Assembly: GCA_022827055.1 (NCBI GenBank) | Contig: JAJDTR010000097.1 | Coordinates: forward strand, 1-64,000 | Reading direction: 5' to 3' | Source of the DNA: Candidatus Poribacteria bacterium | GTDB taxonomy: Bacteria; Poribacteria; WGA-4E; JAJDTR01 | Length of the DNA: 64,000 bases | In this document: piece after piece, positions 1 to 64,000 of the stretch | How the letters are laid out: each line of letters starts with the position of its first letter | Position numbering within the stretch: the first letter of the stretch is position 1 | Made by a program: the position numbers and the translations under genes | Notes under the pieces: generated by a model | Database searches by the model: none | Seen by the model: only the letters and a program-made list of their open reading frames with translations | What the model was told of the DNA's origin: nothing

Positions 1-185
1 AGAAGGCGATCGGCCAATGCAACCTCCGATTTCTTTCCTCGTTTCTTCATCGGACGTTCTTCTTTAAGTTTTTCAAAGTAAGTCGCCACACGCTCCAAAA
101 TAAGGTTGAAAGCCGCCTTGTCAATACCAACCGCTCGCAGACATTGCTCATCTGACTGTTTGACTGCTTTTTCAAACCGACTCAT
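1..185 (-). CDS. IS5-like transposase, N-terminal part (cut by window edge)
   Basis: The reading frame starts at the ATG at 185-183 behind AAAGGA and runs off the left edge, so only about 61 residues are visible. The start MSRFEKAVKQSDEQ, then a G-x-D-x-x-x-F motif, a lysine-rich stretch (KKRGKKSEVALADRLL) and a predicted helix-turn-helix resemble the N-terminal helix-turn-helix domain of IS5-family DDE transposases. The catalytic DDE domain lies outside the window, so family and integrity cannot be confirmed. No copy of the terminal repeats of the two small element families in this window was found between this gene and 344. Confidence 0.6.
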   Translation of the reverse strand, partial: MSRFEKAVKQSDEQCLRAVGIDKAAFNLILERVATYFEKLKEERPMKKRGKKSEVALADRL

Positions 186-191
186 GGGTAT

Positions 192-220
192 CCTTTCTAC
201 AACAGAAGATTGTTGAAAGG
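192..220. repeat. Imperfect inverted repeat upstream of the transposase
   Basis: CCTTTCTACAAC and GTTGAAAGG form an interrupted stem immediately upstream of the transposase ribosome binding site. It could be a leader hairpin limiting transposase expression or part of the element end; the sequence alone does not decide. Confidence 0.35.
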
Positions 221-361
221 ATATAACGTAAAATCAAGCCAAATAGATACTTATTTTGGAAAGATGTCTAGTATAACCGCATGATTCAGCCAAGCCGCAT
301 TGATTTTACCCGTTATGCTCTTAGCTAAAACAAATACTCCTCAATGAGGGAGAACTACAAC

Positions 362-1330
362 ATGAAAACAGTACGGGTCCATGAATTTGGCGGACCTGAA
401 GCCCTACAGTATGAAGACGCACCCGTACCTGAGCCGGGTTTTGGAGAAGTCCGCGTCCGAATCGAAGCCATCGGACTAAACTTCATCGATTGCTATCATC
501 GTAAGGGATCGTACCCTGGAACCCTACCGGTTACGCCCGGAATGGAAGCGGCTGGAGTCGTGGATGCGGTCGGATCGGGAACAGACGGGCTTGATGTGGG
601 AGATCGCGTCGCTTATGCCACGCATCAGGGTTCTTATGCCGAATATACAGTCGTACCTGCAGGCAAACTGGTCCCGGTGCCAGACGAAGTAAGTACACAG
701 GGTGCAGCAGCGGTGATGTTACAGGGAATGACCGCCCATTACCTTGCCTTCACGACCTATTCGCTCGCACAGACGGATACTGCCCTCGTTCATGCTGCAG
801 CCGGCGGCGTCGGTTTGCTCCTAGTGCAGATGGCAAAACGTGCGGGCGCTCGCGTCATTGGCACCGTTTCTACGGAAGAGAAAGCAGCCTTGGCAAGACA
901 AGCTGGTGCCGACGAGATCATTCTCTATACGCAGAGCGACTTTGAGGAGGAAACCCTCCGACTGACCGATAATCAGGGTGTGAATGTCGTTTATGATTCA
1001 GTCGCCAAGACGACTTTCGAACAGGGGATCAACTGTTTGAAACCTCGAGGTTATATGGTGCTCTACGGTCAGTCTAGCGGGCCCGTATCTGAATTCAATC
1101 CTCAAATTTTAAACCAGAAAGGTTCGCTCTTTCTGACACGTCCTAGCCTGACGCATTATGCTGATGATCGGGGAGAACTGTTGCAACGGTCGGGTGATCT
1201 CTTTAGTTGGATGTCGTCTGGGGAGTTGGACGTGCGGATTGATACAACCTTCGCACTGGCGGACGCCTCTGCCGCTCATCGTTATATTGAGGGAAGGCAA
1301 ACGAAAGGAAAAGTGCTTCTTATACCGTAG
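362..1330 (+). CDS. qor: NADPH:quinone oxidoreductase (zinc-independent MDR family)
   Basis: Cytosolic medium-chain dehydrogenase/reductase that would reduce quinones or related enones with NADPH. The protein begins [15 protein letters not shown], shows the GroES-like fold with [11 protein letters not shown] near residue 40, and carries the nucleotide-binding loop AAAGGVG near residue 145, followed by the typical [10 protein letters not shown] segment. The structural zinc cysteines of alcohol dehydrogenases are absent, as expected for this branch. A frame-matched ATG at 344 exists, but GAGGGAGA at about 347-354 is placed correctly for the ATG at 362, giving 322 residues, the normal family length. 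It stands alone and converges on the defence island. Confidence 0.88.
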
Positions 1331-1378
1331 AGTGAAACGGTGCCATTTACTACCCACACACTTGGACGCGCCCTTGTA

Positions 1379-1399
1379 GCGCAAACTGTTAGTTTGCGC
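1379..1399. repeat. Palindromic hairpin between convergent genes
   Basis: Perfect 9-bp arms GCGCAAACT and AGTTTGCGC with a GTT loop lie between the convergent oxidoreductase and DUF499 genes. There is no following T-run, so it is not a classical terminator. It resembles the hairpin repeat near 58.77 kb (TAGCGCAA core) and may be a REP-like repeat. Confidence 0.6.
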
Positions 1400-1481
1400 A
1401 TTCCACAATCTAACAAATTATACGAGCGCGATAGAGAATTCGACTTGCTGTTCACTCAATGGATTCCATCCTACCTCCCCC

Positions 1482-4400
1482 TCACTTGAGTTTCAACGTA
1501 TCATCCACCTCGGCAAGTAACTCGTTAATCTTCTCCACTGCCTCCGGATCCGGCCGGGTTTCGCCGCCGAACTCAATACGGATATTAAACTTTAGACCTG
1601 TCCCGACAGCGGCCGTAGTAATGTCAGGTATCTGATCCGCCAAGTCCTGGATGCCGTGCGCTTCCAGCTCCGCCGTGGCAACTAGAACGTCCCGCGGATA
1701 CGGCGGCGGGTCGGGGACGTGAATCTCCTGCGGGATTTCAAGCTGGACATGCTGGGCGCTAGCGAATTCGCAAGGCCAGGCCGCACTGTCCTCGTTTAGC
1801 TTAATCCAGTTCGCCTGAATTGCGTCGCTGATCGCCGTCTTCACCGTGTGCCAAGGAAGAGTTAGCCCTTCCTTGTTGGAAAGCGCAGTAGCAAGCGCGA
1901 GTGCGTTAGTTTTCCTGTTCTGCCACGCCTTGGGGATTGCGGTGTCCATCAACTCTTGAACCGGAATCGGGGCGGGCGGCGGTCGAAACGACGCCGAGGC
2001 GCTAAGCACGCCGGGGGGCACGGCTTCATTCAGGATTGATGCCGGCCCGCTGGTCAACCACAACGTCCCCTGCTCGACAGCTTGGGACACCGCAGCGTCA
2101 ACCTCCGCCGGTTCGCATTCGGGTATGCTGAGCGGTTCTTCGTAACCCTCTTTTGGAATGTTCACGACACGTCCCCCCGCAAAGTAGTCGTATAGATTTT
2201 GGACGGTAATCTCGTCGGATGACCAAAGCTCCGGCAATTCGTTATGCTTGAGCAGACCTGGCGACAGTTCGCTCAACGTTGCCGACTCGGGCAACAGCAC
2301 CTCAAGCCCCGGCTCCTTGAGCGCGGATTCATCGATAGCCGTGCGCCAGAAGGTCTTCGTCGTCCTATCCGGACGCGCGTATCGTGCTACCCAAATCCCC
2401 TGTTGGACGCCGCCCACCACCGTATCCATAACCGCTTTTGGACGCAGCATCTTGGGCAGTTTTGGGGATTGGGCAAAGGCGCCCACCAAATCTCTGACAC
2501 GGCGCGACTGTTCACCTTCGCGCCACAGGTCGTAGGGACCGCCGGGCAACATCGCCTCCGCGCTGATGGCGGTCTCTTGGATGCGGGACCGTTTGTCGGC
2601 TTTGATGATTGTAAACAGGGGTTCATCGGTCACCGCCACTTTGAAGGCGTGAATCTCGTTGCTCTCGTTGACCGTCACCACGATAGAGTACGCGTGTTTG
2701 ACCGCATCCGGGATGCGCTTTCGCGCCGTGTCCGTCTCTCGGAGCAGCATCTGTTCGCGGATGGGATCAATCTGCTGATCCCTGAGTTGACTTCGGACCT
2801 CCTCCCAACCCAGATACTCGCGGACACGGTTGCGTACCACCTCAAGCCCATCCTTGGAGGGTACAGCGAGCACGAGCGCGTTGCGATTTGCGCGTGGACG
2901 GTCGTCTGCCGTTGTTTCATTAATGTACCGTTTGGTTTCGGCGCTCGGTTTGCCCGACTCCGAGACCGCACTTGGCGCCAGAACGGCGTAGTGGAATTCT
3001 CCATCGTCCGCGATGTCGCGCGGCCGCTCTGGAAGCGTGTGAACCTTCGCACCGGCGGCAGAGGCGCCTGAAGTGAGAGCCTTCTGTTTCTCAATAGCCT
3101 CAATGATCTTTGAATCGATTAGACTGGCGGGAACGCGGGTGGTGCAGGCGGCGTGGTGCATCTGACGCAGGTTGGGACGATTGCCCAGCCGCCACGCCTT
3201 CGGCAACGCCGCGGCGCCATCGGCATCGGATTCTCCAGTGTCAATCTCCTGCTCATCCAGAAACCATGACAACTCCGTCCAGCGGCGGAGCGCTTTTCCC
3301 AGCTCAATCTTATCCGGTTTAGCGGCGCCAATCAGCCTTACTAACTCCGGCGTCAGTGCCTTCTGACCGATCGGCTGTGAGCTGAGGAAAACCGAGATTA
3401 CCGCCTGCTCTATTTCGCGACTTGCGAGACCGGTCGTCTCGGACTGAATCGTACGTGCTTTTTCCAACTCCCCCTCAAGAATTGGTCCCCATTCCTGTTG
3501 TTGACCCGATGCCGAATCTACGCTCGCAAAGGAGGAAAGTTCGCTTGTAGCGTCGGCGAGGTCGCTTTTTTCCGAATCAGTCAGAAAGACGTTTGGTCCG
3601 ATTAGCGGGCTGTTATCCCATTTTTCCGCATCGCGCAACGCAATGGCAAACGTGCGCAGGATGCCGCGCGTACGCTGGAATCTTTCCAGTTGTGTCCAGC
3701 GGGTGTACAGGGTTTCGGTGAGCGCCGGGTGGAAGGGGTAACTGTCCAGATACCGTTTCTCCTCCGCCTTTTGCCCCTTCTTCGTATCCTCGTCAAGCGC
3801 CGCGATGCCGCGCAAGACCGCCGTAACTTGCGGTCGGAATGCATCCTGATCTTGCATGGATTCCAGTGTGAAGAAACGACGACGCAGCACCTCCGCCACG
3901 TCCTCCTTGCTCACCGGGCTGGCGTCCTCTTCCATCTGCCTGCCGAAGATATCGGACACGTCGGCGAAGAGTTCGCTACCGAGGTTTTTGTGCTTGTTGG
4001 GATCGGAGGCGCGCAACGATGCCACCATGGCGCAGCGATCCACCTTTACCACCGAACTCGTGAGGTGTTGGAAGAAACTGAGCAAGCGTCCTCGCCAATT
4101 CGAATCGGTTTCAACCATGTCGCGAAGATACATGAGCACCTCATCTAGGAGCACCAGCGTCCCGAGATTGTCTCGTTGTGGTTTCGACAGCAGATCTGAT
4201 AATACGGGTTCTGCCGGCGGCGTATCGCGCTCAAGATCTTTGCCATCGGCGTGCAGCAACCGCAGCCCCTCTTCGCCAGCAATCTGATAGGCGAGGATGC
4301 TCCAGGGACGCTTGAGTATTCGAAGAGATTCGTCGGGTCCGAGTGTTTCGACACCCTTTTCCGGATCAATCTTGTCGAAACACAACGCAGCGCACCGAGC

Positions 4401-4781
4401 GGACGGAGGCGTGTGTCCGATGTGCGCTTCAAACTCCGTAATTGCGGGCAGGCTTGGCAGTGCGGCGGGGCGCTCTAACAGATGCTTGAGCGTAATGAGC
4501 GTATGCGTTTTACCGCCGCCGTAGTTGACGGAGAGTGTGCGGTACGCCTTGTCGCTCTGACGCGCCAACCGCAGCGCGACATCCTTGACCAGTTCCCGTA
4601 GGTTATACGTGGGATAGGTGAGTGTGAAGAACTCGGCGGGATCCTCGTAAACCGAGCGTTTACCCTTTCGCATTACCACGTCGTACAGGTCGGCGGCGAA
4701 CACCGCCAGCGAAAGTTCACCGGTTCTCACATCGTCGCGCAGTTGGACGACCTGGTGCCACGGTTTCCATGTCGATCTCAT
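1482..4781 (-). CDS. DUF499 family AAA+ ATPase, defence-associated (COG1483-like)
   Basis: A 1099-residue P-loop ATPase, the last gene of the minus-strand defence island. Walker A is the glycine-rich GGGKTH at residues 88-93 and Walker B is VLLDEV at about 210-215, followed by further conserved ATPase segments; the C-terminal 400 residues are not assignable by eye. DUF499 proteins are known from defence islands, where they accompany DUF1156 methylases and Snf2-type helicases, and they resemble BrxC/PglY ATPases of BREX and Pgl systems. Here the methylase and helicase are upstream on the same strand. The ATPase probably powers a DNA-sensing or DNA-remodelling step; this is inference from the family. 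GAGGAT lies about 10 bases before the ATG. Confidence 0.85.
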   Translation of the reverse strand: MRSTWKPWHQVVQLRDDVRTGELSLAVFAADLYDVVMRKGKRSVYEDPAEFFTLTYPTYNLRELVKDVALRLARQSDKAYRTLSVNYGGGKTHTLITLKHLLERPAALPSLPAITEFEAHIGHTPPSARCAALCFDKIDPEKGVETLGPDESLRILKRPWSILAYQIAGEEGLRLLHADGKDLERDTPPAEPVLSDLLSKPQRDNLGTLVLLDEVLMYLRDMVETDSNWRGRLLSFFQHLTSSVVKVDRCAMVASLRASDPNKHKNLGSELFADVSDIFGRQMEEDASPVSKEDVAEVLRRRFFTLESMQDQDAFRPQVTAVLRGIAALDEDTKKGQKAEEKRYLDSYPFHPALTETLYTRWTQLERFQRTRGILRTFAIALRDAEKWDNSPLIGPNVFLTDSEKSDLADATSELSSFASVDSASGQQQEWGPILEGELEKARTIQSETTGLASREIEQAVISVFLSSQPIGQKALTPELVRLIGAAKPDKIELGKALRRWTELSWFLDEQEIDTGESDADGAAALPKAWRLGNRPNLRQMHHAACTTRVPASLIDSKIIEAIEKQKALTSGASAAGAKVHTLPERPRDIADDGEFHYAVLAPSAVSESGKPSAETKRYINETTADDRPRANRNALVLAVPSKDGLEVVRNRVREYLGWEEVRSQLRDQQIDPIREQMLLRETDTARKRIPDAVKHAYSIVVTVNESNEIHAFKVAVTDEPLFTIIKADKRSRIQETAISAEAMLPGGPYDLWREGEQSRRVRDLVGAFAQSPKLPKMLRPKAVMDTVVGGVQQGIWVARYARPDRTTKTFWRTAIDESALKEPGLEVLLPESATLSELSPGLLKHNELPELWSSDEITVQNLYDYFAGGRVVNIPKEGYEEPLSIPECEPAEVDAAVSQAVEQGTLWLTSGPASILNEAVPPGVLSASASFRPPPAPIPVQELMDTAIPKAWQNRKTNALALATALSNKEGLTLPWHTVKTAISDAIQANWIKLNEDSAAWPCEFASAQHVQLEIPQEIHVPDPPPYPRDVLVATAELEAHGIQDLADQIPDITTAAVGTGLKFNIRIEFGGETRPDPEAVEKINELLAEVDDTLKLK

Positions 4782-4981
4782 CGTCGTGTTATCCTCATTC
4801 GTTGAAAGACGATTCCCTGTCTATAGTGCGTAGGTTGGGTTGAACGGAATCGACAAAAACTACTATCATTACACTTCGATTTGTGGCTTCGATCCCGCCT
4901 GAAATCTCACAAATCTGGTGAAACCCAACACTTCATTACCTTAGCCCCAACGAGGCGATACGTAGCAACTCAGGTCAGGCA

Positions 4982-5632
4982 TCAAATAATCTCTCGAATT
5001 TTGTCTCGAAAATACTGGAAACTCGGCGATGCGTTGGCATCTACATCCATGTGCGGCGAGACATTCTCCGCCCATGTCGATTTTTCCCGACCCACTGCCC
5101 GCCATCCCCGCCTCTTGAGTGCCTCTGAGCCTTTGATGAATACGGCATCTGCCATGAGTTCCCACGTTCCGCAAATCGCGTCGTTTTTGTACCCATTCAA
5201 TACATTATCCCTAGCTTTCGGATAAGCCGCCTTAATCGCGGGCATATCGCCGAGCAGCCACGCTTCGCCCTCCTCCACGGCAATGCAAAACCGCGTCGTC
5301 GGTTTCGGATTGCACGCGTTTAGGACGGCAAAGAGTTCTTGGCGAAAGGTTTTCAGACACTTGTCATCCAAGTCGCACACCAGAATCACCGCTGCCGGAT
5401 GGTTAGAGGGATATCCGGCAAAGGTACGCCCATACCCCCGGAGTAGCCTCGGAAGTTGATCGAGCAGAATTCGCTCCCCCGCATCGGTGCCGCTCTGGAG
5501 GTTCCTGGGAATTCGCCCGACGCCTCGGTAAGGAATAACTTTGAATGTGTGTTGGTTCCCGATAATCTTGGGCATCAAAATATCAAGCGCCCTCTTTCCG
5601 GAGGAATCTTCGACGAGAATCTCAAAGTGCAT
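4982..5632 (-). CDS. DUF4276 family TOPRIM-like protein
   Basis: A 216-residue partner of the ATPase encoded just upstream; only 4 bases separate the ATPase stop from this ATG, so the two are translationally coupled. The N-terminus ILVEDSSGKRAL has the TOPRIM-type acidic residue (E8), VILVCDLDD (about 83-90) gives the DxD motif, and CIAVEEGEAWLLGD (about 117-129) is the typical DUF4276 signature. DUF4276 proteins paired with RecF/OLD-like ATPases resemble abortive-infection pairs such as AbiL, RloAB and PARIS in layout, where the TOPRIM protein is the nuclease-like effector. Nuclease activity is inferred. Confidence 0.8.
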   Translation of the reverse strand: MHFEILVEDSSGKRALDILMPKIIGNQHTFKVIPYRGVGRIPRNLQSGTDAGERILLDQLPRLLRGYGRTFAGYPSNHPAAVILVCDLDDKCLKTFRQELFAVLNACNPKPTTRFCIAVEEGEAWLLGDMPAIKAAYPKARDNVLNGYKNDAICGTWELMADAVFIKGSEALKRRGWRAVGREKSTWAENVSPHMDVDANASPSFQYFRDKIREII

Positions 5633-5636
5633 CCGA

Positions 5637-6917
5637 CTACCTCGCGTCCAGATAGTCGCTGTACCATAACCCGCCCAACGGCAATCCCTCGGCGGCCATG
5701 TTGTTCACAATCGGATCGTCGCTGGCGCGGCGAATCGTCGAAAAGCCGTCGGCGCCCTTCTCCAGAATCCATACCTCCTCCGGCTCAAGTGCATCGACGA
5801 AGTACGGCTGGTGCGTCGTCACAAACACCTGCGACCTCCTTCTGCGCCGACTGGCGTGTTTACGGAATTCGCTCGCTAAGGTTTCCAAGAGTTTGTGATA
5901 CAAGCCGTTCTCCGGTTCTTCGATGCACAGGAACGGGTGTGGTGTCGGATCTTCAAGCAGGAGGAGGTAGGCGAATAGCTTCAGCGTGCCATCGGAGACC
6001 TGCTGAGCGTAGAAGGGATCTTGAAAGCCCCTGTCGTTGAATCGGAGCAGCAGTCTGCCATCGCTGGTCCTTTCAGTATCAATCCGGTCGATGCCGGGAA
6101 TTTTATCCGCGATTCCGTTCAGGATCGCCTTGAAACGCCCCGGATGTTCGCGCTCCATGAATTGCACCACATTGCCGAGGTTGTCGCCGTGGATATTGAG
6201 ATGCTGCTGGGGACCCGCCAGCGGCAGGCTGCGCGCCGCGTCCGGCGTGAAGTAGCTGAGATGCCATCCTTCAATAAACCGGCGAAAATCCGAAATCCTC
6301 GGATGCTGTTTCAAAGCGCCGAGCGTGGCAATGCCGAGCTTACGCCGATCTTCCAATTGGATGAACTCAATCTCCCTAGATTCGTCAAATTTTATCAAGC
6401 TTCTAAAGCCGTCAGAATCAAGCCTTTCCATTTCTTCGTTAATTGGCTGCCCCGCGAGTGGCCCATTCCATGCGTAGCCCATTCCATTTCTGAGGTACAA
6501 AAAATAATATGGCAAATCGACTTGGTTGCCTTTTGGTTCATGACTAAGGCGTTCTCGCCAGACGTATGGGCGTCCGGAATCGTCCACTTTAATAGCGATT
6601 TGATAAGTAACGGAGGGGAGATTTTCGTGTTCTCTGTAGAGCACTTCAAACTCAATGGGACCGGTTTCGCCTTGCGACCGCAACGTCTCAAAGCCGCCGC
6701 GCCCCCGTTGGTCGCATGCCTCCTCGACACCGGATTTGAGGGCATCGGCAAGGAACCCGATCGCATCGAACAGCGCGCTCTTGCCGACCCCGTTCTTACC
6801 GATCACCGCTGTCATGCCGGTAAGAGGTTTACCCTCTGGCTGCTTCCACAACCGCCCGAGCGTGACATCCTTGAGCACCTTGAAATTCCTTACTCTGAAC
6901 CCTTCTATCTTTGCCAT
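5637..6917 (-). CDS. OLD/RecF-like AAA ATPase paired with DUF4276
   Basis: A 426-residue SMC/ABC-type ATPase. Starting at MAKIEGFRVRNFKVLKD, it has Walker A GKNGVGKS (40-47), an ABC-signature-like VSDGT (307-311), Walker B LCIEEPENGL (330-339) and the switch histidine in TTHQP (367-371). The frame is open to 6989, but the motif FRVRNFK normally lies at the extreme N-terminus, so the ATG at 6917 is preferred. Together with DUF4276 it forms a two-gene cassette set between the methylase and DUF499 genes of the island. The ATPase would be the sensor or regulator and DUF4276 the effector, by analogy with AbiL/PARIS-type pairs. Confidence 0.85.
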   Translation of the reverse strand: MAKIEGFRVRNFKVLKDVTLGRLWKQPEGKPLTGMTAVIGKNGVGKSALFDAIGFLADALKSGVEEACDQRGRGGFETLRSQGETGPIEFEVLYREHENLPSVTYQIAIKVDDSGRPYVWRERLSHEPKGNQVDLPYYFLYLRNGMGYAWNGPLAGQPINEEMERLDSDGFRSLIKFDESREIEFIQLEDRRKLGIATLGALKQHPRISDFRRFIEGWHLSYFTPDAARSLPLAGPQQHLNIHGDNLGNVVQFMEREHPGRFKAILNGIADKIPGIDRIDTERTSDGRLLLRFNDRGFQDPFYAQQVSDGTLKLFAYLLLLEDPTPHPFLCIEEPENGLYHKLLETLASEFRKHASRRRRRSQVFVTTHQPYFVDALEPEEVWILEKGADGFSTIRRASDDPIVNNMAAEGLPLGGLWYSDYLDAR

Positions 6918-7298
6918 GTTACAAGCCTTATGCGGAATCTGACCGGGACTTACCAGTAGGGAACGCTTATCTGCGTTCCTCACAACCATTTCGCCTACGG
7001 GCGCCGGACGACAAATCTGTTATTGCCGCGAGTTTATATTATAATATGTGATCGCTCTAGGTCAAGGCGTCTATTTTTTGAGGTCAATAACGCCTGAATC
7101 TAGATGTATAAACATATTCGATTTCAAATCACAAGTTGCCTCCCTGTAGGAGCGACCTCCCGGTCGCGACCTCGCGCCATGGGCAGCCATGAAGGTTAGG
7201 TTGAACAATCAAGCGAGTAAATAGCGAACAAGATTTTCTATCGCCCTCCCTATTCGGTCGGTTGATCCCGCCGGAGCTTTTAGAGAAAATCCCGCCCC
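6918..7298. other. Intergenic stretch with dispersed repeats
   Basis: No gene is visible. It contains a hairpin GCGACC-tccc-GGTCGC (7152-7167), part of a GTAGGAGCGACCTCCCGGT-type repeat, and from about 7202 a degenerate copy of the AAGCGAGTAAATAGCGA / CTATCGCCCTCCC dispersed repeat seen in several other gaps. It separates the methylase gene from the ATPase/DUF4276 pair, which may therefore need its own promoter. Confidence 0.55.
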
Positions 7299-10200
7299 CT
7301 ATTCGCTCTCCGCATGCGGTATATACATCTGCCCCGGTTCCCGAACTTCCCCCTGCGCCGCGACATGATTGCTCAACGCCTCAAGAATCGACCGCTCCTC
7401 CGACCCCTCGTCCGCCAACTCGATAAGCGCCTGGAGAATCTTGTTGAAAAGCGCGTCCCGCTGGAGACCGCGTTCGCTAAGGTAGTTGTCCACCTTGACC
7501 TGCTCCCCGGCGCGCCAGAGGTGCATCAGCTTGTGGGCTTGGTCGATGAGCGGCACCGGTTGCCCGCTCGGCGCTTCAAGACCCAAGTTGCGCTGCCCCC
7601 GGCGCTGCCACGGTTTGAGTTTGACCTTAGCGCCGCCTCCGCTTTCCGCTTCCTCGACGTCCTCGGCTTCAAGCGCGTCAGCCGTGCTTCCCGCCCCCGA
7701 TTGAGCCAAAAGGTCGTGCTGATTGACCAGCGCGGAGTCCGACAGGTTGCACGACAGCGCGTAAAGGATGCAGCCGCCGACCGGGGCATCCCCCATCCCG
7801 AAATCGTGGCGGTGGAGCAGGTAATACGTCGTCACGTCATCCAATCCTGCCGTAACCTCCTCCTCGCCATCTTGCGTTAGCACGCGACCGACGACGAAAT
7901 CGACCACCATCCGCCGTACCTCGCGCAGAAACTCCGAGACGCTCATCAGTTCGCCTTCGGTATCCGCCTTCTTGACGACCGGGTGCTTGCTGAAGGCTTC
8001 CAAGGCGGGACCTGTGGCTGCCCACACGAAATCGGGTCCCCGAATACCGGCGTCCCAGAAGTCGTGGAGTTGCCCCGTGATGTTCGTCCGCATCTCGTCA
8101 AGCACGTTGGAGTCCCAGCCCGGGCGGGCAGGTGGACGTTTTTTACATACCAGCCAAATAGACGATGCGAGCGCCGCCGATGTCTGTGCACGCATTCGAG
8201 CGGTTTGTTCCGTCTGAACTGGCCAACTTCCATCAACGACAAAGCCAGAACGAATGACAGCACCAACCAGTGTTTCCCACGCCTCGGGTCTTTTGTTGGC
8301 GAATACAATTACCAAGCGGCCGGTCGCGTTTAAGCGTTCCCAACAACGCCGAAATGCCTCAGCCATACCTCGTTCGTAATTCTCCTTTGATACGGTGCTA
8401 TCTCCGTTGAACCGACCTGCATCATCAATTAGTTCTCCGTCAGAAATTTCGTGGTTCCACTTTGGACCGGCACTCTTGGAAAAGGTGCTGGCGAAACCGT
8501 TGTTCGTATTCCCAATAGTTCTTCTGTTCCAAACATAGAAATAGTCCATAAGGTCCGAGTAAGGAATCGCGTCATAGTAAGGCGGATCTGTGATGATTAC
8601 ATCAAAGGTATCGGAGTGTTTCGCAGATGATGCGCTTCCAACTATAACTCTTGGATCTGGAGCGAGGTCGTTTGTAGCTATCGTGGCGGTTTCTAAGGCT
8701 TTACAAACAGCGTCAATGCACATAATCCATCCGCCCCGCACGTCATTATAGGGGACAGCCTCGGAATAATCCCAAGTTATTGGCAGCGCATACCGCACAA
8801 AAACATGTCCGATTGCCTCAACGCTAGTGATCCAAGACAGTATCGTGGAGTTGAAGTCAAGCATTCGGTCAAATCCACATGTGAGAATACCTACTATCGC
8901 TTGGCTCCAGTTGTAATCGTCATGATATTGATGAACAACGTCATCTGTTTCACGGATTTTGCTAACGAACTGCCCTAGACACAGAAGTTGCCGATTTGTG
9001 AACAACTTACGCCACGTATCAAACCCGTAGCCATCTACCGAAAATGCGCGGGATGCCCCGATCCCGGCTTTCGGAGTTGGCTCTTCCGGCAAACCGAAAG
9101 GGATGTCGGCGTAGAGAGCACGAAGTTGCTCCTCTGTCACTTGCGCTACGGTGCATTCATGGTCTGTCGGGAGGCGGTACTCCTTCCCCTTCTGCCCCTC
9201 TACCACGACAGCCGTCATCACCGCGTCCAGCCGCCCGGCGCGTCCCTCTAGCCGGATATCCTCCATCGTCATAATCATGCCGCAACACGGGCAACTTGCG
9301 CCGGTACGCGACATGGTGCCGGCTCCAAGGCGCTTGTCGTTTTCCCGCCGCTGCGCGCTGTTCCCGCCGTTTTGGGGCACGTCGGTCTCCACGCCAAACA
9401 GGACGCCGGTTCCTTCAGCGTTAGGTTCCATCGTCAACAGCACGCGCTTCCGCTCCTTCTTGCACAGCCAGCGCGTTTTGAGCAGCGGTAGCACCGCGCG
9501 GCAACCTTTGCAACTCACGGTACGCGCCCACAGGTAAGCCACCGTCGGCTTGGCAATCCAGCGCGGATTGCGCGGGTTCTTGAGGTAATCGTCGTCGAAC
9601 TCAAAGTTGAGCGAATCAATCTGCGGTACGCCGTCCTCGTCAACCTCCAAGAGTTGCGGAGGGGTCGGCTCGTAGTCCTGGTCGGGGTCGAGCGGTTCGC
9701 ATTCGGCGTAGGTGGGGTAGTACGCCGCCAACTCCGCCCGCGCCTTTGCCATCACCCACCTCCCCCAAGCGCGGACGTGCCACGCCAGGTCGGCTCGGAG
9801 CAATTTGTCGTCGTGGGGAAGGTGTTCCAACTGGATTACGTCCCCGTCGCCGTGGCCCAGTCGTTGGAGCGCTGTCCGCAACCGGTCGCTCTTGAATCCC
9901 TTGGCTTTCAGGTAGGATTCCATGAATCCGCGGTCCGCCACCGCGAAATCCGGCAACGGTCGCGTCTGCCCCGCCAGTTTCTGGGGGTATTCGAGCGTGC
10001 ACTTCAGGATGAACCACGCCACCGGATTGATGTCCATGGCGGTGACCTCGCAGCCGAGGCGCATGGCTTCCAGCGGGATAGCGCCGCCGCCGGCAAACGG
10101 GTCCAGCACCTTAGGAGCGCGTCCGCCGTAGGCTTTGCGGATCTCGTCCCGGAACCACTGGAGCGCGGGGTCATTCTCTTTGCCCCAGTGGAGGATGCCG

Positions 10201-10499
10201 CCCTCGGTTACCTCTTTGGTCTTCTCAATGTCCCTGCCGTTCAGACGTTTGCGTTCCGTCTTCTCGACGACTCTGCCAGCCATCCGTTCCAGGATGGCTT
10301 TGCGTTCGTCGTCGTTGCCCGGGTCGGGCAGCAGCGTGGCGATGAGCGCCGCGCGTGCGGCTGCCAGTGGTCGGCGTGCGGGCCAAATGTGCAGCGTGGA
10401 GATGTGCCCGTGCCGCACATTCTTCTCGTGCACCGAGTCGAGCGACACCTGCTTCAGCGGGAATGCGACTTCTATGAGGCGTTTGTCGTTAGTTGGCAT
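7299..10499 (-). CDS. DUF1156 Zn-ribbon adenine-specific DNA methylase (COG1743-like)
   Basis: A 1066-residue predicted N6-adenine DNA methyltransferase. The SAM-binding motif I is VLDPFAGGGAIPLEA (131-145), preceded by the family-typical N-terminus VAFPLKQVSLDSVHEKNVR and IWPARRPLAAARA. The catalytic motif is DPPY at about residue 634. Two cysteine pairs in the middle (SCKGC and CPCC) match the Zn-ribbon that defines the family. In known defence islands such methylases pair with DUF499 ATPases and Snf2 helicases, all present here. It probably marks self DNA or takes part in an exclusion reaction; a dedicated restriction nuclease is not evident. A short gene lies 15 bases upstream and is probably co-transcribed. 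Confidence 0.88.
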   Translation of the reverse strand: MPTNDKRLIEVAFPLKQVSLDSVHEKNVRHGHISTLHIWPARRPLAAARAALIATLLPDPGNDDERKAILERMAGRVVEKTERKRLNGRDIEKTKEVTEGGILHWGKENDPALQWFRDEIRKAYGGRAPKVLDPFAGGGAIPLEAMRLGCEVTAMDINPVAWFILKCTLEYPQKLAGQTRPLPDFAVADRGFMESYLKAKGFKSDRLRTALQRLGHGDGDVIQLEHLPHDDKLLRADLAWHVRAWGRWVMAKARAELAAYYPTYAECEPLDPDQDYEPTPPQLLEVDEDGVPQIDSLNFEFDDDYLKNPRNPRWIAKPTVAYLWARTVSCKGCRAVLPLLKTRWLCKKERKRVLLTMEPNAEGTGVLFGVETDVPQNGGNSAQRRENDKRLGAGTMSRTGASCPCCGMIMTMEDIRLEGRAGRLDAVMTAVVVEGQKGKEYRLPTDHECTVAQVTEEQLRALYADIPFGLPEEPTPKAGIGASRAFSVDGYGFDTWRKLFTNRQLLCLGQFVSKIRETDDVVHQYHDDYNWSQAIVGILTCGFDRMLDFNSTILSWITSVEAIGHVFVRYALPITWDYSEAVPYNDVRGGWIMCIDAVCKALETATIATNDLAPDPRVIVGSASSAKHSDTFDVIITDPPYYDAIPYSDLMDYFYVWNRRTIGNTNNGFASTFSKSAGPKWNHEISDGELIDDAGRFNGDSTVSKENYERGMAEAFRRCWERLNATGRLVIVFANKRPEAWETLVGAVIRSGFVVDGSWPVQTEQTARMRAQTSAALASSIWLVCKKRPPARPGWDSNVLDEMRTNITGQLHDFWDAGIRGPDFVWAATGPALEAFSKHPVVKKADTEGELMSVSEFLREVRRMVVDFVVGRVLTQDGEEEVTAGLDDVTTYYLLHRHDFGMGDAPVGGCILYALSCNLSDSALVNQHDLLAQSGAGSTADALEAEDVEEAESGGGAKVKLKPWQRRGQRNLGLEAPSGQPVPLIDQAHKLMHLWRAGEQVKVDNYLSERGLQRDALFNKILQALIELADEGSEERSILEALSNHVAAQGEVREPGQMYIPHAESE

Positions 10500-10514
10500 G
10501 GGTTAACAGAACTG

Positions 10515-10706
10515 TCAATCTTTCTTCAATTTTGCGGTGCGTTGAGTTTCAGCGGCGCGTCTCAGGGAATGCAAATCTACAACCTGCTGACCCTTGCCCC
10601 GCTTTTTGGATTGGAGATGGGCGACTAGAGCACGGATGTCGTAGCTGTGTTCTCGGGCGATGCCATCTTTGATTTTCCAGAGTTCCTTGATGATTTCGTC
10701 AGGCAT
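10515..10706 (-). CDS. Short conserved protein upstream of the methylase
   Basis: A 63-residue, highly charged protein beginning MPDEIIKELWKIKDGIAREH and followed by YDIRALVAHLQSKK. Its start resembles a widespread family of small uncharacterised bacterial proteins (pattern DxIIxELxxIRxxxxxxxNYDI) often found beside toxin-like or defence genes. An in-frame TTG two codons upstream is possible but the ATG is preferred. It ends 15 bases before the methylase start. Function unknown; an antitoxin-like or regulatory role is only a guess. Confidence 0.6.
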   Translation of the reverse strand: MPDEIIKELWKIKDGIAREHSYDIRALVAHLQSKKRGKGQQVVDLHSLRRAAETQRTAKLKKD

Positions 10707-10742
10707 TTTCAAGTGTTTCCATGAGTCTTAGAGAGTGCTTAA

Positions 10743-10951
10743 GAACCTGTTTGAAAAGTACAATTGTAGGGTGCACACTGCGCACCAGCCTCTAAAAGCC
10801 CCAGAGGGGCGGAAGGTGTGTAGAAACGCCAAAATCCCGTGTACCCAAGCCCCAGAGGGGCGACAGGTTGGTAGTAGACAAAAATAAAAACATGAAAAAC
10901 TGCCTACAAATAACCAAAAATGGCCTTGCTACCGATTATTCAAACAGGATC
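10743..10951. mobile_element. Miniature inverted-repeat element, family A, copy 1 (209 bp)
   Basis: The ends GAACCTGTTTGAAAAGT and ATTATTCAAACAGGATC are inverted repeats, flanked on both sides by TAA (10740-10742 and 10952-10954), a 3-bp TNA target duplication as made by some IS5-group elements. Inside are two copies of AAGCCCCAGAGGGGCG followed by rAAGGT/ACAGGT (about 10796-10816 and 10847-10867). No coding capacity. It sits between the TIR gene and the methylase operon. Confidence 0.8.
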
Positions 10952-11080
10952 TAAGTGGGAAGATGACTTTGATTAGAGATTTGTTGGTATATTCTTCCTA
11001 TCCAACTTCCCATCTCGACGCACTAGGGTTAGTGTATTTCTTTGAATAGACCGCCTGCCCTTTTACCGTCCTTACTTCAA

Positions 11081-13543
11081 CTATGGTTTTTGCAACGGAT
11101 TAGGCTGGTATTTAATATTTAGCGCCCGAAAGAGTTTCTCTCGCAATTTAAAATGAATTTCATGTGTGTTAGCATAATATTGTATCCCAAAAGAAAGTAA
11201 CCTTTTCGCAACAACATTCTGGTTTTTCTCAAACTTGCTTAGAGTGTCTATAATCTTCGTAACACTCTGAGAGTCTAGCTTTTCCGTGGTTTCTAAGAGA
11301 AAGAAAACATTGAGCAAATCGTAAGCAGGAGTGTCCTTTGGATTATACATGGTTTCCACAATCTCTTTTAACTCCGGTTTGCGAATGGAAGCCACGACCT
11401 TGTATAACAATGAGCCGATAGTTAAAAAAACGATGGTGCGGATTTGCTTCCTTAGAAATTTCTCAATCTTCCGTTTGTCGTCCTCTGGTATATCTTTATT
11501 CTTGAGTGCTTCAATTAAATAGCCTTCCAAACTCAGTATGCTATCACGATTGGTGCACGCATTGATTAGACGCAACCCGGCATCGGTTACGAAGTCAATT
11601 ACTTCTTCAATCTTTTCTCTAGGAAGGCTGCCGTACTTATTTCTCAAGATTTGCCCCAGAATCTCCATGTTCTTTAAGGCTTTGTAAATATCATTCAAAT
11701 CTTCATCGGAGAAGTCATCCTTCTCAGACTTACCATCGTTTGTAGACTCTTCTGTATCCTCCTCTGTTCTGTTTCGACGTTGTCGTTCTAATCGCCGCTC
11801 TTCTTCAACAGATTGATTGGACAGTATCTTTTCCGGCAATTCGCGTAGTGTATCTTCTAACAATTTGGTTTCGTTGATACTCAACGTGGCGGCTGCTGCA
11901 CGATTAAGAGTATCCGCCGTATGAATTAATACTGTATCAATTAAATCTTCATCCTGTGTATGATGGATGGTGAAAATAAGTATATATGCATTATCTTGCA
12001 AGTAGCTCTTTTCAGCGATTTCGCCAATGAGTCCTTCATGTACCTTATAATTTCGTGCAAAGAAATTTCCAAGGAAAAAGTAATAAATAAAGGGATAGTA
12101 AAATCGAAGTTTGCCTTTGTGAGTTCGTATTATTGATGAATTACTATCTACCAACCGGTTCACGACGCTTTCCTTTATTATATATTGAGCTTGGTAGTTT
12201 TCAAGGAATTGTTCAAATTGGTCTTGCGAACATCCATCGCGCCGTTTGTAAATTTCAAAAGCGAAATGGGTAAGGAAATTGAACGATGAATCAATATCTT
12301 CTTTTTGAATTCCGCGACTGATAAGTTGTGCTGTTATTAAGGCTTGATAACAGTGTCCGTAGGCTGTTATCTGTAAACTCTGGGGCATAAATGCTTCAAG
12401 TGTCTGAAGTATCGACAAGATGTAGAAGGGGTAGCGCGGGACAATTCTATTATGAAGTATTATCGAATTAAGCTTGTCTTCAATTTGATCAATTTGTCCA
12501 TGAGGAATTTCTTGCGTGTTACTAAGATTTATCCATCTCTTTATTAGATCTTCCTGTTTGGTGTGTCCCAAAGATCTTAGCGTCAACAAATCAAAATCGG
12601 CCAAGCTCTCTTCGTCGTGGAAATATGCGAGATAGTCATCCTCAGACATTACAATAATAATGCGGTCAAAAAACTCCTTGGCGAAGTCAATAAACTTTAA
12701 GCGCGTGTTGTGGCTGAAATCATCAAGGATAAGAAGTTTTGTCTGTTGGTTTCTCCAATACGAATAACTTCCATTGAATTGTTCCTGAAACTTCCGCTCA
12801 ATGAGTTTCTCATGATGGATTGGGCTCGTGATGTCGTTGCCGGAGATTAAAATAGTTGGGGTGCCGTCTTCGACTTCACTAAGAAACAGCTTTCGACAGA
12901 TTACAGTTTTACCGCTCCTTTCGTCGCCTTTTAGAATGACGTGCTTGCTTTTTTTCCAAAAATCTTGAAGTTCGCTTATTTTGCGCTCATCGTATTCGAC
13001 TCTTATATTTGGAAACACAAAAAGATCATCTAATTTTACATTTTCTTTGTGTTGTGATATGAACTCGACTTGAGTTAGCTCGTTCCTAAAAGCCTTTTTT
13101 ATGCAGAAGGGAATTGCATCCACAATGGCTTTGATATTCTCGTATATGTCGAGAAATGCGTCATCTTCATTGTCCCACTTAGTAATGGCCTTGCCATCTT
13201 TAGGTATCGCTCGCAGGTGGGAGATTGTTTGTAAATCTTTCCACGCACATGGACGTGCAATTACGGGGATGACGGTGGCGTTGGCTTTCTCCTTTTGCTC
13301 TAAGGCTTTACGCATCTCCCTTTTGCATTCGCGGGATGCGAAATAATCAGGACTTAACAGTAATAGAATTAGGTCAGACGATTCTAGATGAGTATCTATT
13401 TCTTTGTGAATATCCTGACCTGCTAGAATCCTTCGGTCATGCCATTCGTCTATATGACCTTCGTCTTTAAGAATGGAAAGGTGCTTCTCAATGCGTTCAC
13501 GTGGATGCTCATCCTTGTGGCAGTAACTATAAAAAAGTTTCAT
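11081..13543 (-). CDS. TIR domain-STAND NTPase defence protein
   Basis: An 820-residue protein with an N-terminal TIR domain (about 1-140; MKLFYSYCHKDE start, SPDYFASRECKREMRKAL with E76 in the position of the catalytic glutamate) and a STAND-type NTPase (Walker A GDERSGKT 206-213, Walker B LLILDD 270-275). The C-terminal half is alpha-helical with a charged linker near 560-600 and would be the sensor. Bacterial TIR proteins of this kind cleave NAD+ on phage sensing and stop growth; that activity is inferred. The gene is visibly more AT-rich than its neighbours, suggesting separate acquisition. GGAGG lies 11 bases before the ATG. It is bordered by a small element downstream. Confidence 0.85.
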   Translation of the reverse strand: MKLFYSYCHKDEHPRERIEKHLSILKDEGHIDEWHDRRILAGQDIHKEIDTHLESSDLILLLLSPDYFASRECKREMRKALEQKEKANATVIPVIARPCAWKDLQTISHLRAIPKDGKAITKWDNEDDAFLDIYENIKAIVDAIPFCIKKAFRNELTQVEFISQHKENVKLDDLFVFPNIRVEYDERKISELQDFWKKSKHVILKGDERSGKTVICRKLFLSEVEDGTPTILISGNDITSPIHHEKLIERKFQEQFNGSYSYWRNQQTKLLILDDFSHNTRLKFIDFAKEFFDRIIIVMSEDDYLAYFHDEESLADFDLLTLRSLGHTKQEDLIKRWINLSNTQEIPHGQIDQIEDKLNSIILHNRIVPRYPFYILSILQTLEAFMPQSLQITAYGHCYQALITAQLISRGIQKEDIDSSFNFLTHFAFEIYKRRDGCSQDQFEQFLENYQAQYIIKESVVNRLVDSNSSIIRTHKGKLRFYYPFIYYFFLGNFFARNYKVHEGLIGEIAEKSYLQDNAYILIFTIHHTQDEDLIDTVLIHTADTLNRAAAATLSINETKLLEDTLRELPEKILSNQSVEEERRLERQRRNRTEEDTEESTNDGKSEKDDFSDEDLNDIYKALKNMEILGQILRNKYGSLPREKIEEVIDFVTDAGLRLINACTNRDSILSLEGYLIEALKNKDIPEDDKRKIEKFLRKQIRTIVFLTIGSLLYKVVASIRKPELKEIVETMYNPKDTPAYDLLNVFFLLETTEKLDSQSVTKIIDTLSKFEKNQNVVAKRLLSFGIQYYANTHEIHFKLREKLFRALNIKYQPNPLQKP

Positions 13544-13683
13544 GTCGCTCTAAACCTCCTGGTTATTCGTTTGTAGTAGTACCCCAAAACTTCCAAATTC
13601 TAGATAAGCCAATAGGGTTTTCTGTTTGTAAATGCCGTCTTTTCAGCGCGGAATGAACGACAACATCGCACTCTTCGCGACAA

Positions 13684-14292
13684 CTACTGATGATTACTAG
13701 AAACAAGCTGACCTTCCTTGTCAAATTGCAGGGGATTGATACGTCGATAAATATTTAACCTAACATCTTCGCGCATACCCGCCTCGACAATATGCAAGAC
13801 AAGCTGGGATTCTTCGATTCGCCGTTGCATCTGCCTCGGAAGGTTGTTATAACGCTTTCCGTTGAACCGCACGAAATATTCTAATTTCTTTAAGGGAAAT
13901 TCGTTTGTGACGTAGTTGTAAATTGCCGACAGCCGTTGGACGCCATCAACCACCGACCAGTTATAACTCTCATCTGCAGCAGCGTAAAACACGGGGATGG
14001 GGATCCGAAGGAGCAGAGACTCTATCAATCGAGATTGGCGCACCAAAGACCAAGCAGACGCGCGTTGAACATCCGAATCCCAATAGATTTCACCATTCCT
14101 GATTTGCGAGATGAGCCGTTCCACGCTGACATAGGTTGTTCCAAATCTTACCTCGGCGGGATCTAATGGGCATTCACTCTCAGTGTTTGAATCGTCCAGT
14201 TCCGCTACTAAACCGCTGTCTCGTTCTGCCTCAATATTGTCATTCTTGCCGGTTGCTGATTCGAATGCGTTGGGGCGTGTTTCCTCGGTCAT
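13684..14292 (-). CDS. DUF262 (GmrSD-N/ParB-like) protein, C-terminally truncated
   Basis: A 202-residue protein whose middle shows the DUF262 fold: the WDSDVQRASAW segment, then VVDGVQRLSAIYNYV corresponding to the usual DGQQRLT motif, and NIYRRINP near the end. In typical members the RIN motif is followed by TGG-x-L-x-x-QE and 100 or more further residues; here the frame diverges after RIN and stops 16 residues later. The N-terminal 45 residues are acidic and low complexity. DUF262 domains occur in type IV restriction enzymes (GmrSD) and in abortive systems. This copy may be a remnant or a regulatory fragment; the core motif is also changed (GVQ for GQQ). Confidence 0.65.
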   Translation of the reverse strand: MTEETRPNAFESATGKNDNIEAERDSGLVAELDDSNTESECPLDPAEVRFGTTYVSVERLISQIRNGEIYWDSDVQRASAWSLVRQSRLIESLLLRIPIPVFYAAADESYNWSVVDGVQRLSAIYNYVTNEFPLKKLEYFVRFNGKRYNNLPRQMQRRIEESQLVLHIVEAGMREDVRLNIYRRINPLQFDKEGQLVSSNHQ

Positions 14293-14358
14293 TTCAAAAC
14301 CTAATCCTTTTGAAAGTCTTTAATTCCTTCATCGGAAAGAAAGCAATTGGTGCAGAAC

Positions 14359-14375
14359 GGTGGGCAGTGCCCACC
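14359..14375. repeat. Short perfect palindrome in the gap upstream of the DUF262 gene
   Basis: GGTGGGCA and TGCCCACC flank a single G. The unit GGTGGGCAGTGCCCACC followed by CTACAAT has the look of a dispersed hairpin repeat. No terminator-like T-run follows on either strand. Confidence 0.5.
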
Positions 14376-14454
14376 CTACAATTAAGTTGACTATCTAATT
14401 TTCACTATACACCAATGAACCGTCGTAAGACAACCGAAAACAGCGTTGAGATGC

Positions 14455-14751
14455 CTATATCTTCCGATTGACATTGAGGTTAAACTGATCGCCGGCAGGC
14501 GGAGGAACCCATCCATTTCGCACCAGCGCGTCGAAGTAATCACGCCTATCCTGATCGGGCGTCTCACTCTTATGCATCACGGCAGTATAGATAATGTTGA
14601 CGGTTCTTCTACGCCGCATTGTGTCTGTCCCGATTTGACCGTCAGCAACGGCGGTTGTGAGTGATTGCAGCCTGTAACCGTCTTTTTCCAACTGGTTGAT
14701 TTGAGTTTCCATTTCGGATGGTCTGTTATACACTTCAAAGATCTTGTACAT
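14455..14751 (-). CDS. Small DUF4177-like protein
   Basis: A 98-residue protein starting MYKIFEVYNRPSEMETQIN with a DGYRLQSLTTAV segment and an IIYTAVMHKSE beta-strand end, the pattern of the small DUF4177 fold (a ferredoxin-like sheet with a W/Y-E-x-hydrophobic motif). Function unknown. Without the small element inserted at 14791-14992 its start would lie about 36 bases after the helicase stop, so it was probably the second gene of the helicase operon. GGAGG lies 14-15 bases ahead of the ATG, which is long. Confidence 0.6.
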   Translation of the reverse strand: MYKIFEVYNRPSEMETQINQLEKDGYRLQSLTTAVADGQIGTDTMRRRRTVNIIYTAVMHKSETPDQDRRDYFDALVRNGWVPPPAGDQFNLNVNRKI

Positions 14752-14790
14752 GTTAAAACCGAATGCCTCCTGTAAGGATAATGATGGTTA

Positions 14791-14992
14791 TACCGTTTCG
14801 CTTGAATAATAGTGCATACCATGTCTCAAATAAATCGATCACTTACCCCGTAGGCGGGGATCAACCGAACGAATAGATCAAGTGACCAAATAGTGAACGC
14901 GATGGAAATCCCAAGGCGATAGAGATTCCCGCGCCCCGTCTTGACCGCCTTGATTGATGCTACGTATGCGCTGAGAATATAGAAAAATGGTA
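14791..14992. mobile_element. Miniature inverted-repeat element, family B, copy 1 (202 bp)
   Basis: Left end TACCGTTTCGCTTGAATA and right end TAGAAAAATGGTA are imperfect inverted repeats flanked by TTA on both sides (14788-14790 and 14993-14995). The same ends and the internal CCGTAGGCGGG segment recur at 58545-58680. The right TTA is the complement of the helicase stop codon TAA, so the element is inserted exactly there. Its middle also carries a copy of the GATCAAGYGA...GCGATAGAGAT dispersed repeat. Confidence 0.75.
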
Positions 14993-17900
14993 TTATTCGG
15001 CTGCCTCCATAATATCTCCCGGTGAAATGGTGAAGGCAGATAGTTCGCGGCTGCGAACGAGGAGTTTGCCGAACGGATCGCGCACCCGAACGAGCCGAGG
15101 CCGCGGCGTCGCACAGTCGAAAACGGTGTACAGCCAGTAATCGTCCCTCAGGTTACATGCGCGCGCCCACTCGTTGTCGGAGATATGCACATTACCTGAA
15201 CCGGCGCGCCCCTTGACCTCAATGGCGCGCTCCTCGACGGATACATCGGCGCCCACGGGATGGCGAGACTTCAGATCAAAACCGGGCCAATCCGTCAACC
15301 CGGCGCGGCGGGCGAGTTCCGGCTTCGAGACATCCGTTACCTCGGCGCCGAGACTCTCCTCGTAGGCGGTGGCAACCTTCACCGCGATAGCTTCAACATC
15401 GGCATCGTAACGCTCAAGCTCCTCCGTCCCCTGAACTGGTACCACCAAGGCGTGCACCAGGATTTCGACTTCACCCACTTGAATGAGCTCCGGTTCGGCT
15501 CGCAGTTCGGCGAGGCACCGGTCTCTGGAGGCGGTCAGACGGCGCTGGCGCCCTTTGACGGCCGCGAGTTCCGCCCCCGCGTCCCGATTCCCGTCGCGCA
15601 CCAGTTGGTTCAGCCGCGATCGGGCAGCCGCAAGTTCGGCAGCCTGAAAATCAAAGCCGCGATTGACCGACTCGGCGCGCGCGGTCAGATTGTCGAGTCG
15701 TTCCCCTCGATGGAGTTGCACCATCCGATCGCCTATCTCCTCACGCGCAAACGTCAAGGCGTCTGCCGCCATGCCGCGCGCCAACGTAGCAAGCGGTACG
15801 CGGCTCGGCGCGAATCCCTTCGCGCCCCTGAGCAGCAGCAGGTGTTCCACCGGAAGTTCGGTCACGCCCCCATCGCTTGATTGGCGCAGCCCGACCAACC
15901 GCGATTCCAGGGGCTTGGGCGCGTTTTCACTTTGACCATGTTCGTCAAACAGATTAGCCGCCTCCGTTTCTCCGTTGCCCCGCTGTTCGGCGGAAACCCG
16001 CGCGATGTGGAACAGATACGCCTCCGTCGCGTAGGGATCGCTAAACACGGCGCCCTGTCGTCCGGCACGCCCAAACCGCTCTAGGATGGCATCCGAGAGA
16101 CAATCAAACACCGGCTCGCCGGGGTGCATCCATACGGCCTCCTCTCGATTCGCCGGTTTGTTGACCGTGAGCAGTTCGCGTGCACTCGCCGAATACCGCT
16201 CAAGCGAGGCGAGCAGGGGATCGGTTGCGCCGGGTCGGTCAGGTATCAAGCTGAAGGCGGTGTCCGGATCCCCCTCGATACGCAGATCGAGCAGCGGTGC
16301 GGCACGCTCCACGAATCGGCGCACGTAGCCGGGGAGCAGATGACGGTAGATTTCCTGATCGGTTTCCTTGTTGAGTTGCGGCAGCCGCTGACGCACGTCG
16401 CCGCCATCCCCGTACAGGATACGCTCCTTATGTTCGAGCGCCAGAACCTGATTCTCCGTAAGCTCTCCCTCCAATTTCTGGGCGACTGCATCGGCATCTT
16501 CGGTGAGCGCCTGTCGCAGATAGTCCGTCATCGACACCTCCTCAAACAGACGCCCCACCACGTCGAACACCTTGTCGGATTGTAGTTGTTCCCGGATAAC
16601 CTCCAACTTCTCCAGCAACGATCTCAGCACCCGTCCCTCGCGCGTACCGCCCGCCACGAGATTGAGGATCACCACCGGGTCGTGTCTTTGACCGTAGCGA
16701 TGAATGCGTCCCATCCGTTGCTCGAGCCGCGCCGGGTTCCACGGGATATCGTAGTTCACCATCAACCAGCAGAATTGGAGGTTGATTCCCTCACCGGCTG
16801 CGTCCGTCGCCACGAGGTAGTTTGCCCCGCCTTCCGCCGCCGACTGTCGGAAAAACTCGACCTGCCGCTCGCGTTCCTGATAGTCCAATCCGCCGTGGAT
16901 GAGCGCAACCTGATCGGTGAATCCGAGTCCTTCGAGCCGACGCACCAAGAATTCCGCCGTGTCGCGGTACTCGGTGAAGATGATAAACTTCTGGTCGCTG
17001 TAGTTCGAATCGCGAAGCACCTCCCGCAGTTTCTCGAACTTGGATTCTTCGCCGGCACCAAACAGCCTCTGTGCCTTCTTCAGTAACTCCTCAACTTTGT
17101 GCTTCTCCACAATCAGTTCGGCGAGGCTGACGGCTACGGTGCCGCCTAGCGCCTCGTTCTCATAATCTTTGTGCTCGTCCTCGGTCTTCTCATCGGCGGT
17201 CGCCGTACTGAAGAGGTCGTCAAGATCATCTAATTTCCGCTGCTGATTGGCGAGTTGCGCCTCGGTGAGTTCCCCGTTTCGGAGGTTCTCAATCAACCCG
17301 TCGAGGTTTTCTTTGCGGCGCTCGAACGATCGCATGAGCGCATAGGTGGAGCTGGCGAGACGGCGTTGGAAGACGCTCATCGCCAAACGTGCGGCGGAAC
17401 GATTCAGAACTCCCGCGCGGTTGTAGTAGTCGCGGATGTATTCCGTCGTTTCGTCATACAGTTCCTGTTCGCTTCCTGAGCCATCCAAGAGATTGTAGCT
17501 CAACGTGTCGCAGTTTCGCTGCGGGTACAGGGGTTTCCCGTTGAAATGGAGCATCTCCTCCTTCGTGCGGCGGATGAAATGTCGCTCGTGAGATTCACGG
17601 GGAAACCTGTCGAAAGCGTCGTGCGTTGAAAGCGTTTCCGGTAGCAGCAGACGCCACAGAAAATAGTAGGGAGAATCCTTACCCATGTGCGGAGTTGCCG
17701 TCAGCAGCAGCAGGTGTCGGGCTGACCAAGGCAGTTCCCAGTGCTCTCCGTCTGCTTCGGCACCGGCGATGGCTTCCGCCAGCCTGTACCGGTTCGTTTT
17801 GCGGACTCGGTAATCCGGTTGGCGGACCGCGGACAGTTTGTGTGCCTCGTCAAAGACAACGAGATCGTAGGGTTCGGTTTGGAGGTCCTTAAGATGATTG

Positions 17901-18574
17901 AACACCCGCTCCGTGACCAAGGTGTCCACGCTGACGATGACCCGATCGCCTTCCGGACCGCTAAAAGGATTTCCGGTTCGCGCATCCTCGCCCCTGATGA
18001 TGCGGAACGACAGGCGAAACAGCTTTCGCATCTCCTGTTCCCAATTTCCCACGAGACCGGCGGGCGGCACGATGAGTATGCGGCGAATCAGTCGGCGGGA
18101 CAACATTTCGCGGACGTACAACCCCGTCATGATGGTCTTGCCGGCGCCCGCGTCGTCCGCCAGTAGGAATCGCAGCGGCGTCTGTTCCAGCATTCTTTCG
18201 TACACGGCGATGCGCTGATGTGGGAGCGGGTCGATTAGCGAGGTTTCAGTGGCGAATGCCGGGTTGAAGAGGTGGCCATAGGCGAGACGGTGCGCCTCCG
18301 CGACTGCCGCAACGGCGTTCGGATCGGCGGCGAAGTCCATGCTCGGCGCATCCTCGGTTACGGGTTGCACCTCTTGACGCCCGTGACTGGACTCCGTCAG
18401 TTCTAGGATACGCTTCCACGCCAATTGGTTTGGGCGCGACTGTCCATTCTCCCACCGATTGACGGTGGCGAAGGAAACGCCGACGAGTTCCGCGAATTGG
18501 GTCTGTGTCAAGCCTTTCGTCTCGCGGAGGTCTTTAATTTTCTGGGGATAATCGTCTGGTATAACGGTTGACAT
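14993..18574 (-). CDS. HTH-Snf2 helicase-DUF3883 defence protein
   Basis: A 1193-residue protein with three parts. Residues about 12-65 form an XRE/Cro helix-turn-helix (LRETKGLTQTQFAELVGVS, then NRWENG). The centre is an Snf2/HepA-type helicase: ADDAGAGKT (motif I), VVFDEAHKL (II), LLLTATPH (III) and QRMGRIHRYGQ (VI). The C-terminal 150 residues contain AIEVKGRAG and the NEWARA pattern of DUF3883, a domain with a restriction-endonuclease-like core. Helicases of this type accompany DUF1156 and DUF499 genes in known islands. The fused XRE domain with an inverted repeat over its own promoter suggests self-regulation. The ATG at 18574 is preferred over 18607 because the HTH begins right after it. 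Confidence 0.87.
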   Translation of the reverse strand: MSTVIPDDYPQKIKDLRETKGLTQTQFAELVGVSFATVNRWENGQSRPNQLAWKRILELTESSHGRQEVQPVTEDAPSMDFAADPNAVAAVAEAHRLAYGHLFNPAFATETSLIDPLPHQRIAVYERMLEQTPLRFLLADDAGAGKTIMTGLYVREMLSRRLIRRILIVPPAGLVGNWEQEMRKLFRLSFRIIRGEDARTGNPFSGPEGDRVIVSVDTLVTERVFNHLKDLQTEPYDLVVFDEAHKLSAVRQPDYRVRKTNRYRLAEAIAGAEADGEHWELPWSARHLLLLTATPHMGKDSPYYFLWRLLLPETLSTHDAFDRFPRESHERHFIRRTKEEMLHFNGKPLYPQRNCDTLSYNLLDGSGSEQELYDETTEYIRDYYNRAGVLNRSAARLAMSVFQRRLASSTYALMRSFERRKENLDGLIENLRNGELTEAQLANQQRKLDDLDDLFSTATADEKTEDEHKDYENEALGGTVAVSLAELIVEKHKVEELLKKAQRLFGAGEESKFEKLREVLRDSNYSDQKFIIFTEYRDTAEFLVRRLEGLGFTDQVALIHGGLDYQERERQVEFFRQSAAEGGANYLVATDAAGEGINLQFCWLMVNYDIPWNPARLEQRMGRIHRYGQRHDPVVILNLVAGGTREGRVLRSLLEKLEVIREQLQSDKVFDVVGRLFEEVSMTDYLRQALTEDADAVAQKLEGELTENQVLALEHKERILYGDGGDVRQRLPQLNKETDQEIYRHLLPGYVRRFVERAAPLLDLRIEGDPDTAFSLIPDRPGATDPLLASLERYSASARELLTVNKPANREEAVWMHPGEPVFDCLSDAILERFGRAGRQGAVFSDPYATEAYLFHIARVSAEQRGNGETEAANLFDEHGQSENAPKPLESRLVGLRQSSDGGVTELPVEHLLLLRGAKGFAPSRVPLATLARGMAADALTFAREEIGDRMVQLHRGERLDNLTARAESVNRGFDFQAAELAAARSRLNQLVRDGNRDAGAELAAVKGRQRRLTASRDRCLAELRAEPELIQVGEVEILVHALVVPVQGTEELERYDADVEAIAVKVATAYEESLGAEVTDVSKPELARRAGLTDWPGFDLKSRHPVGADVSVEERAIEVKGRAGSGNVHISDNEWARACNLRDDYWLYTVFDCATPRPRLVRVRDPFGKLLVRSRELSAFTISPGDIMEAAE

Positions 18575-18593
18575 GTCTTTCACGATCCCTGTA

Positions 18594-18640
18594 GGTAAAA
18601 GGCACAACCTATTTTACCCTGTCCATCGTGTGCATGTCAA
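18594..18640 (-). promoter_or_regulatory. Sigma70-like promoter with a candidate XRE operator for the helicase gene
   Basis: On the minus strand TTGACA (18640-18635) and TAAAAT (18616-18611) are separated by 18 bases. A perfect inverted repeat GGTAAAA (18594-18600) and TTTTACC (18612-18618) overlaps the -10 element. A repressor bound there would block the promoter; the helicase's own N-terminal HTH is the obvious candidate. Confidence 0.6.
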
Positions 18641-18702
18641 TACATAATATATAAAATGCTATACTGACTATTCTGGGCAGAGATTTTTCGGTAAGAAATT
18701 GA

Positions 18703-18927
18703 GAATCAAGCGACTGGATAAGGAACGCGATAGTTAATCCCTCGCGATGGAGATTCCACCAGCCTTTTGTAAGCCCCAGAGGGGCGGAAGGTTTATAGAA
18801 ACATCAGGCTCCCATGCACTAAAGCCCCAGCGGGGCGACAGGTATATAGCGAGCAGTCACAACAAAATGAAAAAACTGTCTTCAAATGACTGAATATGGC
18901 TCTGATACCGACTATTCAAACAGGATC
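18703..18927. mobile_element. Family A miniature element, rearranged copy
   Basis: The right end ACTATTCAAACAGGATC and the two internal AAGCCCCAGMGGGGCG units (about 18771-18791 and 18819-18839) match copy 1 at 10.74-10.95 kb closely. The usual left end is missing; instead GAATC preceded by TGA (18700-18702) mirrors the TGA following the right end (18928-18930), and the left part consists of the GCGATAG dispersed repeat. The left boundary is therefore uncertain. A second right-end-like sequence (TTCAAACGGGTTC, then TTA) lies at about 19112-19128. No gene is visible from 18641 to 19125. Confidence 0.55.
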
Positions 18928-19125
18928 TGAAATTATGTTGGTCGGCTACTCCGTTTCATACCAAAATTTCATAACAATGCATAAATGGTATGAATGCCAA
19001 AACTACCGCAAATCCAGTCATATCAAGGGTTTCAAACCGTTTCCCGCCTCTACTGAAAACCCTATTTTGGTATGAAAAGTATGAAATTTTCCTGGGTTGT
19101 CAAACGCCGTTGTTCAAACGGGTTC

Positions 19126-19479
19126 TTAACCTCTCTCCTGAATTTCCTTCCTTTTGGCTCGGAGATAGACAATGCCCACGCCAAGCGCACTGCCAATGGT
19201 ATCGACAATCAAATCAGAAATGGTCGAGTGACGGCCTAACACGAATGATTGGTGCCATTCGTCGCTCACTCCGAACAGAACGGCAACGGCAAAAGCAATG
19301 ATCCAAGTAGAGGTCGGAAGTATTCGCCGCAGAGAGTACGACAACGCGCGTGCCAACAAAACTCCCAATACGGTGAATTCAACGAGATGAAAAACCTTGT
19401 CGATAGGCCCCCAGTCAATAACCTCCATGAGTGGTTCGGGCGGTTGGGACAGCGAAGAGAGATAAAATATGAGTCCCAT
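19126..19479 (-). CDS. VanZ-like membrane protein
   Basis: A small integral membrane protein of the VanZ family: DKVFHLVEFTVLGVLLARAL, then FGVSDEWHQSFVLGR and SDLIVDTIGSALG, with four hydrophobic segments. Role unknown in most bacteria; VanZ itself gives low-level teicoplanin resistance. The first possible ATG (19479) falls inside the first membrane segment. The frame stays open upstream for another 14 codons (encoding RFIRYWLPLLIY, the expected family start) but offers only CTG (19518) or ATT (19521) behind GGGAGGA, so either a rare start codon is used or a base is missing. Coordinates given are the conservative ones. Confidence 0.78.
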   Translation of the reverse strand: MGLIFYLSSLSQPPEPLMEVIDWGPIDKVFHLVEFTVLGVLLARALSYSLRRILPTSTWIIAFAVAVLFGVSDEWHQSFVLGRHSTISDLIVDTIGSALGVGIVYLRAKRKEIQERG

Positions 19480-19586
19480 ATAAATCAGGAGTGGCAGCCA
19501 ATACCTAATAAATCGCAGAATTCATTCCTCCCGAACTAAGCAACTTCCAAGAAAAAACTTACATGTCAATCTAGGCCCCAACCGCT

Positions 19587-19612
19587 CCTGCTGGATTGGC
19601 AAATCCAGCAGG
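19587..19612. repeat. Hairpin repeat downstream of the dehydratase gene
   Basis: CCTGCTGGATT and AATCCAGCAGG are perfect 11-bp arms with a GGCA loop. A related half-matching sequence (GGATTTGTCAATCCAGCAGG) occurs near 38.38-38.41 kb, so this is a dispersed hairpin and not a plain terminator; no T-run follows. Confidence 0.5.
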
Positions 19613-19817
19613 TTCTTATGCATCCATTAAGTTCCGAGTCTTTCGTATCGGGGGATTGAGAATGGCGTGAAAAGAAATCTTCCAACCTTCCCCTCTTCCA
19701 TCCTTCCAATCCTATTCTTCCCAGTCGATGCGGAAGATAAACTTCTATATTAAAACTTGCTTAATATAATTTCACTTCCTAACGCAGAAGGATTGTGTCA
19801 ATACTATCCGCATTCTT

Positions 19818-21836
19818 TCAATTGGGCACAGATATGTTGCCCGGTTCTTGTAATGTTGCCCGAGCCGTTTCCAGCATCTCAATGATAGTGTCCACATCAT
19901 AGACGCAACCGCCCCATGTTCCGCCGCCTACAGATTGAAGCGCCGCCCAAAGACGTGTATCGTCGGGGAGCATTTCGTCCGCCGCAAGGTCGGAACGTGG
20001 TGAACGCTCTGCCAGAACTTTCGCGCCGGCGTCGGGGCCAAAAATGTCCTCTCCATAGCCAACCAAATCGACACTACCCTCAAGCCGGTTACAATCGACC
20101 ACAATCTGAATCAGATCTCCGTCGAGGACCTTCCCGATAGGTCCCCCTGCCAAGGCTTCGGGCCCAACGTGACCAATGCATGCGCCGGTGGATACGCCGG
20201 AAAACCGTGCGTCGGTGATTAGAGACACTTCCTTTCCAAATGACAGGTGTTTCAGGGCGGCGGTAATCTGGTAGACCTCCTCCATGCCCGTACCCATGGG
20301 GCCCCGGCAACAAAGCACCATTACGTCACCGGGGCGAATTCGATTCTCGTCGTGGCTCTTGATAGCGCGTATGGCGTCCTGTTCACGCACAAACACGCGT
20401 GCCGGCCCAGTCATTCGGTAAACACCGTCGCGGTCCACTACGCTTGGGTCGATAGCGGTACTTTTTATTACCGAGCCTTCTGGTGCAAGATTTCCGCGCG
20501 GAAATGTGACAGTGCTCGTCAGACCGCGTGCCTTTGCCACACTGGGACTCATGATTACGTCATCGGGGTGCACTCCGTCTTTTTCAAGAAGTAGGTCACG
20601 CAAACGTTGACGTCGTTCCGATGTTTCCCACCAGTCAAGGTTTGTACCAATTGTCTCGCCGGTTGCCGTCATGACCTCCTCATTCAACACCCCCAATTCC
20701 CTCAATTGCAGCATCACCTCGGGCACACCGCCCGCTAGAAAGGCCTGCACTGTCGGATGTCCAACTGGACCATTGGGAAGTACATCGACGAGACGAGGCA
20801 CCTCCCGATTGATCTCGATCCAATCTTCGATAATCGGTCGATCCAGTCCGGCGGCATGAGCCGTTGCGGGGATATGCAGCAGCAGATTAGTCGAACCACC
20901 GAAAGCGGCATGGAGCACCATCCCGTTGCGAATTGCTTCAGGAGTCAGAATCTCCTGCATCGTAATTCCCTTGGATTCCAAATTCACAAGGGCGCGTGCC
21001 GACCGCTTCGCCATGTCCAGCCAAATCTCCTGTCCGGAGGGTGCGAGTGCAGAGTGGGGCAGCGTCATCCCTAGCGCTTCGGCAACAACCTGTGATGTCG
21101 CCGCGGTACCCAAGAACTGACAGCCGCCGCCCGGAGTTGCGCACGCTTTGCACCCGAGGTCGGCAGCGTCTTGTAAAGATATCTCACCGTGCGCGAAACG
21201 CGCCCCGATGGTCTGAATTTTTCCCGCGTCCTCGCCTTCGGTCGGCGGTAGCGTAACGCCGCCGGGAATAAGCACACACGGTAAGTTTGGCGTCCCAGCC
21301 AATGCCAGCATCATTGCCGGCAATCCTTTGTCGCAGGTCGCAACACCTACCACTCCTTTGCGCGTCGGGAGCGAACGGACGAGACGCCGCAATACTTGGG
21401 CGGCGTCGTTACGGTAAGCAAGGCTGTCCATCATCCCGACCGTACCTTGGGTGCGTCCATCACAGGGGTCCGAGCAGTAGCCCGCAAACGGAATTGCACC
21501 TAGCGCTTTGAACTCGTGCGCCGCTTCCTGCATCAGCAAACCTATCTCCCAGTGTCCCGTGTGGTATCCAAGCGCGATCGGCGTGCCGTCTGGCGCACGA
21601 ATCCCGCCTTGGGTGCTCAACAGGAGAAACTGCTTGCGGTTCAATTCGGCAGGTGCCCAACCCATGCCAGCGTTTTGGGTCATGGCAAAAATGTCACCGC
21701 TAGGCCAATTCAGAAGCATCTCTTCCGCAAGCGGTAGGCTGCCCTCGGGTCCTGCAGCATTCGTTTGGAGGTCATAGATACCGGGGTCTTGCGAATCTAG
21801 AATCTCTTCAAACGCGATGTCTTTATTGGACACCAT
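19818..21836 (-). CDS. yjhG: IlvD/Edd-family dehydratase, YjhG/YagF (D-xylonate dehydratase) type
   Basis: A 672-residue [Fe-S]-dependent dehydratase. It follows the E. coli YjhG/YagF pattern along its length: [99 protein letters not shown] and [20 protein letters not shown]. These are the cluster cysteines and substrate-binding segments of the family. YjhG/YagF convert D-xylonate to 2-keto-3-deoxy-xylonate; substrate here is inferred. GAGGAGGG precedes the ATG at good spacing. Slightly longer than the roughly 655 residues of the E. coli proteins because of a longer N-terminus. No obvious sugar operon surrounds it. Confidence 0.85.
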
Positions 21837-21990
21837 TAAATCCCTCCTCTAGATGGATCGCAATGAAAATAAAATTTCGGAGTCCGTTTGATGGCAAGCT
21901 TAGCAGTTTGGTGACTGGGATGGACTAATGATTTGTTGACTTCGAACTTGACGCGTAAAGACTGGCGGCGAATCTCGGCGAGATGACACT

Positions 21991-22809
21991 CTATGCAAAT
22001 CTCAACGAGACTCCCGGCGGTGCCAGGTCATAACGCTGTGCGAGCTCATAGAACCGGTTCATCCCGGCAATTTCCGAATCGCCAAGATGGTAGGAGATAC
22101 GGTTAGTCAAATAGTCGCTGCACAACGCTTCCGGCAGGCTTAACGTTTCGGCTCCAACTCGTGCAATCTCGGGTATGTGCGGGATACTGAGTGCCTTGGC
22201 CTGCTGCAGGATATGGGTAACTTTCTCAAGATCAACATCACGTCGAGCGACCCAGCAGGCATAAACAAAGGGCAAACCCGTTAATTCGTCCCACTCTGTG
22301 CCGAGATCCACAGAATACGGTGCTGAATCCAGTTGCCTCAACGCGGCATCCCCTATTCGCAGCACCGCATCGATGCCGGCTGATCGCAGTTCAATGGATG
22401 GCGGCGAAGCCGTAAAAGCCGGTTGGAGATCGTACTTCTCGTTTAACACAATGCGAAGCAGAGCGTGTGAGGTACGCGAACCGGTATCCAATCCAACGCT
22501 CCGGATCTGTGGAATCGGCACCCGACTAAAAAGCTGAATACTACGCACTGCCCCGTGCGACGAGATAGAAATATCGGGAATTATGCGGTATAAAGACGGG
22601 TCTTCCTCTGACGCGCGAAAAAACTCGATAATCGGTATCAAGCCGACATCTATGCTGCCGACTTTTAACAGGTCGGCTAAACGGCTTGGCACATGAACAC
22701 TAAGTTCAATCTCATCATTTGATGGATTCGAGTTCAAAAGGCTGTATATGAGAGGCTTGGTGTTCAGAAATGAAACCGCGCCGATTCTTACGCGGCTCTT
22801 CTGTGCCAT
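21991..22809 (-). CDS. mqnA: Chorismate dehydratase MqnA (futalosine menaquinone pathway)
   Basis: A 272-residue periplasmic-binding-protein-fold enzyme that turns chorismate into 3-[(1-carboxyvinyl)oxy]benzoate, the first futalosine-pathway step. The start VRIGAVSFLNTKPLIYSL, VPSRLADLLKVGSIDVGLIP and SVGLDTGSRTSHALLRI are family signatures. Its ATG overlaps the 3' end of mqnE by 22 bases, so both are translated from one mRNA, enzyme 1 following enzyme 2. Length matches the family (about 270-280). Confidence 0.9.
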   Translation of the reverse strand: MAQKSRVRIGAVSFLNTKPLIYSLLNSNPSNDEIELSVHVPSRLADLLKVGSIDVGLIPIIEFFRASEEDPSLYRIIPDISISSHGAVRSIQLFSRVPIPQIRSVGLDTGSRTSHALLRIVLNEKYDLQPAFTASPPSIELRSAGIDAVLRIGDAALRQLDSAPYSVDLGTEWDELTGLPFVYACWVARRDVDLEKVTHILQQAKALSIPHIPEIARVGAETLSLPEALCSDYLTNRISYHLGDSEIAGMNRFYELAQRYDLAPPGVSLRFA

Positions 22810-23924
22810 TGATTTCCTTCTCGGATGATTTCGTTGTAAAGTGTGTCACGTTCGACCGGGACCTTTCCGGCTTCTTGAATCAGGCGAGTTATCTCATCAA
22901 CACTCACAATTTCGGGGGTCGTTGCTCCCGCCATATGGGTTATTTTTTCCTCCGTCACCGTTCCATCTATATCATCGGCGCCGAAGCTCAATGCCGTTTG
23001 TGCCACGTTCAAACCGGTCATGATCCAGTAGACCTTGATATGTGGAAAGTTATCTAACATGAGACGGGATAGTGCGATGGTCCGGAGATCGGTTATACCC
23101 GACGGGCTTGGGAGATAATCCATCCGCGTGTTTTCCGGGTGAAATGCTAGCGGGATAAAGGTGACAAAACCGCCTGACTTGTCCTGCTGTTCGCGCAAAC
23201 GAATCAGATGATCGACCCGATCTTCGTTCGTTTCAAGATGACCATACAACATTGTTGCATTTGTAGAAATACCAAGATCGTGAGCCTGTTGATGCACATC
23301 AAGCCAGCCTTCCGGGCTGAGTTTGCCGGGGCAAATTTTGTCTCGAGTCTCTTCGGCAAAGATCTCAGCACCGCCCCCGGGCAGAGAGTCTAACCCTGCC
23401 TCGCGGAGTGCAATTAACACCTCTTTAATAGACATTTTGAAAATACGAGCGAAATGGTCAATTTCCACCGCCGTGAAGAATTTGAGATGAACTTGCGGCA
23501 TACGTTTCTTGAGTCCGCGAAGCATGTCAAGATAATATTCGAACGGAAGCTTAGGATGCAGCCCGCCGACACTGTGAATCTCCGTGCACCCGTGTTCGAT
23601 TGAGTACATCGCCTTATCTAGGAACTCGTCAACGCTCATCTCCCACGCCCCCTCCGTTTTCATATCCTTCCGTGCAAAAGCGCAGAAATGACACCGAGCG
23701 TGCAAGATACACACATTTGAATAATCAATGTGTTGGTTGATGTTGTAATATGCAAAGTTCCCGTTCTGGCGTTCACGCACGATGTTGGCGAGATACCCGA
23801 CACCTGTTATATCGGGACTTTCCCAGAGCTTGACGCCTTCTTCAAACGAGAGGCGCTCCTCCGCTTCTACCTTGTCGTGGATTGAGTACAGGTTAGAGTC
23901 TGTGATCGGCAAGAATTTCTTCAT
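22788..23924 (-). CDS. mqnE: Aminofutalosine synthase MqnE (radical SAM)
   Basis: A 378-residue radical SAM enzyme joining the MqnA product to SAM-derived adenosyl to give aminodeoxyfutalosine. The YNINQHIDYSNVC start of the core, GGLHPKLPFEYYLDMLRG, SLPGGGAEIFAEETRDKICP and GHLETNEDRVDHLIRLREQQ identify MqnE and not MqnC. The iron-sulfur motif reads C-ILHAR-C-HF-C, that is CX5CX2C, where most family members have CX3CX2C. GAGGTAGTA precedes the ATG. First gene of the mqnE-mqnA pair, divergent from the SAM hydrolase gene; the later enzymes of the pathway are not in the window. Confidence 0.9.
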   Translation of the reverse strand: MKKFLPITDSNLYSIHDKVEAEERLSFEEGVKLWESPDITGVGYLANIVRERQNGNFAYYNINQHIDYSNVCILHARCHFCAFARKDMKTEGAWEMSVDEFLDKAMYSIEHGCTEIHSVGGLHPKLPFEYYLDMLRGLKKRMPQVHLKFFTAVEIDHFARIFKMSIKEVLIALREAGLDSLPGGGAEIFAEETRDKICPGKLSPEGWLDVHQQAHDLGISTNATMLYGHLETNEDRVDHLIRLREQQDKSGGFVTFIPLAFHPENTRMDYLPSPSGITDLRTIALSRLMLDNFPHIKVYWIMTGLNVAQTALSFGADDIDGTVTEEKITHMAGATTPEIVSVDEITRLIQEAGKVPVERDTLYNEIIREGNQWHRRAA

Positions 23925-24232
23925 TACTACCTCATGAGATCCTTCTCTGATTGGTGCTGAAGTTCGTAGTATTTGTTACTTGGACATCGGTACATCTATC
24001 ATTTCCTTATAGGCAGACATCGTAATCTGCGGCTTAAGATCCTGTGTAACTCGGAAACACATTCGATATGTCTCTAATAATCAACGAAAGATTACAGAAT
24101 TATACGGAAGTATTATAGCCCAGTGGATGCAGTCGCGCAAGCGAATATTTCACCTTGCCTGCCACTGCCCGTTTTGGTAGACTTTCGATGTTGTCGAGGC
24201 TGTAACGAATCGAACGTACGGAGTGAACTACA
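23925..24232. other. Divergent promoter region between mqnE and the SAM hydrolase gene
   Basis: A 308-base non-coding stretch from which both genes are read outward. It must hold at least two promoters. I saw no riboswitch-like structure or clear operator, and no sigma70 pair that stands out on either strand. Confidence 0.5.
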
Positions 24233-25033
24233 ATGCATCTAGATCCATGCGGCGTGATTACATTAATGACCGATTTTGGAACGAGCGATCACTTCGTCGG
24301 CGTTATGAAAGGCGTGATTCTCAATATCAATCCGCAGGTCCGGATTGTGGACATTACGCATGCCGTTCCGCCTCAAGATGTTCACGGCGCCGCATTCCTC
24401 GTTAATTCTGCATATCGCTATTTCCCTGCCGGAACTATCCATGTCGTAGTGGTTGATCCCGGAGTAGGAGGTCGACGACGGGCAATTATTTGTCAAACTG
24501 ACACGGCGTATTTCGTCTGTCCCGATAACGGGATTTTGAGTTACGTCCTCGGCAATGATACCGCACATCGCGTTGTTGCGTTAGGCAACGCAGATTACTG
24601 GCTGTCCGAGGTAAGCAATACGTTTCACGGAAGAGACATTTTCGCTCCCGTGGCAGCCCACCTATCACTCGGGATTTCGCTTAGTCAATTTGGGGATACG
24701 GTCAACAACGTGGTGCGATTGCCCATCCAGATACCTCAAGTGACAGAAACGGCGATAGTGGGAAGCGTTATCTGGATCGATCACTTCGGGAATCTGATTA
24801 CAAATATCAGGTCCGGCATGCTTGCGTCATTTGGTATGAATAACGGCTATGTCATCAGAGCTGGAATGGCTGAGATTTGTCAACTCAATTCTGCCTACGC
24901 CGAGTCTGAGAATGGCGAGTGCCTGGCAATCATTGGAAGTTCCGGTTACTTGGAGATTTCGGTCAACCAAGGAAGTGCCGCGCAAGTTCTCGGGCTAAAG
25001 CGCAACGATACAATCGAGATTCACAAGATTTGA
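24233..25033 (+). CDS. SAM hydrolase of the fluorinase/chlorinase-like (DUF62) family
   Basis: A 266-residue protein with the family hallmarks ITLMTDFGTSDHFVGVMKGV, VDITHAVPPQDV, VVVVDPGVGGRRR and a C-terminal GSVIWIDHFGNLITNI. Bacterial members hydrolyse S-adenosylmethionine to adenosine and methionine by activating water; true halogenases are rare and carry extra loop residues. N-terminal and C-terminal domains are both complete and length is normal. GGAGTGA precedes the ATG. The 3' end overlaps the convergent alcohol dehydrogenase remnant by 13 bases. Confidence 0.88.
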   Translation: MHLDPCGVITLMTDFGTSDHFVGVMKGVILNINPQVRIVDITHAVPPQDVHGAAFLVNSAYRYFPAGTIHVVVVDPGVGGRRRAIICQTDTAYFVCPDNGILSYVLGNDTAHRVVALGNADYWLSEVSNTFHGRDIFAPVAAHLSLGISLSQFGDTVNNVVRLPIQIPQVTETAIVGSVIWIDHFGNLITNIRSGMLASFGMNNGYVIRAGMAEICQLNSAYAESENGECLAIIGSSGYLEISVNQGSAAQVLGLKRNDTIEIHKI

Positions 25034-25422
25034 CTAAGTCTGATGAATGGTCTACAACCCCAGCAGGTTGTCCTGCTCGTGCGTTGGTTGCATTCGTTGA
25101 GTCTCATCCGTCCTTTGGCCACGAACACCATATCTCCGATGTCATAACCCTTCACGCCGTCGCCGAGATCAATAATCGTCCCGATTGTTGCGTATCCGGG
25201 AAAAACCGGATATGGATTACTCGGATTTATGCTAAACGGCATCGTGCCCATGTCGTGATCGTTTGTGAAAGCTACAAGTTCAGTACCTGAGCTGACCACC
25301 GAGAAGGCGGTTTCAATAACAATCTCGTTGTCATGCTCCGCACTAGCTTCAAAGGCGTAACGCTCAAGGCACGCTCGCAGTTTTGCTGGAAAGATGATAC
25401 GATGTGCTTCAATCAGTGGCAT
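25021..25422 (-). pseudogene. Truncated zinc-type alcohol dehydrogenase-like gene
   Basis: The first 104 or so residues follow the GroES-like N-terminal domain of a medium-chain dehydrogenase (SSGTELVAFTNDHDMG, YPVFPGYATIGTIIDLGDGVKGYDIGDMVFVAKGR). After that the similarity ends at about 25110 and an unrelated 30-residue tail leads to a stop inside the end of the SAM hydrolase gene. The nucleotide-binding domain is missing, so the product cannot be an active dehydrogenase. A deletion or insertion removed the 3' two thirds. Confidence 0.7.
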
Positions 25423-25810
25423 TATTCGATCGCGATATGATGTGCCCCAACGTACATTATAGTTGATGCAGCGTCATCGGGTAAACTGAAAAAACGCAGG
25501 ATGCGACAGTTCTTGGGATGCCTATCCGGTCACCGGTACTCGGATTCATACGCTGACAATTGGTCTACCCGGTTGTCGCTTTTTGAAACGAAGAGAAGTG
25601 CAATACGTAGACTTTTTGTGGACGTTCCATCTGCTCAACTCAATACTTTGCCGATTGGAAGTCATAGCGTCATTAACGATTAAACTGGAATCATCACGCG
25701 AATTCCCGCTGGAGTCGGTGTGGACGTGCCGTTTGTGGGGATTAAATCTGTTAAGTCCTGAACTTGGATTGCAAAGTTCTAGTCACTAACTACTGACGAC
25801 TTCAAACGAT
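25423..25810. other. Intergenic region without recognisable gene
   Basis: 388 bases upstream of both the dehydrogenase remnant and the acyltransferase gene. Short open frames are present, but none shows a ribosome binding site or a recognisable protein pattern. No clear repeat or RNA structure seen. Confidence 0.5.
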
Positions 25811-27085
25811 ATGGCTGAGAAAATACTCTTCGAACAGTCTTATGAAAAACAGAAGCATGGGCTTTTAACCGAGACGCTTGACCGGCTTCGACCTATCTAT
25901 ACCGACGAGGAGCTCCGCGCTTTGCGAATCGACAGCATTAAACGCGACATGCTCTCTCTAGGGTCTGGGCGGGGGTTTGTCAATCGGGATATCCTGGAGA
26001 CAATTCTTGGCAACTTGCTGGAATGCGTAGCGCCAGGCTCGCACAATGCCCCCGATCCGCAGTACCAGAAGCGGGATCTGGCCGAAGCCGTTGAAGAGGT
26101 TGTTGATCAACTTTATGCCATGATTGCCCAATCCTTCCTCGCGGTTTCCGAATCACCGCGACTGGAAGAAGCCGTGGAGACGACTTTTGCGCTCCTATGG
26201 GACCTACCGCGCTTAAAAACCCGGGCGAGATGGAATCGCTTTGCGTCCCTCAGAGATCCTGCCGTTTGGGATGCGTACCTTCTTCATCGCGGGGTCTCCC
26301 ACGAAAAACTCGCCGAACTCAATATCGGCACACACGTAGATAGTGCGATTGTGGAAAGAGACTTTGAGCCTTATCAGGATTTTCTTAATTCTCTCGGTCT
26401 GGGTTTCGCGTTTGACTACCAAATGCAATTGGTTGTGAGCGCCTATCCCGGGTGGCGCGTGCTGTTTTATCATGACGTTGCCCATGCATTAACTCGGGTC
26501 GGTCAACTTGACGACAGCCCGGATCTCCATCAGATTCCCGTACCACTTCTTCCGCGCGCGATTGCCGAACTTGGAGGGCGATACTATCAAGCCGATCTAC
26601 ACCCTGAAACCCGGATTGGCGACGCCAATTTTCTAGAGCATCCTCATCGCGGCATCACGACAGGCCAAACCGGTATCATCGGTTCCGGCTGCGCCATGTA
26701 TCCGTGCACGCTAGGTGGCCTCAGTGTCAAGGTTAAGCAGCGTCACCCTGATGTCGGAAATTTCGTTCAGATCGGTACTGACGCGGGAATATTCGGCCCC
26801 GTGAAGATTGGCGATTACTCCAGCATCGGTACCAATACGGAGATGTACGGTTTTATCGAAATGGGTGAAGGGTGCCGCATCGGTTCATCAGTCATCATCG
26901 GCACCATAAAGAGCGAGGCCAATCGACCGGGCGTGATTCGTCTTGGAAAGCGCGTCCATGTGGGCGATAGCACAATTATTGAAAATACCTCCGCCATCGA
27001 CCTAATTATCCCGGATCAATCGGAGGTTCCTGCCAGGAGCCATGTCGCCAACGATGGTTTTGGCCACCCTCGCTTCATAGCGTAA
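25811..27085 (+). CDS. Left-handed beta-helix acyltransferase, serine acetyltransferase-like
   Basis: A 424-residue protein. The C-terminal part (about 255-400) is a hexapeptide-repeat beta-helix with serine O-acetyltransferase features: YYQADLHPETRIGDANFLEHPHRGITTGQTGIIGSGC, then GNFVQIGTDAGIFGPVKIGDYSSIGTNTEM. The preceding segment FYHDVAHALTRVGQ resembles the helical-to-helix joint of CysE proteins, but the N-terminal 200 residues are longer than and different from classical CysE and are not assignable. It probably acetylates a serine or sugar-like hydroxyl group; substrate unknown. No neighbouring cysteine-synthesis gene supports a CysE role. Confidence 0.7.
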   Translation: MAEKILFEQSYEKQKHGLLTETLDRLRPIYTDEELRALRIDSIKRDMLSLGSGRGFVNRDILETILGNLLECVAPGSHNAPDPQYQKRDLAEAVEEVVDQLYAMIAQSFLAVSESPRLEEAVETTFALLWDLPRLKTRARWNRFASLRDPAVWDAYLLHRGVSHEKLAELNIGTHVDSAIVERDFEPYQDFLNSLGLGFAFDYQMQLVVSAYPGWRVLFYHDVAHALTRVGQLDDSPDLHQIPVPLLPRAIAELGGRYYQADLHPETRIGDANFLEHPHRGITTGQTGIIGSGCAMYPCTLGGLSVKVKQRHPDVGNFVQIGTDAGIFGPVKIGDYSSIGTNTEMYGFIEMGEGCRIGSSVIIGTIKSEANRPGVIRLGKRVHVGDSTIIENTSAIDLIIPDQSEVPARSHVANDGFGHPRFIA

Positions 27086-27124
27086 GCCGACCTGCACCGC
27101 CGTCTTGTTTTCGCCGCGTTCAAT

Positions 27125-27928
27125 CTACCCCAACGCCACAATACAAATCTTCCAGCGGTCTGCCTGTCGGCAAAGTTCTGTCCGGTCGAGAATAAAGGTA
27201 CGGTTGGCTTCTATCGCTAGCACGCTCGCTCTGGCTTCGTGAAGTACGGTTAAAGTCTCTGTGCCAACGGTCGGCACATCAACCCGGAAATCGTGAGACG
27301 CGCTGGCTGCCTTTCCAACGACAACACCTTTGTTTCCGAGTCTCCCGCCGCGACGAATTGCCTCGTTTGTGTCCTCGATCGCTTCAATCGCCACAGGAAT
27401 GCCATCTTTGACAACGACAGTCTGACCAATGTTCAGATCAGCAATTTTGCGAGCAAGATGGATTGCATACTTCAAATCCGTCCATTGCGATTCCGTCGGT
27501 TGCTTCTCGGTAAGAACGCCAGGAGATGGCAGTAGATGTTGCAAAAATTGGTGCTGCTCAATAACGCGAAGACCATTCGACTCCAAGTAATCAATAATTG
27601 CGGTAACGATTGCGACCGCACCTTTCTGGCGTGTCGTGGCGAGGATCTTCGCCGCGACCCGATCCACCTGGAACGGGCGAAGGAGTATTGCCTTGTGAAC
27701 TTTGCCAATTAGTGCAACTTCCTTTGCGCCCGAGTCAAGCAACGCGCGCGTCATCTTTTGAAGTTGACCAACACCATACGAATAGGTCTCGGGCGCTATA
27801 CGGGAGAGGTGTTCAGACGGCGTTTTTGTCACCTGAATAACTACCGGTATCCGACCTCGCTCCATAGCAGCCTGAGCCAACAGTACCGGAAGCTCTCCTG
27901 CGCCGGCGATGATTCCGAGTTTTTCCAA
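27125..27928 (-). CDS. lpxI: UDP-2,3-diacylglucosamine pyrophosphatase LpxI
   Basis: A 267-residue protein of the DUF1009/LpxI family, which hydrolyses UDP-2,3-diacylglucosamine to lipid X in lipid A synthesis (LpxH analogue). The start KLGIIAGAGELPVLLAQAA, VGQLQKMTRALLDSGAKEV, VVVKDGIPVAIEAIEDTNEAIRRG and DFRVDVPTVGTETL are typical. It is the last gene of a minus-strand envelope run (ruvX, mltG, lpxC-fabZ, lpxA, lpxI), 231 bases after lpxA. Confidence 0.9.
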   Translation of the reverse strand: MEKLGIIAGAGELPVLLAQAAMERGRIPVVIQVTKTPSEHLSRIAPETYSYGVGQLQKMTRALLDSGAKEVALIGKVHKAILLRPFQVDRVAAKILATTRQKGAVAIVTAIIDYLESNGLRVIEQHQFLQHLLPSPGVLTEKQPTESQWTDLKYAIHLARKIADLNIGQTVVVKDGIPVAIEAIEDTNEAIRRGGRLGNKGVVVGKAASASHDFRVDVPTVGTETLTVLHEARASVLAIEANRTFILDRTELCRQADRWKICIVALG

Positions 27929-28159
27929 TGTTTTTCTCCGTTAGCGAATGGATATCTTCACGGTAAGGGAGCTATCTGCAAAGTGCTGCCCGCGTATTTC
28001 GGGGTGCATTCACGCACTATGCCGTGTGCGAGGGAGGAGTAGTCAAACAACAATCACCGGGCTAATGGAATTGACGTGTTCGATGGCACGAACACCGTCG
28101 AGAGCGGGAGCATGGATTGGTCAAAGGTCGAACCCACAGGATTGTCCTGAGCCTGCGTG

Positions 28160-28951
28160 CTAAATTCCAATTCCTCGTTGAGAATTTTCGATGAACTCAA
28201 GGAGATGTTCGACTTCGGGATTAGGCTCAATCTCGTTTCTTGCGCGATCAACGGCTTCTCGGAGTGGAAGTTTAGAACGAAACAGAATACGGTAGGCTCT
28301 TTTCAGCAGTTGAATCGTTTCGGGCGGGAGTGAGGATAAAGGGTTAGTACTTGATGTGCCGAGCCCAATGATGTTCAAGCCCCGAACGCGGGCAGGATGG
28401 CCGTCGGAAAGGGCGAACGGCGGAATGTCTTTTACAAATTTTGAACACCCGCCGGCTATTGCCATCTTGCCTACTCGCACAAATGGATGTAGTGCTGCGT
28501 GCGCCCCCAACCGAACATCGTCTTCGATGATGACATGTCCGCCAAGGGTAGCGAGATTAGCCATGATCGTTCGATTGCCGACAACCGAATCATGCGCGAT
28601 GTTCGTCCAATTCATCAACAGATTGTCATCGCCGATGACGGTGGCACCCTCCTCGGTGGTTGCCCGGGAAATTGAAACATACTCCCGAAACACATTACCA
28701 TTCCCTACTCGTGTGTAGCTGCGCCAACCGCCGTATTTCAAGTCTTTGGACGGATTTCCGATTGTGCAACCGAAATAAACCTGGCACCCCTCACCAAGCG
28801 TTGTCCATTTGTCAATCTGCACGTGCGGCCCAATGACAGTTCCATCCCCAATCTTGACTTCGTCATTGATGATTGAATACGGTCCGATCTCAACATCCGC
28901 TCCTAGTTCTGCTTTTGGCGAGATGATTGCGGTTGGGTGAATCTTGCTCAT
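28160..28951 (-). CDS. lpxA: UDP-N-acetylglucosamine acyltransferase LpxA
   Basis: A 263-residue trimeric beta-helix enzyme adding the first 3-hydroxyacyl chain to UDP-GlcNAc. The IHPTAIISPKAELGADVEIGPYSII start, the NIAHDSVVGNRTIMANLATLGGHV segment containing the catalytic histidine, and GGCSKFVKDIPPFALSDGHPARVRGLN match LpxA over its full length. It follows lpxC-fabZ with a 123-base gap. lpxD and lpxB are not in the window. Confidence 0.92.
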   Translation of the reverse strand: MSKIHPTAIISPKAELGADVEIGPYSIINDEVKIGDGTVIGPHVQIDKWTTLGEGCQVYFGCTIGNPSKDLKYGGWRSYTRVGNGNVFREYVSISRATTEEGATVIGDDNLLMNWTNIAHDSVVGNRTIMANLATLGGHVIIEDDVRLGAHAALHPFVRVGKMAIAGGCSKFVKDIPPFALSDGHPARVRGLNIIGLGTSSTNPLSSLPPETIQLLKRAYRILFRSKLPLREAVDRARNEIEPNPEVEHLLEFIENSQRGIGI

Positions 28952-29074
28952 TCACCTATCCTCCCCCGATATTCCCTCACTGCCTGCGGTTAACTCGATT
29001 CACTACAGACACTTCATGAACATCTAATCACAGGAGTCTCGTCTGAAGTAAATACACGGATAGAGTTTCCATCT

Positions 29075-30385
29075 CTATCGATTCCTAGCCTGTGATTTAT
29101 CAAGCACGATTGTTATTTCGCCTTCCGTGGCAAGCTCATCACCGACATAGGCTTTTCCGCCCACGCGGGCCAATGTCTCGCGACCACGCAACACCTCAAC
29201 CTCCAATCTGAGCTGATCGCCGGGTATCACCGGTCGGCGAAATCTGGCTTCCTTGATAGTAGCGAAGTATCCAAGCTGTCCTTCGGCGCCGTAGTCGTGA
29301 AGTAACAACCACGCCGCGAGTTGGGCTAATGCTTCCATCTGGAGCACGCCCGGCATAACGGGCTGTTGCGGAAAATGTCCTTGGAAGAACTGCTCGTTAT
29401 ATGTCAGATTTTTCAGTCCGACTGCACGCTTCCCGCTTTCAAACTGGGTCACTCGATCAATCATACACATTGGGTATCGGTGCGGTAGGACGCCGTAGAT
29501 GTGCTGAGCTTCCACCGGCTCAGTCGACCCTCTGTCAATAAATCCCTTTTCGGCTAAGGATAATACGAGTTCAGTATGCAACGTGTGCCCAGACCGCAAT
29601 GCCATTACATTGGCTTTGAGGCGGCGGCCCGCCAAATACAAATCTCCGATCAAATCCAGAATTTTGTGCCGAACAAATTCATCCTCAAATCGCAGTGTGT
29701 CGCTTGTGCTACCGTCTGCCTCAACCACGACAACGTTATCGTAGTTGGCGCCTTTCCCAATCCCTTGGCTTCTTAGCAGGTCGATTTCGTCAGCGAAACA
29801 GAAACTGCGCGCCGGAGCAATCTCTCTTGCGTATGTTTCAGGATCGATCGTGAAAGTTCCGACCTGCGCCGAAACTTGTGGGTGATCGTATACAAAAGAG
29901 AACTGCAATGAATCGGAGGGGAGCAGTACGATCTGCCTATCTGCTTCATGAACGGCGAACGGTTCCTCAAATTCAATGTAGCGGCGCGGAACTTCCTGCT
30001 GGACAATGCCGGATCCGTTAATCAGATCCACGTAAAGCGATGCGCTCCCATCAAGCGCCGGCGGCTCGGAAGCGCTGATGTCCACCCTCACGTTATCAAT
30101 CCCAAGCCCGGCTAGAGCTGACAAAATATGTTCGACGCTGTTGACTACCGCGTCTCCCTCTTGTACGCTGGTACAACGCGGGACGACGGTGCCATAGTTC
30201 TCCGGGCAAACGCGAATCTCGGGCGAATCGGGCAAATCTATCCGTTGAAAGACAACCCCGGTATCGGGAGACGCCGGCCGGAGTGTCAGGTCCACAGGTT
30301 CGCCGAACATCAAACCGTGTCCGGATATTGTACATTCACCCTGCACGGTTTGCTGCATTTCCGTGTTAGTTCTATTCTGCTTCAA
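29075..30385 (-). CDS. lpxC-fabZ: Bifunctional LpxC/FabZ (UDP-3-O-acyl-GlcNAc deacetylase and 3-hydroxyacyl-ACP dehydratase)
   Basis: A 436-residue fusion. Residues about 10-285 are LpxC with zinc ligands in NSVEHILSALAGLGIDNV and KILDLIGDLYLAG, and the GHTLHTELV catalytic histidine. Residues about 295-430 are FabZ with LPHRYPMCMIDRV, the catalytic histidine in GHFPQQPVMPGVLQMEALAQ and an FATIKEARFRRPVIPGDQL strand. The fusion is known from Bacteroidetes, Planctomycetes and relatives and ties the committed step of lipid A synthesis to fatty acid elongation. Nineteen bases separate it from mltG upstream. Confidence 0.93.
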   Translation of the reverse strand: MKQNRTNTEMQQTVQGECTISGHGLMFGEPVDLTLRPASPDTGVVFQRIDLPDSPEIRVCPENYGTVVPRCTSVQEGDAVVNSVEHILSALAGLGIDNVRVDISASEPPALDGSASLYVDLINGSGIVQQEVPRRYIEFEEPFAVHEADRQIVLLPSDSLQFSFVYDHPQVSAQVGTFTIDPETYAREIAPARSFCFADEIDLLRSQGIGKGANYDNVVVVEADGSTSDTLRFEDEFVRHKILDLIGDLYLAGRRLKANVMALRSGHTLHTELVLSLAEKGFIDRGSTEPVEAQHIYGVLPHRYPMCMIDRVTQFESGKRAVGLKNLTYNEQFFQGHFPQQPVMPGVLQMEALAQLAAWLLLHDYGAEGQLGYFATIKEARFRRPVIPGDQLRLEVEVLRGRETLARVGGKAYVGDELATEGEITIVLDKSQARNR

Positions 30386-30404
30386 CTTTCGTTCGTATCC
30401 TTCC

Positions 30405-31418
30405 TTAGCCTCGAGTCGAATTCCTTCTGATTCTGCGAATTATCCTGTTATGTTCTGCGAGAGTATTGGAGAAATGGTGTTTTCCGTCACCTATCGCCAC
30501 GAAATAGAGATGGGAACTTTCAGCAGGTCTCAACGCCGCCATTATCGAAGCCAACCCCGGACTACAGATAGGCGCCGGAGGTAAGCCTCGATAAACATAG
30601 GTATTGTACATAGAGTCAAATTTGAGGTCCGTCTTCGTCAATGCGCGGAGTGGATTACCCAGAGCGTACAGAACTGTCGGATCTGCATCAAGTTTCCAAC
30701 CACGTTTCAATCGGTTGTGAAATACGGCCGAGATCAATGGTCGCTCGTCGGCGACCTGTGCTTCCTTTTCGATGATCGAGGCAAGCGTAATGATTTCTTG
30801 TGAAGAGAAGTTTAGCGACTCCGCTTCCTCGGAACGTTCACTTGTCCACTGTCGTTCAAATTCGTCGAGCATCAACTTGATAACTTTAGCGGCAGAGATT
30901 TCATCGACCAGTTTGTAGGTATTCGGGAAGAGGTACCCTTCCAAGCTGGTCCCTTCGATGCCGTACCGCTTTCTCCATTTCGAATCCCGCGCCGCACGGC
31001 TAAACGACTCCGCGGATCCAAATCCCTCGTCTTGGAAGAGTTGAGCGATTTGCGCCACGGTGAGTCCTTCCGGTACCACAAAATGCCGGTGAACCACCTC
31101 GCCTGATTTGAGTTTATGAATAATCTCGCGAAGACCCATGGCGGCACTTAACTCATAGGTCCCCGCCTGCAAGTAGCGGCTGGCGCCGTCAAAGTATGCT
31201 ACTGCTTCAAATAGTAGAGGGCTGCGAATGATCCGCTCTTCCGCAAGTTGCTTCGCGATTGACTTTGTGCTCGTGCCTGGAGAAATTCGTACCTCCTTGG
31301 GTTCCAAAGGTAATTCTTCCGAGGTCAGATAACTACCGAAAACCAGCGCGAGGATAATGCACACAACCGCTAGACAACAAAAGACGAGAATTGAGAGACG
31401 TGTAAGATGTCGTACCAT
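30405..31418 (-). CDS. mltG: Endolytic peptidoglycan transglycosylase MltG (YceG)
   Basis: A 337-residue inner-membrane protein with one N-terminal transmembrane helix (about 8-30) and a periplasmic YceG domain that cuts nascent glycan strands to end their elongation. Motifs: SLEGYLFPNTYKL, ITLASIIEKEAQVADERPLISAVFHNRL with the catalytic glutamate, LDADPTVLYALG, and YNTYVYRGLPPAPICSPGLASI. It follows ruvX by 56 bases and precedes lpxC-fabZ, so wall and lipid A synthesis share this operon. Confidence 0.92.
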   Translation of the reverse strand: MVRHLTRLSILVFCCLAVVCIILALVFGSYLTSEELPLEPKEVRISPGTSTKSIAKQLAEERIIRSPLLFEAVAYFDGASRYLQAGTYELSAAMGLREIIHKLKSGEVVHRHFVVPEGLTVAQIAQLFQDEGFGSAESFSRAARDSKWRKRYGIEGTSLEGYLFPNTYKLVDEISAAKVIKLMLDEFERQWTSERSEEAESLNFSSQEIITLASIIEKEAQVADERPLISAVFHNRLKRGWKLDADPTVLYALGNPLRALTKTDLKFDSMYNTYVYRGLPPAPICSPGLASIMAALRPAESSHLYFVAIGDGKHHFSNTLAEHNRIIRRIRRNSTRG

Positions 31419-31474
31419 TTGGCAATTATCGTTAGAAGGCCTCGCTGCACGTGGGAAACAGAAACATCCTAAAC

Positions 31475-31915
31475 CTAGGGGCGGTGATTTTCGCCTTTTG
31501 ATTCGCGAAAATCGTCCAAATACCCGTCAAGAATGACCACCGCAGCAACTTGGTCGATTACATTCCGCTGCTTCTTGCGCGGTTTCCCAACTTCCCGCAG
31601 GATTTCTAATGCTTCAACCGTGGTCAACCGTTCATCCCTCAAATGAATTGGAATGCGTGCCTCCCGCTTCAGCCGGTTTGCAAATCTCTGAACTTTCTGT
31701 GCTTGTATTCCAACCTCCCCGTCGAGCATCAACGGAAGACCTATCACGACCTCTTCAACCTGATGGATATTGATTAGGTCACATATCGTCTCCAGGTCCG
31801 TTTTACGATTTTTCCGTGTGATTGTACAGAGCGGATGAGCCGCAAACCCGAGATCATCACTAATTGCCACCCCAATTCGTACATCGCCAACGTCCAATCC
31901 TAGAATAATTGGCAT
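31475..31915 (-). CDS. ruvX: Holliday junction resolvase-like RuvX/YqgF
   Basis: A 146-residue RNase H-fold protein. ILGLDVGDVRIGVAISDDLG carries the first catalytic aspartate, EEVVIGLPLMLDGEVGIQA and PIHLRDERLTTVEA supply the next motif, and IDQVAAVVILDGYLD the last. In many bacteria it is needed for 16S rRNA 5' end maturation. RuvX followed by MltG is a widespread gene order. First gene of the minus-strand envelope operon. Confidence 0.93.
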   Translation of the reverse strand: MPIILGLDVGDVRIGVAISDDLGFAAHPLCTITRKNRKTDLETICDLINIHQVEEVVIGLPLMLDGEVGIQAQKVQRFANRLKREARIPIHLRDERLTTVEALEILREVGKPRKKQRNVIDQVAAVVILDGYLDDFRESKGENHRP

Positions 31916-33006
31916 AATTGATAAAGTTTAATGTGGAGTGCAACTCTGCGATCCAGTATCAATTTCAGGACAACCGAGAAAACCTGAAACGGGCATCAAA
32001 TGGGGGTGCTTTTGCAAGACGGAATATGAACGAATTAAGAAGCCGAAATCGTTAGATAATAGCATTGATATAAATTTTATGTCAAGCACAAAGTCTTTTG
32101 GAGCCAAGGGAGGCGCATCTAAAATCACTCGCTCACTCTCGCGTTAAAACTAACCATGGTGTCTGTATTCAGCTTCATAGATTCTTCGTTCCGCAGCATC
32201 ATCGGAGCGAAAGGTATATTAAATCAGAAAATGTTCCCATTCCTTTGATCACCGCTTGCTCAGTCGCGTGAGAGAGTCCGAAAATGTGAAGAAATGTTAA
32301 TCCACCGCCCTTTTTGGGCGATTTCGAGTGAACTTGTACTTAGTTTTTTGTAAAAATAGCCCCTAAAAATAGGTACAAGAATGTGAACGGAGGCATGATT
32401 TTGAGGGAGTGTTCACATGGTTTGATTCAATACTTTCCTTTGATAGCGCGGGTTCATACGCGGGCACATGTGAACAAGATGTTAACAGGAAAAAAAGATC
32501 GTCGGCACGAAGGTCTATTTTAGGCACGTGAAAAGCCAAAGCGCCACCCCGTTGACACGGATAGTCGTCGATTGGGGAGTAGCGCATCCACTCCGCCGCT
32601 TATCTGTACGTTCTATATTATACTATACATGTGTAAAGTTATCAATGAAAAATCGGATGTGTTTTCCCTGCTGTTAGAGCCTGTTAGAAAGTACAGTTGG
32701 TAGGGTGTGATCAGCCGACTGATTAAGGAGTAGGATTCTCTATGGGATTGCTATCAGGATCTACTATCGCCTTCCCTAATCTGTCAGTTGATCACTCATT
32801 ATACATTCGCTCGATCCTTCGCTATCAGGAACTCTATCGTGCTCGCTATTCACTCGCTTGATCTCAGTTGATCGATAGGGATCTGGAAAGTTTATAGAAC
32901 AACAAAACCTGATGCAAATAAGCCCCAGAGAGGGATCGAGCGAGCCGAGGACTCGTCCAAGAACCATCGCCTGGACAGGTCAATTTGTATAACCTTCTAT
33001 AGTCCG
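31916..33006. other. Long intergenic region with repeat debris
   Basis: 1.09 kb without a supportable gene. A short hairpin CGCCC-TTTTT-GGGCG lies near 32308-32323. From 32677 the left end of a family A element appears (GAGCCTGTTAGAAAGTACAG, preceded by TTA) but no right end follows. From about 32720 to 32890 there are several degenerate units of the CTATCG...TTCGCTATTCACTCGCTTGATC dispersed repeat, followed by AAGCCCCAGAGAGGG. It separates ruvX from the oxidoreductase gene. Confidence 0.5.
32677..32710. mobile_element. Family A miniature element, left end only
   Basis: GAGCCTGTTAGAAAGTACAG preceded by TTA matches the left terminus of the 10.74 kb and 52.35 kb copies with one deletion. The matching right end was not found, so it is a solo end or a heavily rearranged copy. 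Confidence 0.4.
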
Positions 33007-34962
33007 TCAAATCTTTCGCCCGAAAGTATGCCCCTCCATAATCGCATGTTGGAGCGTACGCGGTGCAAACGCATCGCCGACGACAGAGCACGTTACCTCG
33101 TTTTGGAGTAACCGAGAAATTTCGTCGACCGCTTGCCCACCAAACGCATACACGACGGCATCGTAACTTGTCAATTCACCCTTCGTCTCAGCCCAAGCGT
33201 TTTCGGTGATGAGGGTGCCGCCCTCAATCGCACGGACATGCAGGTGAGGGTGGATGACAATCCCTTTGCGGAACAGGCGTTGATATACCGGTGGGCGCGT
33301 TGTTGCGCCGAGCAACGTACAGATTGCCTCCATGCTTGTGATAATCTCCACGGATTTGCCTAAATTAAGCAGTAGTTCCGCGACACTGGGACCTTGGAAG
33401 CCGTATTCCTCATCAATCACCGCCACGCGCTCACCTTCCGGGATATTACCGTTCAAGACAGACCATGCATCTACCGTATTTTCAATCCCGGGGACCTCCG
33501 GGATTAGTGGGCGAGCACCGGTCGCTATGACGACGACATCGGGGTTTTCACTCAAGATTAACTCGACGGTTGCTTCACAGTTCAGCCGAACCTCAACCCC
33601 GGATTTTCGGCATTGCTCACTCATCCATTCGGTTGCACCCGAGAACTCGCCGCGCAACGGGGCTTTGGCGCCAATCAACGTTTGACCGCCCAATTTGCCG
33701 CTTTTTTCCATCAACACAACTTCGTGCCGACGCCTTCTTGCGATCCGTGCAGCTTCAAGCCCGGCGGGACCACCGCCGACCACCACCACTTTACGAGGTT
33801 GCTCCGCTGGTGTGAGCGCACCCAACTCGGTCTCCCTCCCTATCGTCGCGTTCTGTACGCACGTCACGCCGCGTCCGGTGTAGATGCGATCGATGCAACC
33901 TTCGTTGTAACCTTGACATAACCGGATGTCATCCAACTGTCCTGCCATCGCCTTATGAGGCGCCTGCGGATCGGCGATCAGCGCACGAGTCATGATGACC
34001 AGATCCGCCTGCTCGTTTGAGACGATCTCTTCCGCCTGCATCGGATGTGTCACCCGACCTGCCGTGATGACCGGCACAGATACCACACCCTTAATTGACG
34101 CTGCCAGCGGCGCGTACGTCGCATGTGGGAAGGTCATGTCCGGCACTGCTGCCGCTTCTCCAACGAATGTCTCGGCAGTTGCCCCGATGACACTAAAGTA
34201 ATCGAGTATTCTCAACCCATCCAGTTTTCCCGCGATCTCTTGCATCATCGTATTGTCAAGACCGCCTTTAGTGAAATCGTCACCTGTGATGCGGATGCCG
34301 ATAATGAAATCATCGCCGCACCGTTCACGAATAGCCTCAATAACCCGCGTTCCGAATCGTAAACGATTGGAGAGCGCACCTCCGTATTCATCAGTGCGCC
34401 GGTTCGCGTTTTGTGTCCAGAACTGATCGATTAAATGACAGTGGCTCGCGTTTACTTCGCAGCCGTCAAAATTGCCTTGCTTCAATCGCCACGCTGCATC
34501 CGAAAACGCTCGGACAAACTCTGTTATCGTCTCTTCGTCAAGTGTGTGCGGCGTTTCGCGGTGGTTCGGTTCGCGGATCGGGGACGGTCCGTACATCCGA
34601 TGCATCCGGTCTACGCTGCGTCCCCGCCGTCCGCGATGCGTAATTTGCGAAATGACCGGAACGTTGTAAGCGTGCATTGTTTCGGCAAATTCAGCGAGGT
34701 ATGGAATCACACGGTCCTCGAACAGTTCCACGCCGTGCCAATCCTGTGCCGGGGAAGTCGGGTGCACCCCTGCCGATCCAAAACACATCAGCAGTCCCAC
34801 CCCGCCCTTTGCCTTTTCTTCGTAGTAACATCGCGCTTTTTCCTTTGGCATTCCATCTTCTGCCAAGGCATCCGCATGTGCCGATGAGACGATCCGATTC
34901 TTGACCGTGACATGGCGGAGCTGTAAGGGGGTGAATAAATGCTTAAATACAGGTGCAGCCAC
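33007..34962 (-). CDS. Old-yellow-enzyme-type FMN/FAD oxidoreductase, N-methylproline demethylase/DgcA-like
   Basis: A 651-residue two-part flavoprotein. Residues 1-360 are an OYE-type FMN barrel (LFTPLQLRHVTVKNRIVSSAH, the QITHRGRRG segment, NASHCHLIDQFWTQNANRRTDEYGG). Then comes an iron-sulfur segment CQGYNEGCIDRIYTGRGVTC, and from about 390 an FAD/NAD-binding domain (VVVVGGGPAGLEAARIA). The dienoyl-CoA reductase and trimethylamine dehydrogenase families have C-x2-C-x2/3-C here; this protein has tyrosine at the second cysteine. From memory, dimethylglycine and N-methylproline demethylases also deviate at that site and share the following QNATIGRE-like segment. Substrate unproven; the neighbour is a betaine/homocysteine methyltransferase-like gene. 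Confidence 0.78.
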   Translation of the reverse strand: MAAPVFKHLFTPLQLRHVTVKNRIVSSAHADALAEDGMPKEKARCYYEEKAKGGVGLLMCFGSAGVHPTSPAQDWHGVELFEDRVIPYLAEFAETMHAYNVPVISQITHRGRRGRSVDRMHRMYGPSPIREPNHRETPHTLDEETITEFVRAFSDAAWRLKQGNFDGCEVNASHCHLIDQFWTQNANRRTDEYGGALSNRLRFGTRVIEAIRERCGDDFIIGIRITGDDFTKGGLDNTMMQEIAGKLDGLRILDYFSVIGATAETFVGEAAAVPDMTFPHATYAPLAASIKGVVSVPVITAGRVTHPMQAEEIVSNEQADLVIMTRALIADPQAPHKAMAGQLDDIRLCQGYNEGCIDRIYTGRGVTCVQNATIGRETELGALTPAEQPRKVVVVGGGPAGLEAARIARRRRHEVVLMEKSGKLGGQTLIGAKAPLRGEFSGATEWMSEQCRKSGVEVRLNCEATVELILSENPDVVVIATGARPLIPEVPGIENTVDAWSVLNGNIPEGERVAVIDEEYGFQGPSVAELLLNLGKSVEIITSMEAICTLLGATTRPPVYQRLFRKGIVIHPHLHVRAIEGGTLITENAWAETKGELTSYDAVVYAFGGQAVDEISRLLQNEVTCSVVGDAFAPRTLQHAIMEGHTFGRKI

Positions 34963-35055
34963 GATGTCTATCTCCTTATCTCCAGAAACTTAGAAAGTTT
35001 GTTTCTGCCGTTCCAATCACGTAGAAAGCGAATCTTTGTCCTTTAATTCATGTTT

Positions 35056-36042
35056 TCAGAGGTTGTCCGGCTGCCGCCGTTTCCAGTTAAACTCGGTCTC
35101 GCTCATCGGGTCATCGGGATTCGGCTGCCAAACCTCTGGCTCGTCATACTTGCCTAACGCTCGCGCCATCTCTCGGACATGACTAGCAATGCTGCCGCAG
35201 CAACTCCCGATATAGTTTACACCCATATTCTTCGCTTTGTACGCAAACGCCTCCATCTCGTAACGCGTGAGTTGGATCGGTTCAAGGCGGTCCGGGAAGG
35301 CTGGCGTCCCTGTGAACCATGGAACTTCATCGGAGCAGTTAAATGCTACAGGCTGCGCAGCAAGGTAGGCACTAGTCGCGTCACGCATCTCTTCAATGAG
35401 GGGATACATCCGTTCGGGGTCCCTCATGCAGTTGATACCTACAATGTCCGCACCCGCATCGACCAGACGTTTCGCACATTCAGCCGCCGCTACGTCGTCG
35501 TCGGTTCGATTGCTGCCGCGGAATGCTAAGGTAATCATCGCGGGCATGTTCGTCTTCGCCTTAATCCGTTCAAGGCACAACAACGCCTCACCGAGATACC
35601 AGAATGTTTCTCCGATGAAAAAATCCACGCCCTCTTGGGCGTCAATCTGTTCATCAAACATGCTAGTGACCAGCCTCTGCGCGGGTGGATTGTCCGCTTC
35701 CCATTTCCACGTCGCACTCAGATCCCCTGCAACGAGTGCCTGATCAGCGGCGACCTCCTTGACAATACGGGTCGCCGCACGATTAATCTCAAACGTCCTG
35801 TCAGCATAGCCGACCGTTTCCAATTTTTCGCGGCTGCCGTAGAACGCCATCACTTGTAGGACCTCTGCACCTGCCATGAGAAATTCACAGTGCATTTCCC
35901 GAATTGCGTCGGGATGGGTAACGGCTAATTCCGGAGTGAAAGCGCCTGCGACAACGTAGCCACGTCTTTCCAATTCCACGATGTAGCCGCCATCACCAAG
36001 CACAATACCGTCTGCCAACTGTTCCAAGATTCCTTTCGCCAT
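35056..36042 (-). CDS. Betaine-homocysteine / homocysteine S-methyltransferase-like protein
   Basis: A 328-residue zinc-dependent methyltransferase barrel. The LADGIVLGDGGYIVELERRGYV start, GAEVLQVMAFYGSREKL, the zinc cysteines in GADIVGINC and GVNYIGSCCGS near the C-terminus are the family set. Members transfer a methyl group from betaine or another methyl donor to homocysteine. The frame is open upstream to 36174, but AGAGGA seven bases before the ATG at 36042 and the family start favour the shorter form. It lies 93 bases upstream of the demethylase-like gene on the same strand, so the two may act in sequence on methylated amines. Confidence 0.82.
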   Translation of the reverse strand: MAKGILEQLADGIVLGDGGYIVELERRGYVVAGAFTPELAVTHPDAIREMHCEFLMAGAEVLQVMAFYGSREKLETVGYADRTFEINRAATRIVKEVAADQALVAGDLSATWKWEADNPPAQRLVTSMFDEQIDAQEGVDFFIGETFWYLGEALLCLERIKAKTNMPAMITLAFRGSNRTDDDVAAAECAKRLVDAGADIVGINCMRDPERMYPLIEEMRDATSAYLAAQPVAFNCSDEVPWFTGTPAFPDRLEPIQLTRYEMEAFAYKAKNMGVNYIGSCCGSIASHVREMARALGKYDEPEVWQPNPDDPMSETEFNWKRRQPDNL

Positions 36043-36214
36043 GTGATTTTCCTCTTCATAAGTGATACGTAATGAGTAATCCGGAATACGCAAAAATGCT
36101 TGTCTGCGAAATGACGATAGTCGAGTGGATAATCCCTCACGTGTTACTCGTAACCAATCGTTTTTCAAGAGCACGGAGAAATGGGTAGTAACTTATTGCG
36201 CTCTATCATTTCTA

Positions 36215-36629
36215 TTGTACCACAACCGACAAATTTTCACTAAACAATTGCGGCAGTGGCTGAAGCTTGATGCTATCATAGATAATGTAATCCCGCTTCA
36301 CCAGATGCATCAAGGACTGTCGCTGGGGCAACGGGATCTACTACCGTCCTCGCTATCCGCTCGGTTGCTGGTGGTGGGCTGGCATGCCTACATTCTGTCA
36401 GAAGCCAACCACCGCAAGATAGCTGTTGAACAGCGGGGCGTCGAGTAACAAGCACTGCAGTCAGAATCGTTTAGCATACCAGTACATCGCACCGATTTCA
36501 GTGGTGACCGACTGAGTCAACTGCTCATGCACTTAGCTGATGATGCAGCGTGGCGCTCCATTGAGCAAAAACTCTGGCGTAACAGTATTTCCGACGGATT
36601 ATTTTTCCCTTTACTAACCTGGAAATGAT
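36215..36629 (+). pseudogene. Transposase remnant (IS1634/DUF4277-like N-terminal part)
   Basis: One frame reads QLRQWLKLDAIIDNVIPLHQM, LSLGQRDLLP, then a stop TAA at 36446, and continues in the same frame with FSIPVHRTDFSGDRLSQLLMH and DDAAWRSIEQKLW. This resembles the N-terminal DUF4277 region of IS1634-type transposases (LxxIID-x-x-P start followed by a domain ending in a short helical segment). The in-frame stop, missing catalytic part and lack of a start codon show decay. The family call is by eye. Confidence 0.5.
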
Positions 36630-36686
36630 AAAATAAGCTAATGCAGGTCCCCCATCCGGCTTCTGATTGATGTGACGAGGTTCTCC

Positions 36687-38252
36687 ATGAACATTGGTCA
36701 ATGCTTGACTAAATCCGCTCGAATATATCCCAATAACTTGGCTATTGCTTTCGGCGAAAGGAGGCTTTCATACGCGGAGTTTAACGGTCGGGTGAACCGT
36801 TTGGCAAATGCTCTCCACGGGAGGGAGATTCGGAAAGGCGATAATGTGGCAGTGCTCATGCACAATTGTCCCGAAATGCTCGAGTCGATGTGTGCAGGCT
36901 TCAAAGCCGGATGCGGCGTCGTACCCATCAATTTTCGTCTTCATCCCAAGGAGTACGCCTCCATTATCAAGCATTCCGAAGCCAAAGCGGTGATTGTATC
37001 GCCCGAATTCAACGAGGAAATCATCAAGGCCCGCAACCTTTTTCCTTGTGTCACGTCTGTTGTCACACTGTCCGAAGCGTGTGACCATCTACTTGATTAC
37101 GAGTCTATCCTGATCGGCGAATCTGACCAGTTTGATGATGCCGATGTCGACGCGGAGGACGTGGCGTGGATTTTCTATACGTCCGGAACAACCGGCAGCC
37201 CGAAAGGTGCCATGTTGACACATCGCAATTTGCTCAGCATGACGATGAACTTCTATGCGGACATGGCTCCCGGCTTCGGCTCCAGCGATGTTGCACTCCA
37301 TGCCGCTCCGTTATCCCACGGGAGTGGGTGCTACGCTCTGCCCAATATCGCCAAAGGCGCCGCCAACGTCATCTTGGAATCAAAATCCTTTGACCCGGAA
37401 ACAGTTTTAAGGGTAATTCAAGAACACCGCGTGACAAATTTGTTCGCGGCGCCGACGATGATTAAGCGGTTGATAGATAGCCCTGCCATTGACCGCTACG
37501 ACCTTAGCTCGTTGAAATACTTGAACTACGGTGGCGCGCCGATGTTGGTAGAGGACCTAATCAACGCCATGGAAAAATTAGGTCCCTGTCTTGTCCAACT
37601 GTACGGTCAAGCGGAATCTCCCATGACCATCACTTATCTTTCCCACGATGACCACGTGCTTGACGGAGATTCGGATCAGATGAAACGCCTGGCATCCGCC
37701 GGTATTCCTCGCACGGACGTCGAAGTCAAAGTCGTTGACCCCGATGGAAACGAAGTCCCGCCGGGTGAAACGGGGGAGATCGTGACACGATCGGATCTGG
37801 TGATGAAGGGATACTGGCGCGCACCCGAAGCCACCGCTGAAGCGCTGCGAGACGGATGGCTCTATACCGGTGACATGGGCTATATGGATGAGCGAGGCTA
37901 CCTGTTTCTCATGGATCGCTCGAAAGACATGATTATCAGTGGCGGTGAAAACATCTATCCTCGTGAGATTGAGGAAGTTATCGTAGGACATCCCGCCGTT
38001 CGAGAGGTCGCCGTGATTGGAGTGCCGGATCCGCAGTGGGGTGAAGAGATTAAGGCTGTCGTTGCTCTTGTGCCCGGTAGTACGGTCACGGAATCCGAAC
38101 TGGTTGATTTCTGTACGGAACATATTGCCCGTTACAAAAAGCCGCGATCGGTCGATTTCGTAGATGAACTCCCGAAGAACAACTACGGGAAAATAGTCAA
38201 GCAGGAATTAAGAGAGAAGTATTGGGAAGGCAGAAACAGTAGAGTGATATGA
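36687..38252 (+). CDS. Acyl-CoA synthetase (AMP-forming, FadD/CaiC-like)
   Basis: A 521-residue ANL-superfamily ligase that would activate a fatty or aromatic acid to its CoA thioester via an acyl-AMP. Motifs: FYTSGTTGSPKGAMLTHRNL (P-loop), LYGQAESP (A5), GWLYTGDMGYMDERGYLFLMDR (A7/A8) and the hinge-lysine end LPKNNYGKIVKQELR. An in-frame GTG at 36672 exists; ACGAGG at 36675-36680 fits the ATG at 36687. The substrate cannot be read from sequence. A thiolase and a DUF35 protein follow on the same strand 266 bases later. Confidence 0.87.
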   Translation: MNIGQCLTKSARIYPNNLAIAFGERRLSYAEFNGRVNRLANALHGREIRKGDNVAVLMHNCPEMLESMCAGFKAGCGVVPINFRLHPKEYASIIKHSEAKAVIVSPEFNEEIIKARNLFPCVTSVVTLSEACDHLLDYESILIGESDQFDDADVDAEDVAWIFYTSGTTGSPKGAMLTHRNLLSMTMNFYADMAPGFGSSDVALHAAPLSHGSGCYALPNIAKGAANVILESKSFDPETVLRVIQEHRVTNLFAAPTMIKRLIDSPAIDRYDLSSLKYLNYGGAPMLVEDLINAMEKLGPCLVQLYGQAESPMTITYLSHDDHVLDGDSDQMKRLASAGIPRTDVEVKVVDPDGNEVPPGETGEIVTRSDLVMKGYWRAPEATAEALRDGWLYTGDMGYMDERGYLFLMDRSKDMIISGGENIYPREIEEVIVGHPAVREVAVIGVPDPQWGEEIKAVVALVPGSTVTESELVDFCTEHIARYKKPRSVDFVDELPKNNYGKIVKQELREKYWEGRNSRVI

Positions 38253-38518
38253 GAATGGAAGGTTGGAAGAATGGAAGGGTGGAAGATCGCCCACCGCTCC
38301 ACCCTTAATAGTCATTCCTTCGGAGAAGAAGAATAAAGCTATCGGTTTCTACGGACATAGAGACTTTCTATAGATTAGGGTCTGCCGGATTTGTCAATCC
38401 AGCAGGAGCCGCCGTGCCATAATGCGTCCAAGGGTTACGGCATACGGAGTATGCCTACTATATGTAAGTTTATCTTTGAAACTTGCTTCATCCAAAAAAC
38501 ATTCAAAAGGAGCTCTCC
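38253..38518. other. Intergenic region with GGAAGG repeats and a hairpin fragment
   Basis: Holds a GGAAGGTTGGAAGAATGGAAG run (38259-38279 region) belonging to a short dispersed repeat, and GGATTTGTCAATCCAGCAGG near 38.39 kb, a degenerate copy of the hairpin at 19.59 kb. AAGGAGCTCTCC at the right edge is the thiolase ribosome binding site. Confidence 0.5.
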
Positions 38519-39784
38519 ATGTACAAAAAACGAAAACTGGGAAGAGGAGTCGCAATGGTCGGCGCCGGCATGTCGAGTTTCGACATGTTCAGCGATAAGG
38601 ACTCGAAGGATCTGTTCGCTGAAGCCTTTGTTGAATTGAACACCTCCGTGGATAAAGGGCTGGATCCGGCGGATATTGATGCTCTATACTTAGGAAATTT
38701 TACTAACGACTTTTTTGTCCGGCAGTCTCATTGGGGTGCGATTCTTTCCGATTCTCTCGGGCTCGTTCCCAAACCGGCAACACGAACCGAAGGCGCCTGT
38801 GCTTCAAGTGCCCTCGCTTTCCGTGAAGGCGTTTTCGCCATCGCTTCGGGCTTCTACGATGTGGTGCTTGTTGGCGGCGTCGAAGATATGTCGAAGCGAT
38901 CCACCGAAGAGGTGGCGGAAGGATTGGCATTGGCAGCAAGCCCTTACGAACGCAAAGCGGGTTTGACATTTCCGGGCGTTTTCGCTGCCATAGCTACAGC
39001 ATATTTCGAGAAATACGGCGCATCTCGCGAGCACTTGATGAACGTAACGATAAAGAGCCACGCCAATGCGCCTCTGAACCCCAAAGCCCAGTTCAACCTC
39101 GCTATTCGAGACATGATGGATGCCAAGGTTAAGCGGGCGAAGAGTCAGGGAAGAGCGGTGCCCGATTGGATTGATGAAAAGGATTTCCTCCGCGACGCGA
39201 GAGCGAATCCTCCCATCGCCTGGCCCATGCACCTTTTCGATTGTTGCCCCATAAGTGACGGAGCGGCTTGCATTCTGTTAGTCGCCGAAGAAATTGCGAA
39301 TCGCTTCACGGATGACCCATTACACGTCGTAGGTCTTGGTCAAGGTAGTGGGAGGGCGCTTCATTCCGCGGATGACCTGACGTACTTTGAAGCGACGAGA
39401 CACGCCGCCAAAGAGGCTTACGATATGTCCGGGCTGACGCCCGAAGATGTTCAGTTCGCGGAGGTGCACGACTGTTTCTCGATTGCGGAGATTCTCCATA
39501 TCGAAGACCTTGGATTTTTCAAGCCGGGTGAAGGACACAAAGCGGTGGAGGAGGGCTTAACAAGATTGGATGGCCCCATGCCGGTCAATACTTCGGGAGG
39601 ATTGAAGTGCAAGGGTCACCCGGTCGGCGCAACCGGGGCGGCGCAACTTATTGAAGTATGGGAACAGTTGAGAGACAAAGCGGGCAGAAGGGGTGTGCCG
39701 AAATCGGACTTGCGCATCGGTGCGGCGCACAACCTCGGCGGCACCGGCGGCACCTGTACCTTCACCATCCTCGAAAGGAGATAA
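38519..39784 (+). CDS. Thiolase of the SCP-x/archaeal acetyl-CoA acetyltransferase type
   Basis: A 421-residue thiolase-fold enzyme condensing or cleaving acyl-CoA. The nucleophile lies in TEGACASSALAFREG, the other catalytic residues in VHDCFSIAEILH and LKCKGHPVGATGAAQ, and the C-terminal HNLGGTGGTCTFTIL closes the fold. This branch works with a DUF35 OB-fold partner; that partner is the next gene, four bases downstream. The ATG at 38519 behind AAGGAGCTCTCC is preferred to 38483. With the upstream ligase it could form or degrade a beta-ketoacyl-CoA. Confidence 0.88.
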   Translation: MYKKRKLGRGVAMVGAGMSSFDMFSDKDSKDLFAEAFVELNTSVDKGLDPADIDALYLGNFTNDFFVRQSHWGAILSDSLGLVPKPATRTEGACASSALAFREGVFAIASGFYDVVLVGGVEDMSKRSTEEVAEGLALAASPYERKAGLTFPGVFAAIATAYFEKYGASREHLMNVTIKSHANAPLNPKAQFNLAIRDMMDAKVKRAKSQGRAVPDWIDEKDFLRDARANPPIAWPMHLFDCCPISDGAACILLVAEEIANRFTDDPLHVVGLGQGSGRALHSADDLTYFEATRHAAKEAYDMSGLTPEDVQFAEVHDCFSIAEILHIEDLGFFKPGEGHKAVEEGLTRLDGPMPVNTSGGLKCKGHPVGATGAAQLIEVWEQLRDKAGRRGVPKSDLRIGAAHNLGGTGGTCTFTILERR

Positions 39785-39788
39785 TCCC

Positions 39789-40211
39789 ATGGCGGAAAAA
39801 CCGATCAACGATTACGGGTTTGAACAGTTTCTCAATGAGGGAAAACTGATGGGATCAATGTGCAATGGCTGCGAGACGCTTTACGTGCCGCCGCGCTCGC
39901 TCTGTCCGGGTTGCCGCCATTCCGAGATGGAATGGACGGAGACAGCGGGCGAGGGTAGGCTTGCCGCTTTCACCTCTATCTCTATCGGCACGCCCGCGAT
40001 GATTAAAGAGGGATATGACAGGAACAATCCGTATTGCTCCGGAGTCGTCGAGTTGGTGGAGGGAGCGCGCGTTGTCGCACGGATCGAAGGCGTCGATTCG
40101 ATTCACCCTGAAACGGTAGAAGTCGGCATGCGGCTGCGCGTCAAGTTCTTGAATCAAGGTACCGACGATGATAGGGGGACCGTCCTGGCATTTTCGCCGA
40201 TAGAAGAATGA
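39789..40211 (+). CDS. DUF35 Zn-ribbon/OB-fold thiolase partner
   Basis: A 140-residue protein with two CxxC pairs (CNGC near residue 25 and CPGC near 39) forming a rubredoxin-like zinc ribbon, followed by an OB-fold (GRLAAFTSISIG, YCSGVVELVEGARVVARI, VGMRLRVKF). DUF35 proteins bind SCP-x-type thiolases and help position acyl-CoA. The gene begins four bases after the thiolase stop and its ribosome binding site AAAGGAGA lies in the end of the thiolase gene, so the two are made together. Confidence 0.9.
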   Translation: MAEKPINDYGFEQFLNEGKLMGSMCNGCETLYVPPRSLCPGCRHSEMEWTETAGEGRLAAFTSISIGTPAMIKEGYDRNNPYCSGVVELVEGARVVARIEGVDSIHPETVEVGMRLRVKFLNQGTDDDRGTVLAFSPIEE

Positions 40212-40239
40212 TATTCAACTGGATAGGAAAATCGAAAGC

Positions 40240-41034
40240 ATGACGAATATTCAAAATAGGATTCCTACGACGTTGAGATGCCTGAATCTATGGCTGTCTC
40301 TCACATTGATGGCTCCCCATCTTGTATTCGCGCAAGGGGTCGATCCGGTTCATGATGTTGAGGCGATCGTAAAGAAGATGGATCAACTCTATCGCAGTGA
40401 AACCAGCCACGCCGAAATAGAAATGCAAATTACCACGCCGCATTGGGAGCGAACTCTCGCCATGAACGTATGGACAAAGGGGATGGGCAAGACGTTTATT
40501 CGAATCACCGCACCAAAGAAGGAACGGGGTGTGGCAACGCTGCGCATCGGGAATGAGATGTGGAATTACCTGCCCAAAACGAACAAAGTGATGAAGATTC
40601 CGCCATCAATGATGATGGGATCATGGATGGGCTCCGATTTTACAAATGATGATTTGGTCAAAGAGTCGTCTATGCTTAACGATTACACCTATAAGCTACT
40701 CGAACCGGAGGACGCAGTCGCCGATCACGTGTACATTCAGCTCACACCGAAGGAGGATTCCCCGATTGTTTGGGGGAAGATTGTCGCTGCCGTGAGATTC
40801 GACGATTATATTCCGATATGGCAACACTTCTATGATGAGCAGGGGAACTTGATGCGTGTCCTGAATTTCAAAGAAATCACAACATTTGACGGCAAAACTA
40901 CCCCTGCCGTCATGGAAATGCTCCCTCAAAACAAGAGGGGCCACAAAACGGTCGTCCGGTTTCTAAATGCCAAGTTCGATTCAGAAATCGACGATAAAAT
41001 CTTTACGCGCCGAAACCTCCAAAAAAGGAGATAG
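40240..41034 (+). CDS. LolA-like outer membrane lipoprotein-sorting protein
   Basis: A 264-residue exported protein: N-terminal signal peptide of about 32 residues ending LVFAQG, then a LolA/LppX-like half-barrel (EIEMQITTPHWERTLAMNVWTKG, TFIRITAPKKERGVATLRIGNEMWNYLPKTNKVMKIPPSMM). This family, annotated as outer membrane lipoprotein-sorting protein, carries lipid or lipoprotein across the periplasm. It is followed by two FtsX-type permeases and an ATPase, a LolCDE-like set, and a predicted outer-membrane barrel. Cargo unknown. Confidence 0.87.
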   Translation: MTNIQNRIPTTLRCLNLWLSLTLMAPHLVFAQGVDPVHDVEAIVKKMDQLYRSETSHAEIEMQITTPHWERTLAMNVWTKGMGKTFIRITAPKKERGVATLRIGNEMWNYLPKTNKVMKIPPSMMMGSWMGSDFTNDDLVKESSMLNDYTYKLLEPEDAVADHVYIQLTPKEDSPIVWGKIVAAVRFDDYIPIWQHFYDEQGNLMRVLNFKEITTFDGKTTPAVMEMLPQNKRGHKTVVRFLNAKFDSEIDDKIFTRRNLQKRR

Positions 41035-41130
41035 AGGCAGCAAAGACTGGCAGATTGGAGAGATGGAAACCTTCTAACGGCGACTTTTCTCACACTATTA
41101 CGCATCACGTTTCACGCATAGTTTTTCACC

Positions 41131-42345
41131 ATGGTACTCAAAATTGCATTCCGTAACATCTTTCGCCAAAAGCGGCGTACAATTCTTACCGCGCTCGCCA
41201 TGATTGTCGGATTCACGCTGTCTTCCGTATTCATCGGATGGTCCGATGGTGCATACGGGGATATTATCGCGATGTTCACACGTAACCGAATCGGACACAT
41301 ACAGGTGCATAGCGACGGTTACCTCGATAAACCGTCGCTCTACAAAACAATCAGCGACTATTCAGCCGTTGGCGAGGTGATTCAGACTATCCCGGGCGTT
41401 GAGGCGTGGACGCCGCGAGTGTTCGGGGCTGGACTTGGCTCTGTTGGCGAAAAGAGCACAACCGTGCAAATCATCGGTGTGGACGTTGCGCGCGAGACTG
41501 AGACCACACAATTTGACAAGAAAGTGATTGAGGGCAGAATTCTAGGCGACACTTTTTCCCACGACATTGTGATTGGAAAGGGGCTGGCGAAAACCCTCTC
41601 CGCGACCCTCGGTAGTGAGATGGTACTCTTTTCGCAGGGTGCCGACGGCTCTATTGCGAATGACGTGTATACGATTGTCGGTATCTTGGAAAGCGGCGAC
41701 GACGCCTCCGATCGGGTGACCTGTTACCTGAATCTCGAAGATGCACAAGAGTTGCTTGTCCTTGAGGGACGCATCCATGAAATTGTCCTCACCGTCTCAA
41801 AAATTAGCCAAGTCCCTAAAATCACGAAGGCGATTGAGAACCGCCTCAACGATTCAACGCTGCATGTCGCGCCGTGGCAGGAGGTTGCCAAATCCTTTTA
41901 TCGAGCCATGCAAGCCGATAAGCAGGGGGACGCCATTGGACGCATCGTGATTATGCTTATCGTCGCCATCGGTGTCCTAAATACGGTATTGATGTCGGTG
42001 CTGGAGCGCACACGGGAATACGGTGTACTCAAAGCTGTCGGGACAAAGCCGACGCAGATTTTCCGGCTCGTGCTCTGCGAAGTTGCCATTATCTCGGTCG
42101 GCAGCATTTGCGTGGGTGCGCTGCTTGGGGTTCTGGCAAATTACCTGCTCTCCATATACGGCATTACGTTACCGGAGGAATTCACCTACGGCGGCGTCAA
42201 ATTTCAGACGATGTACGCCGAAGTCAATGCGCGAAGTCTGATTATTCCGGCAATCACCGTTCTGTTCTCGGCGATGGTGGTCGGTCTCTTTCCAGCGATA
42301 AAAGCCGCACGCATAATGCCTGCGAAGGCGATGCGGACACATTAA
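41131..42345 (+). CDS. ABC transporter permease, FtsX/LolC-E type (first)
   Basis: A 404-residue inner-membrane protein with one N-terminal transmembrane helix (about 17-35), a large periplasmic domain and three C-terminal helices (about 275-300, 325-350, 375-395), the MacB/LolE plan. Motifs: NIFRQKRRTILTALAMIVGF at the start, VLERTREYGVLKAVGT before the last helices. It would pair with the second permease and the ATPase downstream to extract substrate from the inner membrane for the LolA-like carrier. Confidence 0.88.
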   Translation: MVLKIAFRNIFRQKRRTILTALAMIVGFTLSSVFIGWSDGAYGDIIAMFTRNRIGHIQVHSDGYLDKPSLYKTISDYSAVGEVIQTIPGVEAWTPRVFGAGLGSVGEKSTTVQIIGVDVARETETTQFDKKVIEGRILGDTFSHDIVIGKGLAKTLSATLGSEMVLFSQGADGSIANDVYTIVGILESGDDASDRVTCYLNLEDAQELLVLEGRIHEIVLTVSKISQVPKITKAIENRLNDSTLHVAPWQEVAKSFYRAMQADKQGDAIGRIVIMLIVAIGVLNTVLMSVLERTREYGVLKAVGTKPTQIFRLVLCEVAIISVGSICVGALLGVLANYLLSIYGITLPEEFTYGGVKFQTMYAEVNARSLIIPAITVLFSAMVVGLFPAIKAARIMPAKAMRTH

Positions 42346-42372
42346 ATCGGGGTTTAAGGTACGATTCAGACC

Positions 42373-43602
42373 ATGTGGCTAATTCTAACAAAACTTGCTT
42401 GGAAAAACATCTTCCGCAACAAACGACGCACGATTATCGCTTCCACGGCGATGGGTATTGGCTTGGCTGCCCTGATTTTTGTTGATGCATTCTGGATGGG
42501 GATGGAGGAGAACATGATCAAGACGGCTACGGCCTCCTTTCTCGGTGACGCACAGATTCATCGGGAAGGTTTTCGAGACGAAGGCGAGGTATCACTAACA
42601 ATCCAAGCGTTAGACGAATTGACTGCGGATCTTGCCGAGGAACCCATTGTGGAGCGTTTCACGCAAAGGACGCTCGCCTCCGGCATGATTACTTCCTCTG
42701 CAAGCGTAAGTGCAATCAATCTCGTTGGGGTTATTCCGCTCACCGAGAAATTCTTGTCAAAGGTTGATGATGCAATTACGGAGGGAGTCTATTTTGAAGG
42801 AGATAATAGCCGCGACATGGTGATTGGGACAAAACTCGCCGAAGTCCTGGAGGTTGGTCTTGGTCACAGGGTAGTCGTGACGGTTGCGCAGGCTGAGAGC
42901 GGAGATCTCTCCCAAGAGATGTTCAGAATTTCCGGTATCTATCACTTTGCCGATGAAGAGATGAACAGGGGGATGGTCTTTGTCCGAATTGAAAAAGCAC
43001 AACAGATGCTCGCTATCGGCGACGGTGTCCATGAAATCGCGCTTAAATTTACCTCGCTCGCGTATGCACAGGACTCGGGGTTGCCGTTCTGGGGTGCGTA
43101 TTCCCGGCACGGCAACGAGGCGTTGAGTTGGACTGAGATATTGCCGCAATTGGAGGCGATCCTAAAAATGTCTCAAGTTAGCAAATACATCATGGGGATT
43201 ATATTATTTGGAGTGGTTGTCTTCGGAATTGTCAACACGCTTTTCATGTCGCTGTATGAACGCATGTTTGAGTTCGGCGTGTTGCGTGCCGTTGGGACTC
43301 GTCCTTTACGCATGGCGCAGGTTGTTCTGTTTGAGGCGGGTGCATTGGCTATTGTGAGTATTGGCTTGGGTGCGGCGCTCGGCTGCCTCGTGACTGCAAT
43401 ATTTGTGCATCGTGGCATTGATTATACCGGCATCGAAATGATGGGCGTGACAATGCAGGAACATATCTACCCAATCATGGCGGTTCGACAGTTCATTCTT
43501 TATCCGATATGGGTCTTCGTATTCACGGTCATTGCGGGCCTGTATCCTGCTCGGTACGTAGCCAAAATGTTTCCGGTGGACGCAATGCGGCGTAGCTTCT
43601 AG
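42373..43602 (+). CDS. ABC transporter permease, FtsX/LolC-E type (second)
   Basis: A 409-residue paralogue of the preceding permease, starting 27 bases after it. N-terminal KLAWKNIFRNKRRTIIAS, then a periplasmic domain with repeated SGI/VGI-like strands, MSLYERMFEFGVLRAVGTRP, and a C-terminal GLYPARYVAKMFPVDAMRR. The two permeases probably form a heterodimer as LolC and LolE do. Confidence 0.88.
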   Translation: MWLILTKLAWKNIFRNKRRTIIASTAMGIGLAALIFVDAFWMGMEENMIKTATASFLGDAQIHREGFRDEGEVSLTIQALDELTADLAEEPIVERFTQRTLASGMITSSASVSAINLVGVIPLTEKFLSKVDDAITEGVYFEGDNSRDMVIGTKLAEVLEVGLGHRVVVTVAQAESGDLSQEMFRISGIYHFADEEMNRGMVFVRIEKAQQMLAIGDGVHEIALKFTSLAYAQDSGLPFWGAYSRHGNEALSWTEILPQLEAILKMSQVSKYIMGIILFGVVVFGIVNTLFMSLYERMFEFGVLRAVGTRPLRMAQVVLFEAGALAIVSIGLGAALGCLVTAIFVHRGIDYTGIEMMGVTMQEHIYPIMAVRQFILYPIWVFVFTVIAGLYPARYVAKMFPVDAMRRSF

Positions 43603-43732
43603 ACACTCACAAAGGATGGAAAACGGGAAAACGAGAATGTCCTAATGGAGAATGGCTGGATGGAAGGAGATGCGGTACAGCCTCGTCTGCTACTAGCCAC
43701 TGGCAACTGACCACTGTTCTTGAGCGCTTACC

Positions 43733-44443
43733 ATGAAACAGGCTAAAAAAAACGATGTCATCGTCACGCAAGGCGTGACAAAAGTTTATGCGGCTGATGG
43801 GATTCCCGTCAACGCCCTTGCCGAAATTGATTTAACCATCCGGTCGGGAGAATTTACCGCGTTAATGGGTCCCTCCGGTTCAGGCAAAACGACTTTTCTC
43901 AACATTATTTCCGGTTTGGACGCGCCTACGAAAGGAAAAGTGTGGCTCTCCGGAAGAGTGCTGTCTGACATGAGTGGAAATGAGCTTTCCGACTTCCGAC
44001 GTGATAACATCGGGTTCATATTTCAAGCCTACAACCTAATACCCGTGCTCACGGTTGAAGAAAACGTCGAATACATTATGCTCTTGCAGCGAGTGCCGAA
44101 AGCGGAACGTCATGAGCGAGTTACGGCAATGCTGGAAGCGGTCGGGCTGCAAGGGTTTGCCGACCGGAATCCGACACAACTTTCGGGTGGACAGCAGCAG
44201 CGCGTCGCCATTGCACGCGCCATGGTCTCCGAGCCTGCGATTATTCTCGCCGATGAACCGACTGCAAACCTTGACTCGAAAACCGGCGCCGAACTGCTTG
44301 CCATGATGAATAGCCTTAACTTGGAAACGGGCGTTACATTTGTCTTCTCGACCCACGACCCGATGGTGATGGAAAGTGCGAGGCGTTTGATTACACTCCG
44401 CGACGGACAAATAGATACTGATGAGACGAAATACAGTGGCTAA
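43733..44443 (+). CDS. ABC transporter ATP-binding protein, LolD/MacB type
   Basis: A 236-residue ATPase with Walker A GPSGSGKTT (about residue 44), Q-loop FQAYNLIPVLTVEENVE, signature LSGGQQQRVAIARAM, Walker B IILADEPTANLD and the H-loop FSTHDP. The spacing and the RDGQI end are those of LolD-type exporter ATPases. It lies 130 bases after the second permease, a gap containing a GGAAGG-type repeat. Confidence 0.92.
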   Translation: MKQAKKNDVIVTQGVTKVYAADGIPVNALAEIDLTIRSGEFTALMGPSGSGKTTFLNIISGLDAPTKGKVWLSGRVLSDMSGNELSDFRRDNIGFIFQAYNLIPVLTVEENVEYIMLLQRVPKAERHERVTAMLEAVGLQGFADRNPTQLSGGQQQRVAIARAMVSEPAIILADEPTANLDSKTGAELLAMMNSLNLETGVTFVFSTHDPMVMESARRLITLRDGQIDTDETKYSG

Positions 44444-44619
44444 TGTCCAGTGACCAGTGGATCTCTAGCGTACTCGTTATTCATTCGCTTGCTGGTCAGT
44501 GAAAAAAGAAGGGAGATTGGAAGGATGGAAGATTAACGATTAATGCTCTTTTCACGCATCACGTATTACGTATTATTTTTTTACCTTTCACTGAATTGAG
44601 TCCTTTGACTAATGCACAA

Positions 44620-45840
44620 ATGAGAACAACTCTTGTACTCGTCATCGGTCTGATGGCAATTTCGCGCGCAGGAATCGCCAACGCAGAATTACAATTCGGC
44701 GGTTACTACAAGAGCTTCTTCGCCACCTTCGCTTCGCCGCTCCCAAATGAACCGACAATGGGCGCCGTGGTCAACCGACTGCGTTTTAATCTGTCTTACA
44801 CTCCGGCATCACGGCTTTCATTCGCCCTCTCCTACGATTTTACGCCGCGCATTCAAAACTCCTCTCTCTTTTCGGAATCTCCAATCGCCGTTTCCATTGT
44901 CCCGCACACGTATCGCGTCGTGGACTTGGACTCTCCAATTTATCCAGGCGGAGACGATCCAATCGGTAGCGTCGGAATCTATCATAATCTCGATCGGGCT
45001 TTTTTACAGTACAGCGCCGATTTTGCGGACATCTCCATCGGCAGAGATGCAATTGCGTGGGGCAACGCTCGGATCGTAAACCCAACCGATGTCGTTGCTC
45101 CATTCACCTATGATCAACTCGACACAGAAGACCGAGTTGGGGTAGATGCGATTCGAGTCCGTATTCCGATTGGCGCCATGGGAGAGTGCGACACCGGCTA
45201 CATCTTCGGCGAGGGTTTCGATTATGAAAAGAGCGCCTATTTTCTGCGGAGTCAATTGAATACGCTAGAGACCGACGTTTCAATAGTGTTGGTGGGATTT
45301 CAGAAACATCTGCTGGCAGGTTTGGATATCACTCGCGGGATTGGCGGCGCGGGATTCTGGTTAGAGACCGCTTTCGTATTTGTCGAACCGTTCGGTCAGG
45401 ATGCCGGCACGGCGAGCAACTACTTGCGTGCGTCCACCGGTTTGGACTACAGCTTTGGGGAAAAAACTTACGGATTCATCGAATATCACTTCAATGGCGC
45501 TGGCGCGAAAACTCCCGAGAATTATCTCACCAATTTAGACCAATCTGCATACACCCAGGGCGGGGTTTATCTGATGGGCACTCACTACATTGCTCCGGGA
45601 CTCACCCATCAGGCAACTCCTCTAATCTCTTTCGGCGGTCAGATGCTGTTCAACCTATTTGATTCGTCCGTCTGGATTGGCCCTCAGCTTGAATACAACA
45701 TTGCCGAGGATATCTACCTTTCTGCCGGCGGCCTCATCAGCATTGGGGAGCGAATTGAAGACAGTGAAACCCTCAAATTTCGATCGGAATTTGGCAGTTA
45801 TCCCAACGTCATCTTTTCTTCATTTCGGGTTTATTTCTGA
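44620..45840 (+). CDS. Predicted outer-membrane beta-barrel protein
   Basis: A 406-residue exported protein: signal peptide MRTTLVLVIGLMAISRAGIANA, then alternating amphipathic strands with aromatic girdles (RLRFNLSYTPASRLSFALSYDF, SFGEKTYGFIEYHFN, VYLMGTHYIAPGL) and a C-terminal FRVYF, the terminal phenylalanine expected for BAM-assembled barrels. No named family recognised. A TTG at 44596 would add eight residues; neither start has a strong ribosome binding site. Last gene of the LolA-like/ABC cluster, so it could be the outer-membrane acceptor or exit channel. Confidence 0.72.
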   Translation: MRTTLVLVIGLMAISRAGIANAELQFGGYYKSFFATFASPLPNEPTMGAVVNRLRFNLSYTPASRLSFALSYDFTPRIQNSSLFSESPIAVSIVPHTYRVVDLDSPIYPGGDDPIGSVGIYHNLDRAFLQYSADFADISIGRDAIAWGNARIVNPTDVVAPFTYDQLDTEDRVGVDAIRVRIPIGAMGECDTGYIFGEGFDYEKSAYFLRSQLNTLETDVSIVLVGFQKHLLAGLDITRGIGGAGFWLETAFVFVEPFGQDAGTASNYLRASTGLDYSFGEKTYGFIEYHFNGAGAKTPENYLTNLDQSAYTQGGVYLMGTHYIAPGLTHQATPLISFGGQMLFNLFDSSVWIGPQLEYNIAEDIYLSAGGLISIGERIEDSETLKFRSEFGSYPNVIFSSFRVYF

Positions 45841-45893
45841 GGCGGTTCTAAACGTACAAATGCTGGAGTGATGTATGGGCAAGTTCGGGGAAT

Positions 45894-46112
45894 TTAATCT
45901 CTTCTTTTCTTAGCACTCTTTATCAGGTTATCCTTAAACTCCTCTAACTTGTGTCTGGCTTGAATGAAATCATACTGACCTTGTTCCTTGTAGATTTCAT
46001 CGATCGCATTTCGCAAACTACTCAGACTGTAATATTCGCGCTCGTCAATCCAAGTTTCTACTTCACCAGTACGTGCGTTCAGTCTTTTGCCTTTGAACTT
46101 GATTGTTCCCAT
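45894..46112 (-). CDS. Small conserved-looking protein of unknown function
   Basis: A 72-residue basic protein (MGTIKFKGKRLNARTGEVE start, C-terminal SAKKRRD). A textbook CAGGAGG lies 7 bases before the ATG, which is the main evidence that it is translated. Mixed alpha/beta, no recognised family. It is the last gene of the minus-strand block that includes the CoiA-like gene. Confidence 0.6.
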   Translation of the reverse strand: MGTIKFKGKRLNARTGEVETWIDEREYYSLSSLRNAIDEIYKEQGQYDFIQARHKLEEFKDNLIKSAKKRRD

Positions 46113-46229
46113 TGTAAACCTCCTGTTTATTATGAAATTACAACTCTACTATATTCTACCATTACACGTATAGATAGCTGAAGGAAATTATCTAAGTGTA
46201 GAAAGCGGGCAGGTACTAATCGCCATAAT

Positions 46230-47213
46230 TTAATGCCGGTCTTGCAACAGTCTATCTACTTCGTCGTAAAACGCACGTAACCGAGGATCGTTAGGTTTGA
46301 TGTCGAGTGTTTTCACTCGTACCCGACGCCCGGCTTGGATTGCAGAGTGATCAAACGGCGTTTCGCCCGTCGCGTCAAACATGTTGCGAATTTGCTCTAG
46401 CCGGACCTTTAGAACACTCAAATCAATATTGAACAATGCCTTAAGTTCCGTGACACGCGGCTCTGGATAGTTGATGTAGAACGGCGGCGCAGGATTGTCA
46501 AGGTGAGTGAAATAGTACTTAATCGCCTCGTCGCAACTTTGCGGGTTAAACGACCATTCGCCGATGATAAACCGGCTATTCAACGCGTATTGCGTTGCAA
46601 CGCGAAGTTCTGTGAAGTCGTTGTAATCGACATCCAACTCATCCAGCGCTGCGCTAAGTTCACGGAAGTCGTTCTCCTCCGAACTCATCTCGGCAGCAAA
46701 CGGCAATTCGCGGGTGCTCCAGTAATGATCGAGTAGTCCTAGCCTCTCACTCAGGCGGTACAAATCGAGCCCGAACAAGACTTCAAGCCCCTTAACGCGT
46801 GTCTCGGTATGCTTGAGGTAGATTTCCGGTAGGGGATCGTCAATATGCGTGAAATGATACACAATCGCCCGGTCCAAGCGGCGGCGCAGCTCCTGGGTTA
46901 AGGAATCCCAATGCGCTGGGGTGCCGATTAAACCTGTCCTGCTAACTCCTTCCGCCAAACAGGCTGCACCCGGCTTGTGAGCGAAATGCGCTATCCTCAA
47001 ATCACCTTGCTTCAAAATCAATTCGTTTTCGCACTCAGGACAGGAATATTTCTGCCCCTCTGTTGCATATTGAGGTAAACAGGGGACCTTGGCTTCAGTG
47101 TAAGCATAAGGCACGGTTGCAGGGCGGGCACATGCTTTAGAGCAAAATTTCTGAATATTATAATCCGTTTCGAAATACCGAGAGCATTCCACACATCTCA
47201 TGCCGTAATACAT
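46230..47213 (-). CDS. CoiA-like Zn-finger protein with an internal duplication
   Basis: A 327-residue protein. The N-terminus has CVEC...CSKAC (7-28) and a second zinc finger CPECENELILKQGDLRIAHFAHK (58-80), the pattern of the N-terminal domain of the competence protein CoiA and related nuclease-like proteins. The rest holds two copies of a domain of about 60 residues (about 114-172 and 228-287; shared D-x-AI-x-Y-x-FTH-x-D-x-P, RV-x-x-L-x-x-LF-x-[LI]-DL, E-x-PF). The CoiA nuclease domain itself is not recognisable. It starts 28 bases after the HNH remnant. Role unknown; a DNA-linked function is suggested by the finger. Confidence 0.55.
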   Translation of the reverse strand: MYYGMRCVECSRYFETDYNIQKFCSKACARPATVPYAYTEAKVPCLPQYATEGQKYSCPECENELILKQGDLRIAHFAHKPGAACLAEGVSRTGLIGTPAHWDSLTQELRRRLDRAIVYHFTHIDDPLPEIYLKHTETRVKGLEVLFGLDLYRLSERLGLLDHYWSTRELPFAAEMSSEENDFRELSAALDELDVDYNDFTELRVATQYALNSRFIIGEWSFNPQSCDEAIKYYFTHLDNPAPPFYINYPEPRVTELKALFNIDLSVLKVRLEQIRNMFDATGETPFDHSAIQAGRRVRVKTLDIKPNDPRLRAFYDEVDRLLQDRH

Positions 47214-47240
47214 TTTGCGCTCCTATCAACCTGAGTGAAG

Positions 47241-47454
47241 CTATGTGTGACAGTGACTGCAAACGGCTGTGAGATCTGTATCTCTTCCCCGACCGAAGCC
47301 TCTGTACCTTTCATGATGCACGTGCGCCGCAGCGTCGGCATTGTCCGCCCGCCTTCCATATGATGCGTTTGCGCTTTTCTTTCCAGTGTTCGGTCTCCAG
47401 GTAGGCCCGATAGCGCAATTGACGCCTCCATTTTGGCATACTCCGATACTCCAT
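47241..47454 (-). pseudogene. HNH endonuclease gene with a frameshift
   Basis: From the ATG at 47454 (AAGGATT ahead) the frame reads MPKWRRQLRYRAYLETEHWK and then RIIWKAGGQCRRCG. After CRRCG the sequence continues as HVHHERYRGFGRGRDTDL and VCSHCHT only in another frame (shift at about 47325). Together these give a small HNH nuclease: first cysteine pair, the HVHH active-site segment, second C-x-x-C. A few bases are missing at the junction. Either a decayed gene or a sequencing error; the motif order leaves little doubt about the family. Confidence 0.65.
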
Positions 47455-47796
47455 AATCCTTGCTCCCTTGTTCTTTTTCATGATGAAGAATGGGCAAGTT
47501 TTCTTTCTTCACTTACGGTATTCCAGATCTTTCTTGGTGCAAGGTTGTTGCCGTTCCACGTGTTCTCAACGGGCTTGTTTTTGAGCCACCTCTATGCATT
47601 CAAATGCCGGGGGGATTACTGTTTTCATGTGAGTGGCGCGTGAAGATGTCCAAGACATCGCTTGGTGCCCTTGACACGTCGCTAGTCCAGCATCCAAATT
47701 CGGCATGCGTGTTGACTCCCTAAATCCATTCCTTCATGTGTGAGGGAATGTAGTTCATCAGGGGTATTTCGATAAATGCCAAAGATTATCAAACGC
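47455..47796. other. Non-coding stretch, probable deletion scar
   Basis: About 340 bases between the HNH gene and the restriction-enzyme remnant. All six frames were looked at on the minus strand without finding a continuation of the restriction enzyme. Short open frames (for example on the minus strand at 47682-47903) have no recognisable pattern. Confidence 0.45.
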
Positions 47797-47949
47797 TCAC
47801 GAACCTTCCGATGCGACGACATACCCAGCCGGACGGCGTCCCTCCGAGAGCGAGAAGGTACGGCGTTCACGGTTATAGCTCCAGTGCCTCGCTGGTTCCT
47901 CATAGGGGGAATTGATGATTAAGCGATCGATAGACTTTTGTTCCATCAT
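47797..47949 (-). pseudogene. N-terminal remnant of a BPTD_3080-type restriction endonuclease
   Basis: Fifty codons from the ATG at 47949 read SIDRLIINSPYEEPARHW, then TFSLSEGRRPAGYVVASEG and a TGA. This is the N-terminal signature of the BPTD_3080 family of type III-like restriction enzymes (about 1000 residues), here cut off. Its ATG overlaps the TGA of the three-Cys-motif gene (ATGA), so it was originally translated in the same operon. Confidence 0.7.
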
Positions 47950-48659
47950 ATTCGTTCCGGCATCTGATCCCATGTTCTTTTATCCAGTATTCTTCCCGTT
48001 TTCTTCTTGAACACGCCGCCCCACTGCTTGAAGAAGAATGGCACACGATGCTGAAGACAGTTGTCGCGAATCTCTCGCACCCAATTAGGTTGCATTGGTC
48101 GTGCCCCAGGCCCGGATTCGCCACCAACGATTACCCAGTCGATTCCACTCAACTGTATCCTCGGCAAGGGACCGAGCAGCGGTTCGAGCGACAGAAACTT
48201 TGTTCGGGCACCGGTTTCTTTGAGCGGCGCCAATCGCCCAAGCCACTTCTCCGATTCGATGCTTGTACCCAGCCAGATGTTCGGCGTCCAATTCAGTCTT
48301 CCACCTATTTGGGCGACTCGACTCGGCCGCTTGGTGAGTACCTGAAACGTATGTTGACGTGTCGTGTTCATAATTTCAAAAACCGACTCAATGAACGTCG
48401 TCGGCACCGACTTGTGGAATAGGTCGGACATGGAATTGACGAAGACGAGGCGCGGTTTGCGCCATTTCAGAGGATGTTCGAGCGCAGATTCGTGAACGGT
48501 GATTGAAAAGCCGTCGCTGTACTTATCAACTCCCATGGCTCGGAGCCTCATGGACATTCGCTCGGCATAGCAGAATTTACACCCGTGACTGATTTTGGTG
48601 CAGCCTGTCACGGGATTCCAAGTGGTTTCGGTCCATTCGATTGAGGAGTTTGTAGACAT
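47946..48659 (-). CDS. Three-Cys-motif protein, phage Gp37/Gp68-like (DUF5131)
   Basis: A 237-residue protein beginning [30 protein letters not shown], the three-cysteine radical-SAM-like motif of the DUF5131 family. Later segments [35 protein letters not shown] and [16 protein letters not shown] are also typical. Proteins of this family travel with TcmP on phages and in restriction-modification loci; the reaction is not established. TcmP is the gene upstream, separated by 124 bases of repeat sequence. The 3' end overlaps the restriction-enzyme remnant. Confidence 0.88.
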
Positions 48660-48783
48660 GGATTTCTATCGCGCGGGATTTGCTATCGCCCTAACTATGG
48701 GATTTACTATGGGATTTCTATCGCGCTCCCAATCCGGTTGCTTGATCCTTCGCTATTCACTCAGTTGATCGTTCGGTTGAAGG
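48660..48783. repeat. Degenerate GGGATTTCTATCGCG repeat array between coupled genes
   Basis: Contains GGATTTCTATCGCGCG, GGATTTGCTATCGCC, GGGATTTACTATGG and GGGATTTCTATCGCGC in succession, followed by TTGATCCTTCGCTATTCACT. Related but degenerate sequences lie near 7.2, 14.9, 18.7, 32.8, 44.46, 50.08 and 52.27 kb. It separates tcmP from its partner gene. Confidence 0.6.
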
Positions 48784-49629
48784 CTAGATACGCTCTAAGA
48801 TATGCTTTGCGATGCGTTTGGCAGGTGTGATTCCGCTTGGATTGCCAACACAAAACAGAAACTCAAACAATGCAGAATTCTTGGAATTCTTCAGTGTCCG
48901 TGATTTGGAGAGGAATCTATCCTGAAATAAGGATTCTAGCTTGCTTTTATAGATGTCAATTAGGCCGTTAACCCCAGAAGCCCTTTCATGCTCGACGGTG
49001 CCAAACAAGTTCAACTGCGGTGATATCTGGTATAGGTTGCGCCAACTCTCGTCCCCGAAGACTATTGTGAGCCGTTTTGCCCAACCCGGCCTGATGTCGT
49101 CAGGCTTTTTTGACCTGGGTAACATTCGTGCTACTGCATATGTTGGAAATAGAATCCAAGTATCCAAGGCATTAAAACTTGCAATTGTTTCGATTGTTGA
49201 CCATTGAACCTGCGTGGCAAATGGATCGAGAAATAGAACGCCACGGTATTTACGCCAATCTTTGTGCAGGTTTTTCAGGTAGTCGTTAGAATCGACATTT
49301 TCAATCTGGATGTCTCGGTAGGAATGTTTTTGCCTTAGGTTCTCTAACTCAAGGCAGCGGCTCTGATCTTTCTCAATAAAGATGAGCTTATCAAACGCCC
49401 TGTCAGTTATTCCGACAGCTCTGGCTGCCGACCCATGTATAAAGTCTTCGGCATCTTTGTCTTGGGATTCCACGTAACCTGTACCGGCGAAGGCGTCAAT
49501 ATATATCAGTTTGAACGGCTTGTTTTTCAGCGCTGTAGTGTAGGCGTCGATATATCTTTCTAGGATTTCTAATTTCTTCTCAGTCCACGATCCGCCGAAG
49601 GTGGTCCCGGGTTCGGAGATTTGGTTCAC
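48784..49629 (-). CDS. tcmP: Three-Cys-motif partner protein TcmP
   Basis: A 281-residue protein: FGGSWTEKKLEILERYIDAYTTALKNK, then KLIYIDAFAGTGYVES and IFIEKDQSRCLELENLR, a SAM-methyltransferase-like Rossmann start, and GVLFLDPFATQVQW with a DPF/DPPY-like position. This is the TcmP family defined by its pairing with three-Cys-motif proteins. It starts with GTG and overlaps the stop of the methylase remnant by four bases (GTGA). Function unknown; a nucleic-acid or protein methyl transfer is possible from the fold. Confidence 0.88.
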   Translation of the reverse strand: MNQISEPGTTFGGSWTEKKLEILERYIDAYTTALKNKPFKLIYIDAFAGTGYVESQDKDAEDFIHGSAARAVGITDRAFDKLIFIEKDQSRCLELENLRQKHSYRDIQIENVDSNDYLKNLHKDWRKYRGVLFLDPFATQVQWSTIETIASFNALDTWILFPTYAVARMLPRSKKPDDIRPGWAKRLTIVFGDESWRNLYQISPQLNLFGTVEHERASGVNGLIDIYKSKLESLFQDRFLSKSRTLKNSKNSALFEFLFCVGNPSGITPAKRIAKHILERI

Positions 49630-49939
49630 AATCTTAACTCCACGATTTTCAGGCTTTCAATGCCGCGGTCATCCACAATCTTGACTGCTGCACGTTCATG
49701 CTTTCCAGAGGCGAACGGCAGGGAGACGGTACCACGGTAGGATTCGAATAGGTCTTGGTCGATTTCCGCCTTGAGATTGCTAACGAGGCGCTCCCAACCG
49801 TCATCCGAAACCCCCAAAGGGAAGAACACCTGTCGGGAATCTGGGTGCGTCCTTCATAGTCGGGATCAAGCGTCCACGCGGCAATTCTATAGGTGCCGCC
49901 GGTTTCCAAGTCTCCGCTCTTGGTGTTGTCGGGCAACAG
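49626..49939 (-). pseudogene. C-terminal remnant of a DNA adenine methylase, frameshifted
   Basis: Reads LLPDNTKSGDLETGGTYRIA and TLDPDYEGRTQIP in one frame, then RQVFFPLGVSDDGW, AEIDQDLFESYRGTVSLPF and VKIVDDRGIESLKIVEL in the next. The switch is explained by one missing C in the CCC run near 49833-49838. The text matches the C-terminal domain of type III-like site-specific DNA methylases. Upstream of 49939 there is a stop after two codons, so about 90 percent of the gene is gone. It ends coupled to tcmP. Confidence 0.7.
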
Positions 49940-50159
49940 TTAAACGTAACGAACAGATGAATGATACTATACACACATAAAGGTGTCAACCTAAAACACG
50001 CAAGTTATCACGATTTAGGTCACAATTTCAAGCTATTGTGGCGTCATGACGCGTCCGTGGCAGATAATTGCAATGGGGATTCTATCGCACCAGGATCTCT
50101 ATTACCCTTGCGAGTCGCTCAGGTGACTCTATTCGGCGGTATGGTCCCTCCAATGTCTT

Positions 50160-51026
50160 TTACCACGGCATCGCTCGGTTCGTATGCTTTCGCCCAATCT
50201 CTGCGGTTTCCTCGCCAGCGGACAATATTTTTACGCCTTCGTCAATCCTCTGGGCGACATTTTCCGGGTTAGCGCCGTCAAGAAACGCGACGTTTGCAGA
50301 CTCACAGGCATTCTTCACTCGCGCCTGCGCACCCGCCATCTCCTCCGTGTAAGGCGGGTCATGAGCGTCAGGCAGACCGAACGGAAATCCCATATCCCCG
50401 GGCCCCCATTCAGCGAACGCGATGCCGGGCACGCCCGCGCTGGCTTCTGCATTTTCAAGCGCGCGTCTGTTTTCAATCTTCAGTCCGAGCATGAGTTCGC
50501 CTTCCGGGTTAAGCGGCCAGACATCCGCTTTGGCCTGATATTCCTGACCCGTCATTCCCCAAATGGATGCGGCGTTTCCCTGCCCGCCGTTACCACGCCG
50601 TCCCTGTCCCAATCCCTCTCCGACGCCAACCGACTGGAACGGATAGCGCGCTGCCTCGACGAATGCTCTGACCGCCCCCGGATCCTCGGCATGGCAGAGT
50701 AGTATGCCGTGCACGCCGCAGGCGAGAACCTGTTTAACCATCCAAGCATTTGCACGCATTACGCTTTCATTCGTTCCTTCCGCCGGCAGCGTGGTAATCA
50801 CAGTCGGTGTGCGATGACCGCTCCGCGTGGGACCGCCCTCTACGAGACCGTACATAAACTGATGAAGTCCGGGGACATTGTAAAGCCCGTGTTCCATCTC
50901 GACCATGAGATAGTCCGCCCACGTTTGTGCGGCTTCGACGCCAGCTTCGTAACTTAACGCGTTCAGTCCTGTGTAATAGATTGGCTGCCCCTCTTGAAGC
51001 AGTTCGATTGCCCTATTTACTCTCAT
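50160..51026 (-). CDS. HpcH/HpaI-family aldolase (first)
   Basis: A 288-residue metal-dependent class II aldolase of the 2-keto-3-deoxy sugar acid / HpaI type. ADYLMVEMEHGLYNV holds the metal-near glutamate, LMLGLKIENRRALEN the second and GIAFAEWGPGDMGFPFG the aspartate-binding loop. AAAGGCGG precedes the ATG at 51026, preferred over the open frame to 51113. The central GEGLGQGRRGNGGQGN insertion is unusually glycine-rich. Substrate unknown. Confidence 0.82.
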   Translation of the reverse strand: MRVNRAIELLQEGQPIYYTGLNALSYEAGVEAAQTWADYLMVEMEHGLYNVPGLHQFMYGLVEGGPTRSGHRTPTVITTLPAEGTNESVMRANAWMVKQVLACGVHGILLCHAEDPGAVRAFVEAARYPFQSVGVGEGLGQGRRGNGGQGNAASIWGMTGQEYQAKADVWPLNPEGELMLGLKIENRRALENAEASAGVPGIAFAEWGPGDMGFPFGLPDAHDPPYTEEMAGAQARVKNACESANVAFLDGANPENVAQRIDEGVKILSAGEETAEIGRKHTNRAMPW

Positions 51027-51109
51027 TATTCCGCCTTTCAATTGATGATTCGGGGAGTCAAATTCTTTGTCAGGTTCGCAAGGATTTTTTCTACTGGCGA
51101 TGTCGGTGT

Positions 51110-51937
51110 TCAAAAGAAGGGATTGTGCGCCTTTTCCTCACCAACCGTGGTCGATGGACCGTGTCCGGGAAAAAGTCTCACCTCGTCCGGAAGCGAGAGC
51201 AGGTGGTTCCGAACGCTCGTAATCTCGTCTTGGTAGGAGATTTTTGGTCCGCCGACCGAGCCCGCAAAAATCGCATCCCCTACGGCTGCAACGGAGCCTG
51301 AGTAGAAGCTGCACCCTCCGGGGGTATGCCCCGGTGTATCAAGTGTCTTTACCGTAAGCTCCCCGACCGACACCTCGTCTCCATGATTGAGTGTGCGGAA
51401 CTGTTGAGAGCTGCGAGGTTTTGGCTCGTTCGCATGGATATACGTCGGGCAACTTGTCGCCTTTTCCAGTTCCGGTAAACCATCCGAATGATCGGCATGC
51501 GCATGCGTCAGCAGAATGACAGTCGGTTTGACGCCAATCTTTTTTATCCGTTCAAGGATAAGATTCGGATGGGCGGCGGTGTCAATAACAGCCGCTTGAT
51601 TGGTTGTTTTGCAAATTAACAGGTACGCGTTCACCGGATACCCTCCGACATCCCCGGAGATGCGCTCAACATGCCGCCTCTCATCAAGTTGCGCTGGAAC
51701 AGGACCCGGCGCCCAACGTTCCATGGCAATGTCAACCAGTTTACTTCCGTTAAGCCCCAACACTTCCGCAATCGCCCGAACCTGATCTTCCGTTGGTTTG
51801 AGCGTATACGCCTCCATTTGGGAGAGTTGAGCATCTGTTATACCAGCTTGGCTGGCGACCCGGCTCAGACTTAATCCATTGCCGCGACGCGCTTTGCCGA
51901 TGATGTCACCAAATTCGTCTTCAAGTTCATAAGCCAT
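51110..51937 (-). CDS. XRE helix-turn-helix fused to a metallo-beta-lactamase-fold hydrolase
   Basis: A 275-residue fusion. Residues about 5-70 are an XRE-type HTH (GLSLSRVASQAGITDAQLS, then DQVRAIAEVLGLN). Residues about 85-270 are a glyoxalase II-like metallo-hydrolase with the canonical THAHADHSDG metal site, DTPGHTPGGCSFY, VGDAIFAGSVGG and LFPGHGPSTTVGEE. The fusion suggests a DNA-bound enzyme that senses or hydrolyses a small thioester-like molecule. The ATG at 51937 begins the HTH; a longer frame to 52060 has no such support. The aldolase gene follows by 83 bases. Confidence 0.8.
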   Translation of the reverse strand: MAYELEDEFGDIIGKARRGNGLSLSRVASQAGITDAQLSQMEAYTLKPTEDQVRAIAEVLGLNGSKLVDIAMERWAPGPVPAQLDERRHVERISGDVGGYPVNAYLLICKTTNQAAVIDTAAHPNLILERIKKIGVKPTVILLTHAHADHSDGLPELEKATSCPTYIHANEPKPRSSQQFRTLNHGDEVSVGELTVKTLDTPGHTPGGCSFYSGSVAAVGDAIFAGSVGGPKISYQDEITSVRNHLLSLPDEVRLFPGHGPSTTVGEEKAHNPFF

Positions 51938-52349
51938 TGTCTGTATTCTCCTATAATATGATGGAAAATTAGTGTAACACGAAACGGTGCACAGCACTAG
52001 CGAAAAAAGCTGTACCCCGTCGAGCATCCGCCCTGCACAGCTTGTTAAGGCGCCGATCAAAAACGTAGTCTTTTCCTAGACTGAAGTCCGAACTTTTCTT
52101 TTCGTCGACTGCCTAACCGACGGAAGGCGAAGGTTGTTGCGTTACGCCGATGTTCTTGCGATGTCTTAATTCGCGCTTTTGTGTAAAACACGATTTCTGT
52201 TTCAATTTGACTTGTACAGCAATGTGAGGGCGCGAGTCGGAGTGGGGTTCTATCAAGCGAGCATTCCTATCGGATTTCGATCGCACTTGCTGTTGTTCGC
52301 TTGATTCACATAATCGGTTGATTGTTCGCCAGATCGTCTGCAGTTTTTA
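51938..52349. other. Intergenic region with dispersed repeat
   Basis: About 410 bases with no gene. Between 52243 and 52335 it carries a degenerate copy of the CTATCAAGCGAGC...CCTATCGG...GATTGTTCGCC dispersed repeat, directly adjoining the family A element. Confidence 0.5.
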
Positions 52350-52477
52350 GAGCCTGTTTGAAAAGTCCAAATCCGTCTTCGAGAGAGGTCATTTTGGGGT
52401 AAACGCCTTGAAAATCCGATGATTTTGACCCTCAAATGACCAAAAATGGCTTTGCCACCTACTTTTCAAACAGGCTC
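52350..52477. mobile_element. Miniature inverted-repeat element, family A, copy 2 (128 bp, intact ends)
   Basis: The ends GAGCCTGTTTGAAAAGT and ACTTTTCAAACAGGCTC are perfect 17-bp inverted repeats, flanked by TTA on both sides (52347-52349 and 52478-52480). This is the cleanest copy and defines the family's termini and its 3-bp TNA target duplication. The inside (GACCAAAAATGGC near the right end) matches copy 1 but lacks the GCCCCAGAGGGGC units. Confidence 0.85.
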
Positions 52478-52500
52478 TTAGGGGTTCGACCACACAAGTT

Positions 52501-52528
52501 TTGACAACAAAAAAGATTGGCATAATTC
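52501..52528 (+). promoter_or_regulatory. Possible promoter of the small gene at 52577
   Basis: A perfect TTGACA at 52501-52506 is followed by CATAATTC at 52521-52528. The spacing to CATAAT (14) is short and to TAATTC (16) leaves a poor -10, so the assignment is tentative. Confidence 0.35.
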
Positions 52529-52576
52529 ATGCAATACATTTCAACAACTTGAGAACATTAAGGAGGAAAATCAACC

Positions 52577-52813
52577 ATGAGACTTCAAAAATACCAAGAT
52601 TTGGTTTCAAGAATTTCCGCGGAACGCCGGGGAATCGCCACTAACGGACTCAAAGGGTATCAGCGTGAGAATGCTCTTTCCCGCCTGGAGGCTGCAAAAG
52701 CCGCTCTGTCCAATCTGAAAGTACAATTGAGCAACGGTCAATCGTTGGATCCTAAGGCCGAGGTGCTCCGCGCCGTTGCGCGGTTGGATACCGCGCCAAA
52801 GCCAACTATCTGA
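52577..52813 (+). CDS. Small helical protein with its own terminator
   Basis: A 78-residue protein, MRLQKYQDLVSRISAERRG, then GLKGYQRENALSRLEAAKAAL and RAVARLDTAPK. Predicted mostly alpha-helical with heptad-like leucines and basic residues. AAGGAGG lies 10 bases upstream of the ATG and a strong terminator follows 41 bases after the stop, so it looks like a well-expressed single-gene unit. No family recognised. Confidence 0.7.
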   Translation: MRLQKYQDLVSRISAERRGIATNGLKGYQRENALSRLEAAKAALSNLKVQLSNGQSLDPKAEVLRAVARLDTAPKPTI

Positions 52814-52853
52814 CACCGAGAAAACAGAAACATCTAACTGAAAATTCAGAGTA

Positions 52854-52901
52854 AGCACCATGTTGAAGACGCGCCTGCAACTTCGCATGGTGCTTTTTTT
52901 T
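52854..52901 (+). terminator. Rho-independent terminator
   Basis: AGCACCATG (52854-52862) and CATGGTGCT (52886-52894) form a perfect 9-bp stem and the plus strand ends with an uninterrupted run of eight T. It closes the small gene at 52577-52813. Confidence 0.88.
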
Positions 52902-53004
52902 GTAAACATTGTCCAGAATTTGGTCATTGTTGGTAGAGATACTGGACAGCCGAGACTGCCGAAAATGTAGCGGAATGATGAAATATCCCGTGGCAGACTT
53001 TAGA

Positions 53005-53033
53005 TTGATATCGAATAGGTTGTCTGTTATACT
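53005..53033 (+). promoter_or_regulatory. Sigma70-type promoter upstream of purL
   Basis: TTGATA (53005-53010) and TATACT (53028-53033) with a 17-base spacer. The resulting leader before the purL ATG would be about 195 bases; I could not recognise a known purine riboswitch in it. Confidence 0.6.
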
Positions 53034-53234
53034 AAACGTGTATATAAACGACAGTTGATAGTTGGCGGATTTGAGTCTTACAAATGCGTCAGGTGTAACT
53101 TCATGCTGTCACTATGGTCTCCGGTTCATGAGAAGTGTCGTGCCGCTATAACACTGTGTGGTGTTTTTGACCCTTTATATTTGATCCAACCATCCTGACC
53201 CCTGTATCCTGTGTGTCTCCCCTAAACGAACCGT

Positions 53235-55664
53235 ATGGACGTTAAGCGCATTCCCATTCGAAATGTCGACGAGACGGAATTAACTCGAATCAGTCGCGAA
53301 GGCATGTTGTCGCTCAACCTCGCCGAAATGAAAGCGATTCAGAGTTATTTCATCCAACAAGGCCGGGAACCGACAGACGTCGAAATCGAGACAATCGCGC
53401 AGACTTGGTCAGAGCACTGCGTGCACAAAACCTTCAAAAGTCGAATTGAGTACGCGGAGAACGGCGGGACAGTAGAAGTCATTGACGGACTGTTCAATTC
53501 GTACATTCGCCGCGCGACTGAGGAAATTGGCAAAGACTGGTGCGTTTCAGTTTTTGTGGACAATGCGGGAATCGTTGAATTTGACGATGAGTATAACATT
53601 GCGTTCAAGGTCGAAACCCACAATCACCCGTCCGCCATCGAACCTTACGGTGGCGCCGGTACGGGAGTCGGAGGGGTCATACGGGACAGTCTCGGCACGG
53701 GACTCGGTGCCAAACCGATTCTGAATACTGACGTGTTCTGCTTCGGTCCGTTAGATTTAGCCTACAATCAACTGCCCACGGGAAGCCTCCATCCACGCCG
53801 TGTCTTCAAAGGTGTTGTCGCCGGAGTGCGGGATTACGGCAATCGTATGGGTATTCCTACCGCGAACGGTGCAATTCTGTTCGACTCGCGGTTCACGGGT
53901 AATCCGCTGGTTTTCTGCGGCAATGTCGGATTGATCTCAAAAAATCGATGCGCGAAATCTGTGCATCCCGGGGATCTGATTCTCGCGGTCGGCGGACGCA
54001 CCGGTCGTGACGGCATCCATGGCGCAACGTTCTCTTCTCTGGAACTGGACGACGCCTCCGAGAACCTTGGCAGCGTTGTGCAGATTGGTAATCCCATTAT
54101 GGAGAAGAAAATTGTTGACGTATTGATGGAAGCGCGTGATAGGGGACTATTCCGATCCATTACCGACTGCGGCGCCGGGGGATTTTCATCGGCCGTGGGA
54201 GAGATGGGAAAAGACACCGGAGCAGAGGTTCACCTAGAGAACGTGCGGTTGAAATACGAAGGACTTGCACCGTGGGAAATCTGGCTTTCCGAAGCACAGG
54301 AACGGATGGTGTTGGCATTGCCCCCGGAGAACCTCGAAGCAATGATGGAGTTATGCGACGCCGAATTGGTCGAAGCCACCGTGCTTGGAGAATTTACGGA
54401 TAGCCGGAAATTACGTGTGTCCTATGGCGGGAATCTTGCCGCAGAATTGGATATGCACTTCTTGCATGAAGGGCTGCCGACACTTACTAAGAAGGCAGTC
54501 TGGGAGATGCCATGTTTTCCGGAGCCGCCCGATAGAACGGTCGTTACCGGGAAAAATGGAGTGTTAGATGGTAGCAACGTCCCGGATTTCACACAGGATC
54601 TTTGCGCGATTCTTGGAAGTCCCAATGTTGCGAGCAAGGAGTGGGTCATCCGGCAGTACGACCATGAGGTACAGGGCGGGGTTGTACTCAAACCGCTTGT
54701 GGGTGTAGAGAACGATGGGCCAAGCGATGCTTGCGTCGTTACACCGGTGCTCGGTTCGCATAAGGGAGTTATCGTTGCAAACGGTATCAATCCCAAATAC
54801 AGCGACATAGACCCGTACCACAGCGCGGCCGCGGCAATTGATGAAGCGCTCCGAAATGTCATTGCCGTCGGCGGGAAACTTGAGTCCACGGCGCTGCTCG
54901 ACAACTTTAGTTGGGGGAATCCCGACAAACCCGACCGCCTCGGCGGGCTTGTGCGTGCGGCGAAAGCCTGCTACGACATTGCGACCGCCTACGGAACCCC
55001 GTTCATCTCCGGAAAAGACAGTCTCTACAACGAATATCGCGATACCACAACCGGCAAACAACTCGCTATTCCATCAACGTTGCTAATCTCTGCATGCTGC
55101 GTAATACCTGATGTAAAAAGGGCAATCACGATGGACGCCAAATCACCGGGAAACCTGATCTATGTCCTCGGGAAAACTTACCGCGAACTCGGAGCCTCGC
55201 ACTACTACGATATACACGGATTCGTCGGGAACAGTGTTCCCATTGTTCGTCCCGAAGAAGGGAAAGCCACCATGGTGGCGTTGAGCCGAGCAGTTGAGGA
55301 GCGGTTGATATACTCCTGCCACGACTGTTCTGAAGGGGGCATCGGCGTTGCCGCTGCGGAGATGGCTTTCTCAGGGGGATTCGGGATGGAACTCAATTTG
55401 GCGTATGCGCCGCGCGATGCAGAGGTCATTGGTGATGACGTCCTCCTTTTTGCCGAATCTAACAGCCGATTCATCCTCGAAGTCTCGCATGAGAATCGCG
55501 CCGCATTCGAAGAACGCATGGAGGGTGTGCCGTTTGGTTGCATTGGAAGCACTATCGAACAGCCGGAATTCGTCGTCAAGGGCATCGGTGGTGAAACGGT
55601 TATACAGACGCAGATTTATCAACTGAAAGAGGCTTGGCAGAGCACCTTCCGCGACGGCGGATAA
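53235..55664 (+). CDS. purL: Phosphoribosylformylglycinamidine synthase II PurL
   Basis: An 809-residue FGAM synthase large subunit of purine synthesis. TIAQTWSEHCVHKTF, KVETHNHPSAIEPYGGAGTGVGGVIRD, FCGNVGLI, GSVVQIGNPIMEK, TDCGAGGFSSAVGEMG and ATAYGTPFISGKDSLYNEY are the ATP and substrate segments. It is longer than the common small PurL (about 740) but has no PurS or glutaminase fused on; the glutaminase PurQ is encoded 24 bases downstream. No good ribosome binding site precedes the ATG. PurS is not in the window. Confidence 0.93.
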   Translation: MDVKRIPIRNVDETELTRISREGMLSLNLAEMKAIQSYFIQQGREPTDVEIETIAQTWSEHCVHKTFKSRIEYAENGGTVEVIDGLFNSYIRRATEEIGKDWCVSVFVDNAGIVEFDDEYNIAFKVETHNHPSAIEPYGGAGTGVGGVIRDSLGTGLGAKPILNTDVFCFGPLDLAYNQLPTGSLHPRRVFKGVVAGVRDYGNRMGIPTANGAILFDSRFTGNPLVFCGNVGLISKNRCAKSVHPGDLILAVGGRTGRDGIHGATFSSLELDDASENLGSVVQIGNPIMEKKIVDVLMEARDRGLFRSITDCGAGGFSSAVGEMGKDTGAEVHLENVRLKYEGLAPWEIWLSEAQERMVLALPPENLEAMMELCDAELVEATVLGEFTDSRKLRVSYGGNLAAELDMHFLHEGLPTLTKKAVWEMPCFPEPPDRTVVTGKNGVLDGSNVPDFTQDLCAILGSPNVASKEWVIRQYDHEVQGGVVLKPLVGVENDGPSDACVVTPVLGSHKGVIVANGINPKYSDIDPYHSAAAAIDEALRNVIAVGGKLESTALLDNFSWGNPDKPDRLGGLVRAAKACYDIATAYGTPFISGKDSLYNEYRDTTTGKQLAIPSTLLISACCVIPDVKRAITMDAKSPGNLIYVLGKTYRELGASHYYDIHGFVGNSVPIVRPEEGKATMVALSRAVEERLIYSCHDCSEGGIGVAAAEMAFSGGFGMELNLAYAPRDAEVIGDDVLLFAESNSRFILEVSHENRAAFEERMEGVPFGCIGSTIEQPEFVVKGIGGETVIQTQIYQLKEAWQSTFRDGG

Positions 55665-55688
55665 TGGGTAAATGTATACGGAGGCATA

Positions 55689-56471
55689 GTGGGGCCAAAA
55701 GTTCTAGTCCTTCGCACAGCGGGCACCAATTGCGATTACGAAACCGAATACGCCTTTCAGATTGCCGGTGCGGAAACGGCGCTGATTCACATTAACAATC
55801 TAATCACCGGGCGTGCGAACCTAGATGAATATCATATCCTTGCCCTCCCTGGTGGGTTTTCTTACGGCGACGATGTCGCGGCGGGGATACTGTTGGCGAA
55901 TGAGATAAAACACAAACTCGGGGACCTCCTACGAAATTTTGTTGATTCCGGTAAGTTAATCATCGGTATCTGCAACGGATTTCAAGTGTTGGTGCGGGCA
56001 GGTCTACTACCGGGATTCAACTCCCAAATTGCACAGGAAGCAACCCTCGCCTTGAATACCTCAGCCAAGTTTGAATGCCGGTGGGTGCACTTGGAAACAC
56101 AGCAGACCGCCTGTGCATTCACGCAAGGGTTAAAGCAAAGGATTTTTCTCCCAATTGCTCATGCCGAAGGACGCTTTACAGCCCCCAATCAGATTCTGGA
56201 TGAGCTCGAGTCTAACCGGCAAGTGGTGTTTCGCTATGTGGCTCCAAATGGAAAATCCCCTTTGTATCCCGATAATCCAAATGGATCCGACCTCCAAATC
56301 GCCGGAATCTGCGACCCTACCGGTCGAATCTTCGGAATGATGCCTCATCCGGAACGATTTCTCACACGGCTGAACCATCCGCACTGGACACGCGAACATC
56401 TCCCCGAGAAAGGGGATGGGTTCAACATTTTTCAGAATGCCGTCACCTTTGTACGGCAGAACTTTTCGTAG
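55689..56471 (+). CDS. purQ: Phosphoribosylformylglycinamidine synthase I PurQ
   Basis: A 260-residue class I glutamine amidotransferase supplying ammonia to PurL. VLVLRTAGTNCDYETEYAF start, LALPGGFSYGDDVAAG, the nucleophile cysteine in GICNGFQVLVRAGLLPG and the His/Glu pair in GMMPHPERF. It starts with GTG; GGAGG lies five bases ahead. Length is about 30 residues above the usual 225-235. Confidence 0.93.
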   Translation: MGPKVLVLRTAGTNCDYETEYAFQIAGAETALIHINNLITGRANLDEYHILALPGGFSYGDDVAAGILLANEIKHKLGDLLRNFVDSGKLIIGICNGFQVLVRAGLLPGFNSQIAQEATLALNTSAKFECRWVHLETQQTACAFTQGLKQRIFLPIAHAEGRFTAPNQILDELESNRQVVFRYVAPNGKSPLYPDNPNGSDLQIAGICDPTGRIFGMMPHPERFLTRLNHPHWTREHLPEKGDGFNIFQNAVTFVRQNFS

Positions 56472-56546
56472 GGCTAAGGGTTGATAAGATAGCACATCTC
56501 AAGCGATTCACGCATTATTCTCTTCTGTCTTGTGAAAGGATGGCAC

Positions 56547-57014
56547 GTGGAACCCTCGTTGAAGAAAAAAGCGGCAACTCAACCTGACAAACTCCACCGC
56601 CATCACCTGCCGTTTTACATGCGACTTCCAATTGTGGTCTCGTTCATTGTGGTTTCGATTGTCGGTCAGATTGCATGGACTGCCGCCGTCAATCTAAGTC
56701 GCGTCGACACGGGCTGGTGTAGCGTCGGTTTCGCCACGGGGATTGTTCTCGGTTTTATACAGGGAAAATGGACAGGGCGAATGTGGGAGCGGGATTACAT
56801 GCGTGTCTTGACGCGAGAGATTACATTTTGGGATGCAAGGGGGGCGAAAGGTACAACCATCTTTGTAATTCTCGCGCTCGGTATGCCGGTACTCTTTGGA
56901 TTGTTGATTCGGCAAACCTACGGCATCTTGGCAGGGCTTCAATCGTATGTTTTTGGGTTTGTCGGCGGGATGAATTTGGCGCTGGCGCTATGGGTGCGGC
57001 GGTTGCCCCGGTAA
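56547..57014 (+). CDS. Small membrane protein of unknown function
   Basis: A 155-residue protein with four hydrophobic segments (around LPIVVSFIVVSIVGQIAW, VGFATGIVLGFIQG, TTIFVILALGMPVLFGLLI and LQSYVFGFVGGMNLALAL). The start is GTG at 56547 behind AAAGGA; an earlier GTG at 56532 is in frame. It lies 75 bases after purQ and may be read from the same transcript. Family not recognised. Confidence 0.65.
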   Translation: MEPSLKKKAATQPDKLHRHHLPFYMRLPIVVSFIVVSIVGQIAWTAAVNLSRVDTGWCSVGFATGIVLGFIQGKWTGRMWERDYMRVLTREITFWDARGAKGTTIFVILALGMPVLFGLLIRQTYGILAGLQSYVFGFVGGMNLALALWVRRLPR

Positions 57015-57079
57015 CCGGATCTCGCTAGGTTTAGCGACCAAAGACTTAGCTGTCGATCCGTTCTCGTGGATGCGCTGCT

Positions 57080-57409
57080 TCAACGTACTTCGTATTGAAT
57101 GGCAAGATCCGTTCTGCCCTCAAGTCCCTCGGCAAACAGCGAAAGCAACTCTTCGTCGCAGCCATTCTCGGCAAGAAACGCCAAAACGTCTTCGTCGATA
57201 TAGAATTCCTCGTCTTCAACCCCTTCCTCGGCTAAGTTATCAATTAAGAATTGTACCTGATCGTCCGTGATTATACCCATTTCTTCCTCTTTCTCGGAAT
57301 CTATCAAGTAAAATATCTCATCCATTGCTCTGTCCATCCACTGAAATTCGCCGAGGCGAAAGTAGCGTAACGCGATGAGAATTGTATCAGAAACAGCGGC
57401 ACTTTTCAT
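57080..57409 (-). CDS. Small acidic protein of unknown function
   Basis: A 109-residue, strongly acidic protein (repeated EEE/DE clusters, for example DNLAEEGVEDEEFYIDED and LLSLFAEGLEG). No ribosome binding site stands out before the ATG at 57409 or the internal ATG at 57337. The coherent composition without a competing frame supports a gene, but evidence is weak. Divergent from the metallo-hydrolase-cupin gene. Confidence 0.5.
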   Translation of the reverse strand: MKSAAVSDTILIALRYFRLGEFQWMDRAMDEIFYLIDSEKEEEMGIITDDQVQFLIDNLAEEGVEDEEFYIDEDVLAFLAENGCDEELLSLFAEGLEGRTDLAIQYEVR

Positions 57410-57441
57410 CTTAAAAGTATTTTTTGACGAAGGAGTCTCAC

Positions 57442-58503
57442 ATGAAACAACTTATGTATTCCGACATCTATAGCTGGTCAATCTTCAGCGAGATGCGCCA
57501 ACTCGATTTTAACGGACATTTGTGGGTTCGTCCTGAGGGCAACATCCTGATCGATCCCGTGCCTATGATTGATTCGGATCTGGAGCAGATGGTCGCCCTC
57601 GGCGGTGCGGAGATGATTGTCATTACGAATTGCGACCACGAACGGGAAGCCGTAAAATTTCGAGAGATTACGGGGGCGCAGATCGCCGTTCACGATGCCG
57701 ACGCGGGTGCGCTTTCTACGAAGGTGGATCGGTTACTCACCGATCAAGAGGAGATTGTGCCCGGTTTAACAGCGATTCGTCTGAAATACGGAAAAAGTGA
57801 TGGAGAAATCGCGCTTTATTTCTCCGAACAAGGTATCGTATTGGCTGGGGATTTGATTGTCGGCGCGCCAATGGGACATCTCTCTTTGCTGATGGACGAT
57901 AAATTGGAAGATCCGGCAAAAGCGGCATTGGAAATCCGCAAGATCCTCGCTCTCTCGTTCGACACTATTCTTGTCGGTGACGGTCATTCCATCCTTCGAG
58001 ATGGGCGGCGACAGTTGGTCGAATGTCTAGAACGCCGCAATGATATCTACATCAACCGAATAAACCTAAACGAGATTGAATGGGAAAAAAGAGATGTGCC
58101 TCCTCCGTACAACTTCATGGATAAGGATATCGATCCCCTTATCGGGGCACGGGGGCTGGGCTATCGACTCATACGGTTGGAGCCCGGCAAATCGAGCTAT
58201 CCGATGCATTTGCACAATTTTGGTGAGGAGATGTTTTACGTCATGGAGGGGAGTTGTAAGTTAGAAACGCCACGTGGCAATCTGACGGTTTCACGAGAGG
58301 ATTTCATTGCTTTTCCTCCCGGGCAGGCGGGCGCGCACAAGTTTGTGAATGACGGGGAAACATCCTGTACGCTACTTGCCGTTGGCATTCAGTTGCCGCA
58401 CGATGTCAGCGAATACCCGGACTCCGACAAGATATTCCCTTTTGTGGCGGGACGTATTTTCCGCAAATCGGAACACCTAAGTTATTGGGATGGCGAGCTG
58501 TAG
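57442..58503 (+). CDS. Metallo-beta-lactamase-fold protein fused to a cupin
   Basis: A 353-residue two-domain protein. Residues 1-210 follow the metallo-hydrolase fold (GHLWVRPEGNILIDPVPM, VLAGDLIVGAPMGHLSLL, ILVGDGHSIL), but the usual HxHxDH is TNCDHEREA. Residues about 235-330 are a cupin (YPMHLHNFGEEMFYVMEGSCKLETP, then AFPPGQAGAHKFVND) with a complete HxH...E...H metal set. GAAGGAG lies seven bases before the ATG at 57442, preferred over 57424. The combination suggests sugar- or small-molecule-linked chemistry; substrate unknown. Confidence 0.8.
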   Translation: MKQLMYSDIYSWSIFSEMRQLDFNGHLWVRPEGNILIDPVPMIDSDLEQMVALGGAEMIVITNCDHEREAVKFREITGAQIAVHDADAGALSTKVDRLLTDQEEIVPGLTAIRLKYGKSDGEIALYFSEQGIVLAGDLIVGAPMGHLSLLMDDKLEDPAKAALEIRKILALSFDTILVGDGHSILRDGRRQLVECLERRNDIYINRINLNEIEWEKRDVPPPYNFMDKDIDPLIGARGLGYRLIRLEPGKSSYPMHLHNFGEEMFYVMEGSCKLETPRGNLTVSREDFIAFPPGQAGAHKFVNDGETSCTLLAVGIQLPHDVSEYPDSDKIFPFVAGRIFRKSEHLSYWDGEL

Positions 58504-58544
58504 ATAGCGTGCCAGCTACTATAGTCCGTATTTACACATATTTA

Positions 58545-58680
58545 TACCATTTCGCTTAAATATCAGTGCATATGATGTTTTAATTGCATCATTCTCTTTC
58601 TCCGTAGGCGGGTCATCTTGCCCCGCATTGAAACACCTTAATTCACGTCGTTTATGCAACGTCAATTTAGAGAAATGGTA
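58545..58680. mobile_element. Miniature inverted-repeat element, family B, copy 2 (136 bp)
   Basis: Left end TACCATTTCGCTTAAATA and right end ATTTAGAGAAATGGTA are inverted repeats flanked by TTA on both sides (58542-58544 and 58681-58683). Shares the ends and the CCGTAGGCGGG interior with the copy at 14791-14992. No coding capacity. Confidence 0.8.
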
Positions 58681-58766
58681 TTAGGACTTACTCAGTTGAA
58701 CATCCTGAGTTCGTAGCAGGGCAATTCATTGCTCGTTTCTACGCGGAATCGCACGGGATGTCAATG

Positions 58767-58794
58767 GCAGTAGCGCAATGAATTGCGCTACTGC
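58767..58794. repeat. REP-like palindrome
   Basis: GCAGTAGCGCAAT and ATTGCGCTACTGC are perfect 13-bp arms separated by GA. About 45 bases upstream CGTAGCAGGGCAATTCATTG...TCTACG is an imperfect version of the same hairpin in the other orientation, so the pair resembles a BIME-type arrangement. The rest of 58504-58921 holds only the family B element. Confidence 0.6.
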
Positions 58795-58921
58795 AAACCG
58801 AACTATGTTAGTCGAATATGTATAGTTATTGGTTGAAGCGACTATAGCAAAAGACGGGGAAATTGATATGAGTCACACGGTGCTGTCCAACGCTGCGGTC
58901 GAAGGCAGTGATTTCATCGAA

Positions 58922-60703
58922 TCAGTTCTTAACGCAAAACAGTAAGCCGTCTCCAGCCGCAAACTCTCGTGTAAGTTTGCCTGTCGGACGAGAATATCCC
59001 CCACTCGTCTGTTCGTTCCCGGTCTGCTTCGAAACCTCGAGAAGTTCGTCAGGAGCAGTACGAAACTGCAACTGCAGCACCGCTGGTTCGATGAAATCCC
59101 TATTTACTACCATCATGTAAGAGTAACCGGTTTCGCTCGTGAATTCGCCAACTAGCCACATTCCGCCGCTGATGGATTCCACAAGCGTCGATTCGTCGAT
59201 TGATCGAGTCATTACCGGTAACGGCTCTGTATGGTAAACCCCCGTAGAGTTTAGCCGCAGTAGCGTCGGAGCCCACGCGAGTACCTCGCCGTTGAGGTAT
59301 TTCAGCATCGAGTAGTGGCGTGTCCTGGTACCGTCCCGGTTGATGACCATATCTTCCCAACTTGTCATGTTCCCGTAGCTAGCTTCGGTCAGATAGGTGA
59401 ACCATCCCAGCGATCTTGCGCCGTAAGCGAGTGTCGTGAACGCCTGCCATCGTAGTTCTGCTTCGTTGGCGCCTCGGACTCCCATGAAGACTCCCACCGA
59501 AACGATTACGCCGAATTCTATGTCCGCCTCAAGTGTATGCTTTCGCACGATTTCTAGATTGGGGAAGTAATCGCCCTCTTTATTTGGACCGTACCAACTG
59601 TTTACATGGATTTTCCGGTCATGACCGAGCATGCAGTAGTGATCGTAGGTGATCATTTTCGGTTTTACAATCTCAATATATGACTTGATATGATGATCGT
59701 ACTCATCAAGCGAGGCGCGTCCGTATGTAGGAATCAGATTCACCCAGAAGAACTTGGACGGCGCTAACCGCTCGACCCGTTCATTGAGTTCCGCCAAACC
59801 CGGAAATGCGTCCTCATGGGGTTCATCCACTCCGAAAAACCACCAGAGCATCGGATCTTTGCCCAACTCAGCCAGCGCTGCGTCGTCTTTGGGGAGCCCA
59901 CCCTCAAGGAAGTATTTCACGCCAAATCCGGGCTTTTTTCCTAGCTTGCTCCGGCTCCCCATGTTGAAATTCGCGAGCGCATACTGGGAGTGGTGGAGAT
60001 CGGAATCGATGTTACTCCCCGGCTCCTCTTGACGGCCGCTAGGGGGTAGGATGGCATAGATAGGAAAGAAATCCGCATCGGGCACTTGTTGAATGGAGAA
60101 CTCTTCCTCAAAGTCCATGATCTTGCCCTGCCGGAGAGAGAAATCATCAAAACGCAGCCGGCCGCCCACCCAACGGCGGAAGATCTGAATCTGCAACTCG
60201 TGAGAGCCATCCGGAGAGCGTACCTCCTGGTAAAACTCGATCCATCTATCCTGAGTATCCGGTAGCGCGATTGTGAATGAACCGATTTCTTCCTTATTCG
60301 CGTCCAGCCAATTGCCGACGAAAGACACCCCCTCGGCATCCATCCATCTCTTGTCTGTAGTCGTTCCTTGACAAGTCGATGCGTAATAGCCCTTAAAGAG
60401 ATAGTCCTGGTTCGCTGATACGCCAAATGCGGGACTAGCCAGCGTCGTAAGAGCAATCGGTGTCGTCGGTTCCAACTCTAAGCAGTAACCTTCGCCATTT
60501 CGACCGGGGCTCGACCTGTGAATCTTCTCTTTGACCATTGGCTGGTTCCATATCTTGGATGTCCAGCCCGTTGGCAGGTCGCCATCGAAGTTGTCGAAGT
60601 TGGGATTTGGAAATTGGTTTACCGTTTTGCCATACGCTGTGTTTCCCAAGCTAGAGTACAAAACAAACGCAACGATTCCCGCACATGTAATTCCTGTAGT
60701 CAT
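58922..60703 (-). CDS. Secreted glycoside-hydrolase-like protein
   Basis: A 593-residue exported protein with a signal peptide of about 25 residues (CAGIVAFVLYSSLGNTAYG). Residues about 28-210 look like a jelly-roll carbohydrate-binding domain (PNPNFDNFDGDLPTGWTSKIW start, RFDDFSLRQG end). Residues about 225-500 look like a TIM barrel (LWWFFGVDEPHEDAFPGL with candidate acid residues, MITYDHYCML, VGVFMGVRGANEAELRWQAF) and a C-terminal beta domain. The plan is that of beta-galactosidase/GH42-like enzymes; the exact family is not certain. First candidate of the catabolic run, reading toward lower coordinates away from it. Confidence 0.62.
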   Translation of the reverse strand: MTTGITCAGIVAFVLYSSLGNTAYGKTVNQFPNPNFDNFDGDLPTGWTSKIWNQPMVKEKIHRSSPGRNGEGYCLELEPTTPIALTTLASPAFGVSANQDYLFKGYYASTCQGTTTDKRWMDAEGVSFVGNWLDANKEEIGSFTIALPDTQDRWIEFYQEVRSPDGSHELQIQIFRRWVGGRLRFDDFSLRQGKIMDFEEEFSIQQVPDADFFPIYAILPPSGRQEEPGSNIDSDLHHSQYALANFNMGSRSKLGKKPGFGVKYFLEGGLPKDDAALAELGKDPMLWWFFGVDEPHEDAFPGLAELNERVERLAPSKFFWVNLIPTYGRASLDEYDHHIKSYIEIVKPKMITYDHYCMLGHDRKIHVNSWYGPNKEGDYFPNLEIVRKHTLEADIEFGVIVSVGVFMGVRGANEAELRWQAFTTLAYGARSLGWFTYLTEASYGNMTSWEDMVINRDGTRTRHYSMLKYLNGEVLAWAPTLLRLNSTGVYHTEPLPVMTRSIDESTLVESISGGMWLVGEFTSETGYSYMMVVNRDFIEPAVLQLQFRTAPDELLEVSKQTGNEQTSGGYSRPTGKLTREFAAGDGLLFCVKN

Positions 60704-60787
60704 AGCAATTTCTCTTTCTATTTACGATGATTCTGCCTCAGAACTTAGGGGTAACTGCATCTCCCATAGCACCTAATGCCCATGTCG

Positions 60788-61777
60788 CTATCGCTGAGTT
60801 GCCCGGATGTATTCTTGATCTACGGCTCCCATTGTTTCTACGAAGCCCTGTCCTTCGAATAGACGGATTAACGGCGCACCTTCGTCAAAGGGGTGGATGC
60901 CTCCGTTGGTGTTGGCGTGAGTCAACTCGCCCAATAACTGCCGGCGCACCGGATTGCATTTAGCGGTCAATTCGGGCGAGTTCCCCATTCGATCTCCCAA
61001 CCGCATCCACAGCGGCGTATAGACGTACCACAGGTTTTTCCGCCGCACGTTTGAGGTGTTGCGCGGAACACAGTGCCAAAGTGAGTTGTGAAACAGGACA
61101 GCGTCGCCAGCCTGCAGCAACAACTGCCGCGCGCCGGGAACACCGGCATCAATCTGGTCAATCTGTTTGAAGTCTGTATATGAGGTAATGGTTAGCGCAT
61201 GCTCCAAGCCCTGCGGCAATTTGGGAAAACCGGCGCGATGGCTGCCGGGAATGACCGTAAAATTACCCATATCCGGCTGAGGCACATCAGTCAGAAAGAA
61301 ACCGATTCTTGCCCATTGAAGCGGGGTCTTGCCCTCCACCGTAGGAAAATAGTACGGCTTTGAACCATCTTTATGCCACCGGTTTGCCGGTATTGGACTT
61401 GGCGGCCGCACAACGGCTTCTGCCCAAGACAGCTGGATTGCGGAACCTATCAACTCGCACACAACACCCAGGTGATTCGGATGGTCAATCAAGTTTAAGA
61501 AAGCGTCGCACGGCTCGGGGCGCAGTATTGTGCCAACATTGTCTTGTTCAGGCTGGAACAAACCTTCGGTAGCAGAATCTATGATGTTGACGGCGTGAAG
61601 CATGAGGTCCGGATTTCGCCCCAGTCGCCGTGACGTCTCATCCAGGCGATCAACTTCAACAGTAAGCTCTGCCACCTCCTCGCCTGATAGCGCGTTTTTT
61701 ATTACCAGATAGCCGTCCTTATCCCACTGGCTCTTCTGCTCGGGAGACATACGTTTGAATGTCATAGCTTCGTCCAT
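60788..61777 (-). CDS. Phytanoyl-CoA dioxygenase family protein
   Basis: A 329-residue Fe(II)/2-oxoglutarate dioxygenase-like protein. The KDGYLVIKNALSGEEVAELT start, the iron-binding pair in RWHKDGSKPYY, and the distal histidine with the oxoglutarate arginine in LFHNSLWHCVPRNTSNVRRK match the PhyH family. GGGAGG lies six bases before the ATG at 61777; the open frame to 61903 lacks support. Members of this family hydroxylate very diverse small molecules; the substrate here is unknown. Multi-copy families of this kind are typical of Poribacteria. Confidence 0.85.
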   Translation of the reverse strand: MDEAMTFKRMSPEQKSQWDKDGYLVIKNALSGEEVAELTVEVDRLDETSRRLGRNPDLMLHAVNIIDSATEGLFQPEQDNVGTILRPEPCDAFLNLIDHPNHLGVVCELIGSAIQLSWAEAVVRPPSPIPANRWHKDGSKPYYFPTVEGKTPLQWARIGFFLTDVPQPDMGNFTVIPGSHRAGFPKLPQGLEHALTITSYTDFKQIDQIDAGVPGARQLLLQAGDAVLFHNSLWHCVPRNTSNVRRKNLWYVYTPLWMRLGDRMGNSPELTAKCNPVRRQLLGELTHANTNGGIHPFDEGAPLIRLFEGQGFVETMGAVDQEYIRATQR

Positions 61778-61841
61778 TTCGACCTCCCGACCTAAAACAG
61801 CAAATCGCCATAGCGCAGCATGCGGCAAGATTCTCTTAATA

Positions 61842-62585
61842 CTAAGCGGAGCGGAATGCCGGAAGACCGCCCGTGGGTTTGTAGCCGGACGGTTCCAGCA
61901 CAATGATAGTCGGATGGCCGTTGTCCGACTTTGGCAACGGAAACGTCACCGTGTGGTGTCGAACGACGTAAACGGCGGAGCGCGGGTGGCGATTGAGGAA
62001 CGCGTCAACCGGTGTCATTCCCCCGGCATCGGCACCTCCAAGCGGCGGGAGACCGTAGTGCATCGGCACAATCCACGTCGGATTGAGGAACGCGATCATC
62101 ATGTCCAGCGGTCCCAACTTGACCGTGTTCATCTCGCCCACGATCGGCATCAGAACATCACATCTGTTTGCCCATGGTGCAAGTTCCTCTTCACCCAACC
62201 CGTAGCCCAAATCGCCAAAATGGGCGAACCACAAACCGCCCGCTTTGAACGCGTACATCGCGTTGTCCATAGGAGCATGATGGATATGGTCGGGTGCTTC
62301 CGCTGTGGCTATTCCTACGATGGGTTCCCCGTTGATTGTCGCGGAAGTCGCACCTGTGGCTACGTCGAGAGCGTTGATAACGCGCGGATTGTCTCGAACA
62401 AAGGCTACGTTGCTATGCGCTCTGTCGGTCAGTGAACTAACTATGACCGTGTCGGCATCAAGGCGGGATCCGTCATCTTCCAGCTTGGTTTCGTCATGAA
62501 GGTACGGGTCCATCACAATGGACGGTCTACCGTCCTCCCAGAGTCGAAAACACGCGTGGCCCACAAATTCGAGTTGCACAGACAT
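61842..62585 (-). CDS. UlaG-like metallo-beta-lactamase-fold protein with changed metal site
   Basis: A 247-residue protein with VQLEFVGHACFRLW, IVMDPYLHDETK, WFAHFGDLGYGL and WIVPMHYGLPP, as in UlaG/metal-dependent hydrolases. The expected SH-x-H-x-DH motif is replaced by SLTDRAH (residues 51-57), so two histidines and the aspartate are lost. GGAGGTCATACC precedes the ATG. It may be non-catalytic or use another metal set. Confidence 0.78.
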   Translation of the reverse strand: MSVQLEFVGHACFRLWEDGRPSIVMDPYLHDETKLEDDGSRLDADTVIVSSLTDRAHSNVAFVRDNPRVINALDVATGATSATINGEPIVGIATAEAPDHIHHAPMDNAMYAFKAGGLWFAHFGDLGYGLGEEELAPWANRCDVLMPIVGEMNTVKLGPLDMMIAFLNPTWIVPMHYGLPPLGGADAGGMTPVDAFLNRHPRSAVYVVRHHTVTFPLPKSDNGHPTIIVLEPSGYKPTGGLPAFRSA

Positions 62586-62655
62586 GGTATGACCTCCTTA
62601 ATCTTCAATCCAGAATTCGCTGAACTCGGCTGCCTGCCGCCGCCGTTTCCCGGAT

Positions 62656-63420
62656 CTAATCATGAAATTGGCGAATCCGTTCTGCCAGGGCGCCGCGCTT
62701 AATGGTGATGTCCACACCCAGTATGAATATGCGTGCGCCCATGGTCTCGCTACGACGGGCATCTTCGGGGCTGGAAGCGCTGGCGGCGACGATTTTTCCC
62801 GCTTTTGACGCCGCGGTCATGAGTCGGTCGATCTTTGGGCTCAACTGTTCTTCCGCCAGCTCACCGAAGATTCCGGAACTGGCGCCCCAGTCCTGCTGCC
62901 CCACCATGATCATGTCAACTTCCTCGATTTTAAGAATATCATCCAGCGCGGCGTAGCCTTCATCACTTTCTATCAGCACCATCAAGTGCGTTGAATCGTT
63001 CGCTTCTGAGAACGTCTTCTGAGGTTCCGCTCCGAGCGTGTAGCCGGCGGCCGCCGTCGTGGTGGAGGCACCGCGTCTGCCGGTGGGCGGATATTTTGCC
63101 AATTCCACGAATTTCTGCGCCTCGTCAGCGCTCCTTACATCGGGTAAAATTAGAATCTGGATCCCGCCGTCTAACAGAAGCTGGACATACGCGCGTGAAA
63201 GCTCGGGAATTCGTACCAGCGGAACCATCCCCAAATGGGTGATGGATCGTCCCAGTCGAATCACCTCGGATAGCGGTTTAGTGCTGTGTTCGAGGTCAAG
63301 CCACACGAGATGGTATCCGAGTTGCGCGAGAAGTTCGATATCAATGGGTGTCGCGTCGCGGCAAATAACTCCGTACAGGCGATCATGTTTGTTCAGAAGT
63401 TGTGTGAGTCGATCTGCCAA
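62656..63420 (-). CDS. HpcH/HpaI-family aldolase (second)
   Basis: A 254-residue class II aldolase of the 2-keto-3-deoxy-acid type. GVICRDATPIDIELLAQLGYHLVWLDLEHSTK, LVRIPELSRAYVQLLLDGGIQILILPDV, VLIESDEGYAALDDIL with metal glutamate and DMIMVGQQDWGASSG with the metal-binding aspartate. Length normal. It lies in the same minus-strand run as the dioxygenase, metallo-hydrolase and isomerase-like genes, so a shared catabolic route for a carboxylated sugar is plausible but unproven. Confidence 0.85.
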   Translation of the reverse strand: MADRLTQLLNKHDRLYGVICRDATPIDIELLAQLGYHLVWLDLEHSTKPLSEVIRLGRSITHLGMVPLVRIPELSRAYVQLLLDGGIQILILPDVRSADEAQKFVELAKYPPTGRRGASTTTAAAGYTLGAEPQKTFSEANDSTHLMVLIESDEGYAALDDILKIEEVDMIMVGQQDWGASSGIFGELAEEQLSPKIDRLMTAASKAGKIVAASASSPEDARRSETMGARIFILGVDITIKRGALAERIRQFHD

Positions 63421-63533
63421 AGTGGCCTCCTAAAGTTCAATATATCGTCAATTCTGCATAAGCACGCGGTGGCACGATCTGATTGAATAGTGCAACCGAA
63501 CCTGTCCCCGACAAAAGGGTATTCCCAATCCAT

Positions 63534-64000
63534 TCACAATCCCTGCATCTGATCCTTCAGATACTCGCGGCTTTGGTATAGTGCCCTATTCCACTCATCG
63601 GCATGGGCATGTAACTCGACGCTTAAGTAGTGCTCGTAGTTCGCCTGTTTTAGAACCTCCAACACGGACCGAAAATTGATGTCACCTTCTCCCGGAATCT
63701 CGTGATGATGTACTTTTCCCTTTACGTCTGCTACGTGAATGTGTCGAGTATAGGGCAACGCATCAGCAATGCACGGCAATAAATCATCTTCGCAGCATTG
63801 GACGTGGGTGACATCCATGTTTAATCTGAACTGCGGCGAATCAATCTCCGTGATGATTGGAATAGCTTGGCTCGTTGTTTTTATGAAGCAACAACCACCG
63901 CCCATGGATGCAGGTAGAGGCGCTTCCGGCTCAAGTACCAAAATCACGTCGCCGGCATCTCTCAGGCAAGTGCGAATGCCCTCTGTAAGCATCTTGATCG
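63534..64000 (-). CDS. Sugar phosphate isomerase/epimerase-like TIM barrel (5' end beyond window)
   Basis: The visible 155 C-terminal residues show the xylose-isomerase-like fold: VILVLEPEAPLP, FRLNMDVTHVQCCEDD with a metal-binding aspartate and histidine, HIHVADVKGKVHHHEIPGEG and YLSVELHAHADEW with the last glutamate. The frame stays open to the window end, so the start lies outside. Its stop lies 113 bases upstream of the second aldolase gene on the same strand. Confidence 0.78.
   Translation of the reverse strand, partial: IKMLTEGIRTCLRDAGDVILVLEPEAPLPASMGGGCCFIKTTSQAIPIITEIDSPQFRLNMDVTHVQCCEDDLLPCIADALPYTRHIHVADVKGKVHHHEIPGEGDINFRSVLEVLKQANYEHYLSVELHAHADEWNRALYQSREYLKDQMQGL

Follow-up and report, generated by a model that had tools for sequence, protein, structure and literature searches.

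The question raised by this locus is whether a compact group of defence-type genes, all lying on one strand amid metabolic genes, represents an undescribed system, and which of its genes make up that system. The window, i.e., the whole stretch of 64,000 nucleotides that was analysed, comes from a Poribacterium, a sponge-symbiont-type bacterium. Gene calls and Pfam searches of the window confirmed every gene named in the initial annotation, all of them on the minus strand between positions 1482 and 18607 (Table 1); the intact 98-codon open reading frame (ORF) had been missed. An in-frame ATG of hmaA also exists at about 18574. According to Pfam, the flanks are metabolic, with a quinone-reductase-like ADH gene (344-1330) on one side and VanZ (19126) and IlvD (19818) on the other; the genes at 21991-23924 are presumably those of the futalosine pathway to menaquinone (mqnA/mqnC).

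Table 1. Features of the island, with positions in the window.
Feature	Position	Strand	Evidence
HmaC: DUF499 AAA+ ATPase, GGGKT at 88, Walker B near 209	1482..4781	-	Pfam, PADLOC, motifs
HEC-01B: DUF4276 partner; E8 and DxD at 87 would suit a TOPRIM-like effector	4982..5632	-	Pfam, PADLOC, motifs
HEC-01A: OLD-family ABC ATPase (OLD/AAA_21), embedded cargo	5637..6989	-	PADLOC, Walker A/B motifs
HmaB: DUF1156 DNA methylase, DPFAGGG at 133, DPPYYD at 638	7299..10499	-	Pfam, PADLOC, motifs
REP-like GCCCC..GGGGC dispersed repeat copy, slot 1	10783..10868	.	Repeat search
TIR-STAND: ThsB-like TIR, P-loop at 206, PDC-S60-like NTPase part; embedded cargo	11081..13543	-	Pfam, PADLOC, motifs
Truncated nsnA (DUF262/GmrSD_N) remnant	13684..14292	-	PADLOC, alignment to full-length NsnA
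98-codon small ORF between hmaA and cargo	14455..14751	-	No Pfam or PADLOC match
HmaA: N-terminal HTH_3, Snf2 helicase core, C-terminal NOV_C/DUF3883; putative helicase-nuclease effector	14993..18607	-	Pfam, PADLOC, motifs, tree
REP-like repeat pair, directly upstream of hmaA	18704..18851	.	Repeat search

Searches with the PADLOC models identified the helicase as HmaA (E = 4e-167, residues 88-1163), the methylase as HmaB (4e-115, 384 bits; Pfam DUF1156, 1e-18), and the DUF499 ATPase as HmaC (8e-74, 247 bits; Pfam DUF499, 5e-16). The Hma system (HmaABC) was named by Payne et al. in 2021 (PMC8565338), and a 2026 survey by Rakesh and Krishnan describes the same three-gene family as DUF499-centred BREX-related (BR) systems of three types; Type 1 has a helicase-nuclease effector, the helicase carrying a C-terminal active PD-(D/E)XK nuclease in 79% of cases (PMC12839542). 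The island shares with Hma/Type-1 BR the same three components on one strand, i.e., a DUF1156 methylase, a DUF499 ATPase, and a Snf2 helicase with a C-terminal NOV_C nuclease-type domain. The earlier statement that no described system has this composition is contradicted by these PADLOC matches and this literature, which rule out a new, unnamed core; judged from sequence, the core is a new member of the known Hma (Type-1 DUF499-centred BR) system.

A motif search disclosed catalytic motifs in HmaA, HmaB, HmaC, HEC-01A, and the TIR-STAND protein. Those of HmaA are a Walker A at residue 154, a DEAH at 253, and E1130-x-K1132 within the C-terminal NOV_C/DUF3883 domain, for which this motif and knowledge of the family suggest a nuclease role. 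The assignment to Type 1 was made because this domain, with its E-x-K, ends the helicase and because DUF3780, an HKD nuclease, and PglZ are absent. As had been stated for the BREX and DISARM markers, Pfam finds no PglZ, Lon, DUF1998, or PLD among the island proteins, and no DUF3780 either. Type-2 BR was accordingly rejected (no DUF3780, no N-terminal HKD nuclease on the helicase), as were Type-3 BR and BREX (no PglZ match in the island with Pfam or PADLOC) and DISARM, to which the only likeness is a DrmD-type helicase similarity, DUF1998 (DrmB) and PLD being absent. The DPFAGGG and DPPYYD motifs of HmaB constitute an amino-methylase signature, which agrees with the 2026 survey, whereas an m5C role had been predicted for the Hma methylase in 2021 (PMC8565338); the m5C catalytic motif was not found in HmaB, whose sole PC-type match is a zinc-finger-like CPCC. 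A structure search with the HmaB model (pLDDT 81) returned generic methyltransferases only, none with an E-value below 0.001.

That helicase, methylase, and DUF499 ATPase form a core, as had been supposed, is borne out by the gene order of related loci. Since a Pfam DUF499 search missed the island HmaC, a phylum-wide co-occurrence test with this domain was unsuitable, and a genome scan seeded with HmaA was used instead. The scan yielded 80 loci, spread over many phyla of bacteria and a few of archaea. Profiles built for the survey served to detect hmaB and hmaC in them, and loci were counted if they left 3 kb or more of room. Rather than lying far apart, the genes follow one another: hmaB is downstream of hmaA on the same strand in 62/62 loci with such room and hmaC comes next in 39 of the 40 with room, although, the loci having been chosen by HmaA similarity, these counts mean that an HmaA of this kind has its partners alongside and not the reverse. 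In the one exception (L124:17973-23552), two other large genes stand after hmaB in place of hmaC. The same A-B-C order was observed in Poribacterial loci fetched separately.

The ATPase/DUF4276 pair in the hmaB-hmaC gap (slot 2) is HEC-01 (Hma-embedded candidate 1 of PADLOC), from which it shows no notable difference: the two genes are adjacent, match their models over the full length (HEC-01A, E = 4e-183; HEC-01B, 2e-95), and lie between hmaB and hmaC. Because HEC-01 is already catalogued as Hma-embedded, the idea of a core plus cargo had been published; PMC12988326 cites Payne et al. 2024 (bioRxiv 10.1101/2024.01.29.577857) for the principle that embedding is a source of defence genes. The structure of HEC-01B predicted from its single sequence reached a pLDDT of only 38, and sequence searches found no solved-structure relatives of HEC-01A, HEC-01B, or TIR-STAND. 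The slots of other Hma loci hold genes that match known defence families, namely GajA, AbiJ, AbiEii, Piwi, TIR, Septu PtuAB, HEC-01, and others. As an example, a pair of 420 and 292 residues occupies the hmaA-hmaB gap (slot 1) in 11/17 Poribacterial loci of another HmaA clade and corresponds, in the one locus scanned, to Septu PtuA-PtuB, in agreement with the Septu association of Hma remarked in 2021 (PMC8565338). In slot 1 of two Poribacteria (L084:7486-11508 and L038:11138-15184), a metallophosphoesterase of 591 residues, with an N-terminal match to the PDC-S60 model, accompanies a GHKL ATPase of 747-755 residues, and the two are possibly an unnamed two-gene module.

Slot 1 of the window contains the TIR-STAND gene, in a region (12001-14000) with a G+C content of about 41%, against about 55% in the core genes. 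Its TIR matches the ThsB1 model of Thoeris and its NTPase part that of the PDC-S60 candidate; it differs from both in being one fused 820-residue protein, without ThsA and located inside Hma. Given its low G+C, its absence from all 80 surveyed Hma loci, and its relatives elsewhere (see below), the gene behaves as mobile cargo. Thoeris was rejected on the grounds of the missing ThsA match and of the fusion to a STAND-type NTPase. The initial annotation had regarded the TIR-STAND gene, the ATPase/DUF4276 pair, and the DUF262 gene as cargo inserted between core genes; this stands for the first two, given the turnover in a same-genus relative described below, and fails for the third. The DUF262 ORF corresponds, in an alignment, to residues 140-307 of the full-length NsnA (498 residues) of another genome (G004, see below), and neither the rest of nsnA nor nsnB is present in slot 1 of the window. 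Relative to the PADLOC NsnAB model, it retains the N-terminal DUF262 part of NsnA, truncated and deprived of NsnB; it is therefore best regarded as a remnant of an nsnAB module and should not be counted as a working one.

The small ORF is intact, has a GGAGG ribosome-binding-site-like sequence upstream, and is 93-94% identical in the same-genus relative, with a dN/dS of 0.10. It is present in 2 of 85 genomes of the phylum and absent from the other 83, which rules it out as a general fourth Hma component; on the evidence of this distribution and of dN/dS, it is a genus-restricted gene under purifying selection.

The comparison with related strains, which had been suggested as a check, revealed that in another Poribacterium of the same genus (G001) the operon occupies the same position, flanked by the ADH gene and by VanZ/IlvD, with its cargo swapped. 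HmaA, HmaB, and HmaC are 87%, 78%, and 83% identical to those of the window and the small ORF is kept, whereas all identifiable cargo differs, slot 1 of G001 harbouring a HATPase and a metallophosphoesterase, and slot 2 a ParE and an IS200-type transposase. The homology stops within some tens of bases of the small-ORF stop codon and of the start and the end of hmaB. Upstream of the G001 hmaA (L039:2671-4405), the gene of a 491-residue nuclease (PDDEXK_1/RNase_H_2) follows a duplicated piece of the HmaA N-terminus. A third operon, in RHO2_bin_7 (G004), a member of another family, has different neighbour genes; its cargo comprises nsnA and nsnB at full length, the HATPase/metallophosphoesterase pair also seen in G001, and HEC-01, the latter in the same slot as in the window. 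As regards a recent transfer of the island between the genome of the window (G000) and G004, the two are 85% identical in MqnC and 86% in HmaB. Three arrangements were thus observed, whose order of gains and losses we can only infer; no clean empty site was found among the order relatives, since those with an ADH orthologue lack the other neighbour genes. These comparisons suggest that the gaps between Hma genes act as docking slots, defence genes being swapped in and out between close relatives.

The methylase itself has been partly exchanged. Outside residues about 496-780, identity among the three HmaB sequences (window, G001, and G004) is mostly 70-98%; within this block of ~280 residues, the identity between the window and G001 is roughly 40%, down to 15% in places, against near 87% between the window and G004. 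The catalytic DPPYYD segment, which falls within the block, stays at 90%. This exchange relative to G001 might be read as a replaced target-recognition region; the published target-recognition insert sits before the DPPY motif (PMC12839542), and the block therefore overlaps it only in part.

As to the origin of the operon, the HmaA sequences of the window, G001, and G004 form one group (support 100) within a clade of Latescibacterota, Entotheonella, Binatota, Gemmatimonadota, Spirochaetota, and Chloroflexota, and 15 other Poribacterial HmaA are separated from it by a long branch (1.32 changes per column). This position with other phyla, apart from most Poribacteria, supports a horizontal acquisition, and the Hma operon of the island was probably obtained in this way.

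On the whole, the locus is best explained as a restriction-modification-like Hma (Type-1 BR) operon of a Poribacterium, probably horizontally acquired and provided with two cargo slots, a reading to which we assign a probability of roughly 0.88. As far as the biochemical steps and the protection from phages are concerned, we infer them all from the protein families. According to these families and to the 2026 survey (PMC12839542), HmaB would methylate an amino group of host DNA (DPPY; N6-adenine most likely), marking it as self; HmaC, an AAA+ ATPase, would assemble or drive a scanning complex; and HmaA, a Snf2 motor joined at its C-terminus to a putative PD-(D/E)XK-type nuclease, would move on and cut unmarked invading DNA. 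According to the same survey, anti-phage activity is reported for an HmaA-type helicase-nuclease. The N-terminal HTH of HmaA probably contributes to DNA binding or to regulating the operon. The slot genes would be separate second-line modules, likely abortive, HEC-01A/B consisting of a sensor ATPase of the OLD type and a nuclease-like DUF4276 protein, and TIR-STAND joining a sensor NTPase to an NAD-degrading TIR. The Hma core, the HEC-01 pair, and the embedding concept were already known; the new results are the comparison of three loci, the partial exchange of HmaB, the TIR-STAND gene, which extends the cargo list for Hma, the DUF262 correction, the 98-codon gene, and the position of HmaA in the tree. 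At one chromosomal site in same-genus relatives, embedded modules turn over and part of the methylase is exchanged while the core stays.

A different, rather unlikely explanation is that the cargo depends on the core: HEC-01 and TIR-STAND would be guards set off by phages that inhibit or evade Hma, much as PARIS responds to anti-restriction proteins, so that core and cargo would be one two-layer system. The location of the cargo between core genes and its replacement with borders at core-gene ends would fit such a role, as would the recurrence in BREX/BR loci of OLD-ABC and nuclease pairs, proposed as backup effectors (PMC12839542), and the sharing of both the HEC-01 slot and the HmaB block type with G004, a member of another family. 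However, the core of G001 is conserved with neither HEC-01 nor TIR-STAND, and (near) full-length relatives of TIR-STAND, with 37-42% identity, occur in three genomes (G026, G007, and G056) where a helicase search found no full-length HmaA. The three loci are a concrete set on which to tell guarding of the host system by embedded modules from simple hitch-hiking.

It is less probable still that the locus is a defence island like any other, having gathered Hma along with unrelated systems, and that the slots have no special role. Clustering of defence genes is known, and slot 1 is essentially empty (<100 nt) in 15/69 loci, but it measures at least 1 kb in 42/69, in many phyla, with the A-B-C order intact; its median is 1.5 kb, with more than 3 kb in 23/69 loci, and that of slot 2 is 0.46 kb.

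We are equally doubtful of a further reading, in which Hma would be an exchange platform: recombination, helped by REP-like repeats and IS200-type transposases located in the slots, would replace the specificity part of the methylase together with the embedded modules, as coupled cassettes, and the modules would guard the core. The window and G004 share the HmaB block type and HEC-01; G001, whose HmaB block is of another type, has other cargo in common with G004. The REP-like repeat has 46 matches in the genome; its copies crowd slot 2 of G004 (G004:C9:92603-99214) on both sides of HEC-01 and flank the IS200-type transposase in slot 2 of G001, and its single-strand fold is no stronger than that of shuffled sequences (z -1.1).

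That the core is distinct from Hma/BR and merely resembles it is very improbable: the island HmaB and HmaC do diverge from the PADLOC models and HmaA has an extra N-terminal HTH, but all three models are matched within one operon, 46/71 full-length HmaA relatives carry the HTH, and the canonical Hma helicases of other Poribacteria likewise end in NOV_C.

The Hma operon of the island is not the only one in this genome. A second, canonical Hma was found there, whose PADLOC scores (HmaB, 1076 bits; HmaC, 1129 bits) far exceed those of the island, which therefore represents a divergent branch. On the short contig of this second system (L200; G000:C144:1-12439), hmaA was not seen; HEC-01A and an unknown 810-residue protein are encoded in front of hmaB. 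Lastly, in another genome (G082, L201:4114-13581), a Snf2-NOV_C helicase is followed by a Type ISP-like methylase, with a short ORF at the place of the DUF499 match, i.e., an Hma-like locus with a different methylase.

Follow-up and report, generated by a model that had tools for sequence, protein, structure and literature searches.

A TIR-STAND protein as putative exchangeable cargo of an Hma operon in Candidatus Poribacteria

The closest described counterparts of the locus considered here are the Hma systems, first named in PMC8565338 and now classed as DUF499-centred BREX-related (BR) systems (PMC12839542). The present locus shares with them a helicase, a DUF1156 methyltransferase, a DUF499 ATPase and backup modules housed inside the core locus (PMC8565338; PMC12839542). 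The published backups are nucleases, an association with Septu having already been published (PMC8565338), whereas here the interior of the operon holds a TIR-STAND gene, with ThsB-TIR genes in three other loci. The word “TIR” is absent from the main text of PMC12839542, which likewise makes no mention of NLR-like receptors plugged into DUF499/Hma operons as cargo. Backup effectors are a known theme among modification-based systems, and the protein adds a member to an established kind of receptor; TIR-STAND as swappable Hma cargo would be new. A second comparison is provided by PrrC (EcoprrI) and RloC, likewise suicide effectors linked to a modification system, and TIR-STAND also has relatives nested in Type I systems. 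The R-M enzyme linked to PrrC keeps it silent, and the T4 peptide Stp activates it (PMC2610378). PrrC is a tRNase, and for the TIR-STAND protein coupling to Hma is a candidate relation.

The Hma operon and its variable interval

The window, the whole 64,000-nucleotide stretch of DNA analysed, contains the following features, given here in operon order with the cargo interval first.

10494 to 14398, no strand: cargo interval, non-syntenic with the same-genus genome G001 (blastn)
14993 to 18607, minus strand: HmaA, an SNF2 helicase with an N-terminal HTH and a NOV_C (PD-(D/E)XK-like) C-terminus (PADLOC, 4.5e-167)
14359 to 14383, no strand: dispersed palindromic repeat of 25 bp adjoining the right breakpoint (101 genome hits for its family)
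13684 to 14292, minus strand: truncated NsnA/DUF262 (GmrSD_N) gene, 202 aa, lacking the C-terminal ~190 residues by comparison with the 498-aa gene that genome G004 carries in this slot
11081 to 13543, minus strand: TIR-STAND gene, 820 aa (domain searches, motifs, predicted fold, conservation in relatives)
10743 to 10951, no strand: IS5-like MITE of 209 bp with inverted ends, flanked by TAA duplications at 10740-10742 and 10952-10954
7299 to 10499, minus strand: HmaB, a DUF1156 DNA methyltransferase (PADLOC, 4e-115)
5637 to 6989, minus strand: HEC-01A, an OLD/AAA_21 ATPase carried as cargo between HmaB and HmaC (conserved in G004)
4982 to 5632, minus strand: HEC-01B, a DUF4276 protein and partner of HEC-01A (conserved in G004)
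1482 to 4781, minus strand: HmaC, a DUF499 AAA+ ATPase (PADLOC, 8e-74)

Along the minus strand the order is HmaA, the cargo including TIR-STAND, HmaB, HEC-01A/B and HmaC. All three Hma genes are present in one locus and on one strand, the operon is an Hma system, and the modification-type system that a first-pass annotation had placed around the TIR-STAND gene is thereby given a name by PADLOC. It is probably a Type-1 BR system, a type defined by a C-terminal active PD-(D/E)XK nuclease on the helicase and by the absence of PglZ/iSTAND and DUF3780. Residues 1072-1168 of HmaA constitute a NOV_C domain with an E-x-K motif, a putative nuclease, and neither PglZ nor DUF3780 was found among the island ORFs scanned. 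Two small ORFs adjoin the core genes, namely a 98-aa ORF (14455-14751) beside HmaA, also kept in the same-genus G001, and a 65-aa antitoxin-like ORF (10515-10712) directly upstream of HmaB, for which no partner toxin was seen.

The G001 genome carries a syntenic Hma locus (QOR, HmaC, HmaB, HmaA, VanZ, IlvD) at 80–89% nucleotide identity, with an HATPase and a metallophosphoesterase (MPE) in place of TIR-STAND in the slot between HmaB and HmaA. Homology ends at position 10493, six bases from the HmaB start codon, and restarts at 14399, ahead of the small ORF conserved beside HmaA in both genomes; from these edges, ~3.9 kb here occupies the place of ~4.2 kb in G001. Remnants of the HATPase/MPE cassette were sought in the window and none were found. 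The slot of G004 contains NsnA (DUF262), an AAA gene, an MPE and an HATPase, and the truncated NsnA of the window is a probable relic judging from its length against the G004 gene. The HmaB-HmaC interval also differs among these genomes, since HEC-01A/B is found here and in G004 while in G001 a small RelE-like gene sits there together with an IS200-like transposase, which indicates that both Hma intervals vary independently.

The TIR-STAND gene had been described as an AT-rich cargo insertion bordered by a miniature element, and these statements fared differently. The gene is strongly unlike its neighbours in composition, as opposed to identical with them, having a GC content of 0.393 (GC3 0.408) against a mean of 0.572 (sd 0.056) for 56 genes of at least 200 aa from three stretches of the same genome, the lowest value, tied with one other gene; the flanking HmaA and HmaB have a GC3 of 0.68-0.70. 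AT-richness is, however, weak evidence of insertion, because it is a trait of the whole family: 24/24 members are more AT-rich than their own host flanks (mean difference -0.137), even on an Acidobacteriota contig with flanks of 70% GC. Low GC is consequently a poor guide to the time of the gene's arrival, and AT-richness as sole proof of a recent insertion was rejected. The miniature element is real but borders the gene on one side only, between TIR-STAND and HmaB; towards the other edge there is the 25-bp palindromic repeat. The MITE has 52 matches in the genome, other copies also showing TNA duplications, and as an ordinary dispersed element lying wholly on one side it was rejected as the vehicle of the cargo. 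The two ends of the MITE do not enclose the TIR-STAND cargo. Repeat-mediated recombination at the cargo edges is possible.

The cargo interpretation itself draws on other evidence. The closest relative of the protein comes from Acidobacteriota (Vicinamibacterales, 51% identity), those from other Poribacteria reaching only 35–37%, and in the protein tree it pairs with the Vicinamibacterales homologue (support 99/99), the other Poribacteria grouping in another part of the tree. Together with the different cargo in syntenic G001, this tree points to horizontal replacement and supports TIR-STAND as exchangeable cargo of the Hma operon. The swap would have been directed into the window, a direction read from a comparison without outgroup polarisation. 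A first search of genome contigs with the TIR-STAND protein as single query gave no match.

Architecture of the TIR-STAND protein

The protein is composed of a TIR domain (residues ~1-145), an nSTAND NTPase (~190-500) and a helical C-terminal sensor (~500-820), and the earlier claim that TIR, Walker A/B and a long helical sensor are joined in one protein is borne out by Pfam and PADLOC, by conserved motifs and by the all-helical region ~500-820 of the model. Pfam TIR_2 matches residues 4-108 (5e-17) and the PADLOC ThsB model, the best-scoring one for the TIR, residues 2-143 (1e-48), while PADLOC PDC-S60 covers the STAND module and the helical C-terminus (residues 147-812, 2.8e-43). Pfam nSTAND_NTPase4 and nSTAND3 scored under the Pfam cut-off, and the STAND assignment therefore relies on the PDC-S60 match, motifs and fold. 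Walker A (GDERSGKT) occupies residues 206-213 and Walker B (LLILDD) includes D274; among the relatives G211 and D274 are each conserved in 20/20 and K212 in 19/20.

An AlphaFold2 model built from a 20-member alignment reached a mean pLDDT of 85.8 and a pTM of 0.77, with helices throughout residues ~500-820. An alignment of all family members proved too diverse. The putative catalytic E76 lies within helix 71-87, corresponding to a TIR fold with its glutamate in helix C, and is conserved, like S70 and C73, in 20/20 relatives; the glutamate on which the earlier annotation had staked its TIR prediction is thus in place. In a PDB profile search the TIR region matched best the CRISPR-associated TIR of Cat1 (7.6e-10), with the C-x-x-E motif aligned, along with plant and animal TIRs. 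By residues and modelled fold the domain is a predicted NADase, and the conserved Walker motifs together with structural matches to RPP1 and NLRP3 similarly identify a predicted STAND NTPase.

The top PDB match of the whole model is the plant TIR-NLR RPP1 resistosome (E 4e-9, 552 columns), followed by the NLRP3 NACHT. Global TM-scores against PDB matches are low (0.25), so the likeness to NLRs concerns domains and domain order. Plant TIR-NLRs (RPP1, ROQ1), the best structural match, share the TIR glutamate and the order of TIR and STAND-type NTPase, whereas the window protein is bacterial, lacks LRRs and ends in a helical array. Avs (AVAST) and other bacterial NLR-like proteins combine a STAND switch with an interchangeable N-terminal effector and a C-terminal sensor, the same STAND-switch layout as in TIR-STAND, although no Avs model of PADLOC matched the protein. 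The only matches in a viral fold search were remote NTPases and a single NLR-like protein from a phage. PDC-S60 has the STAND and helical sensor (147-812) in common with the protein, but a second PDC-S60 model and a relative in G163 have a metallophosphoesterase N-terminus where the window protein has its TIR. At locus L081 (8409-11447) a metallophosphoesterase replaces the TIR on the same STAND and sensor, which amounts to effector swapping within the PDC-S60 family.

The strength of the ThsB match raises the reading that the TIR acts as in Thoeris, producing a messenger of the cyclic ADP-ribose type that acts through a separate effector, and leaving NAD+ undepleted. No ThsA-type neighbour was seen near TIR-STAND, and TIRs joined to a STAND switch usually act as effectors directly, making such signalling quite improbable; a STALD domain search of the genome found no match, but its control was equally silent, so that the search carries no information. 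The truncated NsnA next door and the nearby MITE could further suggest that the TIR-STAND gene is itself a decayed, non-functional passenger. Its ORF (11081-13543, minus strand) is full-length and intact from an ATG start, however, with a strong ribosome-binding site (AGGAGG) upstream, all motifs preserved and a high-confidence fold, and decay is very hard to credit. A gammaproteobacterial TIR-STAND gene (L138 9974-12970) is interrupted, apparently by a transposase insertion.

Occupants of the HmaA-HmaB slot

Across Hma loci holding both genes, the HmaA-HmaB interval contains co-directional genes in 23/30, and slot GC is below core GC in 19 of the 23 occupied slots; the sample is drawn mostly from Poribacteria, and its related loci do not count as independent cases. 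Identified occupants include Septu PtuA/PtuB, PARIS-like AriA/AriB, OLD, ThsB_TIR (three loci) and NsnA. The interval may accordingly be regarded as a predictable place to find new defence modules, several occupants being without a known family.

TIR-like slot genes occur at L094 4971-5866 and L095 10817-11712 (ThsB_TIR by Pfam) and at L096 4870-5735, which encodes a near-identical protein; an 8xMP membrane protein lies next to the L096 gene, with a similar neighbour in L094 and L095. In two loci (L049 12485-16507; L051 13137-17183) the cargo consists of a metallophosphoesterase with a PDC-S60-like N-terminus and an HATPase, a pair that may form an undescribed two-gene module. Slot genes without a Pfam match were seen at L053 10650-11546, L111 12126-12767, L084 6342-7178 and L058 6364-7455, the first three also without a PADLOC match, and all four are candidates for new defence genes.

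Proposed function and relation to Hma

The preferred explanation, considered likely, is that TIR-STAND is an NLR-like receptor of bacteria that acts against phages and travels with Hma as second-line, exchangeable cargo. Its activity, trigger and outcome are modelled on known TIR and STAND families, and NADase activity, oligomerisation, trigger, abortive outcome and co-expression with Hma are all presumed in what follows. The NAD+ depletion and abortive layer proposed in the earlier annotation are reasonable expectations from these families. In the uninfected cell the ATPase would hold the protein inactive. Upon infection the helical C-terminus would detect a cue, the STAND module would oligomerise and so activate neighbouring TIRs, and E76-dependent cleavage of NAD+ would lead to growth arrest or death of the cell. 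Phages escaping Hma would thereby still be blocked at the level of the population. Counting against this explanation are the ~580 bp, including the MITE, between TIR-STAND and HmaB, the sub-threshold Pfam scores of the STAND part, the low global TM-scores, and a nearness to modification enzymes no greater than that of other TIR genes.

A related reading, about as likely as not, treats the gene as a self-sufficient abortive-infection gene in a permissive site, linked to Hma by shared transcription or linked inheritance at most. It overlaps with the preferred explanation, which does not require coupling. The diversity of slot occupants, known stand-alone systems among them, speaks for such an unlinked passenger, as do the varied contexts of the TIR-STAND family, which includes plasmid matches of the same architecture in Vibrio parahaemolyticus, one of them from a shrimp-disease strain. 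On the other hand, 23/30 loci have their cargo on the operon strand, and identifiable cargo is nearly all of defence type, so the slot is not neutral as to the kind of gene it receives.

Coupling would be closer if TIR-STAND were physically or functionally bound to Hma as a guard, silenced by it and freed when a phage anti-restriction protein inhibits it. The gene is nested between Hma core subunits, and relatives occur in Ssp phosphorothioate operons of Poribacteria and, in three Type I loci, between hsdS and hsdR (L121, L123, L133; HsdS-to-TIR gaps of about 44-76 bp), an hsdS-TIR-hsdR nesting that resembles the layout of PrrC. That the same slot takes unrelated modules speaks against an interface made specially for Hma. 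Of the family members, 12/33 had a modification enzyme within 6 kb, as had 14/40 other Poribacteria TIR genes (Fisher p=1), in a comparison that used home-made HMMs and flanks of 6 kb, truncated in places by contig ends, between sets differing in taxonomy and with several weak control hits. A tie to modification is consequently not special to the TIR-STAND family, and specific enrichment near modification enzymes was rejected; this negative control also favours the unlinked passenger. With many family loci having no modification enzyme detected within 6 kb, a PrrC-like guard of Hma is unlikely, and equally doubtful is the broader proposal that the family guards Hma, Ssp and Type I systems, nested between their subunits and triggered by phage anti-restriction proteins. 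If true, these guards would be an NLR-type, NAD+-depleting counterpart of PrrC, and TIR-STAND in Hma offers a testable case for the question whether a suicide module sitting inside a modification system acts as its guard, in the manner of PrrC.

Other TIR genes of Poribacteria are often found near proteins of ~1100-1270 aa with a weak N6-methylase match, as at L172 6453-10217 and similarly in L168, L169, L171, L178, L185, L193 and L195. The L172 protein, the one scanned, is an Eco57I-type restriction-methylase.
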